A stretch of 64,000 bases of DNA, taken from positions 3,666,856-3,730,855 of the forward strand of contig NZ_LT599032.1 of the NCBI RefSeq assembly GCF_900079725.1. Direction: 5' to 3'. Source of the DNA: an uncultured Dysgonomonas sp. (lineage in GTDB: Bacteria > Bacteroidota > Bacteroidia > Bacteroidales > Dysgonomonadaceae). The notes beneath the pieces are model-generated. The model saw only the letters and a program-made list of their open reading frames with translations. It had not been told where the DNA came from and did not search any database. Numbering within the stretch: the stretch's first letter is position 1; every line of letters starts with the position of its first letter. Of the stretch, positions 1-64,000 are shown piece after piece. Both the position numbers and the translations under genes were made by a program.

Positions 1-852
1 TTGGGAGAGACTCATCATTTCCGGCATTAATCCTACAAATTTTGCAGAGACTGAGCCGTTATATTCTACCCGGGTTTTACCTCCTTTGGCTTTTTTTGTT
101 TGCACCAATACAACACCTCCGGCAGCCTTACTACCATATATAGCCGCAGACGCATCTTTAAGGAAGTTGATAGATTCTATATCCGATGGATTTAACAGGC
201 GAAGTTCATTGGCACTCTCATATTCTATTCCATCGATGATGATCAAAGGCGATGTCGCATTTCTGGATACAGCTCCACGAAGGCTCATACTCCAGCTTTC
301 GTCACCGGGAGCCGATGAGGAGCGAGTAATAATAACACCGGGAACTTGTCCTTGCAAAGCCTGTAAAGGACTTGACAAGGTACCTTTGTTTTCCATGGCT
401 TTTCCGTCTACCACGGCAACAGAACCTGTTAGTGTTTCTTTCTTTTGGGTACCATATCCAACTACCACTACTTCGTCCAAGAGTTGATTATCCTCTTCTA
501 ACACGATGTCGATATTTGTTTTGTTTTGGATACTGACGATTTGTTCTTTGAAGCCAATAAAGCTAAATCTTAGCTGTGTAGCTCCCTGAGGCATATTTAT
601 TGTATATGCTCCGTCGATGTCAGTCATCGCGCCCACGGTGGTTCCTGTGGCAGTTACAGAGACACCGATAAGAGGGTCACCAACTTTATCGGTAACTTTT
701 CCTTTGATCGTCCGGTTTGTCTGATTTACGGACAGATTCTCATTCGAATAATTAGCATGTAGGAAAGAATTGCATATACTGCATAGCATAAAGGCAGCGG
801 TGAATAATGCAATTTTGTTTTTCCGGAATTTAGAATTAGGTTTTACATTCAT
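1..852 (-). CDS. SusC-family TonB-dependent receptor, N-terminal part (runs off window)
   Basis: The minus-strand frame is open from an ATG at 852 to the window edge, giving the first 284 residues of an outer-membrane SusC/RagA receptor. A basic N-terminus and hydrophobic signal peptide are followed by a CarboxypepD_reg-like domain (about residues 48-120, with the motif DPLIGVSV). The TonB-box-like stretch LDEVVVVGYGTQKK comes next, then the start of the plug domain, which contains IIIDGIEY and the plug-end motif AAIYGSKAAGGVVLVQTK. SusC proteins import glycans with TonB energy and a SusD lid, and the partner SusD should lie further left. The substrate cannot be told from this fragment. The family and start are clear; most of the plug-barrel is not visible. 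Confidence 0.95.
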   Translation of the reverse strand, partial: MNVKPNSKFRKNKIALFTAAFMLCSICNSFLHANYSNENLSVNQTNRTIKGKVTDKVGDPLIGVSVTATGTTVGAMTDIDGAYTINMPQGATQLRFSFIGFKEQIVSIQNKTNIDIVLEEDNQLLDEVVVVGYGTQKKETLTGSVAVVDGKAMENKGTLSSPLQALQGQVPGVIITRSSSAPGDESWSMSLRGAVSRNATSPLIIIDGIEYESANELRLLNPSDIESINFLKDASAAIYGSKAAGGVVLVQTKKAKGGKTRVEYNGSVSAKFVGLMPEMMSLSQ

Positions 853-1022
853 ATTTCCATGTATTTATTATTTAATTATTATGATTTATCAGATTACTAT
901 ATCAAGATAGTAAACAGGGGAGTCATTTTTTATGGTATCATTCAGGTTAACTTTTTCTATATATTTATATTCATATTTTTCGTTAGGGATCTTTCATGAT
1001 AGTTTATGGTTTATTCTGTTTT

Positions 1023-1051
1023 GAGTATTTGTTAACGAAACAAAAATACTC
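1023..1051 (-). promoter_or_regulatory. Candidate promoter -7 box and overlapping hairpin for the leftward SusC gene
   Basis: On the minus strand, 1048-1041 reads TATTTTTG, which fits the Bacteroidetes -7 consensus TAnnTTTG. No TTG lies at the usual distance upstream, as is common for activator-dependent SusC promoters. The box sits in an imperfect inverted repeat (GAGTATTT at 1023 against AAATACTC ending at 1051), which could be an operator or leader hairpin. The predicted leader to the ATG at 852 would be about 180 nt. The rest of 853-1175 shows nothing else I can name. Confidence 0.35.
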
Positions 1052-1342
1052 AGAGTAAATTTTATTTTGTCTTTTTTGAAGGGCTTAATAAGTCCTGAAA
1101 AAATATTTCGGATTTGATTGTATGAGTGCAAAATTATTTATGGACTCCTTTTTGCATGCTGTTTTCATCATAATCTAAGAAGCTGTTTGAGTTATGACGG
1201 AGTATTTGACTATTACAAGTGAAGTGTTTCAGTGCAGCCGACGGAAGGAGGCGACCACAGCGCGAAGCTACTATCACTTACTTCTAAAATGTTAAAATTT
1301 TGTATGAATAGAAATTCCGTTTATCTATAAAGAAACTAATTA

Positions 1343-1360
1343 GCCAATTAGCGAATTGGC
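1343..1360. promoter_or_regulatory. Palindromic operator-like hairpin upstream of the HTH gene
   Basis: GCCAATT (1343-1349) and AATTGGC (1354-1360) form a perfect 7-bp inverted repeat with a 4-nt spacer, 20 bp before the ATG at 1381. Position and symmetry suit an autoregulatory binding site for the encoded HTH protein, or a hairpin in the leader. There is no direct evidence for either. Confidence 0.35.
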
Positions 1361-1380
1361 AAAGTAATAAATTAATTATT

Positions 1381-2049
1381 ATGGCAAAGTACAGTACGGA
1401 ATTGACAGAAAAGATTGTAAGCCTGCTTGAAGACGAATTTTTCACCGTGTCGCAGGTATGTAAGGCAACAGGCATCAGCCGTGAGACATATTATTGCTGG
1501 ATGAATACCAGAGGCGATTTCCGCAGCGAAGTGGAACAGGCGGTAGCGCGCCGCGAAGCGGAACTGATGACGGTGATGCATTCTTCGCTGAAAAAGAAAC
1601 TTGAAGGCTATTACACCACGGTAGAAAAAGATATCTATGTCCCCAATGGGCATACAGGCGAACTTGTTTTCAAGCAAAAGACAGTTACAAAAAAGGAATG
1701 CCCGCCCGACCTTCGCACAATAAAGATGCTGCTTGACAGACAGGATAAGGATAGCCCCTCCCGACCTCCCCAGAGGCAGGAGAAAGCTGCTAAAGAATGC
1801 ACAATGAAGGATGAAGTCGGAACTCTGGAAAAAATAGAAGAAGCAGATAATAGTATAGATCAAAAACCGGCGGAAGAAATATTGGAAACCTGCGCGGAGG
1901 CCATCACAGAGTTTCCCCCGAAAAACGAACATATAAAAAAGGGTATGCAAGTACTTACATCTTCTCAAAAAAGAAAGGGCGAACACAAAAAGAAGAAAAA
2001 TATGACAACCGAAAAAATTAAGAAAACTGTCAGATGTGTCAGGTTTTAA
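1381..2049 (+). CDS. Helix-turn-helix protein, phage terminase small-subunit/transposase-HTH-like
   Basis: This encodes 222 residues. Residues about 1-60 form a helix-turn-helix (FFTVSQVCKATGISRETYYCWM) of the kind in phage small terminases and insertion-element HTH proteins (phBC6A51-type in some annotations). A conserved-looking middle follows, with VYVPNGHTGE-like and CPPDLRTIKMLLDR motifs. The last 90 residues are highly charged, low in complexity and Lys-rich, and probably disordered. There is no catalytic domain. It stands alone, with no phage genes nearby, inside the 13-bp inverted repeats at 1176 and 2087. The ATG at 1381 directly precedes the HTH. DNA binding is well supported, but its role (transposition, regulation or a domesticated phage gene) is unknown. 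Confidence 0.75.
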   Translation: MAKYSTELTEKIVSLLEDEFFTVSQVCKATGISRETYYCWMNTRGDFRSEVEQAVARREAELMTVMHSSLKKKLEGYYTTVEKDIYVPNGHTGELVFKQKTVTKKECPPDLRTIKMLLDRQDKDSPSRPPQRQEKAAKECTMKDEVGTLEKIEEADNSIDQKPAEEILETCAEAITEFPPKNEHIKKGMQVLTSSQKRKGEHKKKKNMTTEKIKKTVRCVRF

Positions 2050-2289
2050 CCAAAACAGATAAGTGGTATAATTAAAACAGCTTCTTAAAAACCGACTGTA
2101 AATATTGTAATCAGTGAAATATTTCTTACTTTAGATTTTTATTTTACAACGAGAGTATTATTGTTTTTTAAGAAGAAATAATAAAGAAGGTAAGTCTGAG
2201 AAGCGAAATTTAGTCTGCTGTATCTGCTATTATTAATAACTTAGATAAAGTCTAATAGAATTTGATGTTAATTTCCCGCTAATTTGAGA

Positions 2290-5016
2290 ATGAAGAATTT
2301 ATTTCTTATAGTTTTTGTATTTTTATCTGGTTTGTCCTTATTTGCTGCAGATGGTTATTCTTTCAGAAACCTTACTGTAGAACAAGGACTAACAAGTAAT
2401 ACAATAAATTGTATACACAGGGATTATAAGAACTTCATCTGGTTGGGGACTGCAAACGGGCTTAATAGGTTTGACGGCACTACAATCTTATTTTTTGACG
2501 AATTCAAAGATAAATCGATAGTCTCAATTATCGAACCTGATACTACAAGTCTGTATATACTTTCCGAAAGAGAATTGTATAAATATGATCGGAGACTAAG
2601 AAAGAACATACGTTTATCGTTTACTAACGATGATAATGTTTCTTTTAAAAAACTTGCTTTTGATAAGAATAAGAATGTATATATATTGAGTGATAAGGGG
2701 GTATATCTTTTGAGGGAAAATAGCCTTATAGCTTCTCTTCTGAAAAATCCTTCATTCGAAAAAAAAATAATAACGGATATACATGTAGATGACAAAAATA
2801 ACTGTTGGCTTACTTGTTTGGGAGCGCTTATCAAATATAATCCGGATTCGAACCAAACTCTGAATTTTGAAAATCCCTCCGATAGCAAGTTCTCATGTTT
2901 GATTGGTGTGAACAATAAATTGTATATCGGTACTCAAAGCAGTAAGGTTATATCCTTCGATACAAATTCTGATACATTTACAGATGTGGCCTCAGTAGAA
3001 ACATCTTATATACAGACCATAGCCTATCATAATGATCACTTATATATAGGAACCAATGGAAATGGCCTGAAGGTGTTAAATCTTAAGGATAAAAATATAT
3101 CGACAATAGCACAAAATACTTCACAAAAGAATACATTAAGTTCCAACGCCATATATTCTTTATTGATTGAAGATAATATGTTTTGGGTAGGGACTTTCTC
3201 CGGTGGATTGAATTATGTGCCTTCCCATGAGAATAATTTTAAAACGTTAGATAACCGATATTTTAACTCTTCTTTTCTGAATATCAGATCTTTCCATATT
3301 GATAATTATGGTTTGGGAGTTTATGGCGCCCGCAACGGATTTATTTATAACCAAAACGGAGAATTTCAATGGTTTACTATTGATAATACCCCGGATCTAA
3401 AATCAAATATAATTTTATCGATCTTACCGTTCAATGGCGACTATCTTATAGGCACTTACGGAGGCGGCCTTAATTTCTTCGAAACCAGGACAAAGTCGAT
3501 AAAAAGATTCGATAACAGTCCTGTTTTTTCAGAGGCATCGTTCTATTCTATTATTAAAGGAGACGATAGCACTTTATGGTTTGGCACCTTATCAGGTCTG
3601 ATAAAATATGAATTTGACAATAAGAAATATACTGTTTATAATACTCAGAATTCGGATATCATATCCAACGATATATATAGTTTATTGAAAGACTCTTCGG
3701 GGAGAATATGGATCGCGACAAGAGCAGGGATATGCTATTTTCAGGATGGCGTTTTCAAGCAACCTGCCTCTATCGACCTGTCTTTTATTGGGATAGTCCG
3801 CACTCTGTTTCAGGATTCTGATGATAATATATGGTTAGGGTGTGAGAACCAGGGTGCTATTAAAATATCTCGTGATTTAAGTTCTTATAAGAACTACACC
3901 ATACATGATATCTTACCGGATAATTATGTTTCTTCTATAATAGAAGGGGCGCGTGGTAAGATATGGATGGCTACCCCGAAAGGAATAGTCTTATATGATA
4001 ACAATTCGTCCGGTTATAGAATATATTCTTTGCATGACGGCATTTCCAGCTATGCTTTCAATGATGGAGCCGTGCAAAAAACAGAGAACAATGTATTATG
4101 GTGGGGTAACGAGAAAGGGCTTCTGTCTTTAGATTCTATTAATGTAAAAGATGATTATAAGAATAACATCCTCATCACTAAAGTTGTAATTGATGGTTTC
4201 CCCGAAGATTATGAAATACGAAAATTATCCGAAGCTCCGGAATATAGTAGGACAATAGAATTGCCTTCTTCACAAAAGAATCTTATATTCAAATTTTCTG
4301 ACTTCAAATATGATTATCCTTCCTCTATTGTTTATGAATATAAGTTGGAAAACTTAAAGGATAGTGCATGGCATAAAACCATAGCCGGAAATGAGATTCT
4401 GATACCGGATATTCCGAGTGGCTCTTATATCCTGAAAATCAGAAAAGCCGGAGATCATTCGTCCGAAAAGATGTTTGTGGTTTATAAAGATAAATCATAT
4501 CTGATTTATTGGGTTTTGTTTATAATAGTAATTATAGCTTTCTTGTTTATTTACACCTATAAATGGTTTATACGAAAACTAAGGAATTATAAAAATGCGG
4601 CAAAAAACAGGGATGACACAACTAAAGCAAAATACCAGAACCAGAAAATAGAAAAAGATGAATTGGAGAATATAAAATTACTGCTCATACAGTATATGGA
4701 AGATGAAAAACCATATCTTAATCCGGAACTTAAACTTGACGATATTGCGCAAGCTATCAATTGTCCGAAAACGAAAATATCGCAGGTCTTAAATCAATAC
4801 CTGGATACTAATTTTTCTAATTTCATTTCTAAATACAGGATCGAAATGTTTAAGGAAAAGGCTGCGGAAGGACTACTTCATCAATATACACTCAGCGCTT
4901 TAGCAAAGGAATGCGGATTTAGTTCGAGGAGTTCATTCTTTCATACGATGAAGAAACTTACAGGACAGACCCCTTCTGAATTTTTGAAGGATACCGGCAT
5001 AAATATCAAGGATTAA
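2290..5016 (+). CDS. Membrane-spanning regulator: signal peptide, Reg_prop propeller, Y_Y_Y, TM, AraC HTH
   Basis: This 908-residue protein has the sensor half of a hybrid two-component system joined directly to its output half. A signal peptide (about 1-20) is followed by two-component-regulator propeller repeats (about 25-640; recurrent motifs such as NFIWLGTANGLNRFDG and GRIWIATRAG). A Y_Y_Y domain (about 650-735) and one transmembrane helix (YWVLFIIVIIAFLFIYTY) come next, then a short linker and a C-terminal AraC-type double HTH (about 800-905). No histidine kinase or receiver is present. The model is a one-component regulator that senses a periplasmic glycan and binds DNA from the membrane. 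The ATG at 2290 is preferred to the in-frame TTG at 2284 because the signal peptide begins there. It lies upstream of the GH92/GH76 locus, which it probably regulates. Confidence 0.88.
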   Translation: MKNLFLIVFVFLSGLSLFAADGYSFRNLTVEQGLTSNTINCIHRDYKNFIWLGTANGLNRFDGTTILFFDEFKDKSIVSIIEPDTTSLYILSERELYKYDRRLRKNIRLSFTNDDNVSFKKLAFDKNKNVYILSDKGVYLLRENSLIASLLKNPSFEKKIITDIHVDDKNNCWLTCLGALIKYNPDSNQTLNFENPSDSKFSCLIGVNNKLYIGTQSSKVISFDTNSDTFTDVASVETSYIQTIAYHNDHLYIGTNGNGLKVLNLKDKNISTIAQNTSQKNTLSSNAIYSLLIEDNMFWVGTFSGGLNYVPSHENNFKTLDNRYFNSSFLNIRSFHIDNYGLGVYGARNGFIYNQNGEFQWFTIDNTPDLKSNIILSILPFNGDYLIGTYGGGLNFFETRTKSIKRFDNSPVFSEASFYSIIKGDDSTLWFGTLSGLIKYEFDNKKYTVYNTQNSDIISNDIYSLLKDSSGRIWIATRAGICYFQDGVFKQPASIDLSFIGIVRTLFQDSDDNIWLGCENQGAIKISRDLSSYKNYTIHDILPDNYVSSIIEGARGKIWMATPKGIVLYDNNSSGYRIYSLHDGISSYAFNDGAVQKTENNVLWWGNEKGLLSLDSINVKDDYKNNILITKVVIDGFPEDYEIRKLSEAPEYSRTIELPSSQKNLIFKFSDFKYDYPSSIVYEYKLENLKDSAWHKTIAGNEILIPDIPSGSYILKIRKAGDHSSEKMFVVYKDKSYLIYWVLFIIVIIAFLFIYTYKWFIRKLRNYKNAAKNRDDTTKAKYQNQKIEKDELENIKLLLIQYMEDEKPYLNPELKLDDIAQAINCPKTKISQVLNQYLDTNFSNFISKYRIEMFKEKAAEGLLHQYTLSALAKECGFSSRSSFFHTMKKLTGQTPSEFLKDTGINIKD

Positions 5017-5279
5017 TGCAGGCGTGTATATGTAGAAGGATTATTTGATTTTTCATTATTCGTGGAGTGCCGGGCTCAAGCTCTTACAAGAGGGGGATTT
5101 ATAGGAGTTTCTTCTTTTTAATGGGATCTGTATTGAATAGGACACAAAATTATCAATATTTAAGGGTTTAGTTCCCGGATTATATAAGCTTTCTTTTGGT
5201 CAGTCCAATTACATTTATCACATAAAAATGAAAAGGATTGCTATTATAAATATGAAAAAGTTAATTAAGTATCTTAACA

Positions 5280-5309
5280 TTGTAGATTATACCCGATTCA
5301 TTACTTTTG
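5280..5309 (+). promoter_or_regulatory. Candidate Bacteroidetes-type promoter upstream of the kelch/SARP-like regulator
   Basis: TTG at 5280-5282 and TACTTTTG at 5302-5309 are separated by 19 nt and match the TTG/TAnnTTTG pattern. Transcription would begin only a few bases before the ATG at 5320, giving an almost leaderless mRNA, which lowers confidence. The rest of 5017-5279 contains only a weak hairpin (around 5078-5095) and AT-rich sequence. Confidence 0.35.
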
Positions 5310-5319
5310 CCATTAAGAA

Positions 5320-7869
5320 ATGAGAAAAGCTCGTGTATATTTACTGTTAATACTACTTCTCGCATGTAATTCTATAGGATATAAAGCTTACGCCAAGGAA
5401 TTGCAGGGAGGGCTTTATTTCCAATCACATACAGTGATACCAGAAGAACGGACATCATTGAACCTGACACTGGACAAAGCCTCACAACTTAAAGATGGTT
5501 TAATCCTGGATTTTGAAGTGCTTCTGAGAAAAGAAGAACATAACTATGGCTATATAACCCGTATTATAATCAATGATACACTCAATGTCGACCTCTTGGG
5601 AAACAATGGGTGGGGCAATAACCAACTTTCGCTGATAAAAGGCAATCAGCATATAATAGATTTGCAGAATCTGGAGCTGGTCTCCAAATATTCTGCGGCA
5701 GATTGGTTAAATGTAAGGTTGGTCATTAACCATAAGGAACAAAGAATTCAATGGTTCTTGAATGGTAAGGAAGATCGAGCAATGGTCGTTTTACCTCAAG
5801 TAAACAATGTCCAGATCGTTTTTGGGTTAAGTTCCCTAAAACAATTTAAGAGTACTGATGTGGCCCCTATGAGCCTTCGTAATATTACAATAAAAAATAT
5901 AAAAGAGAGGCTTATAAGAGATTGGAGTTTACAGAAGCATGGCGAAGGGGAAACTTTCGATGAAGTAGAAAACGCGCGAGCTGTAGTCAAAAATGGAATT
6001 TGGTCTATTGATGACCATATAAGGTGGAAAAAGCTCGTGTCTTTTTCTCTACCCCAAGGTAATGGGCAGATAACACCATATCAGAAAGCTGATGATATGG
6101 GGCTTTTTGCAATACAGAAAGATACAATCTATCAGTATTCTATAACAAACAACGGATTGAGTAAAATACATGTAAGAGGAGGTATTCCCTACAATGCTAC
6201 CATACCGAGTTTAATTTATGATAATGTCGATAATATCCTGATTTCATATACACTAGAAGATGAAAATTTCAATGTTTTCAATTTTCATACAAAAGAATGG
6301 GATAAGAGTAAATCAGATATACTTCTTTCATATCTTCAACATGCAAATTGTTATATCGAAGACAGGCAAGAGTTGGTCGTATTTGGAGGATATGGTTTCT
6401 ATAAGTACAATGCAATCTTACAGATACATCGTAAAGACACTTCTGGCTGGGAGAAAAAAGATTTATCTCAATTTATTGAGCCTCGGTATATGAGCAGTAT
6501 GGGCTATATGGGAGATGGGAAAATACTATTGATGGGTGGTTATGGCAGTAAATCGGGTAAACAAGAAGAAACCCCTCAGAGTTATTACGATCTTCATTTG
6601 ATTGATTTGGATCGAATGTCTGTTAAAAAAATATGGGATTTTTCGAATGAAAAACTGGAAGTATTTGGGAGTTCAATAATAGTAGATGATGATAAAAAAT
6701 CATTTTATACCCTATCTTTTGCCAATGATAGAGCTCATACATTTCTCAAACTTAATAAGTTTGACCTTAATGCTCCAAACAGGGTGTTGCTGGCAGACTC
6801 CATTCCTTTCCTTTTTCACGATACAAAGTCATATAGCAGACTGTTTTATGATAAATCTAACTCACAGTTTTTCGTAGCCCTTATCAGTCAAAATGGAAAC
6901 AGTGAATCTCGAGTAGAATTATATGCATTAAAATATCCGGCTTTTCAAACTGCGGATGTGATTCAAATTCCCCAAGTGACAGCAAAAAGTAATGCTAGCT
7001 CAAAAATACCTATTGTAGCCATTGTTTTTATTCTTGCCATTTTAATGACTTTAGGTACTTGGCTGTTATTCAGACGCAGAAAATTACAAAGGATGGACAA
7101 AAAAGTCTCTCAGCCGGTACTTCATGAAGAACAGAAAAAATCGACAATACAACTTCTGGGCAGATTTCAGGTTGTAAATGCTAAAGGAGAAGATATCACA
7201 TTACATTTTTCGCAAATATTACGAAATCTGCTTTTGTATATACTACTCTATTCGTGTAGAGATGGTAGTGGTGTGACATCGGAGCGATTAACTGATATTT
7301 TCTGGGCTGGAATGAACAAGAGTAATGCGATGAACAATCGGAATGTCAATCTTAGTAAACTCCGTCTGTTGTTGAAAGAAATAGGAGATATAAGCATATC
7401 TCATAAAAATGGTTATTGGCAGTTAACGATGGATGATAATATCTCTTGCGACTATATTGAGATTTTAGATCTGTTAGGGAAAATAAAATCCAAGAGAACT
7501 ATTTCCTTAGATACATTGAATCGAATTTCGGAATTGGGCCGAAAAGGAGATTTGCTTCCTGATATAACAGAAGAATGGATTGAGAAATTCAGATCAGAAT
7601 ATTCTATACTTATATCCGATGTTCTTTTAACTGCAGTCGAGTATCCGGAGGTGAAAAAAGATTTTATTCTACTGTTGAATCTTGCCGAAACAATGCTCAG
7701 TTTAGATTCAATTGATGAAACTGCAATACAATGCAAATGCTATGCCCTCTATCACCTCGGAAAAAAAGGTATGGCGAAACAAGTATATGAATCCTTCTGT
7801 GATGATTACATGCGTATACTTGGAACTAAGCCTGATTTTCTCTATTCAGAGATCATTGATAAAAAATAA
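5320..7869 (+). CDS. Membrane-spanning regulator: lectin-like and kelch-like ectodomain, TM, SARP-like winged helix plus BTAD-like domain
   Basis: This is an 849-residue protein. It has a signal peptide (about 1-25), a beta-rich, possibly LamG-like domain (about 30-195), then a propeller-like domain with kelch-type motifs (ELVVFGGYGFYKYN, KILLMGGYGSKSG). One transmembrane helix (about 565-588, IVAIVFILAILMTLGTWLLF) and a basic stop-transfer follow. The cytoplasmic part begins IQLLGRFQVVNAKGEDI, as in OmpR/SARP winged helices, with the DNA-binding helices about 605-690. The last 130 residues are helical and BTAD-like (ETAIQCKCYALYHLGKKGMAKQVYESF). Kinase and receiver domains are absent. It appears to be a one-component sensor in which a SARP-like activator is anchored in the membrane. 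It lies directly upstream of GH92/GH76. Domain assignment is by motif and fold pattern, not by a search. Confidence 0.75.
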   Translation: MRKARVYLLLILLLACNSIGYKAYAKELQGGLYFQSHTVIPEERTSLNLTLDKASQLKDGLILDFEVLLRKEEHNYGYITRIIINDTLNVDLLGNNGWGNNQLSLIKGNQHIIDLQNLELVSKYSAADWLNVRLVINHKEQRIQWFLNGKEDRAMVVLPQVNNVQIVFGLSSLKQFKSTDVAPMSLRNITIKNIKERLIRDWSLQKHGEGETFDEVENARAVVKNGIWSIDDHIRWKKLVSFSLPQGNGQITPYQKADDMGLFAIQKDTIYQYSITNNGLSKIHVRGGIPYNATIPSLIYDNVDNILISYTLEDENFNVFNFHTKEWDKSKSDILLSYLQHANCYIEDRQELVVFGGYGFYKYNAILQIHRKDTSGWEKKDLSQFIEPRYMSSMGYMGDGKILLMGGYGSKSGKQEETPQSYYDLHLIDLDRMSVKKIWDFSNEKLEVFGSSIIVDDDKKSFYTLSFANDRAHTFLKLNKFDLNAPNRVLLADSIPFLFHDTKSYSRLFYDKSNSQFFVALISQNGNSESRVELYALKYPAFQTADVIQIPQVTAKSNASSKIPIVAIVFILAILMTLGTWLLFRRRKLQRMDKKVSQPVLHEEQKKSTIQLLGRFQVVNAKGEDITLHFSQILRNLLLYILLYSCRDGSGVTSERLTDIFWAGMNKSNAMNNRNVNLSKLRLLLKEIGDISISHKNGYWQLTMDDNISCDYIEILDLLGKIKSKRTISLDTLNRISELGRKGDLLPDITEEWIEKFRSEYSILISDVLLTAVEYPEVKKDFILLLNLAETMLSLDSIDETAIQCKCYALYHLGKKGMAKQVYESFCDDYMRILGTKPDFLYSEIIDKK

Positions 7870-8053
7870 CTCTATTTTTATTGTATTTATTTTTGTTTGA
7901 GTATATGCCTTAATGTCAGACTTATATGCTTTGCTGGTATTGATAAATAATGAAAGATTAATTCCTATTAAGTCATGGTTAAGCCCCGGTTAATAGGGTG
8001 AGGCTACCTTTAGCCTATACTAATTTATGAGAACAAATTATTAGTCTTTCACT

Positions 8054-10324
8054 ATGAAAAATAACCTTCAAAAGATAGTCCTTACAGAACTGTTATTTCT
8101 TGCAACGATTCAGATAAGCTGTAGTCAAAACAACTTCCACCAAGAAATAGAGCCAGTAAACTATGTTAATCCTTATATAGGAAACATCAGCCATCTATTA
8201 GTCCCTACCTATCCGACAATACATCTGCCGAATGCCATGCTTCGAATATATCCCGAGCGGGCAGACCTGACAGCAGACCAGCTTCATGGCTTGCCTATGA
8301 CTGTTACCAGCCATCGCGGTGCATCGGCTTTTAATTTAAGCCCAATACAAGTGAATAACTCAAATCTCAGTCCCGTACTGGACTATTCATACGATTTGGA
8401 GGAAATAACTCCGTACTGCTATAATGTGTTTTTAGATGAAATGAATATTGCTGTAAAATTTGCGCCTTCATATCAGGCGGCTGTGTATTCATTTGTTTAT
8501 GAGGATAAAGGAGATGATAATTCTTTGATTATAAATTCTAGAAACGGCTATGTCGCAGCAGAAGCTAATACAATAGAAGGCTGTCAACATCTTGATGACA
8601 AAACTACAATATACTTTTTTGCAGAATTAGATAATATTCCTCATAGGATAAACAAGGTAGATGGCAAAAAAGGGAATAGAGCAGACGGAGAAAATGCCGC
8701 TCTTATACTAAACTTTGGAGCAAGAGATACAATTTCTATTCGCTATGGAATTTCTTTTATTAGCGTAGAACAATCCAAACAGAATCTTGCAAGAGAAATA
8801 CATACATATGATGTAAATAATGTGGCCTTAGCCGGGCGAAAAATTTGGAACGAGACTCTGGATAAGATCCAGATCAAAGGCGGTACTGAAGATCAAAAGA
8901 TTGTATTTTACACTTCTCTCTATCGCACTTATGAACGAATGATCAATATATCGGAAGATGGACAATATTTTAGCGCATTTGATGGGCAAGTACATAACGA
9001 CCAAGGTATTCCTTTCTATACTGACGACTGGATATGGGATACTTATAGGGCGACTCATCCCTTGCGAATATTGATAGAGCCTGAAAAAGAACAAAATATG
9101 ATCCGTTCATTTATTCGTATGGCAGAACAATCTCCTAAACAATGGATGCCAACATTTCCGGAAGTTACAGGTGACAGTCACCGCATGAATGGGAATCATG
9201 CTGTAGCTACAATATGGGATGCTTATTGTAAAGGACTAACTGATTTCGACCTGGAGCAAGCATATATTTCATGCAAAGGAGCTATAACTGAAAAAAGCCT
9301 TCTGCCATGGACCAAAACAAGCCTCACGGAGTTAGATTTATTTTATCAGCAAAAAGGTTATTTTCCGGCTCTTAATGAAAATGAACCGGAAACATGTACG
9401 CAAGTACATGGCTATGAAAAACGTCAATCCATATCTGTAATACTTGGTAATAGTTACGATAATTGGTGCTTGGCCCAGATTGCAAAAACGTTAGGATATG
9501 AAGATGAATATGCACAATTCATGAAGATGGCTTATTCGTATCGCAATGTATATAACAAAGAAACCGGTTTCTTTCATCCTCGACATATCGACGGCAATTT
9601 TATAGAACCTTTCGATTATCGATTTTCCGGAGGTCAGGGAGCTCGTGCTTATTATGGTGAAAACAACGGATGGATTTATCGTTGGGATGTACAGCACAAT
9701 CCTGCAGACCTTATTGACTTGATGGGAGGACGAATGAATTTTATAAAGAATCTGAATCAAACCTTTCGGGAACCAATAGGAAAGGCAAAATTTGAATTCT
9801 ACTCTACTTTACCGGATCATACCGGAAATGTTGGCCAGTTCTCCATGGCAAACGAACCTTGCTTACATATTCCATATCTCTACAATTATGCAGGGCAACC
9901 ATGGATGACCCAAAAACGGATTCGAACACTACTTAATCAATGGTTTAGAAATGATTTGATGGGAATGCCCGGCGATGAAGATGGCGGAGGTATGACTGCA
10001 TTTGTTGTCTTCTCTGCTATGGGATTCTATCCGGTTACTCCGGGTCTTCCGATTTATAATATTGGTTCACCTCTATTTGAAAATATAAAAATTGATCTCG
10101 GTAATGATAATTTTTTTGAAATTATGGCTATAAATGCTTCAGACAAAAACAAATATATCCAATCAGCTGCACTAAATGGTAAACCATGGAATAAGCCCTG
10201 GTTCAGTCACCATGATATAAAAAATGGAGGAAAATTAGAATTAATAATGAGTGATAAGGCATCTATGGAATGGGGAACAGGTGAAAAGGATGTCCCTCCG
10301 TCTGCGGAACCTTTGATTAAATAA
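8054..10324 (+). CDS. GH92 alpha-mannosidase lipoprotein
   Basis: This is a 756-residue glycoside hydrolase family 92 enzyme, a calcium-dependent inverting exo-alpha-mannosidase family, often alpha-1,2. The lipobox (IQISC, about residue 23) predicts a lipoprotein. An N-terminal beta-sandwich starts near VNYVNPYIGN and is followed by the (alpha/alpha)6 domain. Diagnostic motifs are DDWIWDTYRATHPL, GDSHRMNGNHAVATIWDAY, GWIYRWDVQHNPADL, MANEPCLHIPYLYNY and GMPGDEDGGGMTAFVVFSAMGFYPVTPG. The Glu of NEPC and the Asp residues of GDEDGGG occupy the expected catalytic regions. Length is normal for the family. It begins the gene run followed 29 bp later by the GH76-like gene, so the two probably trim alpha-mannan side chains and backbone in one locus. 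Confidence 0.95.
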   Translation: MKNNLQKIVLTELLFLATIQISCSQNNFHQEIEPVNYVNPYIGNISHLLVPTYPTIHLPNAMLRIYPERADLTADQLHGLPMTVTSHRGASAFNLSPIQVNNSNLSPVLDYSYDLEEITPYCYNVFLDEMNIAVKFAPSYQAAVYSFVYEDKGDDNSLIINSRNGYVAAEANTIEGCQHLDDKTTIYFFAELDNIPHRINKVDGKKGNRADGENAALILNFGARDTISIRYGISFISVEQSKQNLAREIHTYDVNNVALAGRKIWNETLDKIQIKGGTEDQKIVFYTSLYRTYERMINISEDGQYFSAFDGQVHNDQGIPFYTDDWIWDTYRATHPLRILIEPEKEQNMIRSFIRMAEQSPKQWMPTFPEVTGDSHRMNGNHAVATIWDAYCKGLTDFDLEQAYISCKGAITEKSLLPWTKTSLTELDLFYQQKGYFPALNENEPETCTQVHGYEKRQSISVILGNSYDNWCLAQIAKTLGYEDEYAQFMKMAYSYRNVYNKETGFFHPRHIDGNFIEPFDYRFSGGQGARAYYGENNGWIYRWDVQHNPADLIDLMGGRMNFIKNLNQTFREPIGKAKFEFYSTLPDHTGNVGQFSMANEPCLHIPYLYNYAGQPWMTQKRIRTLLNQWFRNDLMGMPGDEDGGGMTAFVVFSAMGFYPVTPGLPIYNIGSPLFENIKIDLGNDNFFEIMAINASDKNKYIQSAALNGKPWNKPWFSHHDIKNGGKLELIMSDKASMEWGTGEKDVPPSAEPLIK

Positions 10325-10353
10325 AATTTATTGTTTAACCTAACCAAAATAAA

Positions 10354-11997
10354 ATGAAAAAAATTAGACTTTGGGCTATTTTAGTCATAACAGCCCTGAT
10401 AAGCTGTTCTTCTACAGATCCTGTATTTGTTGCGGAAGGCTCCCTCGCTCCGGAACTCATATCAGGAGCTGTTTATCGAATTACTCCATATTTGGATGAA
10501 AGTAAAAGTATTTCTGTTAAAGATGCATCTTTTTCTGATGCCACGGGCATTGTAGCATGGACAGAAACAAATGTTAATTCACAGCGATGGAGGCTAAACA
10601 AAGATGAAAGTGGAAACTTCTACTATCTAACTAATGTGTATACCGGCAAATCAATGCACATTGATTCTCCGGCTTCTTTAGGCGCAAATGTAAAACAATA
10701 CACAAAAGAGAATACGTACAATTACAAATGGATAATATCGGAAACGGAAGAAAGTGGAGTTTATTTTCTCAACACAGCATTATTAGCGAGTGAAAATAAA
10801 CTGTATCTGGAAATTTCTAAAAACTCGGACGGGAGCAATATTGAAGAAGGTGTAGCTGTGAAAACATTTATCAAAAGAAACGGAGAAGATGCATCTTTAC
10901 AAAAATGGAAATTAGAACGAGTTTCGGAAGTTCCTAACCGTTTTACATCGGCAATGAGAGATGAAATGGTCAGAGCCTGGAAGGCGCAATATTACCGGAA
11001 AGCACAAAACGTCGGGTATACGCTGAGTGATGCAAACCGTTTGGCAAATGAGAGTCATGTATGGCAAGACTCCGAAATCTTTGAAATTGTGTTGGATGCT
11101 TATGAAACTACAGCAGATGCATCGTTCAAAGATATGTTTGATCAGCTCTATCGAAATTTTATTTACGAAAATGGAAGCAACTGGTTATATAATCCGTTCA
11201 ATGATGATATTACCTGGATGGTTATAGCTTGCGTGCGAGCACATCTTCTTTTTGGTAATCAGGAATACCTGAATGTTGCAGTCGAAAACTTTACACAAAT
11301 GTATGACAGAGCTCTAATGCCAGAAGGCTGTCTAAGATGGTGCGAAAAAGAGGAAGAACGTATCAAGACCAATTCATGTATCAATTCTCCGGCTATAGTG
11401 GCTGCATGTTACCTGGCTCAGGCTACAGGAGATGTATCATATTATGAAAAAGCAAAAGGAGTGTATGATAAACAAGCTCAGTATCTCTACGATGTGGCTA
11501 CAGGTATGGTCTATGATTGTGTGACAACAGACCATTTCAATCCGTGGAAATGGGCTTCAACTTACAATCAGGGAACGTTTTTAGGTGCGTCTATGATGCT
11601 TTATGAATATTATGGAGATAATACATATAAAGAAAATATGCAGAAAACAGCAGAGTATACAATACAGCACTTTAGCGATAATAATAATATTTTATTTACT
11701 CCTGATGAAAATGGAGCTAATGATCGTCCGGGATTCAAAGGCATCCTGATGAGGTACATGAGACAATTTATCAATAACTATGAAATACCCGGATATGCAG
11801 ACTGGATGGAAGCTTGCGCATTGCAAGCATATAACAATAAGAATACGAAAGGATTGGTTTGGACAGACTGGACTAAAAAAGCGACGGAAAACATGGTCTA
11901 TGAAAGCGCAAATACAACAGAATACTATGCAACTGACCCATGGGGCACTTCTACAGCGGTATCTATAGCTGTAAATCTTCCATTAATTCAGAAGTAA
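10354..11997 (+). CDS. GH76-like endo-alpha-1,6-mannanase with ricin-type lectin domain, lipoprotein
   Basis: This encodes 547 residues. The lipobox ALISC is at about residue 19. Residues about 35-190 form a ricin-B/CBM13-like domain, with repeated W(R/K)L motifs (SQRWRLNKDESGNFYYLTNVYTGKSM; QKWKLERV). The rest is an (alpha/alpha)6 domain with GH76 signatures: paired aspartates in NPFNDDITWMVIA, CINSPAIVAA and TYNQGTFLGASMMLYE. GH76 enzymes cut alpha-1,6-mannan backbones using two adjacent Asp residues, which are present here. Together with GH92 this points to yeast/fungal alpha-mannan or a similar glycan. As a probable surface lipoprotein, it may make the first cut before SusC/SusD uptake. 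Confidence 0.88.
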   Translation: MKKIRLWAILVITALISCSSTDPVFVAEGSLAPELISGAVYRITPYLDESKSISVKDASFSDATGIVAWTETNVNSQRWRLNKDESGNFYYLTNVYTGKSMHIDSPASLGANVKQYTKENTYNYKWIISETEESGVYFLNTALLASENKLYLEISKNSDGSNIEEGVAVKTFIKRNGEDASLQKWKLERVSEVPNRFTSAMRDEMVRAWKAQYYRKAQNVGYTLSDANRLANESHVWQDSEIFEIVLDAYETTADASFKDMFDQLYRNFIYENGSNWLYNPFNDDITWMVIACVRAHLLFGNQEYLNVAVENFTQMYDRALMPEGCLRWCEKEEERIKTNSCINSPAIVAACYLAQATGDVSYYEKAKGVYDKQAQYLYDVATGMVYDCVTTDHFNPWKWASTYNQGTFLGASMMLYEYYGDNTYKENMQKTAEYTIQHFSDNNNILFTPDENGANDRPGFKGILMRYMRQFINNYEIPGYADWMEACALQAYNNKNTKGLVWTDWTKKATENMVYESANTTEYYATDPWGTSTAVSIAVNLPLIQK

Positions 11998-12020
11998 AAA
12001 GGACCTTAAATTTTCAAAAA

Positions 12021-15000
12021 ATGAACAAAATAACAAAACTGATTCTAATATTAGCATTATTCTGCTTTGATATCACAATCTATGCTCAATCAGGAGAAAC
12101 AATAACCGGACGTGTTATAGACGAAAAAGGCGAATTGTTGATCGGTGTAACTGTAAAAGAAGTTGGTACAACAAATGGAATAATTACCGATGTTAATGGA
12201 GTATATACGTTGAAAGTTACGAGTAAACGTTCCACACTTAATTTTTCTTACGTAGGATTCGATTCACAGGATATTTTGCTAGGGAATAGCGGCAATGTAA
12301 TAGACGTGGTTATGAAAGAATCTAAAACGGAATTGGATGAGGTTGTTGTTGTCGGATACGGCACACAACGCCGTATTAGCACAATAGGGGCACAAGCGAA
12401 TGTGAAACTTACAGATATAAAACAACCTACGGCAAGTTTGAGTACATCATTAGTAGGTCGATTGGCAGGAATCGTAGCTGTTCAACGTACAGGAGAACCG
12501 GGAAAGGATAATGCGGATATCTGGATTCGAGGTATTTCAACTATGGGTAATTCAAATCCATTGGTATTGGTTGATGGGGTTGAGCGTTCATTCAACAATA
12601 TTGATCCTGAAGATGTTGAATCCCTTACTGTATTGAAAGATGCCTCTGCAACAGCAGTTTATGGAGTAAGGGGTGCTAACGGTGTTATCCTTATAAAAAC
12701 AAAACCAGGGATTTCGGGAAAAACATCCGTTTCGGTCGACTATTATGAAGGTATTACACGATTGACCAAAATACCTAAATTGGCAAGTGGCACCACTTAT
12801 ATGCAAGCTGTAAATGAAGCATTACGTAATGGCGGAAATGCTCCGAAATATTCCGAAACTGAAATATTAAATACTAGTTTGGGAACAGATCCATTGTTGT
12901 ATCCGAATGTAAACTGGATGGATGAGGTATTTAATGATATAGGTCACAACCGTAGAGCAAATATCAACGTACGGGGGGGAGGGCAGACTTCTAATTATTA
13001 TGCTTCTGTCAGTTATTACGACGAGCAGGGGCTGATCAAAAGAGACAAGTCTGAGTCGTATAATTCACAAATAGGGTATTCCCGATATAATTTTACAACA
13101 AATTTAAATATAAATGTAACCCCCACTACCAAATTGGATGTTGGTGCTTCAGGCTATTTGGGTGAAGGACGAAGTCCTCACGAATCTACCAATGTAATAT
13201 TCAGAGAGGCTATGACAACATCTCCTGTAGATTTACCGGTAATGTTTACAATAAATGGTAAAGATTATATCCCATATACTCAGCCAAACTCGGGATTCAA
13301 CAATCCATATGTAGGTGCTACGAAACGAGGCTTTAAAACAGTCACAAACAGTCAGATATACTCGAATTTGAGATTGACCCAAGACTTGAAATTTATTACC
13401 GAGGGTTTAAACTTATCAGGAATGTTTGCTTTTGATACGTACAATTCCCGTACAGTAGATCAGGGTAAAGCAGAGTCGACTTATTATTGGGCCGATAAAA
13501 GCAACCCGTATGACCGGTATGGGAATCCGATATTAGTACAAACATATGAGGGATCTAAAACTCTTGGCTATGAGGTCAACAGCGAGGGGAATAGAAAAAG
13601 TTATCTGGAGGCATCATTAAATTATTCCCGTGCATTCGGAGAACATCGTGTGAGTGCATTATTCCTTTACAACCAAGAGGATAAAGTAGAGACATTTAAG
13701 AATACAAGCATTATGCAAGGGCTTCCTTACAGATCGAGAGGACTTGCAGGACGCCTGACATACTCATGGAATGATAAATATTTTGGAGAGTTTAATATTG
13801 GATATAACGGATCGGAGAATTTCTCTCCGAACAAACGTTATGGAACTTTCCCTGCATTCGGTATCGGTTGGGTTCCATCCAATGAGGCATTTTGGAAACC
13901 AATTAGCAATGTGGTTTCTTTCTTCAAAGTCCGTTATACAAATGGTTTTATAGGGAATCAAGCTACCCCCAAACGCTTTTTGTATCTGGAATCGTTGGAG
14001 TATAGCGGAGGCAGAGGTTATACATGGGGTAACGACAGGCGGGAGGTTGATGGCTATAACGTGTTGAATGAAGCTGTAGATGTGACATGGGAAAGATCCC
14101 ATAAACAAGATCTCGGTTTCGATATAAAATTGCTGAAAGATGATATTTCAATTGTTGTAGATCTATACAAAGAACGTCGCAAAGGCATTTTCTTAGATAG
14201 AGGGGCAGTTCCTGGTTTTATTGGTCTTACAGCAACACCTGTAGGTAATTTAGGTATTGTCGACAATAAGGGGCTGGAACTAGATTTAGAATATAATAAA
14301 AAGTTGGGTAAAGATCTGTTTGTAACCCTTCGGGGCAATTTTACCTATTCCAAAAACAAGGTTATAGAGAATGACCAGCCGGAACAGATGTATCCATGGA
14401 TGGATAAAAGAGGTCACAACACATTAGCCCGGTGGGGATTAATTGCTGATGGATTATACACACAAGATGAAATTAATCAGATTAATGCATGGGAGGCTTT
14501 ATCAGATGCAGAAAAGGCTAATACTTCCCGCCCTTTTCCAACTCAATTTGGAGCAGTACAGGCTGGAGATATTAAATATAGGGACTTGAATGGAGATGGT
14601 CAGATTGATACTTATGATGAAACTAAGATAGGTAGGGGAGATGTGCCTGCCATTGTCTATGGTTTTGGATTTAATATTCAGTATAAGAATTTCTCCGTAA
14701 GTACCTTGTTTCAAGGAACTGCACAGGCGGATAGATGCCTTACAGGTCTGGGTATTCAACCATTCTCCGGATCGGGAGGAGAGGGTAATTTGTTTTCTAA
14801 TATTACAGATCGTTGGAGTGAGGATAATCCTAGTCAGGATGTATTTTATCCACGGCTGGCATATGGTGCCGATAAGAATGAAAACAATTTCAAGACTAGT
14901 ACATGGTGGCAAAAAGATGTTAGTTTTTTACGATTAAAATCTTTACAAATAACATATAGGTTGCCGAAGAAATGGACTAATTCTGTCTTACTAAACAATG

Positions 15001-15137
15001 CATCTGTTTATGCCATGGGAACCAATCTATTTACTATCAGTGATTTTAAATTGTGGGATCCCGAACTGAATACAAATAATGGGACTCTCTATCCTAATAT
15101 TTCAACATACACGATTGGTATAAACTTTAACTTCTAA
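12021..15137 (+). CDS. SusC-family TonB-dependent receptor of the mannan locus
   Basis: This is a 1038-residue outer-membrane importer. The ATG at 12021 is chosen because the signal peptide (KLILILALFCFDITIYAQ) starts there; the frame upstream overlaps the end of the GH76-like gene. It has a CarboxypepD_reg domain (GRVIDEKGELLIGVTV), a TonB-box-like region (LDEVVVVGYGTQRR), a plug with DGVERSFNNIDPEDVESLTVLKDASATAVYG, and a long beta-barrel ending in a C-terminal aromatic residue (INFNF). Its SusD partner starts 11 bp after the stop. There is no STN domain, in keeping with control by the upstream regulators rather than by an ECF sigma factor. It probably imports manno-oligosaccharides released by the GH76-like protein. 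Confidence 0.96.
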   Translation: MNKITKLILILALFCFDITIYAQSGETITGRVIDEKGELLIGVTVKEVGTTNGIITDVNGVYTLKVTSKRSTLNFSYVGFDSQDILLGNSGNVIDVVMKESKTELDEVVVVGYGTQRRISTIGAQANVKLTDIKQPTASLSTSLVGRLAGIVAVQRTGEPGKDNADIWIRGISTMGNSNPLVLVDGVERSFNNIDPEDVESLTVLKDASATAVYGVRGANGVILIKTKPGISGKTSVSVDYYEGITRLTKIPKLASGTTYMQAVNEALRNGGNAPKYSETEILNTSLGTDPLLYPNVNWMDEVFNDIGHNRRANINVRGGGQTSNYYASVSYYDEQGLIKRDKSESYNSQIGYSRYNFTTNLNINVTPTTKLDVGASGYLGEGRSPHESTNVIFREAMTTSPVDLPVMFTINGKDYIPYTQPNSGFNNPYVGATKRGFKTVTNSQIYSNLRLTQDLKFITEGLNLSGMFAFDTYNSRTVDQGKAESTYYWADKSNPYDRYGNPILVQTYEGSKTLGYEVNSEGNRKSYLEASLNYSRAFGEHRVSALFLYNQEDKVETFKNTSIMQGLPYRSRGLAGRLTYSWNDKYFGEFNIGYNGSENFSPNKRYGTFPAFGIGWVPSNEAFWKPISNVVSFFKVRYTNGFIGNQATPKRFLYLESLEYSGGRGYTWGNDRREVDGYNVLNEAVDVTWERSHKQDLGFDIKLLKDDISIVVDLYKERRKGIFLDRGAVPGFIGLTATPVGNLGIVDNKGLELDLEYNKKLGKDLFVTLRGNFTYSKNKVIENDQPEQMYPWMDKRGHNTLARWGLIADGLYTQDEINQINAWEALSDAEKANTSRPFPTQFGAVQAGDIKYRDLNGDGQIDTYDETKIGRGDVPAIVYGFGFNIQYKNFSVSTLFQGTAQADRCLTGLGIQPFSGSGGEGNLFSNITDRWSEDNPSQDVFYPRLAYGADKNENNFKTSTWWQKDVSFLRLKSLQITYRLPKKWTNSVLLNNASVYAMGTNLFTISDFKLWDPELNTNNGTLYPNISTYTIGINFNF

Positions 15138-15148
15138 ACTAAAATATC

Positions 15149-17056
15149 ATGAAGAAATATATCATATTTGCCCTATCGGCAGCTCTTTCTTTGGCTTCAT
15201 GTTCTGATTTTTTTGATCAAATGCCAACAGACAGAATGACTTATAAAGATCTTTTCGAGAACAAAGCCTCAACAGAAAAAGCTTTAGCCACGGTATATTC
15301 ATATATTCCCGACGAATTTCGTCAACGTTTTGCCTCGCAGGATAACGGAACTTCAGGAGCATGGACTGCCGGTTCGGATGAAGCGGAATATTATTGGAGT
15401 TTTCCGGCTTCACAACTGATAAACAACAATACTGTTACCCCTAAAACATCAATGGTGGAAGCATATTGGAAAAAATATTATGCTGGTATCAGTGCGGCAT
15501 CTCAATTTATAGAAGGTGCTCCTGCATGTAAGGATATGGAAGCCAATTTGCTAGCCCAGTGGATCGAAGAGGCAAGAGCAGTTCGGGCAATGTATTATTT
15601 TTATTTATTCCGTATCTACGGGCCTATTCCTATTTTAAAGGAAACCCCCATAAATGTAGATGCTCCATTGGCCGAAGTTCAGCTTCCAAGGAATACAGTG
15701 GAAGAGTGTGTCGATTATATTGTTTCAGAGTTTGATAAGGTGCTGAATAGCCAGTGTTTGCCCGATAAGTCGGCTGAAAAAAATGCAGGGAGAATAGATA
15801 ATGCTATTGTAATGGCTTTCAGGGCAGAAGTGCTACAATTTGCCGCAAGTGACTTATTTAACGGGAAGAATTCTTTCTATTCGGCATTAGAGAATAGAGA
15901 TGGGACGAAACTATTTCCTACCGATACCTCAGATGCTACTATAAGAAATAAATGGGAAAAAGCGGCAAAAGCATCTAAAGCTTTTATAGACAAATTCGTC
16001 CCTGCTGATTTTGATCTCCATAGAGTATATGTTGGGGGAAAGATAAATGCATATCAGTCTTACCGGGACGCAGTGATGGTTGAGGACTTTTCCTCTAATA
16101 AAGAGATGATTTTTTATCGCATTGGTACATCAGCATCGCTGATGCAATATGATCGTACACCTCGTCATAGTGGTGCTCCAAGTAGTAATTATAGAGCTTC
16201 TGGAGGTTTGGGTGCATCACAACAAATTGTAGATGCCTATTTCATGGCAAATGGAAAATGTCCTATACTCGGTTATGAATCTGACGGAATAACTCCTATT
16301 ATCAATGATGATTCAGGCTATAAAGCAATATACGAAAGCGAATTCACAGGAGAAATATATTACGATCCCAATACTGGAATAGAATTAGCTCCAAAAGGAA
16401 TATTAAAGGCGTGGGCAAATAGGGAACCTCGTTTCTATGCAGATATTACATTTAACGGGCAGAAATGGCTAAATCTGGAAGAAGGTGCGTTCTTTACTGA
16501 TTTCACATACGATGGCAACTCCGGAGCACACAATGGAGAATATCCCCCAACGGGTTATAGTGTCAGGAAAAATGCACCGAAAGGGGCTTGGAGCAGTGGA
16601 AATACTATTTGCGTACTTCTACGTCTGGCACAGGTATATCTGAACTATGCAGAAGCTCTAAATGAGTACGACCCTTTTAATACAGAAATATTGTTATATC
16701 TTAATCTGATAAGAGAACGAGCCGGGATACCGACCTATGGAACAGGAGCCGGGCAATTACCTATACCGGCTACTCAAGAAGAAATGAGAAAGGCTATCAG
16801 AGCTGAAAGACGGGTGGAGTTGGCTTTCGAAAACAGCCGGTACTTTGATGTGCGCCGTTGGTGTATAGCCGAGAGTACCGAAAATATGCCCTTGGTAGGT
16901 ATGAATGTAAATAAAAATGGCAATGATTTTTATAAGCGCACATGGCGTGAAAACCGCATTTTCGAAAAGAAAATGTATCTTTTACCAATACCACAGAAAG
17001 ATATTGATATAGATGCAGAGTTAGTGCAAAATACTGGATGGAGTACAATTCAATAA
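15149..17056 (+). CDS. SusD-family glycan-binding lipoprotein of the mannan locus
   Basis: This encodes 635 residues. The lipobox SLASC is followed by SDFFDQMPTDRMTYKDLF, the usual SusD N-terminus. The helical TPR-type core includes EEARAVRAMYYFYLFRIYGPIPIL, and the C-terminal RagB/SusD motifs are present (LRLAQVYLNYAEALNEYDP, IRERAGIP, RAERRVELAFENSRYFDVRRW, YLLPIPQKDIDID). It caps the partner SusC, which ends 11 bp upstream, and binds substrate at the cell surface. Length and motif order are typical. Confidence 0.96.
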   Translation: MKKYIIFALSAALSLASCSDFFDQMPTDRMTYKDLFENKASTEKALATVYSYIPDEFRQRFASQDNGTSGAWTAGSDEAEYYWSFPASQLINNNTVTPKTSMVEAYWKKYYAGISAASQFIEGAPACKDMEANLLAQWIEEARAVRAMYYFYLFRIYGPIPILKETPINVDAPLAEVQLPRNTVEECVDYIVSEFDKVLNSQCLPDKSAEKNAGRIDNAIVMAFRAEVLQFAASDLFNGKNSFYSALENRDGTKLFPTDTSDATIRNKWEKAAKASKAFIDKFVPADFDLHRVYVGGKINAYQSYRDAVMVEDFSSNKEMIFYRIGTSASLMQYDRTPRHSGAPSSNYRASGGLGASQQIVDAYFMANGKCPILGYESDGITPIINDDSGYKAIYESEFTGEIYYDPNTGIELAPKGILKAWANREPRFYADITFNGQKWLNLEEGAFFTDFTYDGNSGAHNGEYPPTGYSVRKNAPKGAWSSGNTICVLLRLAQVYLNYAEALNEYDPFNTEILLYLNLIRERAGIPTYGTGAGQLPIPATQEEMRKAIRAERRVELAFENSRYFDVRRWCIAESTENMPLVGMNVNKNGNDFYKRTWRENRIFEKKMYLLPIPQKDIDIDAELVQNTGWSTIQ

Positions 17057-17077
17057 CCTTATAATAAATATGAGAAC

Positions 17078-18502
17078 ATGAAAAAAACGATGAAACAATT
17101 TAGCCTCTTGTTGACTTTATTATGTTGTATATTTAACGCAACATTTTATAGCTGTTCGGATGATGACAAAACAGACAATAGTCTGTATGTATCCCAGCTG
17201 AATGCAAAAAAAGGAGAAGTGGAATACCTTTTACAAAATTCTGAATATGGAACTGCTCCGGGGACCTACCCGGAATTTAGTAAGACTATTCTGGAAAATT
17301 CAATAAAAGGACTGAATACGCTCATATCTAAACTAGATGAAGGCGAAAATACTTCTCAAGAGACTGTAAATACCTGGCTGGCAAAAGCGGATGCCGCAAT
17401 GAAAGATTTTAAAGATACTGTATTGGTCGATGTTACGGAAGACCAACGAAATCTTCAACAGCTCAAAAATAAACGGACAGAGTTAGAAATTCTGTTAGGT
17501 ACATCTGATTATGGAACAACACCGGGAACCTATCCGGAGGAAAGCAAAGGGATATTGAATACTGCTATTGTGGATCTGAACATATTGATTGAAGGTGTTA
17601 TATCCGGAACAATCGGTGAGTTAACAAAAGAAATGACAGATAGTGCTATCAAAACAGCGAATGAGGCGATCGAGGCCTTCCAGAATACTCAAAACCTAGA
17701 AGATAAAATTTATAATCTTTATGTAGACGGGAATAATGGTGGATATATCGACTTTGGATATCATCAGGAATTTGCGAACTTTGGAACAAATCAAAATGCG
17801 GCATTCTCTGTCGAATTATGGATTAAAATAGATGAATATTGCAATGCCGGAGGTGAAGATAATAGTACCTATCTTTCGGCTTGCAGTGATAATCCGTGGG
17901 GAGGCTGGAGAGTTCAATCACGTTTCCATAATGGAAATGATGGAGACCTCATAAGAGTTTCTTTACCTTTAGACAAGACTGCAGATGGGCAGGGTATTTC
18001 GTTGGAAGAACCAAATTATGGAATCGCTAAAGCTGGATATAAAAAATGGATGCATTATGGATTTGTGTATTCCGAAAATGGCGTTCCCGGAGAAGATCTG
18101 GATGAAAGATTCAGAATGTTCTATAATGGAGAAAAGAAGGGGGGAAGCATCCGTATAGGGCAAGAAAAACGAATCTGGACATATACTTATAATTCGTTTA
18201 TCAATGATCGTATCCCAATGACTGCTTTCTGCCGGATGAATGCTAACGGTGATAGGTTAGAATATTTCTCAGGTAGTATCAAATACATCAGAATCTGGAA
18301 AACTGCCCGTACTTCTTCCGATTTTGCAAAATCAGCATCAGGAGATGTAACGGTAGATACGAATGATCCAAATTTGGTTTGTGCTTGGGATTTTGTGGTA
18401 TCAAGCGCTGACTTGGATCCGGATAAGACTGAATTCAAAGATTTGACAGGTAAATATACGGCAACTATTAAGGGGGCTCATTCCTGGAAAGAAGTAGAAT
18501 AA
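17078..18502 (+). CDS. Surface lipoprotein with duplicated helical repeat and LamG/concanavalin-like C-terminal domain
   Basis: This 474-residue protein has a signal peptide and lipobox (FYSC, about residue 26). Two tandem repeats of about 75 residues follow (about 40-120 and 125-205), each containing EYGT/DYGT-(A/T)PGTYPE and a helix ending in AF; they resemble the DUF4972-type helical modules of SusCD-linked lipoproteins. The C-terminal 260 residues look like a LamG_3/concanavalin-like lectin fold (AAFSVELWIKID, GSIKYIRIWKTARTSSDFA, NLVCAWDF). Its place after susD is that of a surface glycan-binding protein. Glycan binding is inferred from position and fold. The gene ends at the strong terminator at 18537. 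Confidence 0.8.
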   Translation: MKKTMKQFSLLLTLLCCIFNATFYSCSDDDKTDNSLYVSQLNAKKGEVEYLLQNSEYGTAPGTYPEFSKTILENSIKGLNTLISKLDEGENTSQETVNTWLAKADAAMKDFKDTVLVDVTEDQRNLQQLKNKRTELEILLGTSDYGTTPGTYPEESKGILNTAIVDLNILIEGVISGTIGELTKEMTDSAIKTANEAIEAFQNTQNLEDKIYNLYVDGNNGGYIDFGYHQEFANFGTNQNAAFSVELWIKIDEYCNAGGEDNSTYLSACSDNPWGGWRVQSRFHNGNDGDLIRVSLPLDKTADGQGISLEEPNYGIAKAGYKKWMHYGFVYSENGVPGEDLDERFRMFYNGEKKGGSIRIGQEKRIWTYTYNSFINDRIPMTAFCRMNANGDRLEYFSGSIKYIRIWKTARTSSDFAKSASGDVTVDTNDPNLVCAWDFVVSSADLDPDKTEFKDLTGKYTATIKGAHSWKEVE

Positions 18503-18536
18503 TAGTAAGTGATATTTTTGATAGGAAGGCAATATG

Positions 18537-18578
18537 AAAATAGTTTGTCAAAAAGAATACTTTGGCAAACTATTTTTT
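18537..18578 (+). terminator. Intrinsic terminator of the mannan operon
   Basis: A 16-bp stem (18537-18552 with 18561-18576, 8-nt loop) is followed by a T-run from 18573. In plus-strand RNA the single imperfect pair is a G-U wobble; in minus-strand RNA it would be an A-C mismatch. The structure therefore favours the rightward operon ending at 18502, although it sits between convergent genes and may act on both. Confidence 0.85.
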
Positions 18579-18640
18579 CTATTGAAAAATTATACCGAAG
18601 CTAATTAAATACTTCATTAATTATTCGAAGAGCAAACTAA

Positions 18641-21373
18641 TTAACTGATCTCGGACGGATTTTTGTGAAAGAATTCTTTGAAACATTTGGTGAAATAAGC
18701 CGGTGATGTGAATCCTACTTCGTAGGCAACTTCAGATACATTTTTCCCTGTTCTGAGTATCTCTACAGATTTGTTTAGCCTTATAGCCCGGATGAATTCG
18801 TTGGGTCCCTGATTTGTTATAGCCTTCATTTTTCGGTAGAACTGTGCTCTGGAAAGTCCAAATTCACTGCTAATGTCTTCTACATTTAAATTCGTATCAG
18901 AAATTCGTTCAAGAATATAATTTTTAAGTTTTAAAATCAAAGCGTCATCCAAGGTGTTTATATTTAGTGTATTATAGCTTTCGGTGAGGATGTTTCCTGA
19001 CAGGTGTTTTTTTATTTTTTGCCTGTTTTCGAGCATCTTTTGTATCCTTACCTCCAATATGCGGGGATTAAATGGTTTGGAGATATATGCATCGGCACCA
19101 CTTTCAAAACCCTTGATACGTTGTTCATCCAACGAACATGCCGTTAGCAATACTACAGGAATGTGGCAAACTCTTATATCTTCTTTTATTTTTGTACATA
19201 GCTCTACACCGTCTATTTTGGGCATCATCACATCGCTAATAATGATATCTATATTGTTTTCGTAAGCTAAATGCAAGCCTTCTTCACCGTCGGAAGCCTC
19301 AATGATATGATATTTATTTTTAAATATTGAACGGATATAATAACGAATTTCTTCATTATCATCCACAATGAGCAATGTATAGTTGCTATCTATCTCTGTA
19401 CTGGAGTCAGGCTGCTGAATAGTTAATTTATCGTCATAATGTACCTGCTCTAAAGAAGTAATTCTAGTATCTGCCTTATCTATTGTTTGCCTGGAGACTA
19501 TATATGGTAATTTGACTATAAACGTAGTTAGATCATTCTTACTGATGGCGGCAATACAGCCTTCGTGTAGTTCTACCAATGCTTTGACTAAAGCTAAGCC
19601 GATACCAGAGCCTGTGACATGCGATTCAACCCTATAGAATCTTTCGAAAATATTATTTATATCATCGTCAGATAGTCCCTGTCCTGTGTTAGATATCGTT
19701 ATCTGAATATAGGCTTGCTCTTCTTCAACTATTCTGGATAAAAGAACAGAAATACTGCCTTCTCTACCCGTAAATTTAAATGCATTGGATAGGAGATTAA
19801 AATATATACGCTCCACTTTTTCAAGATCAAACATACACATATGTTCAAAATATTCGGACTGATAGCTGAATTCGATTTTATTTTTCTGGATCATTTGTAA
19901 AAACAATAAGTTCCAGTCTTTAAGGTAACTATCGATGTTATTCGGGGATAAACTTAATTTTGCATTATTTGTTTCTATACTCCTGAATTCTATAATTTGA
20001 TTTACCAGACGTAAAAGTATATCTACATTTTTCTTTATTATTTTCAGCCATTTGTATCCTTCTTTATGAGGTTCCGAAGTCTCTAATAATAAATCTACAG
20101 GTCCCGAAATAAGAGTGAGAGGCGTGCGAAAATCATGTGATATATCTGTGAAGAAAGCGAGTTTTGCGTGAGTAGCCTCTTCCAGCTGTTTAGATAATGC
20201 TAATAGTTGTAACTGATGGGCTTCCAATTCATTCTTTTGTTTTATAATTTCCAGATTGCTATCATGAAGTTTATTATTTAGTTTCTTTTTCGCATGATAT
20301 GCTTTGAGTAAACCAATCAATAAAATACAGAAAAGGATAGCCAGTACACTAATCAGGTAGGTTATATTCCGCTGTGCAATATATTTTTCCAGCTGTTTGT
20401 TGATACGTTGATTCAATAATACAATTTTGCTTTGTTGTTCAACGATCTGGTCTGTTTGCAGTTTTAGTATTTTCGCATTGGTTTTGTCTATAACCGAAGT
20501 CGGTAATATATTTTCTTTCTTGAAGTATTTCTTCTCCAGTATATCAGTCGCTAACTGAATTGTTTTATCCCCCCCTGTCGGATAAAGGAATGTCGCTTCC
20601 AGTTTATTTTGCAATACCATATCTATCCCTTCTCCCGGGCCGGGAAGTCCATCGATTCCAAGGAAATAGATGTTTTTAGCCCGGTCTTCTTTTGTTGCTT
20701 CTTCAAAAGCGCCTTTAGCCATCCGGTCATTCTGTACAAAAACCAGGTCAATAGAGTCGGTGGAGTTTAATGCTTTTCGCATTTGTAAGGCTCCTTCGGT
20801 TTTAAACCAGCCGGCGTCGCCTTCAAATACTATTTTCATATTGGGATATTTTTCTACTATGTCATAGAATCCCCGGTGCCTCTCTATTGCCGAACTTGAT
20901 CCTGTCAGACCTTTTATCTCTACAATATTTCCTTTCCCATTCAGAAGATTTACTGCATAGCGTCCTACCTCTGTTCCAATTTGATAATTGTCGGCTCCGA
21001 TAAAAGCAGTGAACTTATCCGAGTCTATTTTGCGATCGACCAAAATAACAGGTGTTCCGCTGTCGTAAATGTTTTCGATAATCGGGGTCATCGGCGCTAT
21101 TTCATTTGGCGTCAATATCAATAAATCTACTTTCTGATCTATTAAATATTTTATATCGGATATCTGTTTCTTTGTATCATCATTGGAAGAGAGGATGATA
21201 AGTTCTATGTTTTGGGATAGTGCAGCCTCATTCAGCATTTCCATATTCATTTTGTCCCGCCATTCATCTACGCTGCATTGCGAAACACCAATAACATATT
21301 TGCTTTTTTGTTGGCAGGAGTAATAGCTGACGCTTATTAAGATCAAAAATACGCTTTGAATAAATAATCTCAT
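18641..21373 (-). CDS. Hybrid two-component system with periplasmic sugar-binding-protein sensor (BT1754-like)
   Basis: A single 910-residue polypeptide carries a signal sequence and a LacI/RbsB-type periplasmic-binding domain (about 25-305, starting YVIGVSQCSVDEWRD; FIGADNYQIGTEVGRYAV). A transmembrane helix (about 337-358), HisKA with the phospho-His in DISHDFRTPLTLISGP, HATPase_c (NLLSNAFKFTG, GSGIGLALVKALVE), a receiver with the phospho-Asp in IIISDVMMPKIDGVEL, and a C-terminal AraC HTH follow. In B. thetaiotaomicron, BT1754 has this layout, binds fructose directly and switches on the fructan locus. Here the gene is divergent from GH32, a sugar porter and a fructokinase, so the same role is likely. 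The ATG at 21373 fits the signal peptide. Confidence 0.95.
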   Translation of the reverse strand: MRLFIQSVFLILISVSYYSCQQKSKYVIGVSQCSVDEWRDKMNMEMLNEAALSQNIELIILSSNDDTKKQISDIKYLIDQKVDLLILTPNEIAPMTPIIENIYDSGTPVILVDRKIDSDKFTAFIGADNYQIGTEVGRYAVNLLNGKGNIVEIKGLTGSSSAIERHRGFYDIVEKYPNMKIVFEGDAGWFKTEGALQMRKALNSTDSIDLVFVQNDRMAKGAFEEATKEDRAKNIYFLGIDGLPGPGEGIDMVLQNKLEATFLYPTGGDKTIQLATDILEKKYFKKENILPTSVIDKTNAKILKLQTDQIVEQQSKIVLLNQRINKQLEKYIAQRNITYLISVLAILFCILLIGLLKAYHAKKKLNNKLHDSNLEIIKQKNELEAHQLQLLALSKQLEEATHAKLAFFTDISHDFRTPLTLISGPVDLLLETSEPHKEGYKWLKIIKKNVDILLRLVNQIIEFRSIETNNAKLSLSPNNIDSYLKDWNLLFLQMIQKNKIEFSYQSEYFEHMCMFDLEKVERIYFNLLSNAFKFTGREGSISVLLSRIVEEEQAYIQITISNTGQGLSDDDINNIFERFYRVESHVTGSGIGLALVKALVELHEGCIAAISKNDLTTFIVKLPYIVSRQTIDKADTRITSLEQVHYDDKLTIQQPDSSTEIDSNYTLLIVDDNEEIRYYIRSIFKNKYHIIEASDGEEGLHLAYENNIDIIISDVMMPKIDGVELCTKIKEDIRVCHIPVVLLTACSLDEQRIKGFESGADAYISKPFNPRILEVRIQKMLENRQKIKKHLSGNILTESYNTLNINTLDDALILKLKNYILERISDTNLNVEDISSEFGLSRAQFYRKMKAITNQGPNEFIRAIRLNKSVEILRTGKNVSEVAYEVGFTSPAYFTKCFKEFFHKNPSEIS

Positions 21374-21397
21374 TTTCTGTGTTTTTCAGGATCGATA

Positions 21398-21405
21398 CAA
21401 ATATA
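21398..21405 (-). promoter_or_regulatory. Candidate -7 box for the hybrid two-component regulator
   Basis: On the minus strand, 21405-21398 reads TATATTTG, matching TAnnTTTG, with a short leader of about 20 nt to the ATG at 21373. No TTG is correctly spaced upstream, so support is modest. Confidence 0.35.
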
Positions 21406-21511
21406 CTATTCGATTTTGATTTTTTCTATATGATTGTTTCCTGATTATTTTATGACTTTTTAGCTTAATGTATTGTTATGCAATGTGTTGTTGTAATAGG
21501 GGGACAGAGGA

Positions 21512-21547
21512 TGCAACATTTTTATAAGAATTTGCAACATTTTTTAT
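21512..21547 (+). promoter_or_regulatory. Direct-repeat operator, likely binding site of the divergent hybrid two-component regulator
   Basis: TGCAACATTTTTAT at 21512-21525 recurs almost exactly (one extra T) at 21533-21547. The two copies start 21 bp apart, about two helical turns, as expected for two AraC-type HTH units bound on one DNA face. They lie upstream of the candidate -7 box at 21570, in a classical activator position, in the 303-bp gap between the regulator gene and GH32. I infer binding by the regulator encoded at 18641-21373. Confidence 0.6.
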
Positions 21548-21569
21548 CAATATAAAAAAATGTAAGTCC

Positions 21570-21577
21570 TATGTTTG
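21570..21577 (+). promoter_or_regulatory. Candidate -7 box for the fructan operon
   Basis: TATGTTTG matches TAnnTTTG. No TTG is found about 20 nt upstream, which fits an activator-dependent promoter using the direct repeats at 21512-21547. The predicted leader to the GH32 ATG at 21677 is about 95 nt. Confidence 0.5.
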
Positions 21578-21676
21578 CAGTACGAAATGTTATAACCATG
21601 AACGGAAAAACAATGACCTTGAATAATTCGATATCATGATATACTTAAATGAATTTTTAATACTAAAAAATACCAG

Positions 21677-23323
21677 ATGAAATCACTAGCATTAAAGGCT
21701 CTGATTACAAGCCTTTTTATTTTTATGAGTCTTTCCTTATCAGCCGGGGAAATCAAAATCAAAGTCAATAAGAAATATCTGAATTTTCCTGTGTCGCATA
21801 AGCAGGACAGAGCCAGAATGATATTTAAGACAGATGGTAAGGATGATTTGTCTGTTGTCATTCGTTTAGCGCCCGAAGAAGCCGATTATTGGGTATTTAA
21901 AGATGTCTCCGACCTGAAAGGTAAAACTATCACAATAAATTATGCTGGTAGTGATAAGGCTTTAAGCAAAATATATCAGGATGATATTATTGCCGGGCAG
22001 GATAGTCTCTATAAAGAAAAGAATCGTCCGCAATTCCATTTCACAACCCGTCGCGGATGGATTAATGATCCGAACGGACTGATATATTATGATGGAGAAT
22101 ATCACCTTTTCTATCAGCATAACCCATACGAAAGGGACTGGGAAAATATGCATTGGGGGCATGCTGTAAGTAAGGATCTTATACATTGGGAAGAACTTCC
22201 CAGTGCTTTGTATCCCGATCATCTTGGAGGAATGTTTTCAGGGTCGGCAGTTATAGATTACGATAATACTGCAGGCTATAATAAGGGAAAGAATCCGGCT
22301 ATGATTGTGGCTTATACTGCTGCCGGTCCTGAAAAACAGGTTCAGGCTATTGCTTACAGTTTGGATAAGGGACGTACTTTTACCAAATATGAAGGGAACC
22401 CGGTTATTGACTCCAAACATATATGGAATAGTCAGGATACTCGCGACCCGAAAGTATTCTGGTACACGCCGGGTAAACATTGGGTAATGGTACTCAACGA
22501 ACGTGATGGACACTCTATATATACTTCTGCAAATCTTAAAGATTGGAAATATGAAAGCCATGTTGCCGGATTTTGGGAATGTCCCGAACTCTTCGAGCTT
22601 GCAATAGATGATAATCCGGAAAATACCAAATGGGTTATGTACGGAGCGTCAGGGACATATATGCTGGGTTCGTTTGACGGAAAAGTATTTACTCCCGAAA
22701 AAGGAAAATATTTATATTGTGCCGGATCAATATATGCAGCGCAAACTATTACCAATATGACAGATGGACGGCGTGTGCAGATTGGCTGGGGACGGATAAG
22801 TCATTCGGGTATGCCATTTAATGGAATGATGCTTCTGCCTACTGAACTGAAGTTAAAGAATACAAAAGATGGTCCCAGATTATTTAATATGCCTGTAAGG
22901 GAAGCCGAACAGCTTTTCGCTCCGGCTCGTAAATGGAATAATCTGACATCGGGAAAAGCAAACGAGTTGCTCAAAGAGTTTTATTCGGCAGATTGCTTAA
23001 GAGTAAAGGCTAAAATAAAACTGTCTCATGCAACAAGTGCAGGCTTTAATCTCTTCGGACAAAGGATTATAGATTATGATCTGAACTCTACCAAAATCAA
23101 CGGAGTATTCTATTCTCCTGAGGATATGACAAGTATGGAATTGTCGGCTGACATATATATCGATAAAACATCTATAGAAGTATTTATCGATGGAGGTGCA
23201 TATTCTTACTCAATGGAAAAAAGGCCCGATATAAACAATAAGGAAGGACTCCATTTCTGGGGTAATAACATTGAAATAAAAGATCTGGAGGTATTCAATG
23301 TAAAATCTATCTGGATGCAATAA
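21677..23323 (+). CDS. GH32 exo-fructanase/levanase-type beta-fructosidase
   Basis: This is a secreted 548-residue family GH32 enzyme. It has a signal peptide (about 1-23), then an extra N-terminal beta domain of about 90 residues of the kind in Bacteroides GH32 enzymes. The five-bladed propeller has WINDPNG (nucleophile Asp131), RDP (Asp257, transition-state stabiliser) and the EC motif (WECPE, acid/base Glu301). A GH32 C-terminal beta-sandwich ends the protein. GH32 enzymes release fructose from levan, inulin or sucrose by a retaining mechanism. There is no lipobox, so it is probably periplasmic, acting on imported fructo-oligosaccharides. It is the first gene of the rightward fructan operon. 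Confidence 0.95.
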   Translation: MKSLALKALITSLFIFMSLSLSAGEIKIKVNKKYLNFPVSHKQDRARMIFKTDGKDDLSVVIRLAPEEADYWVFKDVSDLKGKTITINYAGSDKALSKIYQDDIIAGQDSLYKEKNRPQFHFTTRRGWINDPNGLIYYDGEYHLFYQHNPYERDWENMHWGHAVSKDLIHWEELPSALYPDHLGGMFSGSAVIDYDNTAGYNKGKNPAMIVAYTAAGPEKQVQAIAYSLDKGRTFTKYEGNPVIDSKHIWNSQDTRDPKVFWYTPGKHWVMVLNERDGHSIYTSANLKDWKYESHVAGFWECPELFELAIDDNPENTKWVMYGASGTYMLGSFDGKVFTPEKGKYLYCAGSIYAAQTITNMTDGRRVQIGWGRISHSGMPFNGMMLLPTELKLKNTKDGPRLFNMPVREAEQLFAPARKWNNLTSGKANELLKEFYSADCLRVKAKIKLSHATSAGFNLFGQRIIDYDLNSTKINGVFYSPEDMTSMELSADIYIDKTSIEVFIDGGAYSYSMEKRPDINNKEGLHFWGNNIEIKDLEVFNVKSIWMQ

Positions 23324-23335
23324 ATCCCGGCTATC

Positions 23336-23368
23336 CTGCAGGCTGAGATTTCGATACTCGACCTGCAG
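23336..23368. other. Stem-loop between GH32 and the sugar porter
   Basis: CTGCAGG (23336-23342) pairs with CCTGCAG (23362-23368), with further partial pairing just outside across a one-base bulge. There is no T-run, so it is not an obvious terminator. It could be an mRNA stability or attenuation hairpin within the operon, or the remnant of a palindromic repeat. Confidence 0.35.
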
Positions 23369-23450
23369 ATAACTTATTATAATATAAACGTATAACATAA
23401 GATAAAAATCTTAAGTCATATTCTATTCAGACTTAAAATTAATTGTAGAT

Positions 23451-24788
23451 ATGAATAATAAATATTTGTATTGGATAACCTTTGTGGCCATTAACGGCGG
23501 ATTACTCTTCGGTTTGAACATGGCCGGAATCTCAGGAGCTAACGATCTTATTGCAGACAAATTTAGCTTAAGTGTAAGTAAATTGGGTACTGTTGCTGGC
23601 TTCCTTATGATAGGTTGTCTGATCGGTGCTCTTTTTACAGGAAACTTTACTGATCGATATGGGCGGAAAAAAGTAATGATAGCAACGGCTGTATTATATA
23701 TAATTTCCTCACTTGGATGTTCGCTTGCCACAGGTTTTACGATGTTGACTATTTTCAGGATATTGTCAGGGCTTGCAGTTGGGGCAACTTCTGTAGTAGG
23801 CCCAATGTATATATCTGAAATATCCCCGGCTAATAAAAGGGGGATGTTGGTTTCATTCAATCAGTTTGCCATTACTATAGGTATTTTACTGGCCTATATC
23901 TTCGATTATTTTTTACTCGGTTTATCTGCCGAAAGCTGGCGTTATATGCTTGCAGTACCAACTGTATTTGGATTCTTATATCTGATTTTTCTGTCTACCT
24001 CATTTCCCGAGAGTCCAAGATGGTTATTGTCGAAAGGATACAAAGACAAAGCACTATACGTATTGAATAAGATAAACGGAAATATATCTGTATCCGATGA
24101 ACTGAAAGAGATAGAAGAATCTCTTATTCTCGAGAAAAATAAAGATAAAGCTTCCTTTATGGAGCTATTTAAAGGAAGAACAGGTAAAATCGTTCTTATA
24201 GGGACATTATTAGCTGCCTTTCAGCAGATCACAGGTATAAATGCTGTTATTATATTTGCTCCCGATATTTTAAAGTCAGCCGGAGTGGGAGGAGACACAG
24301 CCTTACTGCAATCGATGTTGGTAGGATTAGTAAATGTATTAATGACCATGGTCGCACTCTGGTTGGTAGATCGCAAAGGTCGCAAAACATTGCTTCTTTG
24401 GGGTGCGGTAGGCATGCTGTTAGCATTGGCTTATCTGACTTATGCGTTTGCAGGGGAAGCGATGAGCAATATTGGAGTCTTACTAGCCTTACTTGTATAT
24501 ATATCTTTTTTTGCAGCTTCATATGCACCTGTAATGTGGGTTATCATTTCTGAGATTTATCCGACAAAAATAAAAGGTCTGGCTATGTCGTTCTCCACGG
24601 CTATAAGCTGGGGATGTACATTCCTTACGGTTTATTTCGCTCCCATTATCCGTTCCGAACTGGGTGATGAATATCTCTTTGCTATCTTCGGAGGCTTCAC
24701 TCTGCTGGCATTTATATTCGTTAAAGTGTGGATACCGGAAACTAAAGGAAAAACATTGGAACAAATAGAGAAAGAACTGAAATTATAA
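23451..24788 (+). CDS. MFS sugar porter (fructose importer, BT1758-like)
   Basis: This 445-residue inner-membrane protein of the major facilitator superfamily, sugar porter family, has about 12 hydrophobic segments. Family signatures include DRYGRKKVM in loop 2-3, SPRWLLSKG in the central loop, QQITGINAVIIFAPDI in TM7, DRKGRKTLL in loop 8-9 and PETKGKTLEQIEKEL at the C-terminus. Lying between GH32 and fructokinase, it should bring periplasmic fructose into the cytoplasm, as proposed for the equivalent gene in the B. thetaiotaomicron fructan locus. Confidence 0.93.
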   Translation: MNNKYLYWITFVAINGGLLFGLNMAGISGANDLIADKFSLSVSKLGTVAGFLMIGCLIGALFTGNFTDRYGRKKVMIATAVLYIISSLGCSLATGFTMLTIFRILSGLAVGATSVVGPMYISEISPANKRGMLVSFNQFAITIGILLAYIFDYFLLGLSAESWRYMLAVPTVFGFLYLIFLSTSFPESPRWLLSKGYKDKALYVLNKINGNISVSDELKEIEESLILEKNKDKASFMELFKGRTGKIVLIGTLLAAFQQITGINAVIIFAPDILKSAGVGGDTALLQSMLVGLVNVLMTMVALWLVDRKGRKTLLLWGAVGMLLALAYLTYAFAGEAMSNIGVLLALLVYISFFAASYAPVMWVIISEIYPTKIKGLAMSFSTAISWGCTFLTVYFAPIIRSELGDEYLFAIFGGFTLLAFIFVKVWIPETKGKTLEQIEKELKL

Positions 24789-24799
24789 AAGAAACAATA

Positions 24800-25651
24800 A
24801 TGAAAAAGATTGTAGGTATAGGTGAATTATTGTGGGATTTGTTACCGGAGGGTAGAAAAGCCGGAGGTGCGCCAGTCAACTTTGCTTTTCATGCATCTCA
24901 GGCCGGGGCAGACGCCTATGCAATAAGTGCTATTGGAAATGACACGTTGGGAGATGAGTTATTATATGAATTAGATAAAAACCAAATAAAATATCTGATA
25001 GAAAGGGTAGGCTATCCCACAGGAACAGTAGAGGTAACTTTAAATAATGGTATGCCTCAATATACTATTAATGAACAAGTAGCGTGGGATTATATCCCTC
25101 TTACAGAGAATATGAAGCAATTGGTATCGGAAGCTGATGCCATTTGCTATGGTACTTTAGCCCAGCGGAGCAATGTTTCGAGGGATACAACAGAAGAATT
25201 GCTTAAGTTGGTTAAGGAGGATGCATATAAACTGTATGATATTAATTTACGGCAACATTTCTATTCAAAAGAATTGATAGATAAATCATTATCTTTCGCT
25301 AATTCTTTTAAAGTAAATGACGAGGAAATAGAGATAATGAAAGCTATGTTTGGATTGAATATGGACAATGAGCAAGCTTGCCGTTGGTTTATTTCCCAAT
25401 TCAATTTGAAACTGGTAATTCTCACTGCAGGCGGATTATATAGTTGCCTTTTTACTCCTGATGAATATTCTGTAATAGAAACACCAAAAGTTATCGTGGC
25501 CGACACAGTTGGGGCCGGAGATTGCTTTTCCGGAGTATTAATCGCTTCATTGCTAAACGGAGATAGTTTGGCGCAATCACATACCAAAGCTGTTGATGCC
25601 GCAGCCCATGTTTGTTCTTATTCGGGAGCATGGGTGACACACAGAACATGA
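24800..25651 (+). CDS. PfkB-family fructokinase
   Basis: This encodes 283 residues of the ribokinase/PfkB fold. The N-terminal motif GGAPVNFAFHASQAGADAYAI binds sugar, and the second PfkB signature DTVGAGDCFSG contains the catalytic base Asp241. It starts 12 bp after the sugar porter gene. It should phosphorylate imported fructose to fructose-6-phosphate in the cytoplasm. Length and motif order are standard. Specificity for fructose rests on the neighbouring GH32 and porter genes. Confidence 0.93.
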   Translation: MKKIVGIGELLWDLLPEGRKAGGAPVNFAFHASQAGADAYAISAIGNDTLGDELLYELDKNQIKYLIERVGYPTGTVEVTLNNGMPQYTINEQVAWDYIPLTENMKQLVSEADAICYGTLAQRSNVSRDTTEELLKLVKEDAYKLYDINLRQHFYSKELIDKSLSFANSFKVNDEEIEIMKAMFGLNMDNEQACRWFISQFNLKLVILTAGGLYSCLFTPDEYSVIETPKVIVADTVGAGDCFSGVLIASLLNGDSLAQSHTKAVDAAAHVCSYSGAWVTHRT

Positions 25652-25681
25652 TAACCACTCGATAACCAAAGTCTAATATTT

Positions 25682-27775
25682 ATGAAACCGATCAAGTACA
25701 TTCTACTGCTTGCCTTTCTGACTATATTTTTTATAAGCACCCTTAGTTGTGATCAACGGAAAATTACTATTACGTTGGAATCGCTTCTTGAAGAAATGGT
25801 TTCCATCGAGGAATTATCCCGGTTTCCTGAGCCATACTATACTTGTCTTCAAAAAAGTAGCTACGATAGGCGTTCTGTATCACCTGATGATCCTCATTGG
25901 TTTGCTAACAACGATGGTTTTGGTATTGAACGAACAGACTCAGTGGAAGGAAGGATAGAAAAGGTAATGTTTGATGAAACAGGACCGGGAGTCATTACCC
26001 GTATATGGATTACTACAATAGATAAAAGAGGAACATGGCGTTTCTATTTCGATGGCTCATCTATACCGGGATGGACTATTTCGGGTTACGATCTTATGAA
26101 TATAAATATTCCGGGCATAGGACGTGGCTTGCTTCAGCCACATACCAGTTATACACCGGAGGGAAAAGGTGGTAATACCCTGTTCTTGCCTATACCCTAT
26201 GCTAAAAGCTGTAGAATAACTTTTGAGGACGAGCCTGGTATAAATCCGACTCCTAAATATTATGGGATCAATTACAGAAAATATCCTGACAATACTATTA
26301 TTGAGACCTTTTCGGCTAACGTAATAAAAAGGGCTGAGAAAAAAATAGCAGAAGTAGACAATCTTTTGTTAAATCCGGTTCTTTCTAAAAACGGCAGGAT
26401 ACTGACCGGAAATAAAAACTTATCTCCATCAGATTCTCTGGTTATACAACTTCCTGCAGGTGAAAATGCCGTATATGAGATCAAATTCAAAACGTGTATA
26501 AAAGACAGTGCCCGTTTTGAACAGCTGATGAGAGAAGTTATATTTTGTGCTCAATTTGATGGAAAGCAAACAATATGGGTGCCTTTGAGTGACTATTCGG
26601 GCGGAGGTATGGGCGCACCTTATGTAAAAAGCTGGTATCTCGATTCGGACGGGAAAGGAAATGTTATCAGCCGTTGGTTGATGCCATACAAGAAAAGTGG
26701 AGTTTTGAAACTTCTAAATATCTCCGACTCTCCTATTGATGTAAAATTAGAAGTAAATGTTTCTTCACTACAATGGGACGACCGTTCTCTTTATTTTCAT
26801 AGTTCGTGGCGCCAACAGAGAGGAATTTATATTCATGACAATCCGGATGAAGCAGATAAATGTATAGACTGGAATTTTGCGACAATAACGGGGAAAGGCG
26901 TATATAAGGGGGATCTCTTATCCTTGTTTAATCATGCTCCTCGTTGGTATGGGGAAGGAGATGAAAAAATATGGGTAGATAATGATACTTTTCCTTCACA
27001 TTTCGGCACTGGTACCGAGGACTATTACAATAGTTCATGGGCTCCTGTAATACCATTTTATACACCATTTGGTGGAGCACCCCGTGCCGATATGGTAAGT
27101 TCGCATGGCTATAACGCTTTTTTTCGTACACGTAATCTGGATGGTATCCCGTTTAAAGAAAAACTCAAATTTGATATTGAAATGATCGGTTGGCAGAGCG
27201 GCTATGTCGATTATGCTACTACTACATACTGGTATGGTGATTACAAGTCGCAGGCTATAGGAATATCCGGCATTGATGAGGCCAAAAGAAAATTAGTTTC
27301 GGCACCGGAAAATCCGGCAAACTATAGAATAGTCAATAGTATAGAATTCGAAGCATTGAAAGCAACTCACAAAACTCCTTCTTTACAATTGGAAAAACAG
27401 GATGTATCAGATTCATGGGAAGGAAAATGGAGTCGGGCTGCGCATTTATTGTCTCCAAATGGAAGGGTAGGAGATTACGTCGAATTTGAATTAGATGATT
27501 TGAGAGAGAATAAATATAAAATGATATTATATGCTACCCAATCCTTTGATTACGGTATTATTAAATTTGTAATAAATGGTAAACCTTTAAATCTAAATTT
27601 TGACGGCTACAGTAAAACTGTGAAACATGCGGAACCACTAAATCTAGGAATATTTGCTCCTGTAGATGGTAAAATAAAATTACGCATCGAAATAGTAGGA
27701 ACAAATAAACTATCCCAAGGGGCCAGGTATATGTTTGGACTGGATTATATTCAATTAATTCCATCTAATCGATGA
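25682..27775 (+). CDS. DUF2961/GH172-like lipoprotein in the fructan locus
   Basis: This encodes 697 residues with a lipobox (STLSC, about residue 23). The DUF2961 core shows SYDRRSVSPDDPHWFANNDGFG, ETGPGVITRIWITT and GTGTEDYYNSSWAPVIPFYTPFGGAPR; the GTED stretch includes the Glu expected at the GH172 active site. A C-terminal beta-sandwich (about 560-695) ends with YMFGLDYIQLIP. Characterised GH172 enzymes act on alpha-fructofuranosyl linkages (difructose dianhydride I) or D-arabinofuranosyl linkages. In this locus a difructose anhydride or an alternative fructan linkage is the most natural target. It takes the place of the surface endo-levanase of the Bacteroides locus. The substrate is inference. 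Confidence 0.85.
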   Translation: MKPIKYILLLAFLTIFFISTLSCDQRKITITLESLLEEMVSIEELSRFPEPYYTCLQKSSYDRRSVSPDDPHWFANNDGFGIERTDSVEGRIEKVMFDETGPGVITRIWITTIDKRGTWRFYFDGSSIPGWTISGYDLMNINIPGIGRGLLQPHTSYTPEGKGGNTLFLPIPYAKSCRITFEDEPGINPTPKYYGINYRKYPDNTIIETFSANVIKRAEKKIAEVDNLLLNPVLSKNGRILTGNKNLSPSDSLVIQLPAGENAVYEIKFKTCIKDSARFEQLMREVIFCAQFDGKQTIWVPLSDYSGGGMGAPYVKSWYLDSDGKGNVISRWLMPYKKSGVLKLLNISDSPIDVKLEVNVSSLQWDDRSLYFHSSWRQQRGIYIHDNPDEADKCIDWNFATITGKGVYKGDLLSLFNHAPRWYGEGDEKIWVDNDTFPSHFGTGTEDYYNSSWAPVIPFYTPFGGAPRADMVSSHGYNAFFRTRNLDGIPFKEKLKFDIEMIGWQSGYVDYATTTYWYGDYKSQAIGISGIDEAKRKLVSAPENPANYRIVNSIEFEALKATHKTPSLQLEKQDVSDSWEGKWSRAAHLLSPNGRVGDYVEFELDDLRENKYKMILYATQSFDYGIIKFVINGKPLNLNFDGYSKTVKHAEPLNLGIFAPVDGKIKLRIEIVGTNKLSQGARYMFGLDYIQLIPSNR

Positions 27776-27817
27776 TCATTTATGTAATGTAAGGTATTGA
27801 TTATTAAAGTAAAAAAG

Positions 27818-27856
27818 ATGGGTTGGTGGCTTTTGTGAAAAGTTACCAAGGCCCAT
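27818..27856 (+). other. Strong intra-operon hairpin upstream of the IPT/NHL gene
   Basis: 27818-27834 pairs with 27838-27856, giving about 17 pairs with a 2-nt bulge and a 3-nt loop. No T-run follows, so it looks like an mRNA-stability or partial-termination element separating the enzyme genes from the surface genes. The remainder of 27776-28000 is AT-rich and shows no clear promoter, although TATTGTTG near 27950 loosely resembles the -7 box. Confidence 0.5.
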
Positions 27857-28000
27857 GTTATCTCTTAATTTCTGATTCGACAACTAACAGACCATATATA
27901 ATATTTTCTTAAAACTGATAACAAGCAATTTATAGAAAAACACAAAGTCCTATTGTTGTCATTAAGAATAAATACTAAATCTAATTTAACTTAATTGCTT

Positions 28001-29272
28001 ATGAAAAAAACAATTTTAGCAATCTTAATTATCTATCTGGGTCTAAATGTATCTTGTAAAGATGATAATGCAGATCCCGGAAAAATCTATGATCCTAACA
28101 AGGAAATGAGAATTAGTTCTTTCGTTCCCGATTCGGGAGGGGCTCGTACCCAGATTGTTATCGATGGTATCAATTTTGGAAGCGATACGTCTCTGATTCG
28201 TGTCGAGTTTAGTGACAAGAGGATTCCGGCTACAGTTATTGGAGCCAATGGAAGTTCTATTTATTGTCTTGTTCCTCCCGGACAACCGGATGGAAAGAAT
28301 GATATATATGTAAAAATTGGAAATCAGGAATCGCATCTTTCTGATAAAAAATTTCGCTATGTTGTAAAAGAACAGGTATCCCTTGTTACGGGACAGCCCG
28401 ATAAAGGAGGTGATACGGATGGTTCTCTGTCTACTGCTCTTTTTAGAAGAATGTTTGCCGTATTTTGTGTCGATGGGGGCAGTCTCATTACATTCGGAGA
28501 TGGTAACCCCCGTCTTATTTCACTTAAAGATAATACAGTTGTCACCTTACAAAACGGTGTGAGAATACTGAACGGATGTATGAGCAAAGATCGTAAAACT
28601 GTGTATGGAGTCACCTTAAGCTATCCTCATGCTTTGTATAAGTATAGGAAAGAAGCTTTATGGAGACCTGAATTGGTAACCTCTACCATTAATATAGATA
28701 AAGATTTGTTTGCCTGTACTCTCGATGATACTGAAGAGTGGATATATTTCTATGTAACATTGAATGCCGAGGTGTGGAAAATGAAACTCGACGATCCTTC
28801 TAATATTAAAAAAGTATGTAGTGTCGGAAGTTCTGTAGGATATTGGGGTGGTATAACTTATAGCCATTTTGAAGATTGCTTTTATATCGGAGGATTTGAC
28901 TTATCAGGTATTTATCGGATAAGTAAAGATGGAAGTAAGGTTGATAATTATGCGGGATTCCATGGCTTTAACTATAATGATGGCCTGGCTAAAGATGCAG
29001 GTATACCTCATCCTGCCGGTATAACCACAGATAAAGAAGGCAATATTTATTTCACTGATGTGCGGGCAGGTACTGTTAGACGTATCGACTACAAAACAAA
29101 AATTGTAACAACCATAGCAGGCCAACCTGATGTTCATGGAGATAAAGATGGCTTGCCTAAAGAAGCTACATTCAGGGATACTTATGGGATAAATATGGAT
29201 GAAGAAGGAAACTTTTATGTGACAAGTTCTGCGGATTCTTTCGGTACAATCCGCAAAATAGCAATAGAGTAA
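28001..29272 (+). CDS. IPT/TIG plus NHL-repeat surface lipoprotein (candidate fructan-binding protein)
   Basis: This encodes 423 residues. The ATG at 28001 is chosen over the upstream in-frame TTG because it opens the signal peptide, which ends in the lipobox LNVSC. Residues about 38-125 form an IPT/TIG Ig-like domain (FVPDSGGARTQIVIDGINFG). The rest is an NHL/SMP-type propeller with repeated VTGQPDKGGDTDGS and IAGQPDVHGDKDG motifs, plus GITTDKEGNIYFTD. IPT-NHL lipoproteins are frequent companions of SusCD pairs in this phylum. Position directly before SusC suggests a surface glycan-binding role like that of BT1761, though binding is not shown by the sequence. Confidence 0.82.
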   Translation: MKKTILAILIIYLGLNVSCKDDNADPGKIYDPNKEMRISSFVPDSGGARTQIVIDGINFGSDTSLIRVEFSDKRIPATVIGANGSSIYCLVPPGQPDGKNDIYVKIGNQESHLSDKKFRYVVKEQVSLVTGQPDKGGDTDGSLSTALFRRMFAVFCVDGGSLITFGDGNPRLISLKDNTVVTLQNGVRILNGCMSKDRKTVYGVTLSYPHALYKYRKEALWRPELVTSTINIDKDLFACTLDDTEEWIYFYVTLNAEVWKMKLDDPSNIKKVCSVGSSVGYWGGITYSHFEDCFYIGGFDLSGIYRISKDGSKVDNYAGFHGFNYNDGLAKDAGIPHPAGITTDKEGNIYFTDVRAGTVRRIDYKTKIVTTIAGQPDVHGDKDGLPKEATFRDTYGINMDEEGNFYVTSSADSFGTIRKIAIE

Positions 29273-29320
29273 TTCGATTAATTACCAAATTTTTAATAAA
29301 CCTATTGAATATAGCATAAT

Positions 29321-32300
29321 ATGAAATATTATATATTAATAATTATATTAATAGTCGGAGGTATGTTCTTTTCTCCGCTATCATCGCAAAATCAATCATC
29401 AAATAATCAAATACAAATTGATGGTATACTTATGGATGAACATGGTGAACCCTTGATTGGGGCAACCGTTTTACTTAAAGATAATCCTAATGTAGGAGTA
29501 ACTACTGATGTAGATGGGCGTTTTTCTTTTGGAAATATTCCAGCAAATTCAGACATCATTTTTCGCTACACTGGTTATGAAGACTTAGTGCGAACATTTT
29601 CCAAGTCGGAATCGAGATTACGCATAGGGCTTAAGGTAAAGACAACCTTAATGAATGATGTGGTGATTACTGGCCGTGGAACTGCCCGGAAAGTTTCTGT
29701 AACAGGCTCTATTACTACAGTTGAGGTTGATGATCTGCAGGTCCCGAATGTATCATTGACTAATATGTTGGCAGGACGTGTTCCCGGTATTATCGCGGTA
29801 CAGCGTAGTGGACAACCCGGACGTGGCTCTAATTCTGAATTCTGGGTAAATGGTATAAGTACATTCGGTGCCAATGCCAGTGCCTTGGTACTTATTGATG
29901 GTGTAGAAGGCGATCTTAACGATGTTGATCCTGCAGATATAGAAAGCTTCTCGGTATTGAAAGATGCCTCGGCAACTGCTGTATACGGTGTGCGAGGAGC
30001 CAATGGAGTAGTAGTAGTAACTACCAAAAGAGGGAAAGCTGGTGAGTTGAAAATAAACTTTAAAGCAAATCTTACGATGTCTCAAAGTGCCCGAGAACAA
30101 AAATATGTAGGAGCTGCGGATTATGCACGATTAGCTAATGAAGCATGTTTTAATAGAGATTTAACACCAATATACACCAATGCGCAAATCCGATTATTCG
30201 AAACCGGACTTGACCCTGATCTATACCCGGATGTAAATTGGGCGGATGAAATATTAAAAGACAGGACCTATAACAGTCAGCAGTTTTTGAGTGTATCGGG
30301 TGGTGGTGAAAATTCACGTTATTACCTGAGTATCGGGCATACAAATCAGACCGGGATATTTAAGCAGGATAAATCTGCAAATAAATATGATTCCAACCTC
30401 GACTGGCACAAATATAATTTCAGAGCTAATGTTGATGCCAATCTGACTAAGTCTACCTTACTGGGGTTGAATATAGAAACGATAATGACTACAGATTATG
30501 GACCTAATATCGGAGATTCAAATGACCTATGGAAACAACAGGCGATGTTGCCTCCGGGACTTATCCCTGTTAGATTTTCGACAGGGGAACTGAGCGGCAT
30601 TGGAATTCAGGCCGATCAAATGACTCCTTATGTATTGTTAAATCATAGCGGATATAAAAAACAGAAAGATGTAAGATCGAAAGTTGTGCTAAGTCTGAAC
30701 CAGAAACTGGATATGCTGACCGAAGGTCTATCATTTACTGCATTGTATTCTATCACACATTATAATGCAGTAATAGAGACACGTGAAAAAAGACCTGAAT
30801 TATACCGTTCGAACGGACGGAACAACGATGGCTCTTTACGATTGGTTCGAACTGCGGATCTGGTTCAACCCAAACCGGGAAAAAGCTCGGCGACGTGGCG
30901 TTCCGATTATATGGAAGCATCGTTGCATTACAATCGCCTTTTTGGAGATCATCGTATAGGCGGACTTTTACACGCATACAGGCAGGAAGATACTAACAGC
31001 GATAACAATGGGAACTTTGATGCCGTAATTCCAGTTCGTTATCAAACAATCTCAGGGCGGGTAACATATGGATTTAAAGATACATATCTTGCCGAATTCA
31101 ATATTGGGTATTCAGGTTCCGAAAATTTCAAACCCGGACATCAGTATGGATGGTTTCCAGCTCCGTCTATAGGTTGGATACCGACAAATTATGAATTTAT
31201 GAAAGAAAATGTTCCGTTCTTATCTTTTTTGAAACTAAGGGCATCATACGGGATTGTAGGAAACTCAAAAATAGAAAATCGCAGGTTTCCTTATCTAAGT
31301 GTCATCCAGTCAGGCTCCAGTTCTTGGGGATCTTCATGGATAGAAGGGACTGCAAGTTCTGATAATATTACCTGGGAAAAGACCAAGAAGACCAATTTGG
31401 GGTTGGATGCGAAATTACTGAATGAAAGTATAGATATTACCGCGGACTTTTTCAGATCGAAAGTAGAAGGAATATTCCAGGAACGCCAAAACATTCCGAA
31501 TGAAGTCGGTGCCGGTGTACCCATGGGAAATGTTGGTTCTATGAAGTCGTGGGGTATGAGTGGAAATATAGCATGGACTCAGACTATCAATAAAGATATG
31601 TTTTTTACATTAAGGAGCAATCTGACTTTTTCCCGAAATGAGGTTACACATTACGAGCAAGCGGGAGTTAATTACCCTTACCAGTCATTTGTGGGTTATC
31701 CATGGGATGTTAAAAGAGGGTTGGTTGCGCTGGGCTTATTTAAGGATGAAGATGATATTCGCAGTAGTCCGAAGCAGGAGTTTGGCTCGGAAATCAGACC
31801 GGGAGATATTAAGTATCAAGATGTAAATGGAGATGGTATTATCAATAACGAAGACCAGGTTCCTTTGTCTTACGCAAATGTGCCGCAACTACAATATGGC
31901 TTTGCAGCTTCTTATACATGGAAGAACCTTTCTGTAAGCGCATTTTTTAACGGAGTGAGTCGTGTAAACTTCTTCTACGGAGGCCCCGGTTATTATCCTT
32001 TCGAATCCGGAGATAGAGGAAATGTATTAACCATTGTCAACAATCAGAATGATCGTTGGATACCTTCCGAATATTCGGGTAACCCTTCAACCGAAAATCC
32101 AAATGCGCGTTTCCCGAGGTTAACTTATGGGCGAAATGATAATAATAACAGGGCTTCGACATTTTGGTTGGCAGATGGACGATATCTGCGTCTGAAGAAT
32201 GTTGAAGTAAGCTATTCATTGCCGTCTAAGTGGTTGAAAAACATATATGTAAAGTCGGCTACAATTAGCCTGATTGGAGATAATCTGGCCGTTTGGGATA

Positions 32301-32395
32301 AGGTGAAACTATGGGATCCTGAAACAGCATCTGGAAATGGAACCGCGTACCCACTGCAGCGGACTTATACTATACAATTGAATCTTAATTTTTAA
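29321..32395 (+). CDS. SusC-family TonB-dependent receptor of the fructan locus
   Basis: This 1024-residue outer-membrane importer has a signal peptide and a CarboxypepD_reg domain (GILMDEHGEPLIGATV). Its TonB-box region is atypical (MNDVVITGRGTARK instead of the usual LDEVVVVGYGTQ). The plug contains DGVEGDLNDVDPADIESFSVLKDASATAVYG, and the barrel ends in LNLNF. SusD begins 13 bp downstream. By context it imports fructo-oligosaccharides. It has no STN domain, consistent with control by the hybrid two-component regulator. Confidence 0.96.
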   Translation: MKYYILIIILIVGGMFFSPLSSQNQSSNNQIQIDGILMDEHGEPLIGATVLLKDNPNVGVTTDVDGRFSFGNIPANSDIIFRYTGYEDLVRTFSKSESRLRIGLKVKTTLMNDVVITGRGTARKVSVTGSITTVEVDDLQVPNVSLTNMLAGRVPGIIAVQRSGQPGRGSNSEFWVNGISTFGANASALVLIDGVEGDLNDVDPADIESFSVLKDASATAVYGVRGANGVVVVTTKRGKAGELKINFKANLTMSQSAREQKYVGAADYARLANEACFNRDLTPIYTNAQIRLFETGLDPDLYPDVNWADEILKDRTYNSQQFLSVSGGGENSRYYLSIGHTNQTGIFKQDKSANKYDSNLDWHKYNFRANVDANLTKSTLLGLNIETIMTTDYGPNIGDSNDLWKQQAMLPPGLIPVRFSTGELSGIGIQADQMTPYVLLNHSGYKKQKDVRSKVVLSLNQKLDMLTEGLSFTALYSITHYNAVIETREKRPELYRSNGRNNDGSLRLVRTADLVQPKPGKSSATWRSDYMEASLHYNRLFGDHRIGGLLHAYRQEDTNSDNNGNFDAVIPVRYQTISGRVTYGFKDTYLAEFNIGYSGSENFKPGHQYGWFPAPSIGWIPTNYEFMKENVPFLSFLKLRASYGIVGNSKIENRRFPYLSVIQSGSSSWGSSWIEGTASSDNITWEKTKKTNLGLDAKLLNESIDITADFFRSKVEGIFQERQNIPNEVGAGVPMGNVGSMKSWGMSGNIAWTQTINKDMFFTLRSNLTFSRNEVTHYEQAGVNYPYQSFVGYPWDVKRGLVALGLFKDEDDIRSSPKQEFGSEIRPGDIKYQDVNGDGIINNEDQVPLSYANVPQLQYGFAASYTWKNLSVSAFFNGVSRVNFFYGGPGYYPFESGDRGNVLTIVNNQNDRWIPSEYSGNPSTENPNARFPRLTYGRNDNNNRASTFWLADGRYLRLKNVEVSYSLPSKWLKNIYVKSATISLIGDNLAVWDKVKLWDPETASGNGTAYPLQRTYTIQLNLNF

Positions 32396-32408
32396 AGTAT
32401 CGGAACAA

Positions 32409-34394
32409 ATGAAAAATATAAAAAAGTCTTTCGGAATAGCGATCATAAGCCTATTTCTTTTACTGACTGTAAACTCATGTAACGATTATCTGGATATCGA
32501 CGAATACATATATGATTTACCAACATTAGATACTGCGTTTAACAGTAAAAAGAATCTTATAAGTTTTGTAAATGGTGCGGCGACATGGCTGCCAAATGAA
32601 AATACATTCTATTACAGTCCGGACGATTTGCGGGCAAGAGCACTTCCTTTTCAAGGTGCCTCTGATGAGAACTTCTCTTCATGGAATGACGCGGCACATC
32701 CTTTCATGCCATTTCTTTTGGGATTTGAAACACAATACACGGAAAGTAGCAACAGATATGTGGATATGTATAAAGGTATACGCGCGGCTAATCTTATACT
32801 GCAACGCATAAATGAAGTGCCTGACCTTACAGATATTGATATCCGTAATTATACAGGTGAAGCTTATTTTCTGAGAGGCTATTATTATTTTATGCTCTTT
32901 CTGCAATACGGGCCAATTCCAATTCTATCTGAAACACCGCTGGACATAAATGGTAGTGCAGAATCCCTCACATATGAAAGAAGTAGCTATGATGATTGTG
33001 TAGAAGCAATATGCAGTGATATGGAAAAAGCTTCAGCTTATCTTCCTCAAGACTTTAGCACCACACAGCCATACCGGCCTACTTCAGGAGCGGCTTTAGC
33101 TGTTATGTCTCGCTTGAGATTAATAGCAGCCAGCCCCTGGTATAACGGAAATACCAGATATTCTAACTGGCGACGGTCGGATGGTACACACTTTATATCG
33201 CAAACAAACGACAATAGAAAATGGGCAGTAGCTGCTGTTGCGGCTTTACGGATTATCGAGTCGAAACGTTATAGTATTTATACATACAAAAAACTGGCGG
33301 ATTCACCGGTGCTAGACCCTTCTGTATCCAAGCAGGATTACCCTGATGGTGCAGGGGATATAGACATCTTTCGTTCTTATTCCGACCTGTTTACAGGAGA
33401 AGTACCTCTTATGAATAATAAAGAATCGATTTGGGCTGAAGCCAACAGTGACTGGACAAGTAAAGAGGCAACCCCCGTATTCTTGGGAGGACACAACAGC
33501 TTGAATATTACACAAGGTGGCGTGGATGCTTTCAGAAGGAAAGATGGAACAGATCCGCGGACGGATGTTAGCAGTCCGTATTATATACCAGCTGATCAAG
33601 TATCAGAGCCCATTGGATATGAACAGGAATTTAGTGGATATGCACTGAAGTCCGCAGCGCCTAAAATGTATAATAATATGGAGATGCGTTTTTATGCTTC
33701 AGTCGGTTTTTGTCATCGTTTTTGGAAATGTTTGGGTTATCAGGGCTCGGGAGGCTATAAGAATGTTGAAGTAACTTATTACTCAGACGGAAATGCCTAT
33801 CCTCACGAATCTCAGAAATTAAATTTCAATTATAGCGGATATACACTTGTCAAATATATAAATCCGTCAGACAGTAGAATAAGCGGGACAGTAATTGTGC
33901 CCAAAACATTCTCAAAATATCGTTATGCCGAAGTATTATTGAATTATGCAGAGGCGCTTAATGAAATTAACGAAACACATACTATTGATATAGATAATAA
34001 GCAATACACGATATCCAGAAATTTAGCTGAAATAAAGTCGGCTCTAAATCAGATACGATACCGTTCAGGCCTTCCGGGACTAAAAGATTCCGATATTGCC
34101 GATCAGACTGCTGCCCGTAAAATTATTAAGCGGGAACGACAAGTCGAATTTTTCTGTGAAGGACGCCGTTATTTCGATTTGAGGCGATGGGGAGATGCAC
34201 AGGATGCATACGATAAGAGAGTAACCGGAATGAATGTTTATCAGCCTTCATCCAATCGTAAAGAATTTTTTAAAGAAACAGAACTTATTACTCCATTGGC
34301 AGCAAGAAAATTTTCATTAAAAAATTACTTCTGGCCTATCCCTTACAGTGCAATGAAGCAGAACCCAAAATTAGTTCAAAATCCAGGTTGGTAA
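32409..34394 (+). CDS. SusD-family lipoprotein of the fructan locus
   Basis: This encodes 661 residues. The signal peptide ends in the lipobox TVNSC, followed by NDYLDIDEYIYD. SusD core motifs are present: GEAYFLRGYYYFMLFLQYGPIPIL, FSKYRYAEVLLNYAEALNEIN, IRYRSGLPG, RERQVEFFCEGRRYFDLRRW and YFWPIPYSAMKQNPKLVQNPGW. It pairs with the SusC encoded 13 bp upstream and is expected to bind fructan at the surface. It is somewhat long for the family, mainly through loops in the middle third. Confidence 0.95.
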   Translation: MKNIKKSFGIAIISLFLLLTVNSCNDYLDIDEYIYDLPTLDTAFNSKKNLISFVNGAATWLPNENTFYYSPDDLRARALPFQGASDENFSSWNDAAHPFMPFLLGFETQYTESSNRYVDMYKGIRAANLILQRINEVPDLTDIDIRNYTGEAYFLRGYYYFMLFLQYGPIPILSETPLDINGSAESLTYERSSYDDCVEAICSDMEKASAYLPQDFSTTQPYRPTSGAALAVMSRLRLIAASPWYNGNTRYSNWRRSDGTHFISQTNDNRKWAVAAVAALRIIESKRYSIYTYKKLADSPVLDPSVSKQDYPDGAGDIDIFRSYSDLFTGEVPLMNNKESIWAEANSDWTSKEATPVFLGGHNSLNITQGGVDAFRRKDGTDPRTDVSSPYYIPADQVSEPIGYEQEFSGYALKSAAPKMYNNMEMRFYASVGFCHRFWKCLGYQGSGGYKNVEVTYYSDGNAYPHESQKLNFNYSGYTLVKYINPSDSRISGTVIVPKTFSKYRYAEVLLNYAEALNEINETHTIDIDNKQYTISRNLAEIKSALNQIRYRSGLPGLKDSDIADQTAARKIIKRERQVEFFCEGRRYFDLRRWGDAQDAYDKRVTGMNVYQPSSNRKEFFKETELITPLAARKFSLKNYFWPIPYSAMKQNPKLVQNPGW

Positions 34395-34418
34395 GACAAC
34401 TGTTAAAAGAGTTAGAAT

Positions 34419-35327
34419 ATGAAAAAATTAAATATTTTATTAAGCTACTTGATTCTTATAATAATAGTGGTAGGGGGTACCGGCTGCGAACAAGAGAATC
34501 CGATTGATAAGGAGCAATATATGAAGCAGGTTTCTATCGTTGGTGCACAGCATAATAGCAATGGATATACAACTTTTGACCTTAATTGTAAAGATGAAGG
34601 CTATGCACAGGCGTTTATTTCAGTTGCTGTATCAGGCACTCTGCCTCCGGATAGAGATATAGTTGTAAAACTTACTGATGATATTCCCGGGGTTATAGAC
34701 GAATATAACCGTGTATATGTATCTTCCAGTGCTATAAAAAATCGTCTTATGCCTTCTTCTTTTTATGAAATAAGTGATTTTACTACCACGATAAAAGCAG
34801 GGGGGACTTACGCACGATTACCCATTAATATTCGATCTGTCGACTTAGAATGTGACTCTATTTATGCACTGCCTTTCAAAATAATGTCTGTATCCGAGTA
34901 CGATTACAGAAGAGTAGACACAGTGTTGATTATGGCTGTAAATTTGATCAATGAATATTCGGATAATTATAGATTCGATGCGTACCGGAGCACGGTGCAA
35001 CCTGACGGTTCATTGACAGACAGTGTGGCTATGGGGAAAATATTGGCAGTAAAAGCCGTCAGCGAAAAGGTAGTTCGTTTCTTTGGAGAAGGTGTTACAG
35101 AAGAGAAAAATAATATTGCTGATTATTGTGTGACATTATCAGTAAAGGATGATAACACTTTGGATATAGGAGCATGGGATACTTCGAAACTAACAGTAAA
35201 AGATGGTAGTGGATATTACGATTCTAAAATGAGAATTTTCTATCTGAAATGGAATTATATCAGAGATGGAATTGAATATCAGGTAGGAGGGACTTTAGCT
35301 AATCAAAGAGGACAATCAGGAAATTAG
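34419..35327 (+). CDS. DUF1735/DUF4361-type lipoprotein, candidate surface glycan-binding protein
   Basis: This encodes 302 residues with a lipobox (GGTGC). An N-terminal beta domain of the DUF1735/BT_3987 type (TLPPDRDIVVKLTDD, YARLPINIRS, YALPFKIMSVSEYD) is followed by a DUF4361-like C-terminal domain (YRFDAYRSTVQPDGSL; MRIFYLKWNYIRDGIEYQV). Such proteins often follow SusD and are thought to bind glycans or support the SusCD complex. It is the last gene of the fructan operon, 24 bp after susD and 56 bp before a strong terminator. Ligand unknown. Confidence 0.8.
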   Translation: MKKLNILLSYLILIIIVVGGTGCEQENPIDKEQYMKQVSIVGAQHNSNGYTTFDLNCKDEGYAQAFISVAVSGTLPPDRDIVVKLTDDIPGVIDEYNRVYVSSSAIKNRLMPSSFYEISDFTTTIKAGGTYARLPINIRSVDLECDSIYALPFKIMSVSEYDYRRVDTVLIMAVNLINEYSDNYRFDAYRSTVQPDGSLTDSVAMGKILAVKAVSEKVVRFFGEGVTEEKNNIADYCVTLSVKDDNTLDIGAWDTSKLTVKDGSGYYDSKMRIFYLKWNYIRDGIEYQVGGTLANQRGQSGN

Positions 35328-35383
35328 AGGAAAATGCAATTGAAAGATTGATCGTTAGCTGATTATTAAAAAATCAAATTGAA

Positions 35384-35417
35384 AGAGGCTGAAAATTATA
35401 ATTTTCAGCCTCTTTTT
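35384..35417 (+). terminator. Intrinsic terminator of the fructan operon
   Basis: A perfect 13-bp stem (35384-35396 with 35401-35413) has a 4-nt loop and is followed by five T residues. It closes the operon that ends at 35327. Confidence 0.9.
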
Positions 35418-35945
35418 GTCTCATTATAAGAAACCTGGGTCTAATCGTTTTCTTCGTTTTATATGAATGCCTACCTTAAATTTTAATAGATGCCTACTAG
35501 TATATATTTACTTTATTTACCTATTGCATATACTGTGTGCAAAATAACAAGAGGCAGTATATATCAAGTTAAAGATAAAAGTAAAGTTTTTCTATTGAAG
35601 AAAAAAAACTAAATTTGAGACAATAAGCCAGAAGCCTGTTTCAATTTTATCCGGTTCAATTATTAGGAGCTATTTTATTTGACTTGTTTTTCTCTAAAGC
35701 AATAATTGTGAGTTGATTGGCTTTGCCAGTTTGGCAATTATGATGAACGAAAAACGAAGATTAGAAAAAAAAAAACGAAAAAGAGACTAAAAAGAAACTA
35801 AAAAGAAACGTCAAAAGATGGATAATGGAATACTTTTGCAGAGTCAAAAACAGGTACGAAGTAGATAAACCCAACGTGCAGTATCAGTCTCTTTTGTAAA
35901 AAACTATAACTAAGACAAGCTAAGCACAAAAGATATTTTTGCATC
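35418..35945 (+). promoter_or_regulatory. Long leader/promoter region of the ECF sigma gene
   Basis: This 528-bp non-coding stretch contains two TAnnTTTG matches (TACTTTTG at 35831-35838, TATTTTTG at 35934-35941). The first would give a leader of about 100 nt; neither has a well-placed TTG. An inverted repeat TTGCCA/TGGCAA lies near 35724-35738. A purine-rich tandem of three imperfect 11-mers (35779-35810, unit like AAAAAGAAACT) could be a bend or regulator site. No gene is seen. Confidence 0.35.
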
Positions 35946-36554
35946 ATGAATAAGGAGCAAGATCTGATAAAAGACTTAATTGCAGGAAAAGAGGATGCCT
36001 ATAAGTATATATATGATCATCACTATCAAGCTTTATGTACATATGCTTATCAGTATGTGAAAGACGTTTATATAGCGGAAATGATTGTAGGGGATGTCAT
36101 TTTCTCTATTTGGTCTAAACATGATAATCTGATAATCAATAGTTCTTTGCGCGGTTATCTGATGAGTGCAGTAAAGAACACGTCGATAAATTATCTGATA
36201 AGAGAGAAAAAAATGGAGATTATAAAATCAGAGATTCAGTCATCGATGGAAAAAAATACGGATGTACTGACTTATCTGGAAAATTCCCCATTAACAAAGC
36301 TGATAGAAAGAGAACTTGACCTGAAGATTAAGGATACCCTTGCAAATATGCCCGACTTAACCCGCAGGGTATTTGAGTTGAGTCGGTTTTCTGATATGAA
36401 GTATCATGAAATAGCACAGACTCTTGATGTTTCGGTAGATACTGTAAAATATCATATGAAGGCTGCATTGTCGCGTTTGCGAAACGATCTGAAAGACTAT
36501 ATAAATGTATTAATACCTTTCTTATTAATTTTAATGAAAAAAGATCTGTTTTGA
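35946..36554 (+). CDS. ECF-type RNA polymerase sigma-70 factor
   Basis: This encodes 202 residues. Region 2 is at about 10-75 (DAYKYIYDHHYQALCTYAYQYVKDVYIAEMIVGDVIFSIW) and region 4 at about 125-180 (LANMPDLTRRVFELSRFSDMKYHEIAQTLDVSVDTVKYHMKAALSRLR); there is no region 3. This is the Bacteroidetes SusCD-linked ECF group. It would be held by the FecR-type anti-sigma encoded 51 bp downstream and released when the STN domain of the neighbouring SusC signals substrate. It is expected to transcribe the SusC operon from 37820. Confidence 0.95.
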   Translation: MNKEQDLIKDLIAGKEDAYKYIYDHHYQALCTYAYQYVKDVYIAEMIVGDVIFSIWSKHDNLIINSSLRGYLMSAVKNTSINYLIREKKMEIIKSEIQSSMEKNTDVLTYLENSPLTKLIERELDLKIKDTLANMPDLTRRVFELSRFSDMKYHEIAQTLDVSVDTVKYHMKAALSRLRNDLKDYINVLIPFLLILMKKDLF

Positions 36555-36605
36555 TTTACCCTTTTTTCATTTTGGTTTGTCTTTAATTATATAAGCAATA
36601 TATAA

Positions 36606-37649
36606 ATGGAAGAATACCACAATATAGACGAGCATAAGCTTACACTTATTATAGATTTTCTGGAAGGATCACTTTCGGAAAAAGATAATGATGAACTACA
36701 ACTTTGGTTAGCAGAATCCGAACTCCATGCATCCTACTTTGAGGAAATAAAAAAAATATACTATTCATTTGAATATATTAAGGAGAGCCAAAAATATGAT
36801 AAAGACAAGGCTTTCGATCTTTTTAAAGAGCGCATAGCAGTATCTTCAAATGATACCAAAGAAGAAGATGCGCGAGTAAATATAATTGCAGAGAAATCAT
36901 ATAATAGAAAAACACTCTTAACCGTAGCCGGTATTGCTGCAACTATTGCTTTGCTCATAGGCTTTTCTTTCTCTTTTCTTCAGATGAAGTCAACGACCTC
37001 TTTCCAAAAAGATGTTACGGTAGAATCGCCTCCGGGACAAAAGACAAAACTCTTTTTGCCGGATGGAACATTGGTCTGGTTAAATTCGGGTACAAGAATA
37101 ACGTATAATACCGATTATGGTGTGGATAACCGGAATATAAAAATGGATGGAGAAGCTTTCTTCGATGTGACGAGGAATGTAGAATTAAGCTTTAAGGTGG
37201 TAATTAATGATATACAAGTGAGTGTGCTGGGGACTTCGTTCGATGTTGAAGCCTATCAACGGGACAAGGAGATGTCAGTCTCTGTTATGACCGGGCAAGT
37301 CTCTGTAGGAAAGATAAATGACAAGATATTCGGAGTATTGAAGCCTAATGAAAAAATAGTTATAAATAAAGATAATAATAATTTTAAAATCCAAGCTTGT
37401 GATCCGGATATAGATGGTATATGGCGGCACGGACAACTCAAAATTATAAACGATCCTATGCCGGTAGTCATATCTAAAATGGAGCGTTGGTATGGTGTAA
37501 ATATTACGGTGGAAGGTAAAATTTCGCACGAACACTATTGGATGACTATAAAAACAGAATCGCTAACAGAAATACTCGAGTTAATAAATAAGATAACACC
37601 GATTAATTATAAAATAAAGGGAGAGGAGGTGATCATCAGATATAAGTAG
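36606..37649 (+). CDS. FecR-family anti-sigma factor
   Basis: This encodes 347 residues. An N-terminal cytoplasmic sigma-binding region (about 1-95, with IDFLEGSLSEKDNDELQLWLAES) leads into one transmembrane helix (about 98-122, LLTVAGIAATIALLIGFSFSFL). The periplasmic FecR domain follows (VESPPGQKTKLFLPDGTLVWLNSGTRITYN; VLGTSFDVEAY), then a DUF4974 C-terminal domain (MPVVISKMERWYGVNITVEG). It transmits signals from the STN-carrying SusC to the ECF sigma factor. The stop is followed at once by the terminator of a convergent antisense RNA. Confidence 0.95.
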   Translation: MEEYHNIDEHKLTLIIDFLEGSLSEKDNDELQLWLAESELHASYFEEIKKIYYSFEYIKESQKYDKDKAFDLFKERIAVSSNDTKEEDARVNIIAEKSYNRKTLLTVAGIAATIALLIGFSFSFLQMKSTTSFQKDVTVESPPGQKTKLFLPDGTLVWLNSGTRITYNTDYGVDNRNIKMDGEAFFDVTRNVELSFKVVINDIQVSVLGTSFDVEAYQRDKEMSVSVMTGQVSVGKINDKIFGVLKPNEKIVINKDNNNFKIQACDPDIDGIWRHGQLKIINDPMPVVISKMERWYGVNITVEGKISHEHYWMTIKTESLTEILELINKITPINYKIKGEEVIIRYK

Positions 37650-37656
37650 AGAGGGG

Positions 37657-37775
37657 AAAAAACGGGCTAAGAAACCCCAAATTTCTTAACCCGATTCAAG
37701 CAACAATTCGATTATAATACCACGCATAAATTGCTAAGAATAAATTCTTAGTAAAAGGTTATTATTCGATTGTCT
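37657..37775 (-). ncRNA. Predicted DonS-like antisense sRNA over the SusC leader
   Basis: The minus strand has a promoter (TTG at 37811-37809, 21 nt, TATCTTTG at 37787-37780) and about 90 nt further on an intrinsic terminator. The terminator is a 12-bp stem (37693-37682 with 37674-37663) followed by six T residues (37662-37657). The stem is strand-asymmetric: in minus-strand RNA its odd pair is a G-U wobble, while in plus-strand RNA it is a C-A mismatch with no T-run. The RNA would also contain a perfect 8-bp hairpin (37734-37751). Bacteroides ECF-controlled loci carry cis-antisense sRNAs between the anti-sigma and SusC genes (DonS of B. fragilis) that repress the locus. Position, strand and size match. 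Expression is not shown. Confidence 0.62.
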
Positions 37776-37779
37776 GTTG

Positions 37780-37811
37780 CAAAGATAATAGTTTATTCAA
37801 AAATTTAACAA
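37780..37811 (-). promoter_or_regulatory. Promoter of the predicted antisense sRNA
   Basis: The minus strand reads TTG (37811-37809), a 21-nt spacer, and TATCTTTG (37787-37780), close to the Bacteroidetes vegetative consensus. The predicted start is near 37775, directly opposite the SusC leader. This is a constitutive-looking promoter, unlike most coding-gene leaders here. Confidence 0.6.
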
Positions 37812-37819
37812 TCTAAACT

Positions 37820-40800
37820 ATGATAAAAACGACTAGATTTATCGCAATTTTGTCTTTTTTCGTGTTTTCTCTTTGTTCATTATCTTCAGTAGCAAATACA
37901 AATCAAACCTTATCGAAAATCAGCCTTGCTGGAGAGATGACACTTAAAGAGTTGACAACTCAGATAGAAAAGAAAACGAATTATACATTTGTTTTCAATT
38001 CATCGATTGATATGAACCAGCAAATTGCTGCAAATTTCAAAAATGAAACAGTATCGGCCATTTTGCAAAAAGCATTTGATGGCAAAGGTATTAGTTTCGA
38101 AATATTGAACAGACAAATAATCCTGAAGCCAGGCTCACAGCAGGCTCCTGCAAATAAAAAGACGATAAAAGGGACTGTGACAGATACCGAGGGAGAACCT
38201 CTGATTGGGGCCACAGTGAAAATAGTAGGAACAACTACTGCCACCTTAACGGATATAGATGGGAAATTCTCTATCGAAGCATCTGTAGGAGCAGTTTTGG
38301 AAGTTTCTTACGTGAGCTACCAGACAGAGTCGATAAAGATCAGGAATGAGGCCGAATTTAATATTATATTACAGCCTTTGGATAAGCTGCTGGATGAAAT
38401 AGTGGTAGTTGGATATGGTACACAAAAGAAAATTAACCTGACGGGTTCTGTCGGTGTGGTCACACCCGAAGAACTGAATAAACGCCCGATCACTAATGTA
38501 TCTACAGGTCTGCAAGGCTTGGTACCGGGTATGACTGTTACAGCCAGCGCAAACGGAGGTTTGCCGGGACAGTCTAATGCGTCGATACAGATCAGGGGTA
38601 TTGGTTCTGTGTCCAATAATAGTCCATTGATACTCATCGACGGAGCTGAAGGCGATATGAATATTATCAACCCGAACGATATAGAAAGTATTTCTGTATT
38701 GAAGGATGCTGCTTCGGCGGCGATATATGGAAACCGTGCTGCAAACGGGGTAATATTGATTACTACCAAAAGTGTAAAAGGCGGCGAACGTGCCCCTCAT
38801 ATCAATATCAATTCCTATATAGGAATACAGCAGCCAACCAAAATGCCTAAAATGGCGGACAGCCCAACTTTTATGGCTTGGGAAAATGAGGCTCAGGCAA
38901 ATATCGGAGGTAATCAGAACTATACAGCTGCGGATATACAAAAAGTTCTTGACGGTTCAGACCCTAATTATTATGCTAACACCGATTGGATAGATGCCGT
39001 ATTTAAATCTTCGGCGCCGCAATACAATTTTAATGCAAGTGTAGACGGCAAAGCAAAGAATATGGGCTATCTGATATCTTACGGTTATCTTGATCAGAAG
39101 GGCTTGACTGTAGGGAAGTCGACCAGTTCACAAAGGCACAATGTCCGTTTAAAACTGAATACAAAAGTAGCGGATATATTTAATATTACGGCCAATATGG
39201 GATATATCGAGAGAAACTTTACGGCACCTAATGCTTCTTTTGATCTCACAGCAGGATCTTTGTATAATGCAATGAGAACCCGCCCGTTAGTTCCGGTTCG
39301 TTTTACTGACGGAAAATGGGGATACGGAGGAGGACAAAGTAACCAGGTTGCATATCTTACAGATGGCGGTGGTCAGAACTTCAGATCGAATGAGTTTACC
39401 GGTAACTTTACAGTAGAAGCAGCTATAATGAAAGGCTGGACGGCCTCTGCAAATTATATCACCCGTCAATCTAACAGTTTCAGGAATCTTTTTAGTAAAA
39501 CTATTAATTTCTACTATCCGGATTCAGATGAAATATGGTATACAACCAATACACCAAACTCTATAGAGAACCGCGATTACAGGACTCTTAGCCAGAACTT
39601 ATTTATTCAGACAGACTATAGTCTGAAAATCAAGGATCATAGCTTCCAGGTAATGTTAGGTTATCAGCAGGAATGGCAAAGGAGTGATCAGTTTAATGCT
39701 TCGAGAAAAAATCTGATCACGGAAAAAGATCCTGTCCTTGAATTCGGATCTGCCGATACTCAGGCAAATTCGTCTGCTGCCAGCCATTGGTCTATGCGTT
39801 CAGGATTCGGGCGTTTAAACTATGATTATAAGAGCAAGTATCTATTGGAAGCGAATCTTCGTTACGATTTAACGTCCCGCTTCGATAAAAGTTATCGTGG
39901 AGAATGGTTCCCTTCTTTCTCTGCCGGATGGCGTATTTCCGAAGAGAATTTTATGGAAAATTTCAGAAGCTTCCTGGATCAGTTAAAATTGCGCGGGTCA
40001 TGGGGTATACTTGGTAATCAATATTCTACAGGTTCAGACCTCTACCCTTATCTTTCCCGTATAGGTTATGTGTCGGTACCGGCATTAGGAGCAGTTCCAA
40101 ATGACGGGTATGCTGAGACTTACATAGGTAATCCTATGTTGCTGTGGGAAATGGTGCATACTACCAATATTGGATTGGATATCAATGTGCTGAACAATAA
40201 ACTATCTTTCTCGGGAGACTATTATTTGCGAAAAACAAAAAGAATAATGTATACCCGTGAGCAGCCTGCAGTCGGAGGATTCCTAAAAGATATGGATGAA
40301 AATGGTGGCGAAATGGAAAATAAGGGATGGGAAATACAGGTAGACTGGAGAGATAAAGTAGGATCTGATATCAACTACGGATTAAGGTTTACTCTGGCTG
40401 ATGTGAAAAATAAAATCACAAACTGGGAATCGGAAAAAATCGGAACATACACTATAACCAGACAAGGAGAAACATACAATGCATTTTATGGCTTGGTAGC
40501 CGATGGTATAGCCATGCCTACCGATTTTGAATATTATGATGCGGCAAGGGGTAAATATATGAATCCGAAGTTCCCTATTATGTCGGGTGATGCAGGGTTG
40601 GTACAACCTGGAGATATAAAGTATAAAGATTTTAATGGAGATGGTGCCATTGATTTGGATAATGACAGAAAAGTTGTCGGAAGCTCTCTCCCTCGTTATA
40701 CATTTAGCCTGAAAGGTGATATAGAATATAAAGGTATTGATTTCAGCTTCTTGCTTCAGGGAGTGGGTAAAGTAGACGGATATATTTACGGGCCTGCACG

Positions 40801-41173
40801 CCATGCCTTTACCGATCAGTCGACATATCCTCAGACTTTCCATCAGGATCGTTACCAGGCGTCTAATCCGAATCCGAATGCAAAATACCCTCGTTTCACA
40901 TATAATCAGAGTTATAACCAACGTTTTTCTACATTCTGGATTGAAGATGCATCGTATCTGAGAATGAAAAATATACAGATTGGTTATACATTGCCGGCAA
41001 AGTGGACAAAACATGTGAGAATAGACAAGTGCCGTTTCTATGTGTCGGCAGATAATCTGTTTACAATTTCCGACTATTTCTCTTCCAGCGATCCGGAAAC
41101 TCCTATTCAGGGTGGAGGTAATTATCCTCAGATAAAAACTTTCGTATTTGGTGTAAATATAAGTCTTCATTAA
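37820..41173 (+). CDS. SusC-family TonB receptor/transducer with N-terminal STN domain
   Basis: This encodes 1117 residues. A signal peptide is followed by an STN domain (about 45-110, LKELTTQIEKKTNYTFVFNSSIDM). A CarboxypepD_reg domain (GTVTDTEGEPLIGATVKIVG), a TonB box (LDEIVVVGYGTQKK), a plug (DGAEGDMNIINPNDIESISVLKDAASAAIYGNRAANG) and a barrel ending GVNISLH come after. The STN domain is the signalling piece that contacts FecR-type anti-sigma factors, matching the sigma/anti-sigma pair just upstream. It is thus both importer and sensor. The substrate is unknown, because the operon has no glycoside hydrolase. The leader is overlapped by a predicted antisense sRNA. Confidence 0.96.
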   Translation: MIKTTRFIAILSFFVFSLCSLSSVANTNQTLSKISLAGEMTLKELTTQIEKKTNYTFVFNSSIDMNQQIAANFKNETVSAILQKAFDGKGISFEILNRQIILKPGSQQAPANKKTIKGTVTDTEGEPLIGATVKIVGTTTATLTDIDGKFSIEASVGAVLEVSYVSYQTESIKIRNEAEFNIILQPLDKLLDEIVVVGYGTQKKINLTGSVGVVTPEELNKRPITNVSTGLQGLVPGMTVTASANGGLPGQSNASIQIRGIGSVSNNSPLILIDGAEGDMNIINPNDIESISVLKDAASAAIYGNRAANGVILITTKSVKGGERAPHININSYIGIQQPTKMPKMADSPTFMAWENEAQANIGGNQNYTAADIQKVLDGSDPNYYANTDWIDAVFKSSAPQYNFNASVDGKAKNMGYLISYGYLDQKGLTVGKSTSSQRHNVRLKLNTKVADIFNITANMGYIERNFTAPNASFDLTAGSLYNAMRTRPLVPVRFTDGKWGYGGGQSNQVAYLTDGGGQNFRSNEFTGNFTVEAAIMKGWTASANYITRQSNSFRNLFSKTINFYYPDSDEIWYTTNTPNSIENRDYRTLSQNLFIQTDYSLKIKDHSFQVMLGYQQEWQRSDQFNASRKNLITEKDPVLEFGSADTQANSSAASHWSMRSGFGRLNYDYKSKYLLEANLRYDLTSRFDKSYRGEWFPSFSAGWRISEENFMENFRSFLDQLKLRGSWGILGNQYSTGSDLYPYLSRIGYVSVPALGAVPNDGYAETYIGNPMLLWEMVHTTNIGLDINVLNNKLSFSGDYYLRKTKRIMYTREQPAVGGFLKDMDENGGEMENKGWEIQVDWRDKVGSDINYGLRFTLADVKNKITNWESEKIGTYTITRQGETYNAFYGLVADGIAMPTDFEYYDAARGKYMNPKFPIMSGDAGLVQPGDIKYKDFNGDGAIDLDNDRKVVGSSLPRYTFSLKGDIEYKGIDFSFLLQGVGKVDGYIYGPARHAFTDQSTYPQTFHQDRYQASNPNPNAKYPRFTYNQSYNQRFSTFWIEDASYLRMKNIQIGYTLPAKWTKHVRIDKCRFYVSADNLFTISDYFSSSDPETPIQGGGNYPQIKTFVFGVNISLH

Positions 41174-41187
41174 AAACACATTTGATT

Positions 41188-42969
41188 ATGAAAAAGAATA
41201 TTACATACATCTTTATATTCGTATTTTCAGCTATACTCTTTTCCTGTAATGATGACTTTCTGGAAAAGGCTCCGTTAGATGAACTTACCGATGCTAATTT
41301 TTGGGAATCGGAGCTGCAGGTCAAAAACGCGGCAAATGGCTGTTACTGGACTTTGATAGGAAAAGATATGATGATTAATATCTCGGAAGGGTTGAGTGAT
41401 AATGCTTTATGGTATACTCTCAGTGGCTGGAGACAGGTAGGTAGCGGATTGTATGGTTCGGATTTTTCTACATTGGACGGTCGTTATAAAGATGCATACA
41501 AGCAATTGAGACGCTGTAATTATTTTCTGGCAAATTATAAACGGGCCGAAGGTATTGTAGACTCTAAAAAACTGGAGCAATATGCAGGAGAAGTACGATT
41601 CCTGAGGGCGTTTATTTATTATTATCTTACATGTTTCTGGGGCGATGTACCATTTATTACAGAACCGTTACCTCCGGGTGATGACAGATTGTTTGATGCC
41701 CGTACTTCCCGCAGTCAAATAGTAGATTTTATGTTGGAAGAGCTGGATGCAGCCGCAAAAACTTTACCGCGGTATATAGAGCCCGCAACTACCAGTTTTG
41801 GCCGAATTTCAGGTGCTGCTGCAAAAGCAATGGAATCACGTGTTGCATTGCAAAATGAAAGATGGACTGTAGCAAAAGCAGCTTGCGAAGCTCTTATGCC
41901 GGGTGGAGAATATGCTTATCACGAACTATATACAACCGGACGTCCGAATCAGGACTATTTCGACTTGTTTACATTCGAAGGTAGGGCATCCCGTAAAGCC
42001 GCTAATAAAGAAGCTATTTTGTCCTATGTCTATAATTTTGATTTGCCATCTCCGACAAGACATAATTTGAGTCGCGAATTACAGGTTCCTGACCAGATTA
42101 TAAGATTTAATGCAACCAAATCTATGGTAGATAGTTACCTGTGTACCGATGGTTTGCCTATCGAGAAATCAAAACTGTACAAAGGTGATGGAACATATAC
42201 TCCGGCTTATAGTGCATATGATAGTGTATTCGTTAACAGGGATCCTCGGTTGAAACAGTCTTTTGTTTACCCCGGATACGACAAATGGTACGGGAAAGTA
42301 GACGGCAGAGGTACGGCAAATGCTGCCGAAGACGCATCTAAAACAAATATTTTCCGTTCACCTAAGTTCAATAATGACGGTAAAGGAGCTGTGACTTATA
42401 CAGGTTACTATATTCGTAAATATTGTGAGCCATCGAAGGTTCCTCTTTACAATCAGGATGATAATGATATAGTTTTTATCCGTTACGGAGAAGTGCTTCT
42501 TAACTATGCTGAAGCCATGTTCAACTTGAATTCTTTGGATCAGGATGTTATTGATAAAACGATCAATAAATTGAGAGACAGAGTAGGGATGAAGAAAATG
42601 ATCCTTACAGAATTGCAAAGTAACGGACTGGATCTGAAAACGGAACTTCAGCGTGAGCGCCGTGTGGAACTATTTATGGAAGGGCATCGCTGGTATGACC
42701 TTATGAGATGGAAACAAGGATACGAATTGGGAGTAGATAAATCGGAAACGCCTGATCGTCAGGAAAAAGGAATTATGAAAGGTATCCGTAAGGACTATGC
42801 TTATGATCCGGCAGTATTTTCAGCAACTACCAAATTTGATGATAAAGGATTCCTTATATTTGACGATTCCCGTGTTTTCTCAAGTCCTAAAAATTATCTG
42901 TTCTCACTTCCATACCGGCAGATGGAGTTAAATCCGAATCTGAAACCTAATAATCCGGGATGGGAATGA
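41188..42969 (+). CDS. SusD-family lipoprotein of the ECF-controlled locus
   Basis: This encodes 593 residues. The ATG at 41188 is preferred over the in-frame TTG at 41182. The signal peptide ends at the lipobox ILFSC, followed by NDDFLEKAPLDELTDANFW, a classic SusD start. Core motifs are GEVRFLRAFIYYYLTCFWGDVPFITEPL, VFIRYGEVLLNYAEAMFNLN, LRDRVGM, RERRVELFMEGHRWYDLMRWK and NYLFSLPYRQMELNPNLKPNNPGW. It pairs with the SusC that ends 14 bp upstream. Confidence 0.96.
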   Translation: MKKNITYIFIFVFSAILFSCNDDFLEKAPLDELTDANFWESELQVKNAANGCYWTLIGKDMMINISEGLSDNALWYTLSGWRQVGSGLYGSDFSTLDGRYKDAYKQLRRCNYFLANYKRAEGIVDSKKLEQYAGEVRFLRAFIYYYLTCFWGDVPFITEPLPPGDDRLFDARTSRSQIVDFMLEELDAAAKTLPRYIEPATTSFGRISGAAAKAMESRVALQNERWTVAKAACEALMPGGEYAYHELYTTGRPNQDYFDLFTFEGRASRKAANKEAILSYVYNFDLPSPTRHNLSRELQVPDQIIRFNATKSMVDSYLCTDGLPIEKSKLYKGDGTYTPAYSAYDSVFVNRDPRLKQSFVYPGYDKWYGKVDGRGTANAAEDASKTNIFRSPKFNNDGKGAVTYTGYYIRKYCEPSKVPLYNQDDNDIVFIRYGEVLLNYAEAMFNLNSLDQDVIDKTINKLRDRVGMKKMILTELQSNGLDLKTELQRERRVELFMEGHRWYDLMRWKQGYELGVDKSETPDRQEKGIMKGIRKDYAYDPAVFSATTKFDDKGFLIFDDSRVFSSPKNYLFSLPYRQMELNPNLKPNNPGWE

Positions 42970-42990
42970 CAATTATCAAAATAAATGATT

Positions 42991-43767
42991 ATGACGAACA
43001 AAATTAGATATTTAATTATTTGTGCTTTGTTAGGATTGCTGGCCAATGGTATGCTTATGGCGCAGACATCATTCAGGCTGATGAATTTCAACACCCGCAT
43101 GTCGGGGCAGATGGTTAATTATTCAGCTAAACCATTTGCAACTTTGATCAAGAAGCATAATCCGGACTTTATCATCTTGCAGGAAGTGGATTACTTTACT
43201 GTAAGAAATGGAGGGAAAGATTTTACAACAGAGTTGGCTGCGGAGATGGGGATGTTTTCCGCTTTTGGCCCGGCCATAGTTTATCAACAGGGGGAATATG
43301 GGGTTGCTATTCTGTCAAAATATCCGATACAGAAAATATCCAATAACCCGTTGACTAGCAGTTCTGCCGATATGAAAGAAAAGCGAACCGTTCTCTATAT
43401 TGATGTAATATTACCCGGAAGCAACGAAAAAGTGCGGGTGGCGGCGACTCATCTCGACCATTCAACGGATAATGTGCGTTTAGATATGGCGCGCCAGTTG
43501 GACTCATATGTCGGAAATTCATTTCCTACTATATTGGCAGGGGATTTTAATGCCAAACCCGGAGAAAATGCTATTGTGCAGGGAATGTCTAACTGGCAAC
43601 GGATTTGTAATAATTTCCCGACTTTCCCGGCAATTCCTACAAGTAAGATCGATTATATTTTTGCTAAACCTACAGGAAAATGGACTGTAAAATCCTATGA
43701 AATATTGAAAGAAACAGGGATTTCTGATCATTGCGCCTTGGTAACAGATGTTGAATATAATAAATAA
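42991..43767 (+). CDS. Secreted endonuclease/exonuclease/phosphatase-family (EEP) enzyme 1
   Basis: This encodes about 258 residues with a signal peptide ending MLMAQ. EEP (DNase I-like) fold motifs follow in order: LMNFNTRM, PDFIILQEVDYF (metal-binding Glu), THLDHSTDNVRLDMARQL (catalytic His region), LAGDFNAKPGENAIV (catalytic Asp/Asn), KIDYIF and ISDHCAL (C-terminal Asp-His). All active-site motifs are intact. The fold covers DNases, sphingomyelinases, inositol-phosphate and other phosphodiesterases, so the substrate is open. It lies 21 bp after susD and has a paralogue at 44560. A start 6 bp earlier (42985) is also possible. Confidence 0.88.
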   Translation: MTNKIRYLIICALLGLLANGMLMAQTSFRLMNFNTRMSGQMVNYSAKPFATLIKKHNPDFIILQEVDYFTVRNGGKDFTTELAAEMGMFSAFGPAIVYQQGEYGVAILSKYPIQKISNNPLTSSSADMKEKRTVLYIDVILPGSNEKVRVAATHLDHSTDNVRLDMARQLDSYVGNSFPTILAGDFNAKPGENAIVQGMSNWQRICNNFPTFPAIPTSKIDYIFAKPTGKWTVKSYEILKETGISDHCALVTDVEYNK

Positions 43768-43774
43768 CCCGGAT

Positions 43775-44563
43775 ATGAAAGATTTAATAAAACTGATAGG
43801 AATACTGTTATCGGTGCTATTGTTTGCTTGTTCTTCCGATAGTGGTGATGACGGAGGCGATGGTGGTGGAGGCGGAAAGGATGATGTATGGGATAAGAAC
43901 AGGACCGCCAAGGTTTTGGTGATATCCGATTTATCAGCAGGAAACCTCTTTCCAAATGCGAATTATAGTTCCGTGGTAAATAAGATAAAGGCAACAGAGC
44001 AAAATGCAATCTTGCTGAACAATACGAATGTTTCTTTTTCGGCTACGGAGATGTTGAATCCTGCTGCGAAAGTTGCGTATCAGTCTCTTTATATGCCTTA
44101 TTTTGTCCCTGGAGGAAAAACCGGTAGCGAGTATCTGGGAAATACGATACTTCTCGGGCTGGCATTAAGTGATATGCAACAAACGGTTTTGACCACTGAT
44201 TGTTGGATGTTTCAGGCAGAGATTCCATTTACTTCGTCATTGAAGATGAGGTTCTCTTCTGCTACTTTCACTTCAGATGATCAGATCGCAGCAGCCGTCA
44301 GTTCCATAAAGAATAACTTATTTGTTTCCACGTTGGTTGTCGGTACTGTTAAGAGATCTCTCACATCTAAATTAGAGTCGTCGCTAAGTACTGCTTTAAC
44401 AAAAGATTCTTATATGCTGAATATTATAGACAATGCAAATAAATCGAGCGAATATTGTATATATATTCTTGGATCATCAAAATGGAAACTGAGAGACATG
44501 AGTGAAACTGCCATATCAGGAGATATTAAAAGCTTTCTTGTTCAGATTGAATTACTTAAATGA
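43775..44563 (+). CDS. Unrecognised lipoprotein between two EEP enzymes
   Basis: This encodes 262 residues. The ATG at 43775 is chosen because it opens a signal peptide ending in the lipobox LLFAC; an in-frame ATG at 43748 would overlap the upstream gene. After the Cys comes a low-complexity Asp/Gly-rich linker (GDDGGDGGGGG), typical of surface-exposed lipoproteins. A globular domain of about 210 residues follows, beginning TAKVLVISDLSAGNLFP. I do not recognise the family. Its stop overlaps the start of the next gene (ATGA at 44560), so the two are probably translationally coupled. Co-location suggests it handles the same substrate as the EEP enzymes. Confidence 0.8.
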   Translation: MKDLIKLIGILLSVLLFACSSDSGDDGGDGGGGGKDDVWDKNRTAKVLVISDLSAGNLFPNANYSSVVNKIKATEQNAILLNNTNVSFSATEMLNPAAKVAYQSLYMPYFVPGGKTGSEYLGNTILLGLALSDMQQTVLTTDCWMFQAEIPFTSSLKMRFSSATFTSDDQIAAAVSSIKNNLFVSTLVVGTVKRSLTSKLESSLSTALTKDSYMLNIIDNANKSSEYCIYILGSSKWKLRDMSETAISGDIKSFLVQIELLK

Positions 44564-45363
44564 AAAGACAAATGAAGAAAATATTTGACTTTCGTATATA
44601 TATACTGATAATCCTTTCTTTTTCAGCAGTGAATTCCCTGGCACAGGATAAAGTTCAGCTTAAAGTGTTGTGTTATAATCTCCGTTTTGGAGAATTGGCT
44701 TCATTAGAAGAATTTGCTGAATTTATAAAGAAAGAAAATCCTGATATCGTTGCCTTACAGGAGGTGGATGTAAATACTTCGAGAACAAGGGTGCCGCACC
44801 AGAATGGTAAGAATTTCATATCGGAACTGGCCTTTCGTACAGGAATGCTATCCCTTTACGGTAGAACAATCGATTACGCCGGCGGATATTATGGTATTGG
44901 TATACTTAGTAAATATCCTATCAGTCAGTCGCAGCGTATATTCTTACCAATGCCGGAAGGAGCAAAAGAGCGGCGGGCGCTTTTAACGGGAGAAGTAGAA
45001 TTATCTGAAGGAAAATCAATCACTTTTGCCTGTACCCATCTCGATTATACAACCTCGGCAGTGAGAAGGGCACAAGTAGATTTCATTAATCAACAATTGA
45101 TGAAGATTGAAACACCGATCATACTATGTGGTGATTTTAATGCCAAACCTGATTCGGATGAAATTGCCACTGGTATGAAAAACTGGATGCAGGTGAGTGC
45201 AATGGATTTTACGATTCCGGCCAAGAGCCCAAAATCTAAGATCGATTATATATTTTGTTATCCGGCATCTAATGTCTGGAAAATTGTAGACTCCTACACC
45301 CCGGTTACCCAGTTATCAGATCATTTACCGATTATCACGACGTTAACTTTAGAGACTAATTAA
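44560..45363 (+). CDS. Secreted endonuclease/exonuclease/phosphatase-family (EEP) enzyme 2
   Basis: This encodes 267 residues and overlaps the preceding stop by ATGA; a start at 44572 is also possible. It has a signal peptide ending NSLAQ. EEP motifs are LKVLCYNLRFGE, PDIVALQEVDVNT, CTHLDYTTSAVRRAQVDF, LCGDFNAKPDSDEIATGM, KSKIDYIFCYP and LSDHLPI. The catalytic set is complete. It is clearly homologous to the enzyme at 42991 (shared GDFNAKP and GM-NW stretches), which points to a duplication within the operon. Two secreted paralogues may act at different linkages or at different sides of the outer membrane. Substrate unknown. Confidence 0.88.
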   Translation: MKRQMKKIFDFRIYILIILSFSAVNSLAQDKVQLKVLCYNLRFGELASLEEFAEFIKKENPDIVALQEVDVNTSRTRVPHQNGKNFISELAFRTGMLSLYGRTIDYAGGYYGIGILSKYPISQSQRIFLPMPEGAKERRALLTGEVELSEGKSITFACTHLDYTTSAVRRAQVDFINQQLMKIETPIILCGDFNAKPDSDEIATGMKNWMQVSAMDFTIPAKSPKSKIDYIFCYPASNVWKIVDSYTPVTQLSDHLPIITTLTLETN

Positions 45364-45382
45364 TGACTAAAAATGAATTAAT

Positions 45383-46960
45383 ATGAAAAGAAATCTATTA
45401 TATATCAGATATAAGTTATTGTGTGTTTCGTTTATAGTAGCTGCCCTTTTTATGGCTTGCAGCGATGACGATAAAACGACCAATTATCTGGATGATAATG
45501 CTTATCCGCCTCCTACAGTAAGCCTGACAACTGAAACAGCGTATAGCGAAGTGGATATAAATACCAACAAAGTAGTAGAAGGTACTGTTACTGCCCCTAA
45601 TGGATTACGGAATATTTATGGGACTCTTTTGCGTAAAACGGCAGACGGATATGAGGAGATAGATGCTAACAAAAGAGTGCATGTGAAGCTGGCTGAATTT
45701 CCTAACACTTATAGTTTCTCTATCGAAGTTCCTGTAAGTGCTGAAGATGCAGGTGGTATTGCGATTGTGGCTAATGATATTTATGTAAAACAAGTAATAC
45801 AGAATATTCCTATTGAAAAGATAACAGGAATACCTCCGAAAATCACAACAGATCCGGCCGAGATCGAATCTGTAGAGTTAAATGGTACTGTTTCGTTGGA
45901 GGGGGTAGTATCTTCCATTGAGGGGCTTAAATCCTTGAGCTACGGTTTGGTTCAGAAATCACCGTATCTTGAACTTCAGGATGTAAAGAATATTGCTGTA
46001 TCGAACGATAAAGAAAAATCATTCCAATTCTCTATTACAGTAGACGATGAAAGGGCTGACGCGGTTATGATTAAAGCTATCGATATCAGGAATGTGGAGA
46101 AAGTACACTTCGTGAATATTAAAGGGATAACAGGAATACCTCCGGGCAGAGCTTATATATTTGATAATGTGGAGATGGCTCCGGAATGGGAATGCTACTC
46201 TGGAGCAAACCCTCTTCCTGGTGCATCTCAACCGTATCTATTCTCAATAGAGGGAATAAACGTGGGAGGTTCAGTAAAAAATATCTTGTCTCTTTCTGAT
46301 GTCATATCTGTTTCTTCAGGAAGTGTGGATTTTGCTTTTGTGAATATTTGGAGAAATACTAATATTACTGATGGTGGATTTCTTAATCGGGTAGGCAATA
46401 GAGGCTTTGCATATGTATCTGCTGATCGTCTTGACGGAGGTCCGGTAGGACGTCAATTAGATAAAGATTGGTTTACTACTGTAAATAGAAATAGAACTCA
46501 GTTCAAGATCATAACAACAGATCTCGTCACATCGATGAATTTGGATGATTTTTTTGAAACAACTACTGGGAACTGGGAGGCATATGAATTATTAAACCTA
46601 CTTGCTGGTTATGTTCCGGTTTACAGTACTACTACAGATTTACGTTCTCTTCCACAGAGAACGAATTCTGGTACATCTGCCAGCCCTGCTGTTTTACAAA
46701 TAACGAATGGAACTTATATTGCTTTTCGAACGGCAGAAAATAAATTCGGAGTTATGAAAGTAGTACAAGCAGGTGATGATTCGGATGTTTTATCTTCAAA
46801 TAATAAGATAGAAGATGTAACGACGGGTCTGGGTGCAGGTATAGCCAATAAATCTCCGGAAGCATTCTACTCTGCTGCGGGACTGGCCGGATTCGATTAT
46901 TCAGGGGTAACAAAACTCTATGGAAGAAAGTGTAAACTGAAAATTATCGTTCAACGGTAA
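45383..46960 (+). CDS. Large surface lipoprotein with two Ig-like repeats, unrecognised C-terminal domain
   Basis: This encodes 525 residues with a lipobox (LFMAC). Two Ig-like modules (about 45-155 and 160-265) each end in the repeated motif (E/K)-ITGIPP, a tandem duplication. The C-terminal half (about 275-525, beginning RAYIFDNVEMAPEW) is beta-rich and not a family I can name; DFAFVNIWRN and YIAFRTAENKFGVMKV look like strands of a binding domain. As the last gene of the SusCD operon and probably surface-exposed, it is a candidate ligand-binding protein. A terminator hairpin follows. Confidence 0.78.
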   Translation: MKRNLLYIRYKLLCVSFIVAALFMACSDDDKTTNYLDDNAYPPPTVSLTTETAYSEVDINTNKVVEGTVTAPNGLRNIYGTLLRKTADGYEEIDANKRVHVKLAEFPNTYSFSIEVPVSAEDAGGIAIVANDIYVKQVIQNIPIEKITGIPPKITTDPAEIESVELNGTVSLEGVVSSIEGLKSLSYGLVQKSPYLELQDVKNIAVSNDKEKSFQFSITVDDERADAVMIKAIDIRNVEKVHFVNIKGITGIPPGRAYIFDNVEMAPEWECYSGANPLPGASQPYLFSIEGINVGGSVKNILSLSDVISVSSGSVDFAFVNIWRNTNITDGGFLNRVGNRGFAYVSADRLDGGPVGRQLDKDWFTTVNRNRTQFKIITTDLVTSMNLDDFFETTTGNWEAYELLNLLAGYVPVYSTTTDLRSLPQRTNSGTSASPAVLQITNGTYIAFRTAENKFGVMKVVQAGDDSDVLSSNNKIEDVTTGLGAGIANKSPEAFYSAAGLAGFDYSGVTKLYGRKCKLKIIVQR

Positions 46961-46981
46961 CGGAAATAATCTTATCTTTGA

Positions 46982-47016
46982 GGAAGTACAGATATAGAAT
47001 CTGTACTTCCCTCTTT
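46982..47016 (+). terminator. Probable terminator of the ECF-controlled operon
   Basis: A perfect 12-bp stem (46982-46993 with 46999-47010), a 5-nt loop and a pyrimidine-rich tail (CTCTTTTC). The U-tract is weak, but the position 22 bp after the last gene supports termination. Confidence 0.7.
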
Positions 47017-47234
47017 TCTCAATGATCGTTCCTATCTGATTATAGATAATATACTCAGATGTAGCAGGCTTTATATATTTTGTAGATATATGTATTAAAT
47101 AGAGTTCAAAAAAGGAAGAGTCTACAGTCTACAAATTATTTAATGCAAGCAGTATTGAGAAACGGCTTATATTATAAATCTTGAAATCCTGGACCATGAA
47201 ACACTAAAACCATGAAATATAATTAGCAGATATT

Positions 47235-48491
47235 ATGAAAACTAACCGACGAAATTTTTTAAAAACTTTAGGGGCATTCACTGCTCTGACAATCATTCCC
47301 CGGCAAGTGCTGGGAAATGGCTATATAGCCCCCAGCGACCAACTGACTAAGGGCATAATTGGTACAGGAAATATGGGACGCGGGCATCTTAAATATGCTG
47401 GTACACGTTTAGTCGCAGTTTGCGATGTAGATAAGAAACACCTGGAATTAGGTAAAAACCTTGTCACAGACAAAATAGCGGCATATCATGATTTCAGGGA
47501 TCTCATTATGGATAAAAATGTCGATATTGTCCATATAGCGACACCTCCGCACTGGCATGGTATCATGTCGGTAGAAGCTGCCAAAGCTGGAAAAGATATT
47601 TGGTGCGAAAAACCCATGACCCGTACTATAGGAGAGGGTAAAAGGGTGATGGAAGCTGTAAAACAATATGGAAACATGTTCCGGCTGAATACATGGTTTC
47701 GTTTCAAGGATAATTTTTATGGATTGGGAACCCCAGTCCAGCCATTAAAGAAGTTGGTACAGAGTGGTATGTTAGGCTGGCCGTTGAAAGTAACGATAAG
47801 TAAACATACAGGATTCGACTGGAAATTCTTTTGGGTAGGAAAGGAGTATCTCGAACCGCAACCTGTTCCTGAAGAACTGGATTATGACATGTGGCTCGGG
47901 CCCGCGCCGTACAAACCATATAACTCTCACCGTGTTCATAGTACATTCCGTGGTTATTGGGATTATGATGGCGGAGGATTAGGTGATATGGGACAGCATT
48001 ACATAGACCCCGTTCAGTATTTTTTGGGTAAAGACCATACAAGCCCTGTGAAAGTGGAAGTAGATGCACCTCAGCAGCACCCCGATGCCATTGGAGTCTG
48101 GCGCTCTATAACTTATACCTACGATGATGGTTGCCAGATAGTATTGTGGGGAGGCGATTATGGAAACCCTGATACTCCTTATATATCAGGCCCTAAGGGA
48201 AATGTATACAAGAATTTCGTATGTGATATCCCTGATTGGGAGAAAAAACTGGCTGACTACCCTGAACCGGAAGCTCAGGTCACAGACTTTATAGAAAGTG
48301 TGAAAACCCGTAAAATATTTGCCCTCAACGAGCAAAACGGATTCAGGTCTGCAACTATTGTGAATATGGGACTTGTGGCATTAAGGTTAAACCGCACATT
48401 GCATTTCGATCCGGTGAAACTTGAGTTTATCAATGATGAAGCGGCAAACCGTCTGGTGGATCAGCCAATGCGCTCTCCGTGGAATATATAA
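47235..48491 (+). CDS. Gfo/Idh/MocA-family oxidoreductase with Tat-type signal
   Basis: This encodes 418 residues. The N-terminus MKTNRRNFLKTLGAF carries a twin-arginine motif and hydrophobic stretch, so folded, cofactor-loaded export is likely. A Rossmann motif (GIIGTGNMGRGH), the family EKP motif (WCEKPMTRT) and a C-terminal oxidoreductase domain (GLGDMGQHYIDPVQYFLG) follow. Members oxidise or reduce sugars with tightly bound NAD(P). The next gene encodes a DUF1080 protein, a family linked to 3-keto-glycoside hydrolysis, and Gfo/Idh/MocA enzymes make such 3-keto sugars, so the two may work in sequence. The exact substrate is unknown. Confidence 0.9.
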   Translation: MKTNRRNFLKTLGAFTALTIIPRQVLGNGYIAPSDQLTKGIIGTGNMGRGHLKYAGTRLVAVCDVDKKHLELGKNLVTDKIAAYHDFRDLIMDKNVDIVHIATPPHWHGIMSVEAAKAGKDIWCEKPMTRTIGEGKRVMEAVKQYGNMFRLNTWFRFKDNFYGLGTPVQPLKKLVQSGMLGWPLKVTISKHTGFDWKFFWVGKEYLEPQPVPEELDYDMWLGPAPYKPYNSHRVHSTFRGYWDYDGGGLGDMGQHYIDPVQYFLGKDHTSPVKVEVDAPQQHPDAIGVWRSITYTYDDGCQIVLWGGDYGNPDTPYISGPKGNVYKNFVCDIPDWEKKLADYPEPEAQVTDFIESVKTRKIFALNEQNGFRSATIVNMGLVALRLNRTLHFDPVKLEFINDEAANRLVDQPMRSPWNI

Positions 48492-48515
48492 TGGTTTAAT
48501 CTTAAAGTGATTTTT

Positions 48516-51323
48516 ATGAAAAAGATATATTTATTATGTTTAGCTTATATATATTGTCTCATGGCTGTTTGCCAGACTCCGGTGGGGAGAACGGTTGAGA
48601 CTATCGTTGCTGATGTTCTGGCACAGATGCCCGCTCAGAATGCGGAACAATACAATCTGCTGTTAAATGATCTGGCTTCGACAAAAGAAGAAGGTGTTTT
48701 TCAACTGATAAAAATGATAAACCCTCCCGGTAAAGGAAGCAATGCTCAGGTGGAATATGCCCTGAACGGGCTTTCCTACTATGTTTCTGCTGAGGGACAG
48801 GATGCAAATCGTATAACTGTTTCTAATGCTTATATAAAAGCATTGGATATGACTGATAATAAGGATGTCAAAGCCTTTATTATTCGTCAGCTCCAAATCG
48901 TAGGAAAAGATGAAGCTATAGAGAAGCTGTCGTCGTTTATTAGTGATGAATCTTTAAGTGGCCCGGCCTGCCGTGCATTGGTTTCGATCAAATCCGACGA
49001 TGCGGCCAAGGCTCTGCTGAACGCTCTTACTACGGTGGCTAATCAAAAGACGAAAAAAGATATTATCGAAGCTATCGCTGAAATGCAAATAGCAGACGCG
49101 GAAGGAAAATTGCTTGCTATATTGAGCAATGATAAGGACGATGATATACGGAAAGCCACAATGTATGCTTTAAGCCGTTGCGGATCAAAGGCTTCTTTAA
49201 AAGATTTGTCCTTAGCTGCGGAGAAGGCGGGTTATGCGGTAGATAAATCAGGGGCGACAGAGGCTTACATCGCTCTGCTGAAAAGATTACTTGATAAGGG
49301 TGACACAAAAGATGTGACCAAGGCGGCGAATGATTTAATGAAAAAAGCTGAAAAAGCAGGTCAGAGACATACACGTGAAGCCGCTTTGCAAATACTGATG
49401 AGTGCCAATCCCGGCGATGCGTTAAAATTATTACAGGCTGCACTGAAAGAGGATGATAGGAATTATAGGTTTGCTGCTCTGAATTTTGCATCGGAATTTG
49501 CTTCCGGAAATATGTATAAAGAACTATTAAAGACGATGCAAAAAGCACAGCCGGCAGTAAAAACAGATATTACCAACTGGATTTTACAGGAGTGCGCAGA
49601 TGAAAAGAAGAAAGCATTAATAGGTTCCTTCGCTACAGATATATTCATTGAGCAGTTAGGAAACAATGATATGGTACTGAAAAATGCGACGATAGATGTT
49701 TTGGTCAGAATCGGAGGGCATAAACCTATACTGGCTTTAGCGGATTTGCTGGCATCTGATGATAAAGAAGTTGTGTCGATGGCTAAAAATGGCCTGTTAT
49801 CTACGAATGGAAATATCTCTGCTGCTATTGTTCCCGTAATGGATAAGGCGACCAATGACGGGAAAGTTGCCGCCTTGGAATTACTGGCAGCCCGAAAAGC
49901 ATCGAAATATGGTGATATAGTATTCGGCTTATTGACATCGGATTCACAAGATGTAAAAGCGGCAGCCTATGCAGCGCTGAAAGATGTCAGTACCTCCGGT
50001 AACTTATCCGGTCTGTATGGATTGCTAGAGAAATCCGATGCATCTTTCGTTTCCCCGGTTCAGCAAGCTATAATAAATTCATTATCGGAATATCCTGCAG
50101 ATAAGCAGGTGACTTTGGTTATTAACCAGATGGATAAAACTTCTTTAGATAAAAAATATCTGTATTATCCAGTCTTAGCCGCTACCGGAGATAAACAGGC
50201 TTTAAAAATAATATCCGAAGGCTTCAAAAATTCTACTGGCGAAGCTCAGGAAGTTGCTTTCCGTTCGTTGCTCGACTGGAAAGGTATTGAGGCTGCGAAA
50301 GACTTGTTGGCTATCTGTAAAGATTCCGGCTTGTCCGCTTATTTCGACCGTTCCTTGTCAGGATATATAGGGCTTGTCTCTAACCCTCAGATCAAGGCGG
50401 AAGAACGGTTTGGATATCTTAACAATGCCTTGTCGCTGGCCAGAACCACTGTGCAAAAGAAATCTATATTAACCCAGCTTGGTAAGACCAACGTATATCC
50501 CGCAATGCTGGCGGCAGGAAAATATCTAGATGACACGTCTGTGCAACAGGAAGCTGCCCAGGCTGTAATGACTATAGCTCTGGCCAATAAAGATTTTGCA
50601 GGGAAAAACGTAGAAGATTTATTAAATAAGGTCATCCTTGTTCTTAATAATCCGGATGCTGAATACCAGAAACAGGCTATTCGCGATCATCTGAGTAGTT
50701 TAGTTCCACCTAAACCTTTCCTACTACCGGATGAAGAAAAAAAGGAGGGGTATCTTATACTCTTTGACGGTACTACTATGGACCAGTGGACAGGTAATGT
50801 AACTGACTATATTTTGGAGAATGGTTGTATATCGCTGCATCCGAGCAGCGCTCACGGAGGAAATCTATATACGAAAGAAGAATTTTCCAACTTTATTTTC
50901 CGTTTCGAATTTCAGTTGACCCCTGGTGCCAATAATGGTTTGGGTATTCGTACCCCGATGGAAGGTGATGCCGCTTATGTGGGTATGGAACTACAAATTC
51001 TCGACAATGAAGCTCCTGTGTACAGCAATCTTGCCGTGTATCAGTACCATGGTTCGGTCTATGGTATTATTCCGGCCAAAAGAGGGTATCTGAAGCCTGT
51101 CGGAGAATGGAATTATCAGGAAGTTATCGCTAATGGCGACAACATAAAGATAACTCTTAACGGAACTGTTATCCTTGACGGAAATATAAGAGAAGCTACT
51201 AAAAACGGGATACCTGATAAGAAAAACCATCCGGGACTATTCAACAAAAAGGGGCATATAGGTTTTCTGGGACATGGTTCGCCTGTTAAGTTTAAAAACA
51301 TAAGGATTAAGAATCTGAAATAA
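48516..51323 (+). CDS. HEAT-repeat plus DUF1080 (3-keto-disaccharide hydrolase-like) protein
   Basis: This encodes 935 residues. The ATG at 48516 starts the signal peptide (IYLLCLAYIYCLMAVCQ). Residues about 30-720 are a long alpha-solenoid of HEAT-like repeats (for example DDIRKATMYALSRCG, KEVVSMAKNGLLSTNG). The C-terminal 190 residues are a DUF1080 concanavalin-like domain (GYLILFDGTTMDQWTGN, GGNLYTKEEFSNFIFRFEFQLTPGANNGLGIRTP, GHIGFLGHGSPVKFKNIRIK). DUF1080 proteins include 3-keto-glycoside hydrolases. The solenoid is far longer than the enzyme domain and may bind partners or present substrate. It follows the Gfo/Idh/MocA gene closely and precedes a permease, suggesting one uptake pathway. 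Confidence 0.9.
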   Translation: MKKIYLLCLAYIYCLMAVCQTPVGRTVETIVADVLAQMPAQNAEQYNLLLNDLASTKEEGVFQLIKMINPPGKGSNAQVEYALNGLSYYVSAEGQDANRITVSNAYIKALDMTDNKDVKAFIIRQLQIVGKDEAIEKLSSFISDESLSGPACRALVSIKSDDAAKALLNALTTVANQKTKKDIIEAIAEMQIADAEGKLLAILSNDKDDDIRKATMYALSRCGSKASLKDLSLAAEKAGYAVDKSGATEAYIALLKRLLDKGDTKDVTKAANDLMKKAEKAGQRHTREAALQILMSANPGDALKLLQAALKEDDRNYRFAALNFASEFASGNMYKELLKTMQKAQPAVKTDITNWILQECADEKKKALIGSFATDIFIEQLGNNDMVLKNATIDVLVRIGGHKPILALADLLASDDKEVVSMAKNGLLSTNGNISAAIVPVMDKATNDGKVAALELLAARKASKYGDIVFGLLTSDSQDVKAAAYAALKDVSTSGNLSGLYGLLEKSDASFVSPVQQAIINSLSEYPADKQVTLVINQMDKTSLDKKYLYYPVLAATGDKQALKIISEGFKNSTGEAQEVAFRSLLDWKGIEAAKDLLAICKDSGLSAYFDRSLSGYIGLVSNPQIKAEERFGYLNNALSLARTTVQKKSILTQLGKTNVYPAMLAAGKYLDDTSVQQEAAQAVMTIALANKDFAGKNVEDLLNKVILVLNNPDAEYQKQAIRDHLSSLVPPKPFLLPDEEKKEGYLILFDGTTMDQWTGNVTDYILENGCISLHPSSAHGGNLYTKEEFSNFIFRFEFQLTPGANNGLGIRTPMEGDAAYVGMELQILDNEAPVYSNLAVYQYHGSVYGIIPAKRGYLKPVGEWNYQEVIANGDNIKITLNGTVILDGNIREATKNGIPDKKNHPGLFNKKGHIGFLGHGSPVKFKNIRIKNLK

Positions 51324-51330
51324 ACTATAT

Positions 51331-52623
51331 ATGGAAGCAGCAACCATCGACTGGTATGGAGCCTTGATCGGTCTGGCGATAGCGATCATCCTGATTTTAA
51401 AAAAGCTGAATCCTGTTTATTCTTTATTTCTGGGTGCGATAATAGGATCCCTGATCGGCGGAGCGGATTTCCTGCAAACGACTACCATTATTATTAATGG
51501 AACGCAAAGCATTATCGGTATTGTAGTCAGGGTATTGGCAGCCGGGGTGCTGGCCGGGGTCATGATGGACTCAGGTGCTGCGGAAACCATCGCGCAGACT
51601 ATCGTAAGGAAACTCGGAGGCAGTAAAGCCATTCTTGCCCTTGCCTTGGCGACTATGATAATCACGGCTGTAGGAGTATTTATCCCGGTAGCAGTGCTTA
51701 TTGTTGCCCCGATTGGTTTGTCAGTAGCTAAAACAATGGGGTTTTCCAAGATAGCCCTTCTTTTAGCTCTTTCGGGCGGAGGGAAGGCTGGTAATGTAAT
51801 ATCTCCCAACCCGAATTCTATTGCTGTTGCCAATGGCTTTGGGGTAGAGTTGAGTGATGTCATGCTCTATGGCTTTATCCCTGCGGTTTTCGGATTGCTT
51901 GTGACTGTTTTTGTGGCTACAATGATTAAGAATAAAGGATCGGAGATAAAGGACAGTGATATAAAAATACCTGCCGATACCTCGGATTATCCCCCTTTTC
52001 GCAAAGCGATTGTAGCACCGGCTGTTGCGATATTACTGTTAATGATTAATCCTATTGGTTCTATCTTTGGGATACCTGCATTGCAAAGCCTGAAACTAGA
52101 TGCGATGTATGTACTCCCTATAGCCGGGATAATAGGGTTAATGGCAATGGGAAAGGCAAAGAAAATACTCGATTATACAGCAAGTGGTATGAACCGTATG
52201 ACGGCAACTGTGCTTATACTGATAGGTGCGGGAGCGATAGCCGGATTGATATCCGCATCGGATCTATCTGTAAGGATTGTGGCTCTTATCAATGAATCCG
52301 GAATTTCCGGAACGTTTCTTGCCCCTATTGCAGGTGTATTGATGGCGGCAGCAACCGCTTCAACATCCACAGGGGTGATATTAGCTTCGGGTTCTTTTGG
52401 TAAAGCTATTCTTGATATAGGGACGGCACCTATTGCAGCGGCGGTGATGGTGCACACAGGGGCAACGGTGATAGATCAGCTTCCTCAGGGGAATTATTTT
52501 CATGTAACGGCAGGTTCGATGTATATGTCGATTAAGGAGCGTATGAAAGTTGTTCCGTATGAAGCCATTATAGGTGGGGTTATGACAATTGTTTCTACAA
52601 TTCTGTATGGGTTTATATTTTGA
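51331..52623 (+). CDS. GntP-family permease (gluconate/glycerate-type)
   Basis: This 430-residue inner-membrane protein has about 12 hydrophobic segments and the layout of GntP-type gluconate/organic-acid:H+ symporters. Recognisable stretches are KLNPVYSLFLGAIIGSLIGG, GVLAGVMMDSGAAETIAQTIV, GGGKAGNVISPNPNSIAVANGFG and VMVHTGATVIDQLPQGNYFHVTAGSMYM. It begins 7 bp after the DUF1080 gene, so the two are co-transcribed. The next gene, past a repeat element, is a glycerate kinase, which makes glycerate or a sugar acid a plausible cargo. Cargo is inference. Confidence 0.88.
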   Translation: MEAATIDWYGALIGLAIAIILILKKLNPVYSLFLGAIIGSLIGGADFLQTTTIIINGTQSIIGIVVRVLAAGVLAGVMMDSGAAETIAQTIVRKLGGSKAILALALATMIITAVGVFIPVAVLIVAPIGLSVAKTMGFSKIALLLALSGGGKAGNVISPNPNSIAVANGFGVELSDVMLYGFIPAVFGLLVTVFVATMIKNKGSEIKDSDIKIPADTSDYPPFRKAIVAPAVAILLLMINPIGSIFGIPALQSLKLDAMYVLPIAGIIGLMAMGKAKKILDYTASGMNRMTATVLILIGAGAIAGLISASDLSVRIVALINESGISGTFLAPIAGVLMAAATASTSTGVILASGSFGKAILDIGTAPIAAAVMVHTGATVIDQLPQGNYFHVTAGSMYMSIKERMKVVPYEAIIGGVMTIVSTILYGFIF

Positions 52624-52656
52624 GGAATGAATAATGTTTATTGTTATATAGAATAG

Positions 52657-53362
52657 TTCAATTTCATTAGTCATTTTCTCGCAATGGCATAATTCAAATA
52701 AATTTGATTCTGCCTTCATTGCTTAACGAAAATGTTCTAATCTTCTCGACATAATTCTACTTTTAATTTATATTGGGAATTTTAGCTCAATCCTGCCGCG
52801 CCCTCCCGGGCTTATCCTCACTTTTGGCATTGCCCAAAAGTAAGCAAAAAGCTAGCGCTTCGTTCCTCGGCGACCCAAAACCGTTTTGCCGACTGAATCA
52901 AACACACGGGCTATCGCCCCGTTTGATTCTACGCCGTCTGCAACGGATTGGGTACCCCGCCTGCGGAACTAATGCGCGTCTGCTGACGCACGAATAAGGC
53001 GAAGCCCTTTGAGAAATTAAATATGCGTCAGCCTGGCGCCGTATGCTTCATGGACGGGTACCCGTCAGAAGAGAAAGGCTAAAAAACGAAAACGTGTTTG
53101 AGCTTATCCAAGTATACGGATTATACAAACCTTGGAGCGAGTTTTTTCGTTTAGTCGTCTCTGCTGTTAACGGGTCGGCCATTGAAGCGGGTGCTAAAGC
53201 ATTTTTGGTTCCTTTTGGGGCTTTGGCCAAAAGGAACACAAGGAATTTTAATTCCGCGTAGAAAAAATGCATAGAATAATTGAACATTTTCGTTAAGCAA
53301 TGAAGGCAGAATCAAATTTATTTGAATTATGCCATTGTGAGAAAATGACTAATGAAATTGAA
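52657..53362. mobile_element. Non-coding element of about 706 bp with 81-bp terminal inverted repeats
   Basis: 52657-52737 and 53282-53362 are reverse complements with 80 of 81 bases identical. Between them the DNA is markedly more GC-rich than its surroundings and full of short inverted repeats (for example GGGCTATCGCCCC near 52910 and the palindrome ACGGGTACCCGT near 53055). It has only short open frames that are unlikely to be genes. No transposase is present, so it resembles a large MITE-like element. It separates the permease from the glycerate kinase that would otherwise adjoin it, suggesting insertion into a former operon. Confidence 0.65.
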
Positions 53363-53440
53363 CGTTTTAAGTAGCGAGAGCAGAAGCAAAATTTATTTTG
53401 ATTATGCCGAGTCACGAAAAATGACTAATGAAATTGAATA
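53363..53440. repeat. Diverged extra copy of the element's terminal repeat
   Basis: Directly after the right terminal repeat comes a second, degenerate copy in the same orientation. It ends in the same ATGACTAATGAAATTGAA as the first, with an AAAATTTATTTTGATTATGCC core resembling AATTTATTTGAATTATGCC. It may mark an earlier insertion or a nested element. The region 53441-53502 holds the upstream sequence of the glycerate kinase gene. Confidence 0.55.
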
Positions 53441-53502
53441 TTTAATACCCCAATACAATCGCATACTTTATATAATTTAGTTTAAACAAATATTTATCAT
53501 AT

Positions 53503-54651
53503 ATGAAAAATACCGTTTTTGTTCTCGCTCCCGATTCATTTAAAGGCTCGATGACTGCGAAGCAGGTTTGTGATGCCATGGAACGCGGAATAAAGAAAGT
53601 TTTACCCTATGCGGAATGTATAAAAGTACCCATGGCCGATGGGGGAGAAGGTACAATGCAGTCGCTGGTAGATGCTACAAACGGAACTATCTATGAACTG
53701 GATGTTACAGGCCCTTTGGGTAAACAAGTGAAAGCACGGTATGGAATTATGGGTAATGGCAAAACTGCTGCCATTGAGATGGCTTCTGCCAGCGGAATTC
53801 ACTTTGTAGATGAGGATACGAAAAATCCACTCATTACCACGACTTATGGTACGGGGCAATTAGTCAAAGCGTGTCTCGACAGGGGTGTTCATAAAATTAT
53901 TCTTGGAATAGGAGGGAGTGCTACCAATGATGGAGGAGCAGGCTTTGCTCAGGCACTCGGAGCGAAATTTCTGGATAAGGAAGGACGGGAACTTCCCCCG
54001 GGAGGGGCTGCACTAGCCAGATTGGACAGGATAGATATTTCTTCACTCGACCCGAGGTTGAAAGATGTGGATATTGAAGTTGCCTGTGATGTTACAAATC
54101 CGCTTTGCGGCAAGACCGGAGCGTCTTTTGTTTTTGGCCCGCAAAAAGGCGCAACTGCTGAAATGGTAACGATTCTGGATAATGCACTTGGACATTATGC
54201 AGGAATTGTATTCAAAGACTTGAAAAAAGATGTGAAAGATGTACCCGGTGCCGGAGCCGCAGGTGGTTTGGGAGCCGGATTATTGGCCTTTACCAATGCC
54301 CGTTTGGAAAAAGGGGTTGACATCATCATTAATTATACAAACCTGAAAGAAATCGTGCAAAAAGCGGATATAGTATTTACGGGTGAAGGTGGTATCGATT
54401 TTCAGACACAATACGGGAAAACACCTTTTGGGGTGGCACGGACTGCAAAAGCGGCAGATAAAACAGTGATAGCTATTGCCGGGTATATTGGAGAGGGAAT
54501 CGAACAGTTGTACAGTATGGGGTTTGATGCTATTTTGGGGATTGTGCCCGGTGCAATGACTATCGGGGAAGCAATGAGGAAAGGTGCAGAAAATGTGGAG
54601 AGAACGGTTGAGAATATAGTAAGGTTATTAAATAGCCGCAGCAAGATATAG
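53503..54651 (+). CDS. Glycerate kinase (GlxK/GarK type)
   Basis: This encodes 382 residues. Family motifs are APDSFKGSMTAKQVCDAMERGIKKVLP, VPMADGGEGTMQSLV, LGIGGSATNDGGAGFAQALGAKF, CDVTNPLCG, AAGGLGAGLLAF and FTGEGGIDFQTQYGKTPFGVA. The cytoplasmic enzyme phosphorylates D-glycerate, probably to 2-phosphoglycerate as in the bacterial GlxK/GarK group, feeding lower glycolysis. The upstream GntP-type permease and oxidoreductase suggest a sugar-acid or glycerate route, though an inserted repeat element lies between them. Length is normal for the family. Confidence 0.93.
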   Translation: MKNTVFVLAPDSFKGSMTAKQVCDAMERGIKKVLPYAECIKVPMADGGEGTMQSLVDATNGTIYELDVTGPLGKQVKARYGIMGNGKTAAIEMASASGIHFVDEDTKNPLITTTYGTGQLVKACLDRGVHKIILGIGGSATNDGGAGFAQALGAKFLDKEGRELPPGGAALARLDRIDISSLDPRLKDVDIEVACDVTNPLCGKTGASFVFGPQKGATAEMVTILDNALGHYAGIVFKDLKKDVKDVPGAGAAGGLGAGLLAFTNARLEKGVDIIINYTNLKEIVQKADIVFTGEGGIDFQTQYGKTPFGVARTAKAADKTVIAIAGYIGEGIEQLYSMGFDAILGIVPGAMTIGEAMRKGAENVERTVENIVRLLNSRSKI

Positions 54652-54800
54652 ACAACCCGGAAGCAATTATAAAATATTTATATATATGATTTTTATACTT
54701 TGAATTTTGTAATAAATAATGAATTTAATTATCTGTATGTAAATGATTTGATGTGATATGTGAAAGATAAAAAGTTACTGTTGTAAAATGAGTAGAAACT

Positions 54801-54921
54801 GTAACCTTTGTTACTTTTTAACAAGTCGTAAGTTTTAAGTTATATAAGATACGAGTAGACAAGACACGAGATACAAGTTGATAACTGATGACTAATATAT
54901 CTGTCACCTTTGTTACCTTTT
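54801..54921 (+). repeat. 120-bp dispersed repeat, left copy
   Basis: This repeat is bounded by GTAACCTTTGTTAC at its left end and a TCACCTTTGTTACC variant at its right. Its reverse complement occurs at 60407-60526 with only a few substitutions and one indel. The interior is rich in degenerate ACGAG/ATACAAG words. There are no open frames. The rest of 54652-55192 is AT-rich apart from the palindromic repeat at 55025. Confidence 0.85.
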
Positions 54922-55024
54922 TATGATATGTGCTTGAAAAATAAACGATTAATTAAAAGAGGAAATGTAGAGTTGAAAAAGTATGAAATGTATTATTAAG
55001 TAATCTAAAATATTTACTGTCGTA

Positions 55025-55092
55025 TGTCATCCTGACCACAGGGAAGGATCTCGATTCTAAAGACACGAGATGCTTCGTTCCTCAGCATGGCA
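55025..55092. repeat. Palindromic intergenic repeat
   Basis: The left arm (55025-55053, ending GGAAGGATCTCG) and right arm (55066-55092, starting CGAGATGCTTCG) form an imperfect hairpin of about 27 bp. The pattern TGTCATCCTGA...GGATCTCG / CGAGATGCTTCG...TCAGCATGGCA resembles the dispersed TCATCCTGA-type palindromes often seen in bacterial intergenic DNA. It is about 100 bp before the GH97 gene. Confidence 0.65.
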
Positions 55093-55192
55093 AATTACGA
55101 CAACTAATTCTTCCAATTACTTAATTGCGATTAATTATTTAATTCAGCTTGTTTTCCAAATAATTATTTATAAATAAGAATATAATAAACCA

Positions 55193-57220
55193 ATGAGAAA
55201 TAATAAATATTTAATTCTATTGATAAGCTTAGTTCTTTGTCAGGTGAATATCCTGGCGCAGAAGCAATTTACGCTGAAATCACCTGATAGCAAGATTGAA
55301 GTTAATATATCTATAGGTAAAACCATAGGGTATTCAGTGTTTCATCAAGGAGATATGATGCTCGACAAATCTACTGCCACCATGACTCTAGGCGACGGAT
55401 TTAATTATGGCGTCAATGCTAAATTGGAAAAATCATCGACACGGACAATAAATCAAACTATCGACGCCTTTATTTATAAAAAAAATAAGATCGAAGATCA
55501 TTACAATGAACTTTCCTTAAAATTCAAGGGAGACTACAGTGTCATATTCAGGGCATATAATGATGGTATTGCTTATCGTTTTGTGTCTACGTCGAAGAAA
55601 CCTTTTGTAGTTGTAAACGAACAAGCCGATTTCAATTTCCCTGGCGATACCAAAGCCTTTATTCCTTATGTGAGGGATAATCAGTCGAAGAGAGCCAAAA
55701 CCGGCTATCAGAACACAACTTTTGAAATGCAGTTTTATAATTCGTTTGAAAATATATATGAACATAGTTTCTTATCTGAATGGACAAAAGGGCGTTTGGC
55801 TTTTTCACCATTGGTTGTTGAAGGTGCTAACGGAAAAAAGGTATGTTTGGCAGAGGCCGATTTAATGAATTATCCGGGTATGTACCTGTATAATATGACA
55901 GGAGGTAATACTCTCTCCGGCGTATTTGCCCCTTATCCGGATGAAATTAAGCAAGGTGGCCATAATATGTTACAGGGCGAAGTGCATTCCGTAAAACCTT
56001 ATATTGCAAAATTTGACGGGGCTACAGAATTTCCGTGGCGTGCAGTAATCATCTCATCGGAAGATTATGAGCTGACCAATAACGATATGGTATATAAACT
56101 TGCGAGTCCTGCCCATGGAGATTATTCGTGGGTGAAGCCGGGAAAAGTAGCGTGGGACTGGTGGAATAGCTGGAATCTGCATGGTGTGGACTTTAAGACA
56201 GGAGTAAATAACGAAACTTACAAGTATTATATTGATTTCGCTTCAAAATCCGGGATTGAATATGTTATTCTGGATGAAGGATGGGCGGTGAACCTGCAGG
56301 CTGATCTAATGCAGGTTGTTCCGGAAATAAACCTGAAAGAACTGATAGATTATGCCGGCAAGAAAAATGTAGGGCTTATTTTATGGGCAGGATATTGGGC
56401 GCTCAATCGTGATATGGAGGGTATCTGTAAGCATTATTCCGAAATGGGAATAAAAGGATTCAAGGTGGATTTTATGGATAGAGACGATCAGCTGATGGTG
56501 GACTTTCATCACAGAGGAGCTCAGATTGCAGCGAAGTACAAAATGCTGATGGACTATCATGGTACATATAAACCGACGGGATTGCAACGCACTTACCCCA
56601 ATGTTATCAATTTCGAGGGTGTGTTCGGACTGGAGCAGATGAAATGGGATGCAGATACAGATCAGGTAACTTATGATGTTACAATGCCGTTTATCCGTCA
56701 GGTTGCCGGCCCGGTAGACTATACTCAGGGAGCAATGCGTAACGCGACTAAGAGTAATTACAAGTCTGTGTATAGTGAAGCCATGAGTCAGGGTACGCGC
56801 TGCCGCCAACTTGCACAATATATCATATTCGAATCCCCTCTGAATATGCTTTGCGATAACCCATCCAATTATATGCAGGAGAAAGAATGCACAGAATATA
56901 TCGCCTCAGTGCCAACTATTTGGGATAACACAATTTCATTGAACGGGGAAATAGGAAAATATATAAGTATTGCCCGTAAAAAAGGAGATGTATGGTATGT
57001 CGGCTCCATGACTAACTGGGATGCACGAAGCCTTGAACTGGATTTGTCTTTTCTGGGTGAAGGCAAGTTTAAAGGTGAAGTATTTAAGGATGGGGTAAAT
57101 GCCGATAAAGCTGCCCGCGATTATAAGAAAGAGGTTATTGACATTCCCGTAGATCGTAAATTGCCTGTTTCGATGGCTCCGGGTGGGGGATATGTTATAA
57201 AGATATATCCTGTACTTTGA
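55193..57220 (+). CDS. GH97 alpha-glycosidase, probable retaining type
   Basis: This encodes 675 residues with a signal peptide (ending NILAQ). An N-terminal GH97 beta-sandwich (FTLKSPDSKIEVNISIGKTIGYSV) leads into a TIM barrel (VAWDWWNSWNLHGVDFKTGVNNETYKYYIDFASKSGIEYVILDEGWA; GIKGFKVDFMDRDDQ; NVINFEGVFGLEQMKW) and a C-terminal domain. GH97 splits into inverting enzymes (SusB type) and retaining enzymes (BT1871 type) that use an Asp nucleophile. Asp426 in KVDFMDRDD and Glu475 in NFEGVFG fit the retaining type, so alpha-galactosidase or a related activity is possible. It stands alone between repeats, not in a SusCD locus. Confidence 0.92.
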   Translation: MRNNKYLILLISLVLCQVNILAQKQFTLKSPDSKIEVNISIGKTIGYSVFHQGDMMLDKSTATMTLGDGFNYGVNAKLEKSSTRTINQTIDAFIYKKNKIEDHYNELSLKFKGDYSVIFRAYNDGIAYRFVSTSKKPFVVVNEQADFNFPGDTKAFIPYVRDNQSKRAKTGYQNTTFEMQFYNSFENIYEHSFLSEWTKGRLAFSPLVVEGANGKKVCLAEADLMNYPGMYLYNMTGGNTLSGVFAPYPDEIKQGGHNMLQGEVHSVKPYIAKFDGATEFPWRAVIISSEDYELTNNDMVYKLASPAHGDYSWVKPGKVAWDWWNSWNLHGVDFKTGVNNETYKYYIDFASKSGIEYVILDEGWAVNLQADLMQVVPEINLKELIDYAGKKNVGLILWAGYWALNRDMEGICKHYSEMGIKGFKVDFMDRDDQLMVDFHHRGAQIAAKYKMLMDYHGTYKPTGLQRTYPNVINFEGVFGLEQMKWDADTDQVTYDVTMPFIRQVAGPVDYTQGAMRNATKSNYKSVYSEAMSQGTRCRQLAQYIIFESPLNMLCDNPSNYMQEKECTEYIASVPTIWDNTISLNGEIGKYISIARKKGDVWYVGSMTNWDARSLELDLSFLGEGKFKGEVFKDGVNADKAARDYKKEVIDIPVDRKLPVSMAPGGGYVIKIYPVL

Positions 57221-57267
57221 TGACATCTGCATATGATAATCTAAAGGGGTTGAATTCATAAAGTTGT

Positions 57268-59337
57268 TTAATTGTGTAGGACATTACTAGGGAAGATACC
57301 ATGGCAATAAGTCAATGTCAGTTTATGCATTGCTCTGGTAACAGCGATATAGAGCATACCCAGGCCGATTTCTGATTGATAATTTTCATTGTCGGCCTGA
57401 GGTATAATAACTTCATCAAATTCCAGTCCTTTTGCCATATGTGCCGAAGTGATGATGATGCCTTGTATAAAGGCTGAACTCTGATTTGAGAGGAAATATA
57501 TATCGTTGCTATATACTTTGAGCTTTTCAGACATCTCTTTCGCCTGTAATTCTGTCTTACAGATTATACCAAGCGATTTGTATGCTGAATCTTTAAAAGT
57601 AGAAATCAAATCAGAGATATAGTGTATTTCTTCCTCTTGGTTCTCGAACTTTAGGATTTTTGGTTGTTCTCCGTGTCTTGCAGCCGTTTCCAATTCGTTA
57701 TTGGTTCGTATGTTCTGTGCCAGATTGGTGATTTCACAGGTTGAACGGTAACTTTTACAAAGTTTCATTATTTCTCCAGCTGTCAGTACTTCCCTGATCA
57801 TGTTTGCTGAAGATGAACCGTAAGGATTTACCGACTGGCCAGCATCTCCTAATATTGTTTTGCGGCAAGGGTAAAGCTTCTGTAAAATACGATATTGTAT
57901 AGGTGAATAGTCCTGCATTTCATCTACCAGGAGATGTTTAACCCGGGATTGTGTATTGCATCCATTCAGAGCATTGCGAAGATATGCTAAAGGCGCAAGG
58001 TCGGAGTATTCCAATGTCCTGTTTTTACGCATTTTAAACATATCAGGGTTTCCTGTCCATTGAAAGAAGTCTTTGTAAAGTTGGATGTCGTTATTGCCGG
58101 CGAACATTTTACTTATCTCTTTTTTGAGTATATTTCGTTCTGCTGTGGTAATAGTAATCCGATATCGGACTTCCGATATTTCGACAATATAACTGGTCAT
58201 TGCCCCGAACCTTCGGCGCATTGGATATCGACTGAATCTTCGGAATTGTTTATCTATAAAATCAGCAGGGATCGTAATCTGCTTTGTCAGTTTTACATCT
58301 GTAGCTTTAAAGTAAGAGTTCTCTATATGAAGGATAAAGCGGTCAAGCTGAGAGATAAAACCTAAAGTTGCTTTGTATCGTATTCGTTCGATATAACCGG
58401 GGACAGGCTCACAGAGTAATTCATTCACCTGTTCAAAAAAGGTTTGGTATTTATATTTGTTATCTAATACCTCCGATAATATCTGCTCCATACTGGTTTC
58501 AGGAACACTATCCTCTCCCAGCTCGGGAAGTACATTTGATATATAATCGGCAAAGACTTTGTTGGGAGAAATAATCAGTATGTCTTTTGATAAGATGTTC
58601 CCTTTCGTCGTGTATAGAAGATAAGCGATACGATGCAAGGCTATGGATGTTTTTCCTGATCCTGCTACCCCTTGTATTATAAGTGTTTGTGCTTCTTCAT
58701 TGCGAATAATCCGATTTTGTTCCCGTTGAATCATTGCCACAATATTTCTCATCTTATCATCTGTGCCGGAGCGGAGTTCTCTCTGAAGAATATCATCATG
58801 GATGGTGAGGGAACTTTCAATCATAAACTCCATTCTTCCCTTCCGGATACGATATTGACGTTTGAGTGATATATCGCCCTCTATTTGTCCTGTCGGAGAA
58901 TGGTAAACAGCTTCCCCTAATTCATAGTCGTAGAACATATTTGAAATAGGAGCCCGCCAGTCATATATAAGGTTTATTTCATTGATAGTATCATAAAATG
59001 TATGTATGCCGATATAGATAGGAGTTGGATTTTCACTCTCTCCTTTCTCTCTGAAATCTATTCTGCCAAAATAAGGAATATCTATTATTTTACCCAGACG
59101 CTTCCGTTTGTCAATAACACTCTCTCCAATAGCAAAATGATTTAGAATACTTTCTCTCATAGAACGGATTTCGTGAGGGTCGATATCCTTATTCGACCAT
59201 AAATAATCCTTATACTCCTGCAATGTATCTACATGCTCCTTAACGGATGTATCTGTCTGGCTAATCATACGCTTTATTAAGGTTATAACCTTATTTAAAT
59301 ACTCCTGTTCCTGCTTTTCTGTTTTATTAAATACCAT
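57268..59337 (-). CDS. HelD-like UvrD/Rep-family helicase (RNA polymerase recycling factor type)
   Basis: This encodes 689 residues. A coiled-coil-like N-terminal arm precedes a conserved segment typical of HelD proteins (PYFGRIDFREKGE, IYIGIHTFYD, IYDWRAPISNMFYDYELGEA). Walker A is GVAGSGKTSIALHRIAYLLY and Walker B is LLVDEMQDYSPIQYRIL. Later UvrD-type motifs are LGDAGQSVNPYG, CKSYRSTCEI, SAHMAKGLEFDEVIIPQ and YIAVTRAMHKL. All helicase motifs are intact. In Firmicutes and actinobacteria HelD removes stalled RNA polymerase from DNA; a similar role is plausible here. It is leftward, facing GH97. Confidence 0.9.
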   Translation of the reverse strand: MVFNKTEKQEQEYLNKVITLIKRMISQTDTSVKEHVDTLQEYKDYLWSNKDIDPHEIRSMRESILNHFAIGESVIDKRKRLGKIIDIPYFGRIDFREKGESENPTPIYIGIHTFYDTINEINLIYDWRAPISNMFYDYELGEAVYHSPTGQIEGDISLKRQYRIRKGRMEFMIESSLTIHDDILQRELRSGTDDKMRNIVAMIQREQNRIIRNEEAQTLIIQGVAGSGKTSIALHRIAYLLYTTKGNILSKDILIISPNKVFADYISNVLPELGEDSVPETSMEQILSEVLDNKYKYQTFFEQVNELLCEPVPGYIERIRYKATLGFISQLDRFILHIENSYFKATDVKLTKQITIPADFIDKQFRRFSRYPMRRRFGAMTSYIVEISEVRYRITITTAERNILKKEISKMFAGNNDIQLYKDFFQWTGNPDMFKMRKNRTLEYSDLAPLAYLRNALNGCNTQSRVKHLLVDEMQDYSPIQYRILQKLYPCRKTILGDAGQSVNPYGSSSANMIREVLTAGEIMKLCKSYRSTCEITNLAQNIRTNNELETAARHGEQPKILKFENQEEEIHYISDLISTFKDSAYKSLGIICKTELQAKEMSEKLKVYSNDIYFLSNQSSAFIQGIIITSAHMAKGLEFDEVIIPQADNENYQSEIGLGMLYIAVTRAMHKLTLTYCHGIFPSNVLHN

Positions 59338-59535
59338 ATTGTAACAATCTTTGGGGCGATAGTATAAGAAATTTCGGTGCTAAAAGGATTACAAAATTAG
59401 TATATTGTTTGCCTGTAATAAATAGCTATTTATAGCTATTAAGCCTGTAAATAATATAGTATGAACAAAGAAATTTACTATACAATCGCACCTCGCATGG
59501 CAGATATGAAATGGTTGAGTTCGTCTTGAATAAAG

Positions 59536-60300
59536 TTAACAGATAAGACCAAAATTCTTAGCGCAGTTAAGTGCCTCTATAGCATTATTAGCTCCCAGCT
59601 TCAACAGAATTTTTTTACGATGATTATTAATTGTGTAGATGCTAATTTTCAGCTTATCAGCTATCTCTTTACTTAGAAAACCTTTGCTGATTAATAGCAG
59701 GATTTCTTTTTCCCGACTAGTTAATTGTTTATCTGCAGATATAAAAGATGAAGTGATTATTTCTCCTGTTTTTCTATTTATAACTGTTCGTTTTACTTTA
59801 TCGACAGGTATTTGATTCGGAGATATATCCATAACTCCCATAATAATCCATGCCTTGCCACACCTATCTTTCTGAATGACCTGCTGGCGGCTGATTACAT
59901 TTATATATTCCTGTTTTGTATTTCGAATGCGAATCTGAAACATTTGCTGATAATCATTTCTGCATTCGGATGGAAGAGAATATATGAACTGTCCGTGTTC
60001 GATCTGAAAGTCTAACAACTGAGCTCTGTCATCAGGGTGGATTCGCTCTTCCAGTAAATCACCTTGCTTCCTGATCGATCTTATCTGCCCCGGATTATAG
60101 CCAAAGAGAAGAGCGAAATTTTCAGAAGCAAAGTCATATCTTTTCTTAAATACATCAACTGTAAAAATACAACTCGGGCTCATTAGCGAAAATTCCTGTA
60201 TTGATTCTCTTTTCTTATTCCAAAAATCATAGTCTACATCAAGATTATTCATTTGCTGCCTTGACCATAATTCTTCGGGAGTAATTTTGTTGGAAATCAT
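59536..60300 (-). CDS. PAS-LuxR family transcriptional regulator
   Basis: This encodes 254 residues. Residues about 35-165 look like a PAS sensor (CIFTVDVFKKRYDFASENFALLFGYNPGQIRS, HPDDRAQLLDF, QMFQIRIRNTKQEYINV). The C-terminus is a LuxR/GerE HTH (QLTSREKEILLLISKGFLSKEIADKLKISIYTINNHRKKILLKLGANNAIEAL). There is no receiver domain or signal peptide, so it is a cytoplasmic one-component sensor. It is on the same strand as the HelD-like gene, 198 bp upstream of it, and probably has its own promoter. The target genes are unknown. Confidence 0.88.
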   Translation of the reverse strand: MISNKITPEELWSRQQMNNLDVDYDFWNKKRESIQEFSLMSPSCIFTVDVFKKRYDFASENFALLFGYNPGQIRSIRKQGDLLEERIHPDDRAQLLDFQIEHGQFIYSLPSECRNDYQQMFQIRIRNTKQEYINVISRQQVIQKDRCGKAWIIMGVMDISPNQIPVDKVKRTVINRKTGEIITSSFISADKQLTSREKEILLLISKGFLSKEIADKLKISIYTINNHRKKILLKLGANNAIEALNCAKNFGLIC

Positions 60301-60406
60301 AATGTAAAGATAAATATTTTCATGTTATTGATAATTGTAATAAAAGACAACTCCGCTACTTTTCTTGAAATGATGTATCTGATTTATATATAGTATGTTA
60401 TTTATT

Positions 60407-60526
60407 AAAAGGTAACAAAGGTAACAGATATATCAGTCATCAGTTAACAACTTGTATCTCGTGTCTTGTCTACTCGTATCTTATATAACTTAAAACTTAC
60501 GACTTGTTAAAAGTAACAAAGGTAAC
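60407..60526 (-). repeat. 120-bp dispersed repeat, right (inverted) copy
   Basis: This is the reverse complement of the repeat at 54801-54921, differing by about three substitutions, one T-run indel and small changes at its ends. A further GTTACCTTTT motif follows at about 60549. The pair frames 5.5 kb holding GH97, HelD and the LuxR gene. Elsewhere in 60301-61008 I see only AT-rich leader sequence and the promoter at 60952. Confidence 0.85.
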
Positions 60527-60951
60527 ACCTTTTGTAAGTTATCTTCGTTGTTACCTTTTCATCCGATAACACACTTGTCATCTGTATCGTATAGATAAAA
60601 TTATGAAAGAAAAATAGCAGATTTCAACTGCTGATTAATATAATTCAGAGTATCATATTTTAAAAATATAAAGCAGGAAATTGTCATTGTTTTCTCTTCT
60701 CTTAAATATAAATTCTGTAGCTCACTATTTAGAGTTTGAATTCAAGGTACTCAAGAATGAGTTTATTATTTTAAAAAAAAGCCATTGTTGACTATTTTCT
60801 TTAATGACTCCTTTTGTTTATATTATATTGTTGTAAATCAACTATGTGTGTGTCATTTTGTCGTTTATTTGTTGATTTTAGTGACTAAATCGTAATTTAT
60901 TGATACCTACATCTAGGTATGATTTCACTTAAATATAATAAAAAATAGTGA

Positions 60952-60982
60952 TTGTTAGATAAAATTAACAACTATACATTTG
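60952..60982 (+). promoter_or_regulatory. Bacteroidetes-type promoter of the porin/imelysin operon
   Basis: TTG at 60952-60954, a 20-nt spacer and TACATTTG at 60975-60982 match the consensus spacing and both boxes. The predicted start is about 20 nt before the ATG at 61009. No clear Fur box is visible. Confidence 0.65.
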
Positions 60983-61008
60983 TCGTCTATTAGAAATAGA
61001 TAAAATTT

Positions 61009-62310
61009 ATGAAAACCCAGATTACGTTATTAATGCTACTGTCAATCCTCTTCTGTAATAGCATTTTAGCCCAGCAAGAGGTTGTCCCGGAAAAAAGTGA
61101 TACAGTTACTGCAGATACTCCTCCCGAATGGAATTACAATAAATATCGTTTTGGTGGATACGGAGAAATTCTTTTTCAGCAAATGGATTATGGTCCCGAC
61201 AGATATAAAGATCCAGCAGGAGCACCAAGCGACAAACGCTCTTATATATCAATACCCAGAGCCGTATTTTCGTTCGAATATAAATTCAGGCCTGATATTA
61301 TATTTTCCACAGAACTCGAAATAGAATATGGAGGTACAGGCTCTGCGATGGAACTTGAATATGAAGAAGGGGGTGAATATGAGACCGAGATAGAAAAAGG
61401 GGGTGAAATAGAACTGGAACAGTTCCATATAACCAAGCGATTTAGTAACGCCTTTAATATCAGGGTCGGACATATGATAGTTCCTGTCGGTATGACGAAT
61501 GCGCATCATGAACCCATATTCTTTTTCGGTACAACCAGACCAGAGGGTGAATCCACTATCTTACCTTGTACATGGCATGAAACGGGAATATCAGTACTCG
61601 GTTATTTTTCCGGATTCAGATATGAACTAATGCTCGTTAACGGGCTTGACCCCAATGGATTCTCATCTGCCAATTGGATACAAGGCGGACGTCAAAGCAT
61701 ATTTGAGACTTCTACAATGACAAATCCTGCAGTTGCCGGAAGGGTAGAATATAAAGGAATCAAAAATTTGAGATTAAGCGCATCGGGATATTATGGAAAC
61801 ACAGCAAAGAATGCAAGCAAACCTCAAAAGATGACCGGAATAAAAGCTCCTGTCAGTATCATTTCGGCAGACGCCCAATACCTGTCCAAGAATCTGGCAG
61901 TTAGAGGTAATCTTGTTTATGGAAATCTCGGCGCATCGAAGAGAGTATCTCAAATAAATAAAAGTGTATCGAAGAATACAGGTTTCTCCCGCACACCTGT
62001 GGCAAAAAATGCTGTTACATATTCCATTGAGGCCGGATATAATATACTCTCCTTCTTCAAAACAAAAGAAAGGTTGATGCCTTTCGTAAGATATGAGTAC
62101 TACAATAGTGCAGAGAATGTAGAAGAAGGTATGGCCGAAATGCCTATAAACAAGAGAAATGTATTCACATTTGGTGTAAACTATAACCTGTTACCTAATA
62201 TGGTACTGAAAGCTGATTATTCGAACAGAAGGCTTGACGGGGGCAACTATAATGATGAGAATACATTCGGATTGGCTTTGGTGTATACCGGGTGGTTCTT
62301 CAAAAAATAA
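61009..62310 (+). CDS. Outer-membrane porin-like beta-barrel
   Basis: This encodes 433 residues. A signal peptide (ending SILAQ) is followed by a short linker and an amphipathic beta-strand pattern to a C-terminal aromatic region (LALVYTGWFF). It resembles phosphate-selective/OprP-type or related Bacteroidetes porins (YGEILFQQMDYG near the N-terminus; RVGHMIVPVGMTNAHHEPIFFFGTTRPEGE). A strongly acidic insertion (about 108-142, many Glu) may form a cation-attracting loop. It is the first gene of an operon with imelysin and a CXXCH protein, so a role in metal or iron acquisition is plausible but unproven. Confidence 0.75.
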   Translation: MKTQITLLMLLSILFCNSILAQQEVVPEKSDTVTADTPPEWNYNKYRFGGYGEILFQQMDYGPDRYKDPAGAPSDKRSYISIPRAVFSFEYKFRPDIIFSTELEIEYGGTGSAMELEYEEGGEYETEIEKGGEIELEQFHITKRFSNAFNIRVGHMIVPVGMTNAHHEPIFFFGTTRPEGESTILPCTWHETGISVLGYFSGFRYELMLVNGLDPNGFSSANWIQGGRQSIFETSTMTNPAVAGRVEYKGIKNLRLSASGYYGNTAKNASKPQKMTGIKAPVSIISADAQYLSKNLAVRGNLVYGNLGASKRVSQINKSVSKNTGFSRTPVAKNAVTYSIEAGYNILSFFKTKERLMPFVRYEYYNSAENVEEGMAEMPINKRNVFTFGVNYNLLPNMVLKADYSNRRLDGGNYNDENTFGLALVYTGWFFKK

Positions 62311-62366
62311 GAATATAAATTAATCCGAATCCTTTTAATATCAATTTTACATAATAACCAAAAATA

Positions 62367-63527
62367 ATGAAAAAATTAAGCGTTTATTTTTTACTGTTGT
62401 TCTCTGCTTTATATTTCTTTTCTTCATGCGGTGAAGACAGTCCTGAAGGTGAATTTACAGATGATGGGTATGGATATGATTTTACCCAGGTGCTAAAGGT
62501 ATATACAGATGATGTTATACTTCCTACGTATGCAGATATGAAAAATAAGGCATGGACTCTTTACGATGCGGTACAAACATTCAGTACCAGCACAGGAAGA
62601 ACACAAGCAAATCTGAATGCAGTCTGTGCAGCCTGGCGTGCTACACGTATTCCTTGGGAGCAAAGTGAAAGTTGTTTATATGGGCCTGCCGATAAGTTGG
62701 GGCTTGATCCTTCTCTGGACTCGTGGCCTCTGAAAAAAGGAGATATAGATAAAATAATCAATTCAGGAAGTATTACAATCGATAAAATTATGGACCCGGG
62801 TGTTCATGGTTTTCACACAATCGAGTATCTGATATTCTCGGATGGAAATCCTAAAACGCTTTCTTCTACACCTCTTTCTGAATCAGAAATTCAATATTTA
62901 GTAATAGCAACCGAATATCTGAGAAATGACTGCATCATGTTGTGGGCTGCATGGAATGGAACTCAGAGTATCAGTGCAAAGGATCAGGCTGTAATCAATA
63001 CATTTGAAGAAGATCCTACACAATACAATTTTGCGTATAATTTCAAGAATGCGATAACAAGCAGTGGTGTTGATCTTGCTACAATGGATGATGCCATTGA
63101 TAATATAATTGAAGGATGTGCCGGAATCGCAGATGAAGTTGCTGCCCAGAAAATAGGAGCTCCGAGAGATTTGGCTCTGGATGGAAAAACCGACGAAGCG
63201 GTTCTCGAAGTGGAGTCATGGTATAGCTGGAACTCAATCGATGACTATGCAAACAATATCATTAGTATTCGCAACTCGTATTTCGGAGGATTGAATAAAA
63301 CAACATCCAACAGAAGCCAACACAGCATGTCTGTTTTTGTAGAGTCTAAGAATGCAGCTTTAGATGCAGAAATTACTGCGGCAATCGATAAAGCATATAA
63401 AGCGATTAATGAAGGGATGCAACGTCCTTTCCGCAACAATCTGACCGGAATAAAAGTGGATGCGGCAATAGATGCTTGTACAGACTTACAATTGAGTTTC
63501 GAGAAAATTAAACAGTTGAAAGATTAA
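62367..63527 (+). CDS. Imelysin-family (peptidase M75-like) lipoprotein
   Basis: This encodes 386 residues with a lipobox (FFSSC, about residue 21). The imelysin fold is indicated by YTDDVILPTYADM, WRATRIPWEQSESCLYGPAD and the GxHxxE motif in HGFHTIEYL (His150, Glu153), the conserved metal-site signature of iron-regulated imelysins. A second helical repeat ends with LQLSFEKIKQLK. Imelysins are periplasmic or surface proteins linked to iron uptake and are not proven peptidases. It is 56 bp after the porin gene. Confidence 0.9.
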   Translation: MKKLSVYFLLLFSALYFFSSCGEDSPEGEFTDDGYGYDFTQVLKVYTDDVILPTYADMKNKAWTLYDAVQTFSTSTGRTQANLNAVCAAWRATRIPWEQSESCLYGPADKLGLDPSLDSWPLKKGDIDKIINSGSITIDKIMDPGVHGFHTIEYLIFSDGNPKTLSSTPLSESEIQYLVIATEYLRNDCIMLWAAWNGTQSISAKDQAVINTFEEDPTQYNFAYNFKNAITSSGVDLATMDDAIDNIIEGCAGIADEVAAQKIGAPRDLALDGKTDEAVLEVESWYSWNSIDDYANNIISIRNSYFGGLNKTTSNRSQHSMSVFVESKNAALDAEITAAIDKAYKAINEGMQRPFRNNLTGIKVDAAIDACTDLQLSFEKIKQLKD

Positions 63528-63621
63528 GAAATCTCTTTTCTCTATACTAAGTAATCAACTGATAGGAGAATTAAGAAAATAATAAGTTCTTAGATTCTGA
63601 CAGATTTATGAAAAACTATTT

Positions 63622-64000
63622 ATGTTAAGATATAAATTCTTAAAAGTTAGTGTCGTGATGTGTCTTTGCATCACGGCATTTACTGCTTGTAGCGACAACG
63701 ACGATGATATCATTTACAAGCCCAATGGAAAAGTTGCGCATCCGGACGAATTATCGGCCGGAACATCTACCGTATTTATGTCCGGGATCAGGGCATATGA
63801 TACTCCTGCGCCGTGGGTGAAGGGTGATATGTTGACTCGATTCAATCTGGGAGATCAACTTTATGATGATCCCCGGACAACAGATCAGTTCGATCCGAAC
63901 AAAGGAGGTCTTGGTCCTCTCTATGCAGGTTATTCGTGCGGAAGTTGCCATAAGAATGCAGGGCGGACTTATCCCACTCTTTTTTCGGAAGGAGGTTCCG
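63622..64000 (+). CDS. CXXCH lipoprotein, DUF1111-like di-heme protein, N-terminal part (runs off window)
   Basis: The frame is open from the ATG at 63622 to the window end (126 codons). The signal peptide ends at a lipobox (AFTAC, about residue 24), followed by an Asp-rich linker. The c-type heme motif CGSCH (Cys106, Cys109, His110) follows GPLYAGYS. This resembles the DUF1111 or thiol-oxidoreductase-like cytochromes that often accompany imelysin genes. The rest, including any second heme site, is outside the window. It starts 94 bp after imelysin in the same orientation, so an operon is likely. Confidence 0.82.
   Translation, partial: MLRYKFLKVSVVMCLCITAFTACSDNDDDIIYKPNGKVAHPDELSAGTSTVFMSGIRAYDTPAPWVKGDMLTRFNLGDQLYDDPRTTDQFDPNKGGLGPLYAGYSCGSCHKNAGRTYPTLFSEGGS

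Follow-up and report, generated by a model that had tools for sequence, protein, structure and literature searches.

SusC-type importers decide which nutrients gut and environmental Bacteroidota take up. In a Dysgonomonas species (genome 5.22 Mb), a gap of 170 nt separates the gene for a FecR-type anti-sigma factor from the susC gene that follows it, and the minus strand of this gap bears a promoter-like sequence and a terminator-like hairpin. Is this a gene for an antisense RNA, and would such an RNA govern the importer? The locus lies in a stretch of 64,000 nucleotides (the window), whose numbering is used throughout.

A predicted antisense transcription unit

The promoter reads TTG-21-TATCTTTG on the minus strand (37811-37780): a −33 TTG at 37809-37811 and a −7 box, TATCTTTG, at 37780-37787. 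The terminator hairpin, CGGGTTAAGAAA...TTTCTTAGCCCG (37693-37663), has 12 outer pairs, one of them G-U (14 pairs and a 3-nt loop by the scanner's count), and runs into six T residues, TTTTTT, at 37662-37657. Inspection of the sense strand found no T-run 3' of the hairpin. Direct reading thus bears out three elements of the first-pass annotation: the spaced promoter, the 12-pair terminator with its six T residues, and the strand asymmetry of that terminator. This observation, an antisense promoter followed by a terminator, is confirmed at the level of sequence. The predicted minus-strand RNA would span about 119 nt (37657-37775), its ends being predicted from promoter and terminator. Its 5' domain (37694-37774) is predicted to fold as a long imperfect hairpin with the inner stem CTAAGAA/TTCTTAG.

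How much weight can one locus bear? A terminator scan of positions 36000-39000 returned two matches, both of them the 37693-37663 hairpin. The criteria are loose, giving 1.6 terminator-like sites per shuffle, and a single locus is therefore weak evidence. For the predicted RNA (37774-37656), the folding energy is −31.6 kcal/mol (z = −3.9), which none of 200 shuffles equalled. The sense strand also folds strongly, because inverted repeats fold on both strands, so folding cannot decide the strand. The sense-strand value (z = −5.0) is what could be said for a different reading: that the inverted repeat acts on the sense strand as a leader attenuator, or as a DNA operator, and that its antisense appearance is accidental. 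In the window, the T-run and the G-U pair do point to the minus strand as the one that would be transcribed.

Rfam gave no match at gathering level in the window; a weak, unrelated match near the site (E 0.076) fell far below its gathering score and was set aside.

The operon and its products

All genes of the locus lie on the plus strand. An ECF sigma factor (35946-36554; Pfam Sigma70_r2, Sigma70_r4_2) and the FecR-type anti-sigma factor (36606-37649; Pfam FecR, FecR_C) precede the SusC-type TonB-dependent receptor (37820-41173; Pfam STN, CarbopepD_reg_2, Plug), whose leader lies opposite the predicted antisense RNA. A SusD-type protein follows (41182-42969; Pfam SusD_RagB), and then four further products: a first EEP-family (endonuclease/exonuclease/phosphatase) enzyme (42985-43767; Pfam PF03372), a 271-aa lipoprotein (43748-44563), a second EEP-family enzyme (44560-45363), and a 525-aa lipoprotein of unassigned family (45383-46960), conserved with the operon.

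Both EEP-family enzymes keep their catalytic motifs: the N, QE, H, GDFN, and DH positions, which we take to be those expected in active enzymes of this family, are the same in all 15 aligned sequences. For the 271-aa lipoprotein, neither Pfam nor NCBIfam gave a match, and no EEP catalytic motifs were seen in its sequence. Its AlphaFold model (mean pLDDT 71) nevertheless matches EEP folds in Foldseek, for example Tdp2 and 3g6s, at TM about 0.5; the model suggests a probable EEP-fold pseudoenzyme. Positions 42985-45363 thus hold three adjacent EEP-fold genes, the middle one apparently without catalytic residues.

This three-gene set is conserved in Dysgonomonas, and there is one EEP gene fewer in Parabacteroides and Proteiniphilum. 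SusC-SusD-EEP cores also occur in Pontibacter, Pararcticibacter, a Sphingobacteriales bin, and Spirosoma. Family searches and structure models recognised no glycosidase among the operon products, so the regulatory device would not be tied to glycan breakdown. That the substrate is a phosphodiester such as nucleic acid is a guess. Farther downstream (47235-54651) lie genes for a Gfo/Idh-type dehydrogenase, a 938-aa protein of unclear family, a GntP-type transporter, and a glycerate kinase.

Conservation in relatives that keep the operon

We compared seven relatives whose SusC proteins are 63-92% identical to that of the window, the closest found by sequence comparison being that of Dysgonomonas sp. 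Marseille-P4677 (92%). In two of them, an orthologous sigma gene stands in tandem with FecR: Marseille-P4677 (88% identity) and D. hofstadii (51%). Both retain all eight letters of the −7 box and a terminator in the corresponding position; D. hofstadii does not have the −33 TTG. The proposal of a DonS-like antisense RNA gene between the anti-sigma and susC genes thereby gains support.

All 12 terminator pairs hold in the three sequences, and one pair is changed on both sides. This result is matched by 183 of 500 shuffles, so three sequences are too few for covariation alone to be informative. The 5' domain of D. hofstadii has diverged (41 of 88 aligned columns identical) and has a similar fold, of which the aligned consensus retains only part.

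Loss of promoter and terminator in close relatives that keep the susC locus is what the first-pass annotation had named as a refutation, and it applies to five of the seven (L053-L057), which lack the pair: Dysgonomonas sp. BGC7, Parabacteroides sp. Marseille-P3160, and three Proteiniphilum. Their regulators differ too. BGC7 and Marseille-P3160 have a divergent sigma gene (27-29% identical) and a FecR 41-47% identical; the Proteiniphilum FecR proteins are 28-31% identical, and no sigma gene was found within the fetched stretch. Because these five relatives have a different or differently arranged regulator, presence of the RNA seems to track the arrangement of the sigma/anti-sigma genes, not SusC. 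Three of the five carry a lone TAnnTTTG without a terminator, which in one Proteiniphilum (L055) lies over the start codon.

A DNA search with the gap in 61 genomes matched five, two of them over nearly the full length (the genome itself and G009). For the covariance search in related genomes that had been suggested as a check, a model (R1) built from the window RNA and its two orthologues was searched in 25 genomes; it clearly recovered only these three, which are its own training sequences. This fits an RNA matched to its own target. Eight other R1 matches (E 0.06-0.91) were taken as noise.

The FecR-susC junction in Dysgonomonas and the Bacteroidales

If one locus is weak evidence, what of the same junction elsewhere? 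The FecR matches listed in 25 Dysgonomonas genomes, including the genome itself, supplied 118 loci (38 returned directly, 80 as fetched stretches). A FecR stop codon and a next long open reading frame were found in 116. Seventeen were set aside, 15 because the gap fell outside 90-330 nt and two because the next gene did not fit, leaving 99 gaps, among which each near-duplicate locus counts on its own. We took the gene after FecR to be the next long open reading frame, on inspection of its N-terminus by eye and not by family search. The criteria of the terminator finder were set by visual inspection of the first loci, at seven pairs to begin with and eight for the gap counts. The class motifs were derived from the same data in which they are counted; the controls are the sense strand, shuffles, other genes, and other families.

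The asymmetry between strands is large. Antisense terminators occur in 65 of the 99 gaps, against seven on the sense strand and a mean of 1.2 in shuffles (maximum 4 in 20 rounds). The promoter box TAnnTTTG is found in 56 gaps antisense, five sense, and 23 in shuffles; promoter and terminator in proper order, in 43, 0, and 0.1, respectively. A second set, drawn from the order (148 genomes), behaves alike. Of its 89 loci outside the genus (29 returned directly, 60 as fetched stretches), seven were too short or lacked a next gene. Of the 82 that were left, 80 yielded a junction, with a gap of 90-330 nt in 60. Here antisense terminators number 39 against two sense, and ordered pairs 27 against none. 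By these criteria, an antisense terminator is missing from 34 gaps of the genus set and from 21 of the order set.

These counts bear directly on the sense-strand attenuator or DNA operator introduced above. Foldability on both strands would suit it, but T-runs fall on the antisense side (65 of 99 and 39 of 60, versus seven and two), and an antisense promoter stands ahead of the terminator in 43 and 27 gaps versus 0 and 0. We regard it as very improbable.

Equally improbable is functionless, spurious antisense transcription in AT-rich DNA. It has a precedent of sorts: one study reports that 73% of antisense starts in B. thetaiotaomicron give short, weak transcripts, some perhaps spurious (PMC7366714). 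Against it stand the frequency of the promoter-plus-terminator layout, far above shuffles (43 versus 0.1), and the absence of that layout upstream of 26 other TonB/SusC genes of the same genome. The latter control covered 30 of the 97 TonB/SusC matches in the genome, 26 not behind FecR and four behind it; an antisense terminator lies upstream of four of four FecR-linked genes and of 0 of the 26 others. The same contig (C1) has five more FecR-to-susC junctions with antisense terminators, at about 93.4, 3540.7, 3620.1, 4403.7, and 5094.2 kb (L012, L015, L008, L014, and L011, respectively). The case against chance is thus comparative, since two further species share box and terminator and the 99 and 60 gaps are strand-asymmetric. 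The antisense RNA gene is very probably real.

Eighty SusC loci were fetched phylum-wide, of which three were skipped and 77 were usable. Any antisense terminator was present in five of 26 loci behind FecR versus eight of 51 others; therefore, terminators alone do not mark FecR loci in this set. Seven of the eight non-FecR loci are from Arenibacter and share one repeat.

That repeat, AACTCTAAAATTCATGAATTTTAGAGTT, is inverted and resembles an antisense terminator; it precedes susC by about 150 nt, and no FecR was detected at these loci (L104, L107, L109, L110, L112, L113, and L115).

Geometry of the junction

Where does the antisense promoter lie relative to the gene it faces? In 35 of the 99 genus gaps, its −7 box lies over the susC start codon, reading CAAAnnTATG on the sense strand; CAAA at other upstream positions occurs in 1.3 gaps on average. 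In the order set this start-codon box is present in 33 of 60 gaps (other positions, 0.48 on average), for a total of 68 of 159. Among 734 open reading frames of at least 200 aa (the window plus 80 named loci), six have it, four of which encode SusC behind FecR; among the phylum-wide SusC loci, it is found in four of 26 behind FecR versus 0 of 51 others.

The 43 ordered genus pairs divide by box position into 31 on the start codon, three at −19 to −22, and nine farther upstream. The window belongs to the nine, its box being 33 nt farther upstream than in the start-codon form. Box and terminator positions together define two main forms, with predicted RNAs of about 80 and about 120 nt, both lengths within the 78-128 nt that PMC7366714 gives for the DonS family. 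With a predicted start about 45 nt ahead of the susC ATG, the window RNA would not cover the start codon. The layout of the window locus is a shifted version of one that is common in the order.

The plus strand offers a candidate for the opposing promoter. A motif, TAACCTTA-N8..17-GCCTATG, reaches a score of 12 or more (of 15) in 44 of the 99 gaps, and on the minus strand in one. We infer that this is the ECF promoter of susC, with a seed taken from the same data; the available portions of PMC12596196 and PMC10861873 hold nothing usable on the promoter motif of this ECF sigma factor. In 23 loci with both elements, the antisense terminator lies a median of 33 nt downstream of the motif, and the RNA would therefore be confined to the leader. 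Such confinement speaks for a discrete RNA product and against read-through as a means of blocking the susC promoter. In the window, no susC promoter or start site was identified: the best candidate by analogy with the class motif scores 10 of 15 in the gap, below the cut-off of 12, and was rejected. Overlap between the antisense RNA and the susC mRNA is therefore an assumption for this locus.

A further conserved stretch adjoins the junction. The 3' end of the window FecR gene, GGAGAGGAGGTGA (37620-37632), includes a textbook Shine-Dalgarno stretch. The corresponding GGRRAGGAGGT, which codes for G[KE]EV, is kept in 14 of 116 FecR genes. Of the 17 sites where [KEDNRQ]EV is encoded close to the end of FecR, 14 have it, even though these genes prefer GAA over GAG by about 3:1. 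Five loci that lack an antisense terminator (L025, L027, L028, L047, and L148) retain it as well; it is perhaps part of the susC promoter.

The same geometry might be taken to mean transcription interference: a face-to-face antisense promoter would lower susC expression through polymerase collision, and the RNA would be a by-product. If the susC promoter is indeed the plus-strand motif, the class would have convergent promoters about 100-150 bp apart, and the commonest form places its antisense −7 box on the susC start codon. Nevertheless, an antisense unit meant to block the probable ECF promoter would have no need of a terminator of its own ahead of that promoter. The terminator hairpins themselves supply a second objection.

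A shared terminator hairpin

Many of these hairpins share sequence and covary; we consider interference unlikely, though a more serious contender than either attenuation or noise. The motif GGR..RTG..CAY..YYC occurs in 40 of the 104 antisense terminators (65 plus 39). Among control terminators it occurs in two of 87 strong ones and in three of a looser 357, a set that includes chance hairpins in genes. The control matches (L088, L103, and L129, from Arcicella, Mariniphaga, and Sphingobacterium) are themselves on the minus strand just upstream of susC behind FecR. In the phylum-wide set, the RTG..CAY hairpin is present at three of 26 SusC loci behind FecR and 0 of 51 others. Rfam gave no match at gathering level in 20 of these hairpin loci.

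A covariance model of the hairpin (R2) was built from 33 of the 40 motif terminators. This alignment, itself selected for the motif, has 97.2% paired cells, and 10 of 12 pairs show changes on both sides. Searching six whole genomes with R2 yielded 88 matches at E up to 1, of which 30 came with loci. Twenty-eight of the 30 are antisense between FecR and SusC genes; the other two adjoin one of these genes. By coordinate comparison, 13 are training sequences; 15 of the 17 others lie at a FecR-SusC junction.

In the genome that holds the window, the whole-genome R2 search gave five weak matches (E 0.28-4.2), none at a FecR place. With filters off, a search of its ten FecR loci found the terminators of L008, L012, L014, and L015 (E 4e-5 to 0.008); that of the window reached only E 0.77 (13.1 bits), and that of L011 was not found. 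The window hairpin is therefore a divergent one.

These results suggest a joint reading, which we hold to be somewhat more probable than its negation. An antisense RNA would be a standard part of anti-sigma-to-susC junctions in the Bacteroidales. Its commonest form would have the CAAAnnTATG promoter over the start codon and would end, just downstream of the ECF promoter, in the shared covarying hairpin (approximately CGGRAAUG-loop-CAUUUYCCG-U-run). These RNAs would form one family, unmatched in Rfam, of which the window RNA is a shifted variant. The hairpin may bind a common partner, either a protein or a kissing loop, and each RNA would set the expression threshold of its importer.

A model for antisense control

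For the window, we favour the reading that the interval is a free-standing gene for a DonS-type antisense RNA, with a housekeeping-type Bacteroidetes promoter and its own terminator, that would act on its own susC mRNA. We give this a probability of roughly two in three. Counting against it are the five relatives that keep the operon without the promoter-terminator pair, the gaps of both sets in which no antisense terminator was found, the low motif score in the window gap, and the positive correlation of some such RNAs in B. thetaiotaomicron with their PUL (PMC10994844). Promoter, terminator, strand, conservation, and class geometry are read from sequence; from them we infer transcription, overlap with the susC mRNA, pairing, and repression. 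The antisense RNA would be made without the ECF sigma factor and would pair along the 5' leader of its susC mRNA. The duplex would lead to cleavage, or to an early end of the susC transcript, and leaky susC transcripts would thereby be removed. The operon would come on only when the ECF sigma factor yields more sense RNA than there is antisense RNA present.

The RNA could thus turn the importer down, as one of many at the same type of junction in related bacteria. The recurring layout (start-codon box, leader-confined RNA, and shared hairpin) provides concrete parts to mutate.

Comparison with known systems

Cao et al. (2016) reportedly described DonS and other PUL-associated cis-antisense RNAs of Bacteroides fragilis. 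We found no report of the start-codon box or of the shared hairpin among the titles and opening lines of abstracts listed, and Cao et al. may already describe them. A literature search on antisense RNA in Dysgonomonas found one paper, an unrelated one.

Such RNAs are already known from two species. In B. fragilis, antisense RNAs occur at 15 PULs (PMC9723704), and DonS is reported to repress its PUL (PMC7366714, PMC9723704, PMC11697453) by a mechanism called unknown (PMC11697453). In B. thetaiotaomicron, the count of PUL-associated antisense RNAs stands at ten in one study (PMC7366714) and 32 in another (PMC10994844), with Northern confirmation of five (PMC7366714) and two more (PMC10994844). 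Some of them correlate positively with their PUL, and functional work on the class has been called for (PMC10994844). The first-pass annotation saw in the window an extension of the mechanism to a locus with no glycan enzymes: the absence of a recognised glycosidase stands, but with 32 RNAs already reported the novelty was overstated.

A second kind of regulator works differently. PMC11697453 describes the FopS family of small RNAs, which with RbpB represses susC-type mRNAs; its members share an R1' seed and use it close to the start codons of several PUL mRNAs. The authors deposited the FopS consensus in Rfam. The window RNA, in contrast, is locus-specific in the R1 covariance search. As for kinship with FopS or GibS, of which a shared R1 seed is the mark, no family of Rfam 15 matched at gathering level, either in the window or in 20 loci of the class; that release may lack FopS.

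DonS family RNAs are 78-128 nt long and antisense to the 5' side of a susC homologue (PMC7366714), and host-glycan PULs are linked with ECF sigma/anti-sigma pairs (PMC11697453). The window gene likewise faces the 5' end of a susC homologue from the other strand, its predicted RNA of about 119 nt falls within that size range, and the locus has both SusC/SusD and an ECF sigma/anti-sigma pair. It differs in its host, Dysgonomonas, and in encoding EEP-family enzymes and no recognised glycosidase; the likeness described here is one of layout. With the B. thetaiotaomicron RNAs it shares the DonS-like orientation to susC. By its predicted layout, then, the window RNA belongs with the DonS-type RNAs.
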